The notes beneath the pieces were generated by a model that was not told the origin of the DNA, did no database searches, and saw nothing but the letters and a program-made list of their open reading frames with translations. From Anaerolineaceae bacterium (GTDB taxonomy: Bacteria > Chloroflexota > Anaerolineae > JAAYZQ01), in assembly GCA_012514775.1 (NCBI GenBank), contig JAAYZQ010000183.1, forward strand, positions 1 to 18,606: 18,606 nt of DNA. The letters are read 5' to 3'. Each line of letters opens with the position of its first letter. The stretch's first letter is position 1. Shown one piece after another: positions 1 through 18,606 of this stretch. A program made the translations under genes and the position numbers.

Positions 1-778
1 CGTGGATCAGGTATTGGTAGCGAAAGATGCCATAGATCACAAAGGGAATGGTAAGCATCATGGCGTGGTTGTCCGGCAGATTGTCGGCCGAGAAGGTATA
101 GAGGGAATAAGAGATGATGGCCCCGGTGGCGACGAGGTGGCTCATCTGGTCCAGGTAGTCGACGGTGTACTCTTCCAGGATCTTGCGGTGGCTGTTCGCG
201 CCGCTGGCCAGCAGGATTAGCTCGTGCCGCCGCCGGCCGATGACCATAAACAGGGCCAGGAAGATGGTACAGACGTACAACCAGGGAGAGAAACGTACCG
301 CTTCGGCCACCACCACCCCTGCCGCCACGCGCAGGACAAACCCGGAGGCAACTACCATGAGGTCGATGATCACCATGTGCTTGAGCACAAAGGAATAGGC
401 CAGGTTGAGCACAAAGTAGGCGAGGACGATGGCGCCAAAGTATTTGTGCAGCCAGAAGGAAAGGGGCAGGGAGACGGCCAGGATGCCGATCGCCGAGAGG
501 ACGGCAAACCAGGGCGTGAGCTGGCCGGAGGGCAGCGCCCTGCGACGCTTCTTGGGGTGCTGTTTGTCCTTCTCCAGGTCGGCCAGGTCGTTGATGATGT
601 ATACCGTGCTCGAGATCATGCAAAAGAGAACAAAAGCGGCAGCGGTCTTGGCCAGCAACGGCCAGTTCAGCAGCTTCTGATCAAAGACCAGGGCAGCAAA
701 AACAAAGATGTTCTTGATCCACTGTTTCGGCCGCAATGTACGCAGCAGGCCATATACATTGGTGAAAAGGAATCGCAT
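1..778 (-). CDS. Decaprenyl-phosphate phosphoribosyltransferase-like UbiA prenyltransferase (partial, C-terminus cut)
   Basis: The minus-strand frame from ATG at 778 stays open to the window edge and gives 259 residues of a protein usually about 290-300 long. UbiA-family enzymes of this branch transfer 5-phosphoribose from PRPP to a polyprenyl phosphate in the membrane, the first step toward polyprenyl-phosphoryl ribose or arabinose donors. The N-terminus has the typical [17 protein letters not shown] stretch. The metal/diphosphate motif NDxxDxxxD is at residues 63-71 and is followed by [12 protein letters not shown], the form characteristic of DPPR synthases. Several hydrophobic segments follow, and near the cut end is a [13 protein letters not shown] segment, also typical. 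An AGGTGA Shine-Dalgarno (783-788 on the plus strand) precedes the ATG by a suitable distance, and a minus-strand promoter lies at 816-844. The gene is divergent from tlyA. The family call is firm. The exact lipid and sugar substrates are inferred from homology. Confidence 0.85.
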
Positions 779-815
779 GGTGTCACCTGTTGGGCGTCAG
801 TGCCAGTGTGGCGAA

Positions 816-844
816 ATGATACCCGATTCTGGCCTATCCGTCAA
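816..844 (-). promoter_or_regulatory. Sigma-70-like promoter for the UbiA-family gene
   Basis: Read on the minus strand, TTGACG (plus 839-844) is followed by a 17-bp spacer and TATCAT (plus 816-821). Each hexamer matches the consensus at five of six positions. Transcription would start near 809, leaving a leader of about 30 nt that contains the AGGTGA ribosome binding site. Confidence 0.65.
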
Positions 845-880
845 CTTTGGCGGCCACAAAGCAAAGGCCCAAACGGCCAT

Positions 881-909
881 TTGACTTTTCCACCGTCTGC
901 GGTTATCCT
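881..909 (+). promoter_or_regulatory. Sigma-70-like promoter for tlyA, predicted leaderless
   Basis: TTGACT (881-886), a 17-bp spacer and TATCCT (904-909) match the consensus at five and four of six positions. Initiation about 7 nt after the -10 box would fall at 915-917, only a few bases before the tlyA ATG at 920. There is no Shine-Dalgarno sequence between them, so the message is predicted to be leaderless or nearly so. Its -35 box is 36 bp from the divergent -35 box at 839-844, which makes a compact two-way promoter. Confidence 0.6.
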
Positions 910-919
910 TAGCGGCGTC

Positions 920-1705
920 ATGGTCAGAAGTCGCAAGGAACGGTTGGACCTGCTGATGGTGGAGCTGGGCCTGGCGGAGAGCCGGCAGCGGGCCCAGCGT
1001 CTGATCATGGCCGGACAGGTGCTCGTCGATGGGCAGGTGGTGGACAAGCCCGGCACCCGCGTGGCGGCGGAGGGCCCGGTGGAGGTGACGGGCGGCCTGC
1101 CCTACGTCAGCCGCGGGGGCTTGAAACTGGCCGCCGCCCTGGATGCCTTTGATCTGAGCGTGGCCGGTTGGGTCGCTGCCGATGTCGGGGCGTCGACGGG
1201 GGGGTTCACCGACTGCCTGCTGCAGCGCGGCGCGGCCCGGGTGTATGCCATTGACGTGGGCTACGGCCAACTGGCGTGGAAACTGCGGCAGGACGAGCGA
1301 GTGGTGGTCATGGACCGCACGAACGTCCGATACGTCGAAAAGTTGCCGGAGGAGATCGACCTGGCGACCATCGACACGTCGTTCATCTCGTTAAAGCTGG
1401 TCTTGCCCGCTGCCAGGCGCTGGCTCCGCCCCGGAGGGCACATCGTGTCCCTCATCAAGCCGCAGTTCGAGGCCGGGCGGGAGAAGGTGGGCAAGGGCGG
1501 CGTGGTGCGCGACCCGGAGGTCCATCGGGCCGTCCTGGTGGACCTGCTAGCCTGGGGCGAGGCGCAGGGCATGGGGCCGCAAGGCCTGATCCGATCGCCC
1601 ATCGTTGGCCCGGCCGGCAACGTGGAGTTCCTGGCCCACTGGCGGCCCGGTGCCGAGCACACCATCGACGGCCCACGGCTCGTCGAGATCTGCCTGGAGT
1701 CATAG
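920..1705 (+). CDS. tlyA: TlyA family rRNA (cytidine-2'-O)-methyltransferase
   Basis: The 261-residue protein has the standard TlyA size and architecture. An N-terminal S4 RNA-binding domain (about residues 6-65) includes the [21 protein letters not shown] stretch. A linker with SRGGLKL leads to an FtsJ-like SAM-dependent methyltransferase domain with the SAM-binding motif DVGASTGG at residues 88-95. The expected K-D-K-E catalytic tetrad can be placed at K69, D152 (DTSF), K180 (IKPQFE) and E236 (GNVEF). TlyA enzymes 2'-O-methylate cytidines in 16S and/or 23S rRNA and affect susceptibility to capreomycin-type antibiotics. I chose ATG 920 because the protein then begins just before the conserved [12 protein letters not shown] segment and the predicted transcript starts there. 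The frame stays open upstream, but that extension has no family similarity. An AI-2E-type permease follows after 12 bp, probably co-transcribed. Confidence 0.93.
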
Positions 1706-1717
1706 AGGTCGGCGTCC

Positions 1718-2845
1718 ATGAGGCTAACGCCACGACAAAAACGAATCCTCCTCTGGCTGGGTGTGGGCCTGGTGGTGGCCCTCATGATCTGGGCCGCCTG
1801 GAACGTGCTGTTCCCCTACGTCCTGGGCCTGATCCTGGCCTATCTGCTTCTACCCGCGGTCAACTGGCTGGACCGGCATATGCCCCGGCGCCTACAGACC
1901 TGGAACGTCTCGCGGGCCTTGAGCATCGTGCTCACCTACCTGGTCGCCATCGCCATCCTGGCGGGCGTGGTGGCCTTTGTCGTGCCCATCATCGTCGACC
2001 AGGTCCGCGTGCTCATCAGGAATTGGCCCCAACTGACGAGCAGCGTTGCGGATCTGTGGAGCGAAGGATTGGGATGGTACCGGCAGACCATCCCCGAGGA
2101 ATGGGCGCAGAGAATCGAAGGCAACCTCCAGGATCTCGTCACCGACGTCATCGCCGCGGTGCAAGACGCCATCGTCGCCACGGTGCGCACCGTAACCGGC
2201 ACCATCGGCTTTGTCATCGGCCTGGTGGTCATCCCCTTCTGGATGTTCTACATCCTCCACGACACGAACCAGGTAAGCCAGGGCGTGTTGAGCACGCTGC
2301 CCGAGCAGCTCCGGCCCGATGTGAGGGCCATGACGCGCCTCATCGACGACGTCCTGAGCGCCTATATCCGCGGCCAACTGCTCCTGGTGCTCTTTGTCGG
2401 GGGTATGGCGACCATTGCCCTGCTCATCATCGGCGTGCCCTTTGCCCTGGTCCTGGGCCTCATCGCCGGGATGTTTGAGGTCCTGCCCTACATCGGCCCC
2501 ATCCTGGGCGCCATCCCGGCCGTGCTGGTGGCCCTGCTGTCCGATCCCATCTCGGCGGTGTGGGTCGCCATCGCCTTTTTCGCCATCCAGCAGGTGGAAA
2601 ACCTGATCCTGGTGCCGCGCATCGCCGGCCGGAGCGTCAAGCTCCACCCGGCGGCGGTCATGGTGGTGCTGGTCATCGGCAACGAGCTGGCGGGCTTGTT
2701 CGGCATGCTGCTGGCCGTGCCGGTGGCAGCAATGATCCGCGACGTCTTCAAGTACCTCTACTTGAGGATGATGGACCAGCCTCTGGCCCCGGAAGAGGCC
2801 ATGGTCCGCATTCGTTCGGGGCAAGCGGTCGAGCTGGACGTTTAA
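1718..2845 (+). CDS. AI-2E family transporter (PF01594-type permease)
   Basis: The 375-residue polytopic membrane protein has the usual length for the family. Paired N-terminal hydrophobic segments (about residues 9-50 and 65-95) are followed by a hydrophilic stretch of about 100 residues. A C-terminal cluster of membrane helices contains the characteristic EVLPYIGPILGAIPAVLVALL motif and an IQQVENLILVPRIAG segment typical of the family. Members have been implicated in export of small molecules or in Na+/H+ exchange, and the name AI-2E does not show that this one moves autoinducer-2. AGAGG at 1704-1708 overlaps the tlyA stop and lies 9 nt before the ATG. The next gene begins 2 nt after this stop, so transcription probably continues. 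Confidence 0.9.
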   Translation: MRLTPRQKRILLWLGVGLVVALMIWAAWNVLFPYVLGLILAYLLLPAVNWLDRHMPRRLQTWNVSRALSIVLTYLVAIAILAGVVAFVVPIIVDQVRVLIRNWPQLTSSVADLWSEGLGWYRQTIPEEWAQRIEGNLQDLVTDVIAAVQDAIVATVRTVTGTIGFVIGLVVIPFWMFYILHDTNQVSQGVLSTLPEQLRPDVRAMTRLIDDVLSAYIRGQLLLVLFVGGMATIALLIIGVPFALVLGLIAGMFEVLPYIGPILGAIPAVLVALLSDPISAVWVAIAFFAIQQVENLILVPRIAGRSVKLHPAAVMVVLVIGNELAGLFGMLLAVPVAAMIRDVFKYLYLRMMDQPLAPEEAMVRIRSGQAVELDV

Positions 2846-2847
2846 GC

Positions 2848-4449
2848 GTGGAATCACGATCCACCTTTGACCTCGGCCCTGCGACGGGCTGGGCACTGAC
2901 CCTTGTGCTCGCCGTATTTGCCGTGGCGCCCCTCACCTATCCCGGCTTTTTCGAGTCCGAGAGCGGCTTTATCCCCACTTTTCGCGCGGCCGGCCTGGAT
3001 CCGGCGTGGTTCGGCCCCGGGGACCCCGTACGCGGCGAGGGAGCCTTTCCGTACCTGCTGGCCCGGCCCTTCTCTCAGCTCTGGGGAAGTGGCGTGGCCG
3101 CCATCAAGTGGGGCTACGGCCTCTCCTTTCTGCTGGGCGCCTGGGGCGTCTATGCCTGGCTGCGCCGTTGGCTGGGCGGCGGGGGCGCGGTCCTGGGCGC
3201 CGCGGTATACACCTACCTGCCCTGGCACCTGGCAGCGATGTACAGCCGGGGGGAACCCGGCGAGGCCTGGCTGTGGGCGGCCTGGCCCTGGCTCCTGTGG
3301 GCCATCGACCGGCTGGCGGCGGGGCGGCGCGCCGGCATTTTGGCCGCGGCGGCTGTCGGCCTGCCGTCCCTGGGGGTGGCACTGGCGTCCCAGCCCGGCC
3401 TGGCGGTCCTGTCGCTGCCCTTTCTGGCGGCCTATGGCCTGGTGGCCCTTCCGGCGCCGGGACGGGAGGCCCGAACCTCGGGGGGGCTGCGGAGGGCCGC
3501 CGGCATCGGCCTGATCCTGGCCGCGGTCGTCCTCCTGTTCCCCGTCGCCCGCAGCGCACCCCCGCCGCGCGTGGACTTCGAGGCGCATTTCCTGGCTCCG
3601 TTCCAGCTCCTGGCCTCCGGACAGGAACCGGCGGGCGCCGGCCGGCCCCTGGCCGGCATGGGCCTGGCCGCGGCCGGGCTCTCGCTCCTGGCCGGCGGGC
3701 TGTGGCTGGGGCAGCGACGCGCCGGGGGAGAGGAAGCGCACGCGGGCGATCCGCGCCTTGCCCGCCCTCTGGGCTTCTGGGCGGCCGTGCTGCTCCTGCT
3801 CTTGCTCCTCACCCTGCCCGTGGCGGCACCCTTGTGGCGCCTTACCGGCCTCCAGGGACTTCTGACGGTGCCCTGGCAGGTGCTGGCCCTGGCCGGGCTG
3901 CCCCTGGCCTTCCTGGCGGGCTCGGTGGTCCGCCTGGACGAGGACCTGGCCCGGCTGCCGGCCTGGGCGGGGCTGCTGGCCCTGGTCGTCCTGGCCAGCT
4001 ATGGCAGCCTGGACCTCACCTTCACCCAGGTCGATCCCGGGCCCGAGCCGCTGGCCGCCTTTCGTGGCCAGGACGCCCCGCGGCCGCAGGTTCTCCTCCT
4101 CGACACCGAGATCGAACCGCCGGCGGAGATCAGCCCCACCCTGGTGCTGACCGTGACCTGGCAGGCGGTGGAGCCGGTGGCAGTGGATTACACCACGTTC
4201 GTCCACCTGTTGGACGCGGATGGCGACAGGGTGACGCAGCGCGACAGCCAGCCGTGCAGCGGCGAGTGCCCCACCAGCACCTGGCAGCCGGGCACCATCG
4301 TCGTCGACCGCTACGAGCTTGCCCTGGGGGCGGAATCGCCGCCGGGACCCTATACCCTGGCCCTGGGCCTCTATCTCCTGGAGAGCGGCGAGCGGGCCGC
4401 CGTCGTGGGCCGGGAAGATGACAGGATCGTGATCGATGTCCCGCACTAG
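2848..4449 (+). CDS. Large polytopic membrane protein, divergent PTPS-related/GT-C-like
   Basis: A GTG at 2848, two bases after the previous stop, gives 533 residues. The frame is open further upstream, but that part overlaps the conserved AI-2E gene and is not plausible protein. The protein has many hydrophobic segments. Its N-terminal loop and the AAIKWGYGLSFLLGAWGVYAWL segment align by eye with the two following genes. It lacks their HDAxxxxxF...EFD loop motif, having FFESESGFIPTF and a more diverged loop instead, so it may be inactive or have another role. The C-terminal ~110 residues form a soluble beta-rich module with YTTFVHLLDADGD, PTSTWQPG and PPGPYTLALGLYL, a module often found at the end of Chloroflexota glycosyltransferase-like membrane proteins. 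No Shine-Dalgarno sequence is obvious, so translational coupling is likely. The fold assignment is by resemblance and the function is unknown. Confidence 0.7.
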   Translation: MESRSTFDLGPATGWALTLVLAVFAVAPLTYPGFFESESGFIPTFRAAGLDPAWFGPGDPVRGEGAFPYLLARPFSQLWGSGVAAIKWGYGLSFLLGAWGVYAWLRRWLGGGGAVLGAAVYTYLPWHLAAMYSRGEPGEAWLWAAWPWLLWAIDRLAAGRRAGILAAAAVGLPSLGVALASQPGLAVLSLPFLAAYGLVALPAPGREARTSGGLRRAAGIGLILAAVVLLFPVARSAPPPRVDFEAHFLAPFQLLASGQEPAGAGRPLAGMGLAAAGLSLLAGGLWLGQRRAGGEEAHAGDPRLARPLGFWAAVLLLLLLLTLPVAAPLWRLTGLQGLLTVPWQVLALAGLPLAFLAGSVVRLDEDLARLPAWAGLLALVVLASYGSLDLTFTQVDPGPEPLAAFRGQDAPRPQVLLLDTEIEPPAEISPTLVLTVTWQAVEPVAVDYTTFVHLLDADGDRVTQRDSQPCSGECPTSTWQPGTIVVDRYELALGAESPPGPYTLALGLYLLESGERAAVVGREDDRIVIDVPH

Positions 4450-6370
4450 CCGCAGCGCGCACGGCGCGTCGCCGCCCGGGGAGAGGACGAACGGGCGCCA
4501 GGCTTTGCGCCGCCTGGATCCCTACCTGCTGCTCATTGTCCTGCTCTCGCTCCTGCCCATGGCCCCCATGTTGCAGCCCGGATACCAGTGGCACGCCCAC
4601 GACGCACGCCACAGCGTCTACTTCCTGTTCGAGTTCGACCGCGGCATCCAGGACGGCGGCCTCTTTCCCCGCTGGCAGCCCGACTTTGCCTTTGGCTACG
4701 GCTATCCATTCTTTAACATCTACGGGCCGCTGGCCTTTTACGCCGGCGAAGCCCTGCACCTGGCCGGGCTGCCCATCGTCGACGCCGTAAAGGCCATATT
4801 TGCCCTGTCCATCACCCTGTCGGGCCTGGCCATGTACGGCTTTGTCAAGCAGGTGCTGGGCGCGCCGGGCCAGCGCAACGCGGCCGGCCTGGTCGCCGCG
4901 GTGGCCTACATGGTTATGCCCTATCGCCTGGTCGACATCTATGTCCGGGCCGGCCTGGCCGAGTCGGTGGCCTACGTCTGGGTGCCCCTGGTGCTGTGGG
5001 GCACGTGGGCCACGCTCCACCGCCCGCGGCTGGCCAACGTCCTGGGCCTGGCCCTGGCCTATGCCGCCCTGCTCTTTACCCACCCGCTGACGGTCCTGCT
5101 CCTGACGCTGATCCTCGTCTTTTACGTCGCCTTCCTGGCCCTGGCGCGGCTGAAGGACGAGGTGCCCCCGCGTCGATGGACACGCGAGTCGATCCTGCCC
5201 CTGTTCGGGCACCTGGGGCACATCCTGGTGCCCACCGCCTTTGCCCTGGTCCTGGGCCTGGGCCTCAGCGCCGTCTTTGGGCTACCGGCCATGACCGAAA
5301 ACCGCTTCGTGCGCCTCGACCAATGGTACGGCGGCCGGTACACCTGGGGCGGCGATTTCGTCGAGTTCTTCCAGCTCTTCTCACCGCGCTGGGGAATGGG
5401 CGCCAGCGTGCCCGGCCCCGACGACCAGGTCAGCTTTCAATTGGGCGCGGTGCCCGTGGTCCTGAGCCTGGTGGCGGTGGTGAGCCTGCTGATCAGGAGG
5501 AAGGACCGAGCGTTTCGCCTGATCGTATTTTTCGCCGCGTTGGTGCTCGTGGCGGCGTTCCTGATGCTGGAGGCCTCGGCTCCGCTGTGGCAAACGCTGC
5601 CCTTGGTGCGCGTGGTGCAGTTTCCGTGGCGCCTGCTGACATTGACGGTCTTTTCCATGGCCTTTCTGTGCGGGGCGGTTGCCCGCGGAGAGGAGCGGCG
5701 GGGGGGCCTCGTGGATCTGCCGGCCCTGGTGCTCGTACTGCTCCTGCTGCTGAGCAGCCTGCCCTACGCCCGCGCCGAGATGACGGAGCGCGAGGTATCG
5801 CTGGCAGGGCTGATGCGCTTCCAGCAATCAGCCGACGAGATGACCGGCTCCACGGCCTGGGTGCGCGAGATCCCCGGCTGGTCACCCCTGGCCGATCTGC
5901 ACGTGGCGGGCGAGCCACTGACGACAAGGGTGGACTTTGAGTCGCTCTACCGGCAGCGAGGCAACGCCTTTGCCCGCCCCCTGGAGTTCAAGGCCCATCG
6001 CGAGCTGGTAGAGTACCAGGCCGATCGGCCGGTCCTGCTGACGTTCAACGTCTTTTACTACCCCGGCTGGCATGCGTACCTCGTCGACAGGGAGACGAAT
6101 GCCGTGCTGCACGAGCTGCCCATCTCGCTGCGGGGCAAGCTGGGCCTGATCACCGTGCGGCTGCCGGAGGGCACGGGCCGGGTGCTCCTGAGGCTGGAGA
6201 ACACGCCGTTGCGCAGCCTGGGCACGGCCATGACCTTTGCCAGCCTGGCCCTCATCGCCGGGCTGGTGGTCGGCCGGCTGGTCCTGGGGCAGCGGCGGCC
6301 AATCCGGGGCAGGGAGGCCTCCCAGGGAGCCGAAAGCCTGCCAGGCAAGGAACCATGGCCGGACGACTGA
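4436..6370 (+). CDS. 6-pyruvoyl-tetrahydropterin synthase-related membrane protein (YfhO/GT-C-like)
   Basis: The 644-residue polytopic protein has one N-terminal membrane segment and then a predicted extracytoplasmic loop with the signature HAHDARHSVYFLFEFD, WQPDFAFGYGYPFFNIYGPLAFY. This pattern is typical of the family annotated as 6-pyruvoyl-tetrahydropterin synthase related. The acidic loop motif after the first helix resembles the catalytic acidic loop of GT-C glycosyltransferases. About ten further hydrophobic segments follow. After an ARAEMTEREVSL segment a C-terminal beta domain carries FNVFYYPGWHAYLVD, as in YfhO-like proteins, and then a final membrane helix and a basic tail. The start overlaps the previous gene by 14 bp and the end overlaps the next gene by 16 bp, implying one transcript. 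It is a close paralogue of the next gene. A sugar-transfer role is inference. The enzymatic pterin function in the family name is not supported here. Confidence 0.8.
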   Translation: MSRTSRSAHGASPPGERTNGRQALRRLDPYLLLIVLLSLLPMAPMLQPGYQWHAHDARHSVYFLFEFDRGIQDGGLFPRWQPDFAFGYGYPFFNIYGPLAFYAGEALHLAGLPIVDAVKAIFALSITLSGLAMYGFVKQVLGAPGQRNAAGLVAAVAYMVMPYRLVDIYVRAGLAESVAYVWVPLVLWGTWATLHRPRLANVLGLALAYAALLFTHPLTVLLLTLILVFYVAFLALARLKDEVPPRRWTRESILPLFGHLGHILVPTAFALVLGLGLSAVFGLPAMTENRFVRLDQWYGGRYTWGGDFVEFFQLFSPRWGMGASVPGPDDQVSFQLGAVPVVLSLVAVVSLLIRRKDRAFRLIVFFAALVLVAAFLMLEASAPLWQTLPLVRVVQFPWRLLTLTVFSMAFLCGAVARGEERRGGLVDLPALVLVLLLLLSSLPYARAEMTEREVSLAGLMRFQQSADEMTGSTAWVREIPGWSPLADLHVAGEPLTTRVDFESLYRQRGNAFARPLEFKAHRELVEYQADRPVLLTFNVFYYPGWHAYLVDRETNAVLHELPISLRGKLGLITVRLPEGTGRVLLRLENTPLRSLGTAMTFASLALIAGLVVGRLVLGQRRPIRGREASQGAESLPGKEPWPDD

Positions 6371-8124
6371 GAGGGTTAGTGGCATCCCCTGGCGATCGGG
6401 TCTCCCGCCCGGACCCGGCCCTGTGGCTGGTGATCGCCTTTTCGCTCCTGGCGGCCACGCCGCTGGCGGGGCCCGACTATTTCTTTGACGCCCACGACGC
6501 GCCCAACACGGTGTTCTTCCTGACCGAGTTCGACGCCGCGCTGCGCGACGGGGTCTGGTATCCCGGCTGGGCCACCGACCAGGCGCTGGGCTACGGCTAC
6601 CCCACCTTTGTGCTGTACCCGCCCCTGGCCTATTACGCCGCCGAGGGGTTCCACCTGATGGGCGCGACCAAGGTGGCGGCCGTCAAGTGGACCTTTGCCC
6701 TGGCGACGCTGGGTGCCGGCCTGGCGATGTACGCTTACGGCCGCCGGGTGCTCGGCCGCTGGCCGGGCCTTCTGGCCGCCGTCGTTTATGTCTACATGCC
6801 CTATCACCTGGTGGACATTTACGTGCGGGCGGCCCTGGCCGAGTACTCGGCCTTTGTCTGGATGCCCCTGGCGCTGCTGGCCTTTCACAAGCTGGCCGAC
6901 GGATTCTCCCTCCGGCGCCTGGGGGCGGCGGGGCTGGCTTATGGAGCGCTGTGGCTGACCCACAACCCCACGGGGTTGACCTTCACGCCCGTTCTGGCCG
7001 CCTACGTCCTGTGGCGCCTGCTGGCCCAACCCGCACCCTGGGGCGAGCGGCTGCGCCGCGCCGGAGGCGCCCTGGCGGCTTCAATCCTGGGGTTGGGCAT
7101 AGCAGCGGCCCTGCTGGTGCCCAACCTGCTGGAGCGAGGCTATATCAACCAGGAACAATGGGTCCGGGCCGGCTACGACTACGCGCTCCATTTCGTGCCG
7201 CTGGCCGGGCTTCTGTCCACCGCCTGGGGCTACCTGCCCGGCCCGCCGGGCACCGAGGGCGGCATGTCTGTGCAACTGGGCGTCGTGCCCCTCGTCCTAG
7301 CGGCGGTGGCCGTCCTTGGCCTGGGCCGCCGGGCGCCGTCGGAGCGGGGGACGATCCTCTTTTTCCTGGCAGCGACGCTCCTCGTGGTGCTGCTCATGAT
7401 GCCCATCGCGGCGCCGCTGTGGAACGCGCTGCCCATCGCCGCCCTCATCCAGTTTCCGTGGCGCCTCCTGGCCGTGACGGCTGTCACCCTCTCGGTCCTG
7501 TCGGCCCTGGCGCTGAACGGCAATGGCGCCGAGGTCGGGCCAGCGGCGGGCCGCGGCCCGGTCCTTGCCCTGGCCCTGGTGGCGGTGCTGGGCAGCTATG
7601 CCTACGCCCGGCCGCAGTACACGCCCACACCCGAAAGTGCCGAGAGCCCGCTGCTGAGCATCGAATTCGAGCTGGAGTACGAGGACATGCGGGGCATGAC
7701 CGCCTGGGCGGAAGAAATGCCGTCTACCTCGCCCCTGGTGGAGCAATACCTGGCGGGCGAGCCCCTGGTGACCGCCGAGGCGCTGGCCCCGGACGCCGAA
7801 ATTGAGATGATCCGGGCCGGAGGAGCCTCTGACGAGCTGTGGGTGCGGTCGCCGGCGGGCACGGCCCTGCGATTTTATACCTACTACTTTCCCGGCTGGC
7901 GGGTGAGCATCGATGGCGAGCGCCTGCCCGATTCGGCCTTGAGGGCCGAGACCGAGTACGGGCTGCTCACCGTCGACGTGCCCGCCGGCGAGCATCGCGT
8001 CCTGCTGCGCTGGGGCGACACGCCGCAACGCCTGGCCGCGAAAATCGTAACGGTAGTGAGCCTTCTCCTGGCGCTGGCGCTGGTGCTGGCCGGGCCAGCG
8101 GTTGGCAAAAGGGTCAAGCTCTGA
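6355..8124 (+). CDS. 6-pyruvoyl-tetrahydropterin synthase-related membrane protein (YfhO/GT-C-like), paralogue
   Basis: The 589-residue polytopic protein is clearly homologous to its upstream neighbour. The first extracytoplasmic loop reads FFDAHDAPNTVFFLTEFD (about residues 43-60), followed by WATDQALGYGYPTFVLYPPLAYYAAEG. VYVYMPYHLVDIYVRAALAE matches the MPYRLVDIYVRAGLAE of the neighbour. Near the C-terminus FYTYYFPGWRVSIDGERLP and a GLLTVDVPAGEHRVLLRW beta domain precede a final membrane helix and a KRVKL tail. AGGAA at 6348-6352 lies just before the ATG, and the gene overlaps the previous one by 16 bp. A promoter for the following operon sits in its last codons. It is probably an envelope or polysaccharide enzyme of GT-C type, by resemblance only. 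Confidence 0.8.
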   Translation: MAGRLRGLVASPGDRVSRPDPALWLVIAFSLLAATPLAGPDYFFDAHDAPNTVFFLTEFDAALRDGVWYPGWATDQALGYGYPTFVLYPPLAYYAAEGFHLMGATKVAAVKWTFALATLGAGLAMYAYGRRVLGRWPGLLAAVVYVYMPYHLVDIYVRAALAEYSAFVWMPLALLAFHKLADGFSLRRLGAAGLAYGALWLTHNPTGLTFTPVLAAYVLWRLLAQPAPWGERLRRAGGALAASILGLGIAAALLVPNLLERGYINQEQWVRAGYDYALHFVPLAGLLSTAWGYLPGPPGTEGGMSVQLGVVPLVLAAVAVLGLGRRAPSERGTILFFLAATLLVVLLMMPIAAPLWNALPIAALIQFPWRLLAVTAVTLSVLSALALNGNGAEVGPAAGRGPVLALALVAVLGSYAYARPQYTPTPESAESPLLSIEFELEYEDMRGMTAWAEEMPSTSPLVEQYLAGEPLVTAEALAPDAEIEMIRAGGASDELWVRSPAGTALRFYTYYFPGWRVSIDGERLPDSALRAETEYGLLTVDVPAGEHRVLLRWGDTPQRLAAKIVTVVSLLLALALVLAGPAVGKRVKL

Positions 8125-8130
8125 TATAAT
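8102..8130 (+). promoter_or_regulatory. Near-consensus sigma-70 promoter upstream of the LysM / radical SAM operon
   Basis: TTGGCA (8102-8107), a 17-bp spacer and a perfect TATAAT (8125-8130) form the best promoter match seen in the window. It overlaps the last codons and stop (8122-8124) of the preceding membrane-protein gene. Transcription would start near 8137, giving a leader of about 30 nt before ATG 8168. This separates the five-gene block at 8168-13502 from the upstream membrane-protein genes. Confidence 0.7.
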
Positions 8131-8167
8131 GGGCGCAGCTCATCCGGAAATGGAGCCTAAGCCGACC

Positions 8168-9427
8168 ATGGAACCGACTCCCCAACGACGGTGTCCCCAA
8201 TGTGGGACACCCGTGGCACAACGGGCGGAGACTTGCCTGATGTGCGGGGCAAATCTGAAAGAACAGAAGAGCCGGGTTCCCCAGCTTTCGCAGGGCGACC
8301 TTACCTGGCCGATGTTGATCATCCTGGGAATTGCCGTCCTGTGGCTATGGAAGCCGTGGCAGGTGGAAGAGCCGCAGGCCATGGCCCCGGCGACGGCCGT
8401 CGCGACGTCTACGCCGACGGTCCGGCCGACGGCCACCTACGTCTCGGCGCCCACGGCCACCCCCCTCGTGTCGCCCACGCCGTCGCCGACTGCCACGCTG
8501 CCCCCGAACCAGACCCGGCACACCGTCGAGGCGGGCGAGCTGGTGGGCACCATCGCCAAGAAGTACGGCACCACGACCGAGGCCATCCTCCAGGCCAACG
8601 GGCTCAAGACCAACTCTATCATATCCCCGGGCCAAGAGCTGATCATCCCGCTGCCCCTGGCCAACACTTCGACGCCGACTGTGACGCCAAGCCCGTCGCC
8701 AACCCCCTTCGAATACACTATCAAGCAGGGTGAGACCCTGAGCGAGATTGCCAAGCGCTACAAGACCACCGTGGAAGCGCTGATGGGGGCCAACGGCATC
8801 GTCGATGCGACGAGCGTGCGCGCGGGCACCAAGCTCAAGATCGTGGGGCCGCCGGACTTTTCGGCGACCATGGCTTACGAGACCTACGAGGTAAAGCAGG
8901 GCGACACCCTATACACCATCGCCAGCGATTACTCGGTCAGCGTGGCCACCATCAAGGAGGTCAACAATCTGACGGGCGACAAGCTCAGCGTGGGCCAGGG
9001 CCTCCGCATCCCGGTCGGCACGGCCACGCCGGCACCGACGCTGACGCCCACCATTACGCCGACGCCCACGCCGGGACCTGCCCGGCCGGCCCCCGCGCTG
9101 TTGGCCCCGCCGGATGGGGCGAGCTTTGAGGGAGCAGGGGCGGCCATTGTCTTGAGCTGGGCTTCGGTGGGAATCCTGGAACAGGACGAATGGTACGTGC
9201 TGCGCGTGCGGCGCTCAGGCCCCCTGGCCCAGCAATTGCCGGCCGTGTGGACCAAGGCGACGTCGTGGCGGCTGCCCCCGGAGCTATACGTGGCGGGGCT
9301 GGAACAGCCGCAGCGCTTCTACTGGCACGTGACCATCATGCGCCAGACGGGCACAGACGAGGATGGAAGCAGGGTCGGCGAGATGGTCAGCCCGTCGACG
9401 GACACTCGCACCCTGACCTGGAAGTGA
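8168..9427 (+). CDS. Zinc-ribbon, membrane-anchored protein with three LysM domains
   Basis: ATG 8168 gives 419 residues. An N-terminal zinc ribbon has CxxC pairs at C9/C12 and C23/C26. A basic stretch and one membrane helix (about 47-63) follow, then a Thr/Pro-rich linker. Three LysM domains lie at about residues 117-161, 182-226 and 239-283, with the typical forms GETLSEIAKRY and GDTLYTIASDY. A second TPTP-rich linker leads to a C-terminal beta domain of about 110 residues beginning ALLAPPDGASFEG. The zinc ribbon should be cytoplasmic, with the LysM domains outside binding peptidoglycan or another N-acetylglucosamine polymer. The frame is open upstream. ATG 8150 is an alternative start, while ATG 8129 is unlikely because it lies in the -10 box and would precede the transcription start. 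GGAG at 8152-8155 is a rather distant Shine-Dalgarno for 8168. The next gene starts 22 bp after the stop. Confidence 0.85.
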   Translation: MEPTPQRRCPQCGTPVAQRAETCLMCGANLKEQKSRVPQLSQGDLTWPMLIILGIAVLWLWKPWQVEEPQAMAPATAVATSTPTVRPTATYVSAPTATPLVSPTPSPTATLPPNQTRHTVEAGELVGTIAKKYGTTTEAILQANGLKTNSIISPGQELIIPLPLANTSTPTVTPSPSPTPFEYTIKQGETLSEIAKRYKTTVEALMGANGIVDATSVRAGTKLKIVGPPDFSATMAYETYEVKQGDTLYTIASDYSVSVATIKEVNNLTGDKLSVGQGLRIPVGTATPAPTLTPTITPTPTPGPARPAPALLAPPDGASFEGAGAAIVLSWASVGILEQDEWYVLRVRRSGPLAQQLPAVWTKATSWRLPPELYVAGLEQPQRFYWHVTIMRQTGTDEDGSRVGEMVSPSTDTRTLTWK

Positions 9428-9449
9428 TCTGTCGTCAGGAGGAGTCAAC

Positions 9450-9821
9450 ATGAGCACCGGCAAGATTATCGGCTACGTCGTGGCAGGCATCCTGCTCTTT
9501 TTTGGCGTGTTGTGGCTGCTTTCGGCCTTTAGCGCCGGGACCGCCAGTCCGGTCGGCCGGTTGGTGGTTGGCGGCATCCTGGTCCTCATCGGGCTGGGCA
9601 TCATTGTCGCCGTGCGACTCAGGGAACCCAAGCCCGAGCAGCAGGTCACCATCCGGCAGGAGATCGAAATCGGTGGCGACGTGGACGTGCAAGAGCTAAA
9701 GTGCCGCAACTGTGGCTCGCAGCTCGGCAAAGAGGACATTACCGTGGTCGAAGGCGCGGTGATGGTCTCCTGTTCCTACTGCGGGGCCAACTATCAGATC
9801 GTCGAGGAACCCAAATGGTAG
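9450..9821 (+). CDS. Small two-helix membrane protein with C-terminal zinc ribbon
   Basis: The 123-residue protein has two hydrophobic segments (about residues 7-28 and 37-55) joined by a short loop. A hydrophilic linker leads to a treble-clef/zinc-ribbon-like end with C85, C88, C108 and C111 in CRNC and CSYC. The topology probably places both termini in the cytoplasm, so the zinc site would be internal. A strong AGGAGG at 9437-9442 lies 7 nt before the ATG. It sits between the LysM gene (22 bp upstream) and the DUF2207-like gene (22 bp downstream), in the same direction. No named family is recognised. Like the preceding gene, it joins a zinc ribbon to a membrane anchor, which suggests a shared assembly or adaptor role, but that is inference. 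Confidence 0.8.
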   Translation: MSTGKIIGYVVAGILLFFGVLWLLSAFSAGTASPVGRLVVGGILVLIGLGIIVAVRLREPKPEQQVTIRQEIEIGGDVDVQELKCRNCGSQLGKEDITVVEGAVMVSCSYCGANYQIVEEPKW

Positions 9822-9843
9822 GTTGTCACGGGGAGGGGAGAGG

Positions 9844-11502
9844 ATGATAGACGGGAGACTGCCCAGGGCCCTTGCCGTGGCCTTGATGGCCGCGCTGCTT
9901 GTGGCCGCGGTTGCGGTGCCCGCGGCCGTAGCGCAGGAATATCGCGCCGGGGTACCGGAGCAGGTGGTAAACCTGTTCATCAACCCGGACGGCACGGTGG
10001 ACGTTATCTATGACATCACGCTCACAGCCGACCCGAGCTCGGGTCCCATTGACGTGGTAGACTTGGGCATGCCCACTGACGACTATAGCAACGTTTCAGC
10101 CTCGCTCGACGGCGTGATGCTGGACACGCCATTTCCTTCGCCTTACGTCGATCCAGGCGTGGCCGTGGAATTCGGCGCGCAGGCCATTCGGCCGGGTGAC
10201 ACCGGAACCCTGCACCTGGAAGCCACCGTGCGCAACATGATCTACCAGGACACCGACGACACAGAGTATGCCAGCCTCCAGTTTGCGCCGACCTATTACG
10301 ACAGCGATTACGTCTATGGCGACACCCGCCTGGAGGTGAACTTTGCCTTTCCACCCGGCGTGGGCTCCGAGGATCCCCGCTACCACGAGCAAGAGTTCAC
10401 CGAAGCCCGCGTCGAGGATGGCCGCGTGATCTATACCTGGGTCCGCGAGGATGCCAGCCCCAGCCGCGAGTACCGGTACGGCGCTTCGTTCCCCAAGGCG
10501 GTCCTGGCAGAGGGCGTCGTCCAGGCGGCCCCGGCCTTTAACATCGATTTCACCGCCTGCTGCAACAGCCCCCTCATCTGGATTGCACTCTTTGGCGGGG
10601 GCTGGGCGCTGCTGGCTGCCCTGGGGGCCCGCTCGCAAAAGAAGCGCAAGATGCAGTACCTGCCGCCCTCCCTGGCCGTGGAGGGCACGGGCATCAAGCG
10701 CGGCCTGACTGCGGTCGAGGCGGCCGTGCTGCTGGAAGCGCCCCTCAACAAGGTAGTGACCATGATCCTCTTTGGCCTGGTCAAGAAGGGGGTCGTGGCC
10801 GTCGAGTCGGAAAAGCCGCTCAAACTGCGGGTACTCCGCGAAGAATCGCCGGACCTGAAGTTGTGGTACTACGAGCGGCGATTCGTGAAGGCCATCGAAG
10901 AGGACGGAAGACTGGACGAGTCGGCGCTCCGGGACATGATCATCGACCTCATCGGCGATGTGAACAAGAAGCTGACGGGCTTTGCCCGCAACGATACGAA
11001 GGCATACTACAAGGACATTGCCGCGCGTGCCTGGAACCAGGTCGAGGCGGCCGATACGCCCGAGGTGTTGGGCAAGCGCTGGAGCGAGGGCCTGGAGTGG
11101 ACGATGCTCCAGGACGATTGGGACGACCGCACCCGCGACGTCTTTCGCGACCGGCCGGTGGTGCTGCCCAGCTGGTGGTGGTTCTACCGGCCCTGGGCTG
11201 CCGGCGCCGGGATGCCGCGACCCACGGCGGCGGGGCCTTCCGCGTCGCCCCTGGGCGGCGGCACACCCGTGACCCTGCCCACCCTGCCCGGCGGCGACTT
11301 TGCCAACACGGTGGTGACGGGCATCGAGAACGCAGCCAACACCGTAGTCAGCAGCGTCGAGAGCTTTACCGGCAAGGTGGCCCAGACCACCAACCCGCCG
11401 CCCAAGCCCTCCAGCACGAGCAGGGGCGGTGGCGGGTATAGCTGTGCCTGTGCCTGCGCCTGTGCCGGCTGCGCGTGCGCCTGCGCCGGTGGAGGGCGCT
11501 AG
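9844..11502 (+). CDS. DUF2207-like membrane protein with Cys-Ala-rich C-terminal tail (candidate modified protein)
   Basis: ATG 9844 follows a GGGAGGGGAGAGG Shine-Dalgarno region and gives 552 residues. A signal peptide (about 1-31) ends in AVA/Q. An extracytoplasmic beta-rich domain of about 210 residues follows, with FINPDGTVDVIYDITL near its start, as in DUF2207-type proteins. One membrane helix lies at about 243-263, followed by a basic RSQKKRK stop-transfer. The cytoplasmic part has a winged-helix-like segment (GLTAVEAAVLL...ILFGLVKKGVVAVE, about 285-325), as in DUF2207, then a helical region with WSEGLEW and a Gly/Pro/Thr-rich linker. The last 20 residues contain seven cysteines alternating with alanine, ending in GGGR. 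With a cleaved signal and one helix, this tail is in the cytoplasm. A nucleotidyltransferase gene starts on the next base and a radical SAM gene follows. The DUF2207 assignment is by resemblance. The tail is directly visible. Confidence 0.75.
   Translation: MIDGRLPRALAVALMAALLVAAVAVPAAVAQEYRAGVPEQVVNLFINPDGTVDVIYDITLTADPSSGPIDVVDLGMPTDDYSNVSASLDGVMLDTPFPSPYVDPGVAVEFGAQAIRPGDTGTLHLEATVRNMIYQDTDDTEYASLQFAPTYYDSDYVYGDTRLEVNFAFPPGVGSEDPRYHEQEFTEARVEDGRVIYTWVREDASPSREYRYGASFPKAVLAEGVVQAAPAFNIDFTACCNSPLIWIALFGGGWALLAALGARSQKKRKMQYLPPSLAVEGTGIKRGLTAVEAAVLLEAPLNKVVTMILFGLVKKGVVAVESEKPLKLRVLREESPDLKLWYYERRFVKAIEEDGRLDESALRDMIIDLIGDVNKKLTGFARNDTKAYYKDIAARAWNQVEAADTPEVLGKRWSEGLEWTMLQDDWDDRTRDVFRDRPVVLPSWWWFYRPWAAGAGMPRPTAAGPSASPLGGGTPVTLPTLPGGDFANTVVTGIENAANTVVSSVESFTGKVAQTTNPPPKPSSTSRGGGGYSCACACACAGCACACAGGGR
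11440..11499 (+). other. Cys-Ala alternating tail of the DUF2207-like protein, possible radical SAM substrate
   Basis: These 20 codons read S, then CACACACAGCACACA, then GGGR. The seven cysteines are residues 534, 536, 538, 540, 543, 545 and 547. Cysteine codons mix TGT and TGC and one alanine is GCG rather than GCC, so this is not a plain nucleotide repeat and selection on the peptide is likely. A GGxxxx-like Gly/Ser/Thr linker precedes it (residues about 515-532). GGAGGG at 11491-11496, coding part of the GGG end, also serves as the Shine-Dalgarno of the next gene. The tail could be a metal-binding or redox segment, or the target of thioether or other modification by the adjacent SPASM enzyme. 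Confidence 0.7.
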
Positions 11503-12144
11503 ATGCCCGAGGAAGAGGGCCTCTCCTACGAAGAGACGCTCCGCCAGGGGGGCGAGAGCATGCTTCGTGAGGCGAGTGCCTACTTTGCCGGTGCGGGTCG
11601 CTTGTACGGAACGCTGCGCCGGCTCGCCGAGCGCCTGGAAGCAGCCGGGATTCCCTACGCCCTGTTGGGAGGCCTGGCCCTGGCCCAGCACGGCTATCCA
11701 CGGCTGACGGAGGATATCGACGTGCTGCTCACGGCCGAGGGCCTGGAGCTGTTTCGCCAGACCTTTATCGGCCGGGGCTATCGCCCTGCTTTTCCCGGGG
11801 CGACGAAAACCTTTCGCGACGCCGAAAGCGCCGTCCGGATCGAGATGGTGACAACCGGGGAGTATCCCGGCGATGGACGGCCCAAGCCGGTGGCATTTCC
11901 CGATCCGGGGGATCCGGGAGTTGCTTTCGAGGTCGAGGGTGTCCGCATCGTGACGCTACACACGCTCGTCGAGCTCAAGCTAGCTTCCGGCACCACGGCG
12001 TCACACCGCCTGCGTGACCTGGCCGACGTCCAGGACCTCATCGTGCGCCTCAACTTGCCCCTGTCGCTTGCCGACGCCCTGGATGCGTCGGTGCGAGGGG
12101 CTTATCGGGACCTGTGGAACAAGGCACAGGAGGGGACAGTATGA
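11503..12144 (+). CDS. Nucleotidyltransferase-fold protein (Pol-beta-like / AbiEii-like)
   Basis: The 213-residue protein has a helical N-terminal region of about 45 residues and then a nucleotidyltransferase-superfamily core. The core carries LLGGLALAQHG (GG at 56-57) and the metal-binding pair in TEDIDVLL (D71, D73), with a possible third carboxylate E114 in VRIEM. A C-terminal helical region with LVELKLASG and LRDLADVQDLI is typical of AbiEii/DUF-type minimal nucleotidyltransferases. Such enzymes transfer a nucleotide from NTP to protein, RNA or small-molecule acceptors, and the acceptor here is unknown. The ATG follows the previous stop directly, and its Shine-Dalgarno (GGAGGG, 11491-11496) lies inside the Cys-Ala tail gene. 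Its stop overlaps the radical SAM start as ATGA. This tight coupling suggests that the three proteins act together. No antitoxin or toxin partner typical of AbiE systems is seen. Confidence 0.75.
   Translation: MPEEEGLSYEETLRQGGESMLREASAYFAGAGRLYGTLRRLAERLEAAGIPYALLGGLALAQHGYPRLTEDIDVLLTAEGLELFRQTFIGRGYRPAFPGATKTFRDAESAVRIEMVTTGEYPGDGRPKPVAFPDPGDPGVAFEVEGVRIVTLHTLVELKLASGTTASHRLRDLADVQDLIVRLNLPLSLADALDASVRGAYRDLWNKAQEGTV
12128..12135 (+). promoter_or_regulatory. Shine-Dalgarno deciding the radical SAM start
   Basis: AGGAGGGG lies 5 nt before ATG 12141, inside the end of the nucleotidyltransferase gene. It favours ATG 12141 over an in-frame upstream GTG at 12114 and creates a 4-bp ATGA overlap (12141-12144) typical of translational coupling. 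Confidence 0.75.
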
Positions 12145-13502
12145 CAATCGTCGATCGCATCAAGAGCTGGTTCGAGCCGTACCGGCCCTTGCCGCCGGGC
12201 ATCTATCACTACCAGACGCCGCCCGACGCCGCGCACCAGTACCGGCTGCACCTGCGCGTCGAAAAGGACGGCCACGGCGTGCTGCTCATCAACGCCGCAC
12301 GCGTCTTGCACCTGAACCAGACGGCCACGGAGCACGCCCGGCTGCTCATCGAGCACAGGACGGAGGAGGAAGCGGCCCGCGAGATCGCCCGGCGCTACGA
12401 CGTGAAGCTGGAAACGGCCCGGGCGGATTTTACCACCTTGCAGGAGGCCGTCGTCACCATCGCCGAGGGGGGCGAGGAGATTTGCCCCGTCAGCTACCTG
12501 GAAGTGGAGCGCGTCGAGCCCCTGAGCCCCGTGCTCTCGGCGCCCTACCGCATGGACCTGGCCCTGACCTACCGCTGCCAGAACGACTGCCCCCACTGCT
12601 ACGTCGGCCGGCCCAAGGACTTTCCGGAGATGGCCACCGAGGACTGGAAGCGGGTCATCGACGCCTGCTGGGAGCAGGGCATCCCCCACATGACCTTCAC
12701 GGGCGGCGAGGCCACCCTGCGCCCGGACCTGGTGGAGCTGGTGCAGTACGCCGAAGACGTGGGGCTGGTGACGGGCCTCCAGACCAACGGCCGGCGGCTG
12801 CGGGACCGCGCCTACGTGGACCAACTACTCCTCGCCGGGCTGGACCACGTCCAGATCACGCTGGAGAGCCACGACCCGGCGATCCACGACAGAATGTCCG
12901 GGGCCCAGGGCGCCTGGGAAGAGACCGTGGCCGGCATCAAGACCGTGGTCAATGCTGACGTGTACATGATGACCAACACCACGATCACCACGGAAAACGT
13001 GGACAGCATCGAGGAGACCATCGCCTTTGCCGCCTCGCTGGGGGTGCCCACCTTTGGCTGCAACAGCCTGATCTACTCGGGCTCGGGGGTGTGCGTCGGG
13101 AGCGGCATCCCCGAGGATCAACTGCAGCCCATCCTGGAGCGGGTGAAGGACGCCACCACGGCGCACGAGATGCGCCTCATCTGGTACACACCCACCCAGT
13201 ACTGTGAGTTCGACCCCACCGGCCTGGAGCTGGGCATCAAGGGCTGCACGGCGGCGCGCTACAACATGGCGGTCGAGCCCAACGGCGACGTCCTGCCCTG
13301 CCAGAGCTACTTTGTGTCGCTGGGCAACATCCTCACCACGCCGTGGGAAGAGATCTGGGAGCACGAGCTGGCCCGCTACCTGCGCAACCGGGACTTCAAG
13401 ATGACCAAGTGCTACAACTGCCCGGACCAGGTACTGTGCGGCGGCGGCTGCCCGCTCTACAATCAGCACCAGGACGAGGAGAGCCTCGGCCAGGAGGTCT
13501 AG
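12141..13502 (+). CDS. Radical SAM/SPASM protein with N-terminal PqqD-like (RRE) domain, putative peptide maturase
   Basis: The protein has 453 residues. Residues about 35-110 resemble a PqqD-like RiPP recognition element: GVLLINAARVLHLNQTA, then a TEEEAAREIARRYDV helix-turn-helix segment. The radical SAM core follows with CxxxCxxC at C146, C150 and C153 (CQNDCPHC) binding the [4Fe-4S] cluster, and GGEATLRPDL for SAM binding. The C-terminal SPASM domain has C369-x12-G-x4-C387 and CX2CX5CX3C at C424, C427, C433 and C437. The usual last SPASM cysteine is absent, because the protein ends 16 residues after C437. C355 could be an extra ligand. RRE plus SPASM is the architecture of enzymes that modify ribosomally made peptides (as in PqqE with PqqD, and sactipeptide or ranthipeptide maturases). 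The likeliest local substrate is the Cys-Ala tail encoded two genes upstream. The family call is firm and the substrate is inferred. Confidence 0.88.
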   Translation: MTIVDRIKSWFEPYRPLPPGIYHYQTPPDAAHQYRLHLRVEKDGHGVLLINAARVLHLNQTATEHARLLIEHRTEEEAAREIARRYDVKLETARADFTTLQEAVVTIAEGGEEICPVSYLEVERVEPLSPVLSAPYRMDLALTYRCQNDCPHCYVGRPKDFPEMATEDWKRVIDACWEQGIPHMTFTGGEATLRPDLVELVQYAEDVGLVTGLQTNGRRLRDRAYVDQLLLAGLDHVQITLESHDPAIHDRMSGAQGAWEETVAGIKTVVNADVYMMTNTTITTENVDSIEETIAFAASLGVPTFGCNSLIYSGSGVCVGSGIPEDQLQPILERVKDATTAHEMRLIWYTPTQYCEFDPTGLELGIKGCTAARYNMAVEPNGDVLPCQSYFVSLGNILTTPWEEIWEHELARYLRNRDFKMTKCYNCPDQVLCGGGCPLYNQHQDEESLGQEV

Positions 13503-13510
13503 GTTCTTCC

Positions 13511-13571
13511 TCACCCGGACGCCCTGGCGCCCATCGCCAGGGCAGCTATCTCTTCCGGTGGGAGAGGAGAA
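13511..13571. repeat. REP-like imperfect palindromic intergenic element
   Basis: A nested palindromic stretch starts about 9 bp after the radical SAM stop. The outer arms are roughly CCTCACCCGG and CCGGTGGGAGAGG, and the inner part is a perfect hairpin, GCCCTGGCG (13521-13529), loop CCCAT, CGCCAGGGC (13535-13543). The form CCTCACCC...CTCTTCCGGTGGGAGAGG resembles dispersed intergenic palindromes that recur in many GC-rich bacterial genomes. Only one copy lies in this window, so dispersal cannot be shown here. The inner hairpin, followed by AGCTATCTCTTCC, might also act as a weak terminator for the upstream operon. Confidence 0.4.
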
Positions 13572-13589
13572 CGGCCCGATTGCGTGCTC

Positions 13590-13680
13590 GCGGCGGTCCC
13601 CAGAACCGCCGCCGTGCCTGTTGCCAGGCAAGGGTCATTCTGCGTGTGGATCCTCGCGGCAAGCCGGCCGGGAGGCCGGC
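13590..13680. repeat. Cluster of three further hairpins before the RCC1 gene
   Basis: Three perfect inverted repeats follow each other: GCGGCGGT (13590-13597) with ACCGCCGC (13605-13612); GCCTG (13616-13620) with CAGGC (13625-13629); and GCCGGCC (13663-13669) with GGCCGGC (13674-13680) around a GGGA loop. None has a T-tract. An A-rich, low-GC stretch (13699-13731) then precedes the RCC1 gene. I see no convincing promoter in the 260-bp gap and no match to a known riboswitch. It may be a structured leader or a set of repetitive palindromes. Confidence 0.4.
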
Positions 13681-13762
13681 GTGTGGCCCTCTGCGTTGGA
13701 AAACAACCAAAACAAAAAACCCAAAGAGGCGTCGAGGAACGACGCAGATAGGAACAAAGGAG

Positions 13763-16700
13763 ATGGGACACAACGACAATCACGGCGGTTCTCCGTTTCG
13801 TGCCGCGTGGCAGGCTTTGGTGCTGCCAGCGGGCCTTGGGCTGCTAGGGGCCCTGGCGCTGCTGGCCTGGTGGCCGGGGGCTGCCCGGGCGGACGAGCCC
13901 GCTCCCGCCCGCGTGCTGCCCGAAACGCTCAGCGCCGGGATCTATCACACCTGTGGGTTACGCGCCGACGGAAGCGTGGCTTGCTGGGGTAACAACGTCA
14001 ACGGCCAGGCGCCAGCGTCGGTGGGTGAGCCCGGCGACTATGTCCAGGTCAGCGCCGGAGGCTATCACACCTGCGGGTTACGCGGCGACGGAAGCGTGGG
14101 CTGCTGGGGGAACAACGACGACGACCAGGCGCCGGCGTCGGTGGGCGACGCTGGCGACTATGTCCAGGTCAGCGCCGGCTTGTATCACACCTGCGGGGTA
14201 CGCCCCGACGGCCGCGTGGCCTGCTGGGGGAACAACGACGACGGCCAGGCGTCGCCGCCGGCCCATGCCGCCGGCGACTATCTCCAGGTCAGCGCCGGAG
14301 GCTATCACACCTGTGGGCTAAAGAGCGACGGCAGCGTGGCCTGCTGGGGGCGGAGCGACTACAGCCAGGCGCCGGCGGCGGTGGGCGCCGGCGGCGACTA
14401 TGTCCAGGTCAGCGCCGGAGGCTATCACACCTGCGGGTTACGCGCCGACGGCCGCCTGGCCTGCTGGGGGCGGAACGACTACAGCCAGGCGCCGGCGGTG
14501 GAGGGCGCCGCCGGCGACTATGTCCAGGTCAGCACCGGCATGGGTCACACCTGCGCGGTACGCGCCGACGGAAGCGTGGCCTGCTGGGGCTACAACGTGT
14601 ACGGCCAGGCGTGGCCGCCGGCCCATGCCGCCGGCGACTATCTCCAGGTCAGCGCCGGAGGCTATCACACCTGTGGGCTAAAGAGCGACGGCAGCGTGGC
14701 CTGCTGGGGGCGTAACAACGACGGCCAAGCGCCGGCGTCGGTGGGCGACCCCGGCGACTATGGCCGGTCCCAGCTCAGCTCCGGGGGCTATCATACCTGT
14801 GGGTCAGGCGCCGACGGCAGCGTGGCCTGCTGGGGGCGCAACAACGACGGCCAGGCGCCGGCGGTGGAGGGCGCCGCCGGCGACTATGGCCGGTCCCAGC
14901 TCAGCTCCGGGGTCTTTTACACCTGTGGGACACGCGCCGACGGAAGCGTGGCCTGCTGGGGGAACAACGACGACGGCCAGGCGCCGGCGGTGGAGGGCGC
15001 CGCCGGCGACTATGTCCAGGTGAGCGCCGGAACCTGGCACACCTGCGCGGTACGCCCCGACGGAAGCGTGGCTTGCTGGGGGAGGAACGACAACGGCCAG
15101 GCGCCGGCGTCGGAGGGCGGCGCCGGGGATTTTGTCCAGGTCAGCGCCGGGACCTGGCACACCTGCGGGCTACGCCCCGACGGCCGCGTGGCCTGCTGGG
15201 GGAACGACCTGTACGGCCAGGCGTCGCCGCCGGCCCATGTCGCCGGCGACTATCTCCAGGTCAGCGCCGGGAACAGTCACACTTGCGGGCTAAAGAGCGA
15301 TGGCAGCGTGGCCTGCTGGGGCTACAACAACAACGGCCAGGCGCCGGCGTCGGTGGGCGCCGCCGGCGACTATGTCCAGGTCAGCGCCGGGAACTCGCAC
15401 ACCTGTGGGGTACGCCCCGACGGCCGCGTGGACTGCTGGGGGCGGAACGACGAAGGCCAGGCGCCGGCGTCGGTGGACGCCGCCGGCGATTCTCTCCAGG
15501 TCGGCGCCGGGGGCTTTCACACCTGCGGGCTAAAGACCGACGGCGGCGTGGCCTGCTGGGGGCAGAACACCTACGGCCAGGCGCCTCGCCTGTCGCTGGC
15601 GCCGGCCACGCTGCCCTGCGCCCCGGCCGGCGAGGCCTACTACCAGGCCCTGCCCCCTGCCGGCGGCGGGACGGCGCCCTACACCTACACGGCCATCGCC
15701 GGCACACCCCCGCCGGGCCTGGCCCTGTCGGCCGGCGGCGTCCTGACCGGCACGCCGGCGGCCGCGGGTTTCTATACCTGGACGGTGCGGGCCAGCGATT
15801 CCTCTCCCCTGCCCTTTTCCGTCGAGGAGGTCTACAGCCTGACCGTCGGCGGGCCCCTGGTCCATGCCGATCCCGCCGGCGCTTGCGGCGGCGGCGAGCC
15901 CTGTTTTGTTGCGCTCCAGGAGGCCGCCGCCTGCGCCCAGTTCGGCGGCATCGTCGACGCCCACGGCGCCACCTACGGCGAGGACCTGACCGTCACTCGC
16001 GCCCTGACCCTCACCGGCGCACCCATCCTGAACGGCAGCCTGGTCGTGGGCGACGGGCTGGTGGGCTACTGGCCCCTGGACGAGGGCAGCGGCCCGGCCG
16101 CCGGCGACGCCTCGGGCAGGGGCCACGACGGCACGCTGACCAACGGCCCGGCCTGGACAGCCACGGCTGCCCCCCTGGCCTTTGGCAGCCCCCATGCCCT
16201 GGCTCTGGACGGCACGGACGACGTCGTGCTCGTCGCCGGCGCACCCGACCTGGGCTTTGACGACAACCTGGCCTTTAGCCTGGCCGCCTGGGTGCGGACC
16301 GACAGGACGACGGCCCAGGAGGATGGGGCGGCCATCGTCGCCCGGGGCACCGATGGCGGCGAGCAGTACGTCATCGATATCCTTGGCGGCCAGTTTCGCT
16401 TCTTTGTCCGCGATGGCGCCGGGGGCGGCGGCTATGACGTCCGGGCTACCGACGTCTGGACCGCCACCGCCGGCTGGACGCACGTGGCCGCCGTGTTCGA
16501 CGCCGGCCGGGAGCTCATGGCCCTGTACGTGAACGGGGTGGAGCAGGACCGCCGCCTGCCGCCGGCGTCGCTCCTGGCCAACAGCGACGAGGTGTCCATC
16601 GGCAGCCGGAAGGGCCAGGGCGGCAGCTACGATGGCAGCTTCCAGGGGCAGATCGACGACGTGCGCATCTATGACCGGGCGCTGCCGGCTCCCGAGATCG

Positions 16701-17671
16701 CCGCCCTGGCCGCGGGCGGCCACAACAACACCCTGGTGCTTGGCGCCGGCCTGGACCTGAACGGCGACCTGACCCTCAACGCCGCCCTGCTGGACGCCGG
16801 CGCCGGAGGCCAGGCCCTCAACCTCAGCGGCGACTGGACGAGCCACGGCGGCGCCTTTGCCGCGCGGGCGAGCACCGTGCGCTTTGACGGTGCCCAGGTG
16901 CAGACCATCGCCGGCGACGTGGCCTTTTACGACCTGGCCGTGGGCGTGGGGGTCAGCCTGACCACCGCCTCAGAGGTGAGCGCCGGAGGAACACTGACCA
17001 ACCTGGGCTGGACGGTGGAGAGCAAGGCCATCGGCGGCGCGGGGGAGCGGGCCTTTGGCCTGGCCGGCGTCACGGTGGACGTGGTGACACCGGGCAGCCT
17101 GTCGGCCCTGGTGGTGGCCCGCCGCGACCAGGACCATCCCCAGGCCCACCCGACAACCGCCACCGGCCGCTACTGGCGCATCACGCCCACGGGCAGCGGC
17201 TACACGGCCGGCCTGACCCTGCCCCACGCCGGCCTGGCCGACCCGTACGCCAGCAGGTACCTGGGGTCAAACTGGGACTGGGGACGCGACACCTATGATG
17301 CCGGCAGCGTGACCCGCGGCGGCATCACCGCCTTTTCCGAGTGGGCAGTCAGTGAGGGCGCCCCGGCTGTGGCCACACCGGTGCTGCTCGGCCCGGCCGA
17401 CGGCACGAGCATGACCACCACCAGCCTGACCCTGACCTGGCAGGCCAGCCTCCACGCCACCGGTTACTACCTCAACCTGGATGGCACGGTGCACGACGTG
17501 GGCAACACCACCCAGTATGCCACCGGCCCCCTGGCCGGCGGCGTTCACACCTGGACCGTGGCGGCCTACAACGTGCCGGCAAACGTCAGCCCCTACGCCG
17601 CCACCTGGTCGTTCACCGTCCAGCCCAGGTTCTGGACCTATCTGCCGCTGCTGGTCAGGAACCAACCTTGA
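13763..17671 (+). CDS. Secreted multidomain protein: RCC1 repeats, putative Ig, LamG-like and FN3-like domains
   Basis: ATG 13763 gives 1302 residues. A signal peptide (about 1-44) has a basic/hydrophobic start and ARA/DE at the cleavage site. Residues about 60-608 are 14 RCC1-like repeats, enough for two seven-bladed propellers. Next come a putative Ig module (about 613-697: GTPPPGLALSAGGVLTGTP), a segment resembling the start of a parallel-beta-helix repeat (CGGGEPCFVALQEAAA, about 712-760), and a LamG/concanavalin-like domain (about 765-980: GYWPLDEGSG, GWTHVAAVFD, GQIDDVRIYDRAL). A low-complexity beta region and an FN3-like domain (about 1203-1290) follow, ending in WTYLPLLVRNQP. It is an extracellular or surface protein, probably a carbohydrate- or protein-binding adhesin. 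AGGA at 13750-13753 lies 9 nt before the ATG. The open frame extends upstream into the radical SAM gene, but those residues are not plausible protein. It is isolated from neighbours by a hairpin-rich gap and a terminator. Confidence 0.88.
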   Translation: MGHNDNHGGSPFRAAWQALVLPAGLGLLGALALLAWWPGAARADEPAPARVLPETLSAGIYHTCGLRADGSVACWGNNVNGQAPASVGEPGDYVQVSAGGYHTCGLRGDGSVGCWGNNDDDQAPASVGDAGDYVQVSAGLYHTCGVRPDGRVACWGNNDDGQASPPAHAAGDYLQVSAGGYHTCGLKSDGSVACWGRSDYSQAPAAVGAGGDYVQVSAGGYHTCGLRADGRLACWGRNDYSQAPAVEGAAGDYVQVSTGMGHTCAVRADGSVACWGYNVYGQAWPPAHAAGDYLQVSAGGYHTCGLKSDGSVACWGRNNDGQAPASVGDPGDYGRSQLSSGGYHTCGSGADGSVACWGRNNDGQAPAVEGAAGDYGRSQLSSGVFYTCGTRADGSVACWGNNDDGQAPAVEGAAGDYVQVSAGTWHTCAVRPDGSVACWGRNDNGQAPASEGGAGDFVQVSAGTWHTCGLRPDGRVACWGNDLYGQASPPAHVAGDYLQVSAGNSHTCGLKSDGSVACWGYNNNGQAPASVGAAGDYVQVSAGNSHTCGVRPDGRVDCWGRNDEGQAPASVDAAGDSLQVGAGGFHTCGLKTDGGVACWGQNTYGQAPRLSLAPATLPCAPAGEAYYQALPPAGGGTAPYTYTAIAGTPPPGLALSAGGVLTGTPAAAGFYTWTVRASDSSPLPFSVEEVYSLTVGGPLVHADPAGACGGGEPCFVALQEAAACAQFGGIVDAHGATYGEDLTVTRALTLTGAPILNGSLVVGDGLVGYWPLDEGSGPAAGDASGRGHDGTLTNGPAWTATAAPLAFGSPHALALDGTDDVVLVAGAPDLGFDDNLAFSLAAWVRTDRTTAQEDGAAIVARGTDGGEQYVIDILGGQFRFFVRDGAGGGGYDVRATDVWTATAGWTHVAAVFDAGRELMALYVNGVEQDRRLPPASLLANSDEVSIGSRKGQGGSYDGSFQGQIDDVRIYDRALPAPEIAALAAGGHNNTLVLGAGLDLNGDLTLNAALLDAGAGGQALNLSGDWTSHGGAFAARASTVRFDGAQVQTIAGDVAFYDLAVGVGVSLTTASEVSAGGTLTNLGWTVESKAIGGAGERAFGLAGVTVDVVTPGSLSALVVARRDQDHPQAHPTTATGRYWRITPTGSGYTAGLTLPHAGLADPYASRYLGSNWDWGRDTYDAGSVTRGGITAFSEWAVSEGAPAVATPVLLGPADGTSMTTTSLTLTWQASLHATGYYLNLDGTVHDVGNTTQYATGPLAGGVHTWTVAAYNVPANVSPYAATWSFTVQPRFWTYLPLLVRNQP
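13940..15590 (+). repeat. Fourteen tandem 120-bp RCC1-type coding repeats
   Basis: Units are 120 bp (40 residues), except units 7 and 8, which are 126 bp. Each follows HTCGLRxDGSVACWGxNxxGQAPA...GDYVQVSAG with two cysteines in a CX9C arrangement in every unit, probably disulfide-bonded outside the cell. The DNA is nearly identical between some units: 14281-14350 and 14641-14710 match over about 70 bases. A higher-order pattern is visible, because the pair with PPAH..AGDYLQVSAG followed by LKSDGSVACWG recurs at units 3/4, 6/7 and 11/12. This points to recent unequal crossing-over. Confidence 0.9.
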
Positions 17672-17706
17672 GCATCGCCACCCACCCCGCGGTGCAAGCG
17701 CCCTGG

Positions 17707-17739
17707 TCTTCCTGGAAGCTCAAGAAGCTTCCAGGAAGA
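17707..17739. repeat. Perfect 14-bp inverted repeat with nested palindromes
   Basis: TCTTCCTGGAAGCT (17707-17720) and AGCTTCCAGGAAGA (17726-17739) are exact reverse complements around a 5-nt CAAGA loop. Each arm also contains a smaller palindrome, TTCCTGGAA (17709-17717) and TTCCAGGAA (17729-17737), with centres 20 bp apart. No T-tract adjoins either side, so it is not a typical terminator. It lies 35 bp after the RCC1 stop. It could be an mRNA 3' stabilising hairpin, a dispersed palindrome or a paired operator. Confidence 0.6.
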
Positions 17740-17796
17740 ATGGGCGCACGTGGAGCGATGGTAAAGCGCAGTTGATACAGCCCCTGTGTATGGAAA

Positions 17797-17829
17797 GCAC
17801 CCGAGCTGATGTAGCTCGGGTGCTTTTTT
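17797..17829 (+). terminator. Intrinsic terminator after the RCC1-repeat gene
   Basis: GCACCCGAGC (17797-17806), loop TGATGTA and GCTCGGGTGC (17814-17823) form a perfect 10-bp GC-rich stem followed directly by TTTTTT (17824-17829). AAA before the left arm can extend the stem against the T-tract and gives only a weak T-run on the other strand, so it chiefly serves plus-strand transcripts. The convergent MFS gene on the minus strand ends 80 bp away. Confidence 0.9.
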
Positions 17830-17908
17830 CCTGGCAACGGGCGCAAGGCCCGTCTGATGCTGTGCTTTACTCCTCCGCGGCGGGTTTTCGATGGTCTGAA
17901 TCCGCCGC

Positions 17909-18606
17909 CTAAGCCGGCGCCGCCTCTCCCACCTCGTCGTGATCAGGCAGGATGTCCTCCAGGTTGCGCACGGCGGGCACAAAGAAATAGACCGCGGCCA
18001 CCAGGGCGACGTAGGCCACGCCCGCCAGCAGGAACTGGACGGCCATGCCCGAGCCCGGCCCGGTGCCCACCAGGGGGCCAAAGGTCCGCGCCAGCCAGCC
18101 GGAGGAGGCCATGGCCGGCTCGGTGACATAGTCGGCCAGGGCACCGGCGACGAGGGGCGTGATGGGACCCATGGCCCAGGCGATGAGCCGCCGCGCGGAA
18201 AAGACGCGGCCCTGCAAGTCGGGCGCCACCTTGGCCTGCCAGATGGCCTGGCTGGCGCCGTTCACAAAGGGCATAAAGATGGCCCCCACCGCGGCCGTCG
18301 CCATCCACCACCACAGGTCGCGCCCCAGGGCAAACAGGATCAGCCCGATGATGCCCGTGCAGAACTCGCCCAGGAGGATGCTGGTCATGCGCCGCCGGAA
18401 CCCGCCCCAGATACCGATGAGGATGCCCCCGACCACGGCGCCCACGGCCCACGCCGATTGGACGGCCCCCAGGGATGTGCTGCTGTTGCCCGTCCGGGCC
18501 AGGACAAAGGGGGCGATGACCTCGTAGGCCATGCCGTTGACAAAGTTCAGGGCCAGGAAAAAGAGCAACAGGCCCAGGAGGTTGCGCCGGGCCAGGATGT
18601 AGCGGA
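17909..18606 (-). CDS. MFS transporter (partial, N-terminus cut)
   Basis: The minus-strand frame is open from the window edge to TAG at 17909-17911 and gives about 232 residues, the C-terminal half of a normal 400-420-residue transporter. The visible part starts at RYILARRNLLGLLLFFLALNF and continues with PFVLARTGNSSTSLGAVQSA, a GGFRRRMTS loop of MFS type, and NGASQAIWQAKVAPDLQGRVFSARRLIAW. The last stretch is characteristic of the MFS_3/enterobactin-exporter-like group. About six hydrophobic segments can be counted, followed by an acidic tail (ILPDHDEVGEAAPA). It probably exports a small molecule or drug, with unknown substrate. An internal TTG at 18566-18568 is not the start, because family similarity continues beyond it. 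It is convergent with the RCC1 gene. Confidence 0.85.
   Translation of the reverse strand, partial: RYILARRNLLGLLLFFLALNFVNGMAYEVIAPFVLARTGNSSTSLGAVQSAWAVGAVVGGILIGIWGGFRRRMTSILLGEFCTGIIGLILFALGRDLWWWMATAAVGAIFMPFVNGASQAIWQAKVAPDLQGRVFSARRLIAWAMGPITPLVAGALADYVTEPAMASSGWLARTFGPLVGTGPGSGMAVQFLLAGVAYVALVAAVYFFVPAVRNLEDILPDHDEVGEAAPA

Follow-up and report, generated by a model that had tools for sequence, protein, structure and literature searches.

The window analysed here, that is, the whole 18,606-nucleotide stretch of DNA from an Anaerolineaceae bacterium, contains three tightly packed genes on the forward strand. Gene A (9844..11502, +; ATG at 9844, stop at 11502) encodes a 552-residue carrier protein, and an in-frame TTG at 9823 provides a further possible start upstream of its ATG. 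Gene B (11503..12144, +), located between A and C with a gap of 0 to A, encodes a nucleotidyltransferase (PF14907/AbiEii-type), and gene C (12141..13502, +) encodes a 453-residue enzyme that combines an RRE, a radical SAM domain and a SPASM domain and is the proposed maturase of the A tail. The start of C (ATG at 12141) shares 4 bp (ATGA) with the end of B. On re-check, the coordinates of the first-pass annotation, including the zero gap and the 4-bp overlap, were borne out. The gene maps place Z, a zinc-ribbon membrane gene with tblastn matches in relative loci, immediately upstream of A.

Protein A comprises, in order, a signal peptide, an extracytoplasmic beta domain, one transmembrane (TM) helix, a winged-helix-like and helical region, and a disordered tail. 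In the AF2 model, which was built from a 34-row alignment (mean pLDDT 82, pTM 0.48), and by hydropathy, the single TM helix spans residues 243-270 (10570..10653, +), and a predicted cytoplasmic location fits the winged-helix-like part, the helices and the tail. The signal peptide together with one TM helix is consistent with the cytoplasmic tail that had been proposed at first pass. Two helices (residues 483-501 and 505-516; 11290..11391, +) precede the linker and the tail in the model, and the alignment of the helical region reveals a conserved pattern, LPGxDFA..VV, followed by TNP. These two helices may form a recognition segment for the RRE of C. In the four Thermoplasmatota carriers with CACV tails, zinc-ribbon-type CxxC pairs take the place of this segment, and the putative recognition segment is not common to all carriers. 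Profile searches returned no Pfam or NCBIfam match for A itself, and the sequence search against solved structures only one chance-level match (E 0.36). In the fold search, the beta domain aligned with subunits of M1-peptidase and oligosaccharyltransferase type, with low coverage and a TMq of about 0.25; such matches say little about function.

The most conserved part of A is its tail. The C-terminus of A reads SCACACACAGCACACAGGGR, with ...GGGGYSCACACACAGCACACAGGGR as the final residues, and the Cys-Ala tail itself, CACACACAGCACACAGGGR (11443..11499, +), contains seven Cys and seven Ala residues and is the proposed substrate of C. Among the 120 A homologues listed, 119 share exactly the same 19-residue tail; the sole exception (P0126) is labelled partial by its source. 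The last ten alignment columns exhibit 100% identity over 34 rows. At the DNA level, CACACAGGGR is encoded by 33 different versions in 33 loci. Because the same peptide is kept despite 33 DNA spellings, and because the tail is so conserved, the tail is selected as a peptide. The pattern also exceeds chance: each of ten genomes encoding a C relative has a single CACACA locus, and the reversed control yields 0 or 1 match. Cys and Ala numbers are equal in four of the seven tails counted and unequal in the other three (10:9, 6:5 and 9:7). In the Bacillota CACV carriers, more sequence follows the repeat, so that the repeat is near-C-terminal in one subtype.

In enzyme C, PF05402 (PqqD-like RRE; 29.1 bits versus a cut-off of 23.4), PF04055 (Radical_SAM) and PF13186 (SPASM) all exceed their Pfam gathering scores, in agreement with the RRE-radical SAM/SPASM architecture assigned earlier. 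The CxxxCxxC radical SAM cluster motif (residues 146-153; 12576..12599, +) is present in all 29 catalytic rows and in none of the 5 rows of C2, a pseudo-radical SAM protein, and the same counts hold for the six SPASM cysteines (residues 369, 387, 424, 427, 433 and 437; 13245..13451, +). The nearest Foldseek neighbours of the AF2 model of C (pLDDT 87, pTM 0.85) are SkfB, the top match, and SuiB, with the epimerase EpeE also among the neighbours. By sequence, the best match is PqqE, whose model gives 139 bits against a curated cut-off of 381, and C falls below the curated NCBIfam cut-offs in the best 25 of 78 families (PqqE, NirJ2, SkfB, AlbA and others). SuiB is a carbon-carbon crosslinking enzyme. 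With SuiB close by fold and PqqE best by sequence, thioether chemistry cannot be read from the fold alone. C has the radical SAM-SPASM make-up of a sactipeptide maturase (PF04055, PF13186, cysteines and fold). Among sactipeptide/ranthipeptide maturases, its fold neighbours SkfB and CteB (PDB 5wgg/5why) likewise have an RRE-type N-terminus, radical SAM and SPASM domains and a Cys-rich substrate. However, such maturases work on small peptides, which are cleaved and exported, whereas the candidate substrate of C is the end of a 552-residue membrane protein, and C scores far under the curated cut-offs set for the maturase families listed.

The first-pass annotation held that enzyme homologues consistently lacking Cys-tailed neighbours would refute it, and the proposal withstood this test: in a survey of 684 genomes (301 Chloroflexota, 194 Thermoplasmatota and 189 Bacillota, with up to 5-8 candidates per genome scored), at least 44 family genes with CxxxCxxC were returned, and a Cys-repeat protein gene adjoins 44 of 44. 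A first independent scan likewise gave a Cys-repeat neighbour for 10 of 10 enzymes. The automatic repeat expression scored 40 of 45, as it misses the shorter CAG and irregular CHSA tails; the tails of L003, L092, L099, L106 and L107, which it missed, were typed from sequence inspection, and at L114 and L147, where the automatic match lay in the wrong reading frame, the real tails were identified separately. The tails fall into five types, each corresponding to one clade of the enzyme tree. Specifically, the tail type changes 4 times on the tree (minimum), against a shuffled mean of 22.2, and 0 of 200 shuffles are as low. Two types cross phyla, CHSA being found in Chloroflexota and Bacillota and CACV in Thermoplasmatota and Bacillota. 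Additionally, one genome (G021) has two enzyme-tail pairs, in which each enzyme goes with its tail type, and the pairing persists through altered gene orders in two domains, bacteria and archaea. In keeping with the pairing, L119, L120 and L121, which are A-domain relatives that lack a Cys tail, have no such enzyme within the 8-10 kb examined. Against it, one pseudo-enzyme, in G106, has no tail gene within the 9 kb examined.

B exceeds the Pfam gathering scores for PF14907 and PF08843. The nucleotidyltransferase, which had been grouped with A and C at first pass, was rejected as a component of the system, because tblastn at E<=1e-3 matched it at none of the 51 other loci (two of these relative loci, L009 and L151, are the same place). 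At L001, whose C is 84% identical, A and C lie 2 bp apart. Z has tblastn matches at 28 of 51 relative loci, in Chloroflexota and Thermoplasmatota, with Pfam zinc-ribbon matches below cut-offs, and this gene belongs to the system. C2 is found at 19 loci, and C2 and the methyltransferase M are probably involved too in most Chloroflexota examples. Z, C2 and M are the recurrent neighbours; no protease or transporter recurs across clades among the annotated ORFs, and the loci therefore do not look like a classical RiPP cluster. No small precursor peptide family recurs among ORFs of at least 60 residues at the loci; instead of the small encoded precursor of a RiPP, the system would have the end of a 552-residue protein as its substrate.

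Taken together, conservation, synteny, the match of tail type to enzyme clade and domain make-up support A and C as one system. We are highly confident that C would modify the Cys-Ala tail of A, and it seems quite likely that A and C constitute a RiPP-like system whose unreleased "core peptide" is the Cys-repeat segment of a membrane-anchored carrier. As for the first-pass proposal that the tail is the substrate of C, the association stands, with pairing throughout the survey and tail types tracking enzyme clades, and the modification itself we infer. In the proposed mechanism, A would be exported up to its single TM helix, and the winged-helix-like part, the helices and the tail would stay in the cytoplasm. 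C would dock via its RRE, with the conserved helices and the TNP region beside the tail as the probable site, and apply a 5'-deoxyadenosyl radical to the repeated Ala residues. Each Cys sulfur would most likely be joined to an Ala carbon in a sactionine-type thioether (-2 Da each), and we give such Cys-to-Ala thioethers about an even chance of being the chemistry on the tail. In favour of this, Ala12 of RumC1 serves as a thioether acceptor; against it, AlbA and PapB did not tolerate Ala at their acceptor positions (PMC8172795). The product would stay attached to A, tethered at the inner membrane face with its partner Z, perhaps for metal or redox sensing or as an anchoring structure. Our confidence is evenly divided on a broader reading, a cross-domain protein-tethered RiPP in which the radical SAM enzyme would rebuild the Cys-Ala or Cys-His-Ser-Ala repeat into a continuous crosslinked or stereochemically altered rod, never released, that acts at the membrane as a functional group borne by the protein and not as a natural product.

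Alternatively, C may modify the tail otherwise, through Ala or Cys epimerisation, carbon-carbon or S-C-beta bonds or another radical SAM reaction, leaving the Cys free for metal; we regard this as plausible, though on the doubtful side. The co-occurrence and tree evidence is equally compatible with such chemistry, SuiB and EpeE are among the fold neighbours of C, and TvgB, a radical SAM enzyme that targets a repeated motif, forms cyclopropylglycine (PMC9062424). On the other hand, the simplest reading of the strict pairing of Cys with adjacent Ala is that of donor and acceptor, and the top fold match, SkfB, is a thioether enzyme. That the tail is an unmodified Cys array forming a metal or redox site, with C acting on Z or on another part of A, we consider improbable, although alternating Cys are suitable for metal binding and zinc-ribbon-type motifs occur in Z and in the CACV carriers. 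Chance, a repeat-DNA artefact or a neutral operon habit is barely credible: simple-repeat matches in Bacillota (G608, G626 and G651), one chance match in Chloroflexota (G183) and 15 Thermoplasmatota genomes with pattern matches but without the enzyme would fit it, but the 33 distinct DNA versions give the same peptide, the reversed pattern gives 0 in 301 Chloroflexota, and the pairing is kept across two domains and differing gene orders, and a repeat-DNA artefact was rejected on this codon variation and on the co-occurrence.

The proposed modification of A by C resembles several known systems. QhpD forms radical SAM thioethers within a larger protein, QhpC, that keeps them; unlike A, this dehydrogenase subunit carries single crosslinks and has neither repeats nor a membrane anchor (PMC8172795). 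In TvgB/TvgA, one radical SAM enzyme likewise acts on a short repeated motif, and Asp-Cys repeat peptides are also reported next to radical SAM genes; however, in the available text of PMC9062424 these are peptide precursors with other motifs, without Cys-Ala or CHSA repeats and without a membrane carrier. The closest published idea (PMC12452194) concerns TIGR04222 ("near_uncomplex") membrane proteins, which have Cys-rich ends and are associated with MNIO enzymes; here, as in A and C, an integral membrane protein with a low-complexity Cys-bearing C-terminal part adjoins a RiPP-type enzyme. The enzyme class differs, MNIO versus radical SAM, and TIGR04222 tails, predicted to be periplasmic, are rich in Ser and Gly and contain scattered Cys, whereas A tails are strict Cys repeats predicted cytoplasmic. 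Additionally, the TIGR04222-MNIO link is loose, MNIO genes being absent from 490 of 1372 genomes, in contrast to 44 of 44 for C and the tail. In the text of PMC12452194, "rSAM" is absent and "radical SAM" is mentioned only twice, and searches of open-licence papers listed no account of a radical SAM version of the tail system. None of the ten window proteins scanned is an MNIO enzyme. The TM and winged-helix region matches the TIGR04222 model weakly in 8 of 34 A-family members at E<=1 (best 2.4e-5); at the curated cut-off of 43 bits there is no match for window A, and six relatives with listed scores reach 16-24 bits, below that cut-off.

PF09972 and PF20990, the DUF2207 domains, each match 2 of the 34 A-family members weakly; a CHSA-tailed relative (L107) passes PF09972 (25.5 versus 24.4 bits), and L121 is a relative with a glycine tail. 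For window A, neither family gives a match even at E<=1. DUF2207 proteins usually have more than one TM helix, unlike window A with its single TM helix and no DUF2207 match. The first-pass label "DUF2207-like" thus applies through distant relatives and not to window A itself.

A membrane protein family with a near-invariant Cys-Ala repeat end, adjoined in some bacteria and archaea by an enzyme of a type that remodels such sequences, points to a chemical structure on a protein for which we found no description. If this is true, RiPP-type radical chemistry would also build permanent structures on membrane proteins in bacteria and archaea, and there would be a clue to the simple-sequence tails that many DUF2207/TIGR04222-like membrane proteins carry. 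The enzyme family appears to have diversified alongside at least five repeat types, so that enzyme-substrate specificity may be readable from sequence, and the candidate substrate is short, repetitive and invariant, which makes the chemistry directly testable.

A scan of viral_contigs gave four matches, with a CACACAGGGR-ending frame only in L124, where it is a 98-residue fragment at the edge of the sequence stretch, on a contig with phage-like genes; the 15-kb L124 record has no match to C, and viral carriage was rejected. In G494 (L075), the match sits in partly masked sequence and is ambiguous. G626, like G683, has several simple-repeat matches, and G683 contains a real enzyme-tail pair.

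Four genes of the window are tightly packed and run in the same direction, namely Z (9450-9821), a zinc-ribbon membrane gene; A (9844-11502), which encodes the 552-aa membrane carrier ending in the Cys-Ala tail SCACACACAGCACACAGGGR; B (11503-12144), a PF14907/AbiEii-type nucleotidyltransferase by family match; and C (12141-13502), the proposed maturase, with family matches to PqqD/RRE, radical SAM and SPASM domains. A family search with the sequence of A returned no match of its own, and the closest named homologue of C, from an Anaerolineae bacterium, is 91% identical.

The first-pass annotation had proposed the tail as the substrate of C and asked whether genes for Cys-tailed proteins recur beside its homologues, and they do. 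A first scan of genome contigs for C relatives gave 10 loci, with a Cys-repeat protein adjoining the enzyme in 10/10. In a survey of Chloroflexota (301 genomes), Thermoplasmatota (194) and Bacillota (189), three phyla drawn from the organisms behind the centre genomes, all 44 enzymes with CxxxCxxC adjoin a Cys-repeat protein, the carrier being cut or broken by assembly in a few loci (L112 at a contig edge; L003, L111 and L163); they occur in 43 of the 684 genomes, a count that may have missed enzymes because scoring was limited to 5-8 candidates per genome. In Chloroflexota, C matches at E<=1e-60 lie in 22/301 genomes; 21 of these share 22 enzyme genes with CxxxCxxC, and second copies that lack the motif (C2) also occur, G106 having C2 alone and no CxxxCxxC enzyme. 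The Chloroflexota tail pattern marks 21 genomes, that is, 20 with a strong enzyme match and G183, where no tail reading frame lies behind the match. The double-CHSA pattern occurs in exactly two of the 301, G021 and G146, and the enzymes of G021 contig 252 and G146 adjoin A-like proteins with CHSA repeats. Thermoplasmatota hold 11 enzymes in 11/194 genomes, with repeats beside 11/11; in 15 others the pattern matches but the enzyme is lacking, and one locus fetched from each contained no tail-like protein (G494 being partly masked and ambiguous), while a reversed control pattern matches in 11 genomes of this phylum. Bacillota hold 11 enzymes in 11/189 genomes, nine adjoining Cys-Ala repeats and two (G512, G599) CHSA repeats; in three more, the sequence fetched shows the pattern as simple repeats only.

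In a maximum-likelihood tree of the 44 survey enzymes and window C, whose rows carry the tail types CAG (21), CACV (8), CA6 (7), GGCT (5) and CHSA (4), every tail type forms one group with ultrafast bootstrap values of 93-100, although deep joins are less sure, since the program flags L147, L151 and the branch to CHSA as long. Tail type changes four times on the tree, the minimum, versus a mean of 22.2 when shuffled (0/200 shuffles as low). The CHSA group unites Chloroflexota and Bacillota, and the CACV group Thermoplasmatota and Bacillota; G021 carries one CAG pair and one CHSA pair, and both enzymes cluster with their own tail type. Gene order varies, the repeat gene lying before, after or divergent from the enzyme gene, and the two remain neighbours. 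Judged from these sequences, enzyme and tail type have co-evolved. A-like carriers with CHSA repeats (L106, L107, L163, L164) occur in two phyla and have an enzyme clade to themselves, and the listed carriers P0242-P0247 end in ...DACHSACHSACVS[DK]F; by repeat and enzyme clade, CHSA is labelled a putative second repeat chemistry.

The tail itself is strongly conserved. The final 19 residues are identical in 119 of the 120 A homologues listed, out of 1244 with E<=1e-5, the sole exception (P0126) being a partial record. In an alignment of 34 rows, made up of the window, eight of the 120 and a further 25 from other loci, identity to window A drops as low as 28%; the final ten columns, however, show 100% identity and rank first in conservation among 543 ten-residue windows. 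Across 33 CAG- and CA6-type loci, CACACAGGGR has 33 different DNA spellings, and it is the peptide, not the repeat DNA, that is under selection.

The AF2 model of A runs from a signal peptide through a beta domain, a single TM, a winged-helix-like domain and helices to a disordered tail; by hydropathy, most of the 34 rows have both the N-terminal segment and the TM, and some have a third segment within the winged-helix part. Taken together, model and hydropathy give a predicted topology that places the tail in the cytoplasm, on the same side as the enzyme. The four Thermoplasmatota CACV carriers have zinc-ribbon-type CxxC pairs in the cytoplasmic part instead (the L114 carrier matches PF13453 at 1.5e-20), their N-terminal region is similar by eye, with SWWWFY in 3/4, and Bacillota CACV carriers have more sequence after the repeat. 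For three A-domain relatives lacking the Cys tail, the 8-10 kb fetched contain no enzyme of this kind. One of the three, a DUF2207-like protein (L121:2916-4991), has a glycine-rich, Cys-free tail, and the stretch searched for the enzyme there was 8 kb. An 878-aa ORF (L119:3442-6078), apparently with a protein-kinase-like start, includes a stretch matching the A beta domain (E 1.6e-23). A fragment ending GGGGGGGCACACAGGGR (L124:5856-6152) comes from an IMG/VR contig that carries phage-like genes, and is either another type of carrier, with three Cys, or a provirus flank.

The common core of the system is A and C. The nucleotidyltransferase B was found in none of 51 relative loci and is inserted between A and C in the window, and Z has tblastn matches in 28/51. 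C2 (e.g. L090:8789-9943) is an RRE protein whose radical-SAM-like part is degenerate, CxxxCxxC and the SPASM cysteines having been lost (0/5 aligned rows retain any of them), a predicted conserved pseudo-enzyme adjoining the active-type enzyme. With profiles built from the same clusters, and a weaker L097 match for M left out, C2 lies downstream of C in 19/20 Chloroflexota CAG loci (L002, L003, L089-L105), and the class I methyltransferase M lies nearby in 16/20 (L002, L003, L089-L096, L099-L104) and in 6/7 Thermoplasmatota CA6 loci (L006, L109-L113), there convergent with C. M may act on the modified tail. C2 and M are both absent from the window, and no Z, C2 or M turned up in the Bacillota loci.

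RRE-SPASM maturases dock on a segment adjacent to the core and remove hydrogen from an acceptor. The nearest solved folds to C are SkfB and SuiB, and the nearest sequences PqqE and SkfB. In seven tails counted, nearly every Cys has an adjoining Ala, and Cys:Ala is 7:7, 6:6, 9:9 and 11:11 in four and 10:9, 6:5 and 9:7 in the others. As our first choice of tail chemistry, C would form Cys-to-Ala thioethers, preferred because Ala12 is a thioether acceptor in RumC1, although AlbA and PapB refuse Ala in their substrates (PMC8172795). QhpD, which crosslinks a protein, is a precedent for radical SAM crosslinking of proteins (PMC8172795). Epimerisation of the tail by C ranks next, behind the Cys-to-Ala thioethers.

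The nearest published idea is the pairing of TIGR04222 membrane proteins with Cys-rich ends and adjoining MNIO enzymes (PMC12452194); A-family members resemble the TIGR04222 domain but score below its cut-off. No account of the A-C pair was found in the open-licence literature, subscription papers such as radical SAM RiPP atlases lying outside the search, and a paper on DUF2207 function concerns Streptococcus mutans stress tolerance (PMC10457818).

Directly after C, a 1442-aa open frame (13343-17671), whose true start is probably later, has 14 RCC1-type repeat stretches and an Ig-like and a laminin-G-like domain. Elsewhere in the window, three consecutive genes for large membrane proteins (2560-8124) overlap slightly and give weak PTPS_related, PMT_2 or YfhO matches, and are followed by a protein with a zinc ribbon and three LysM (8102-9427).
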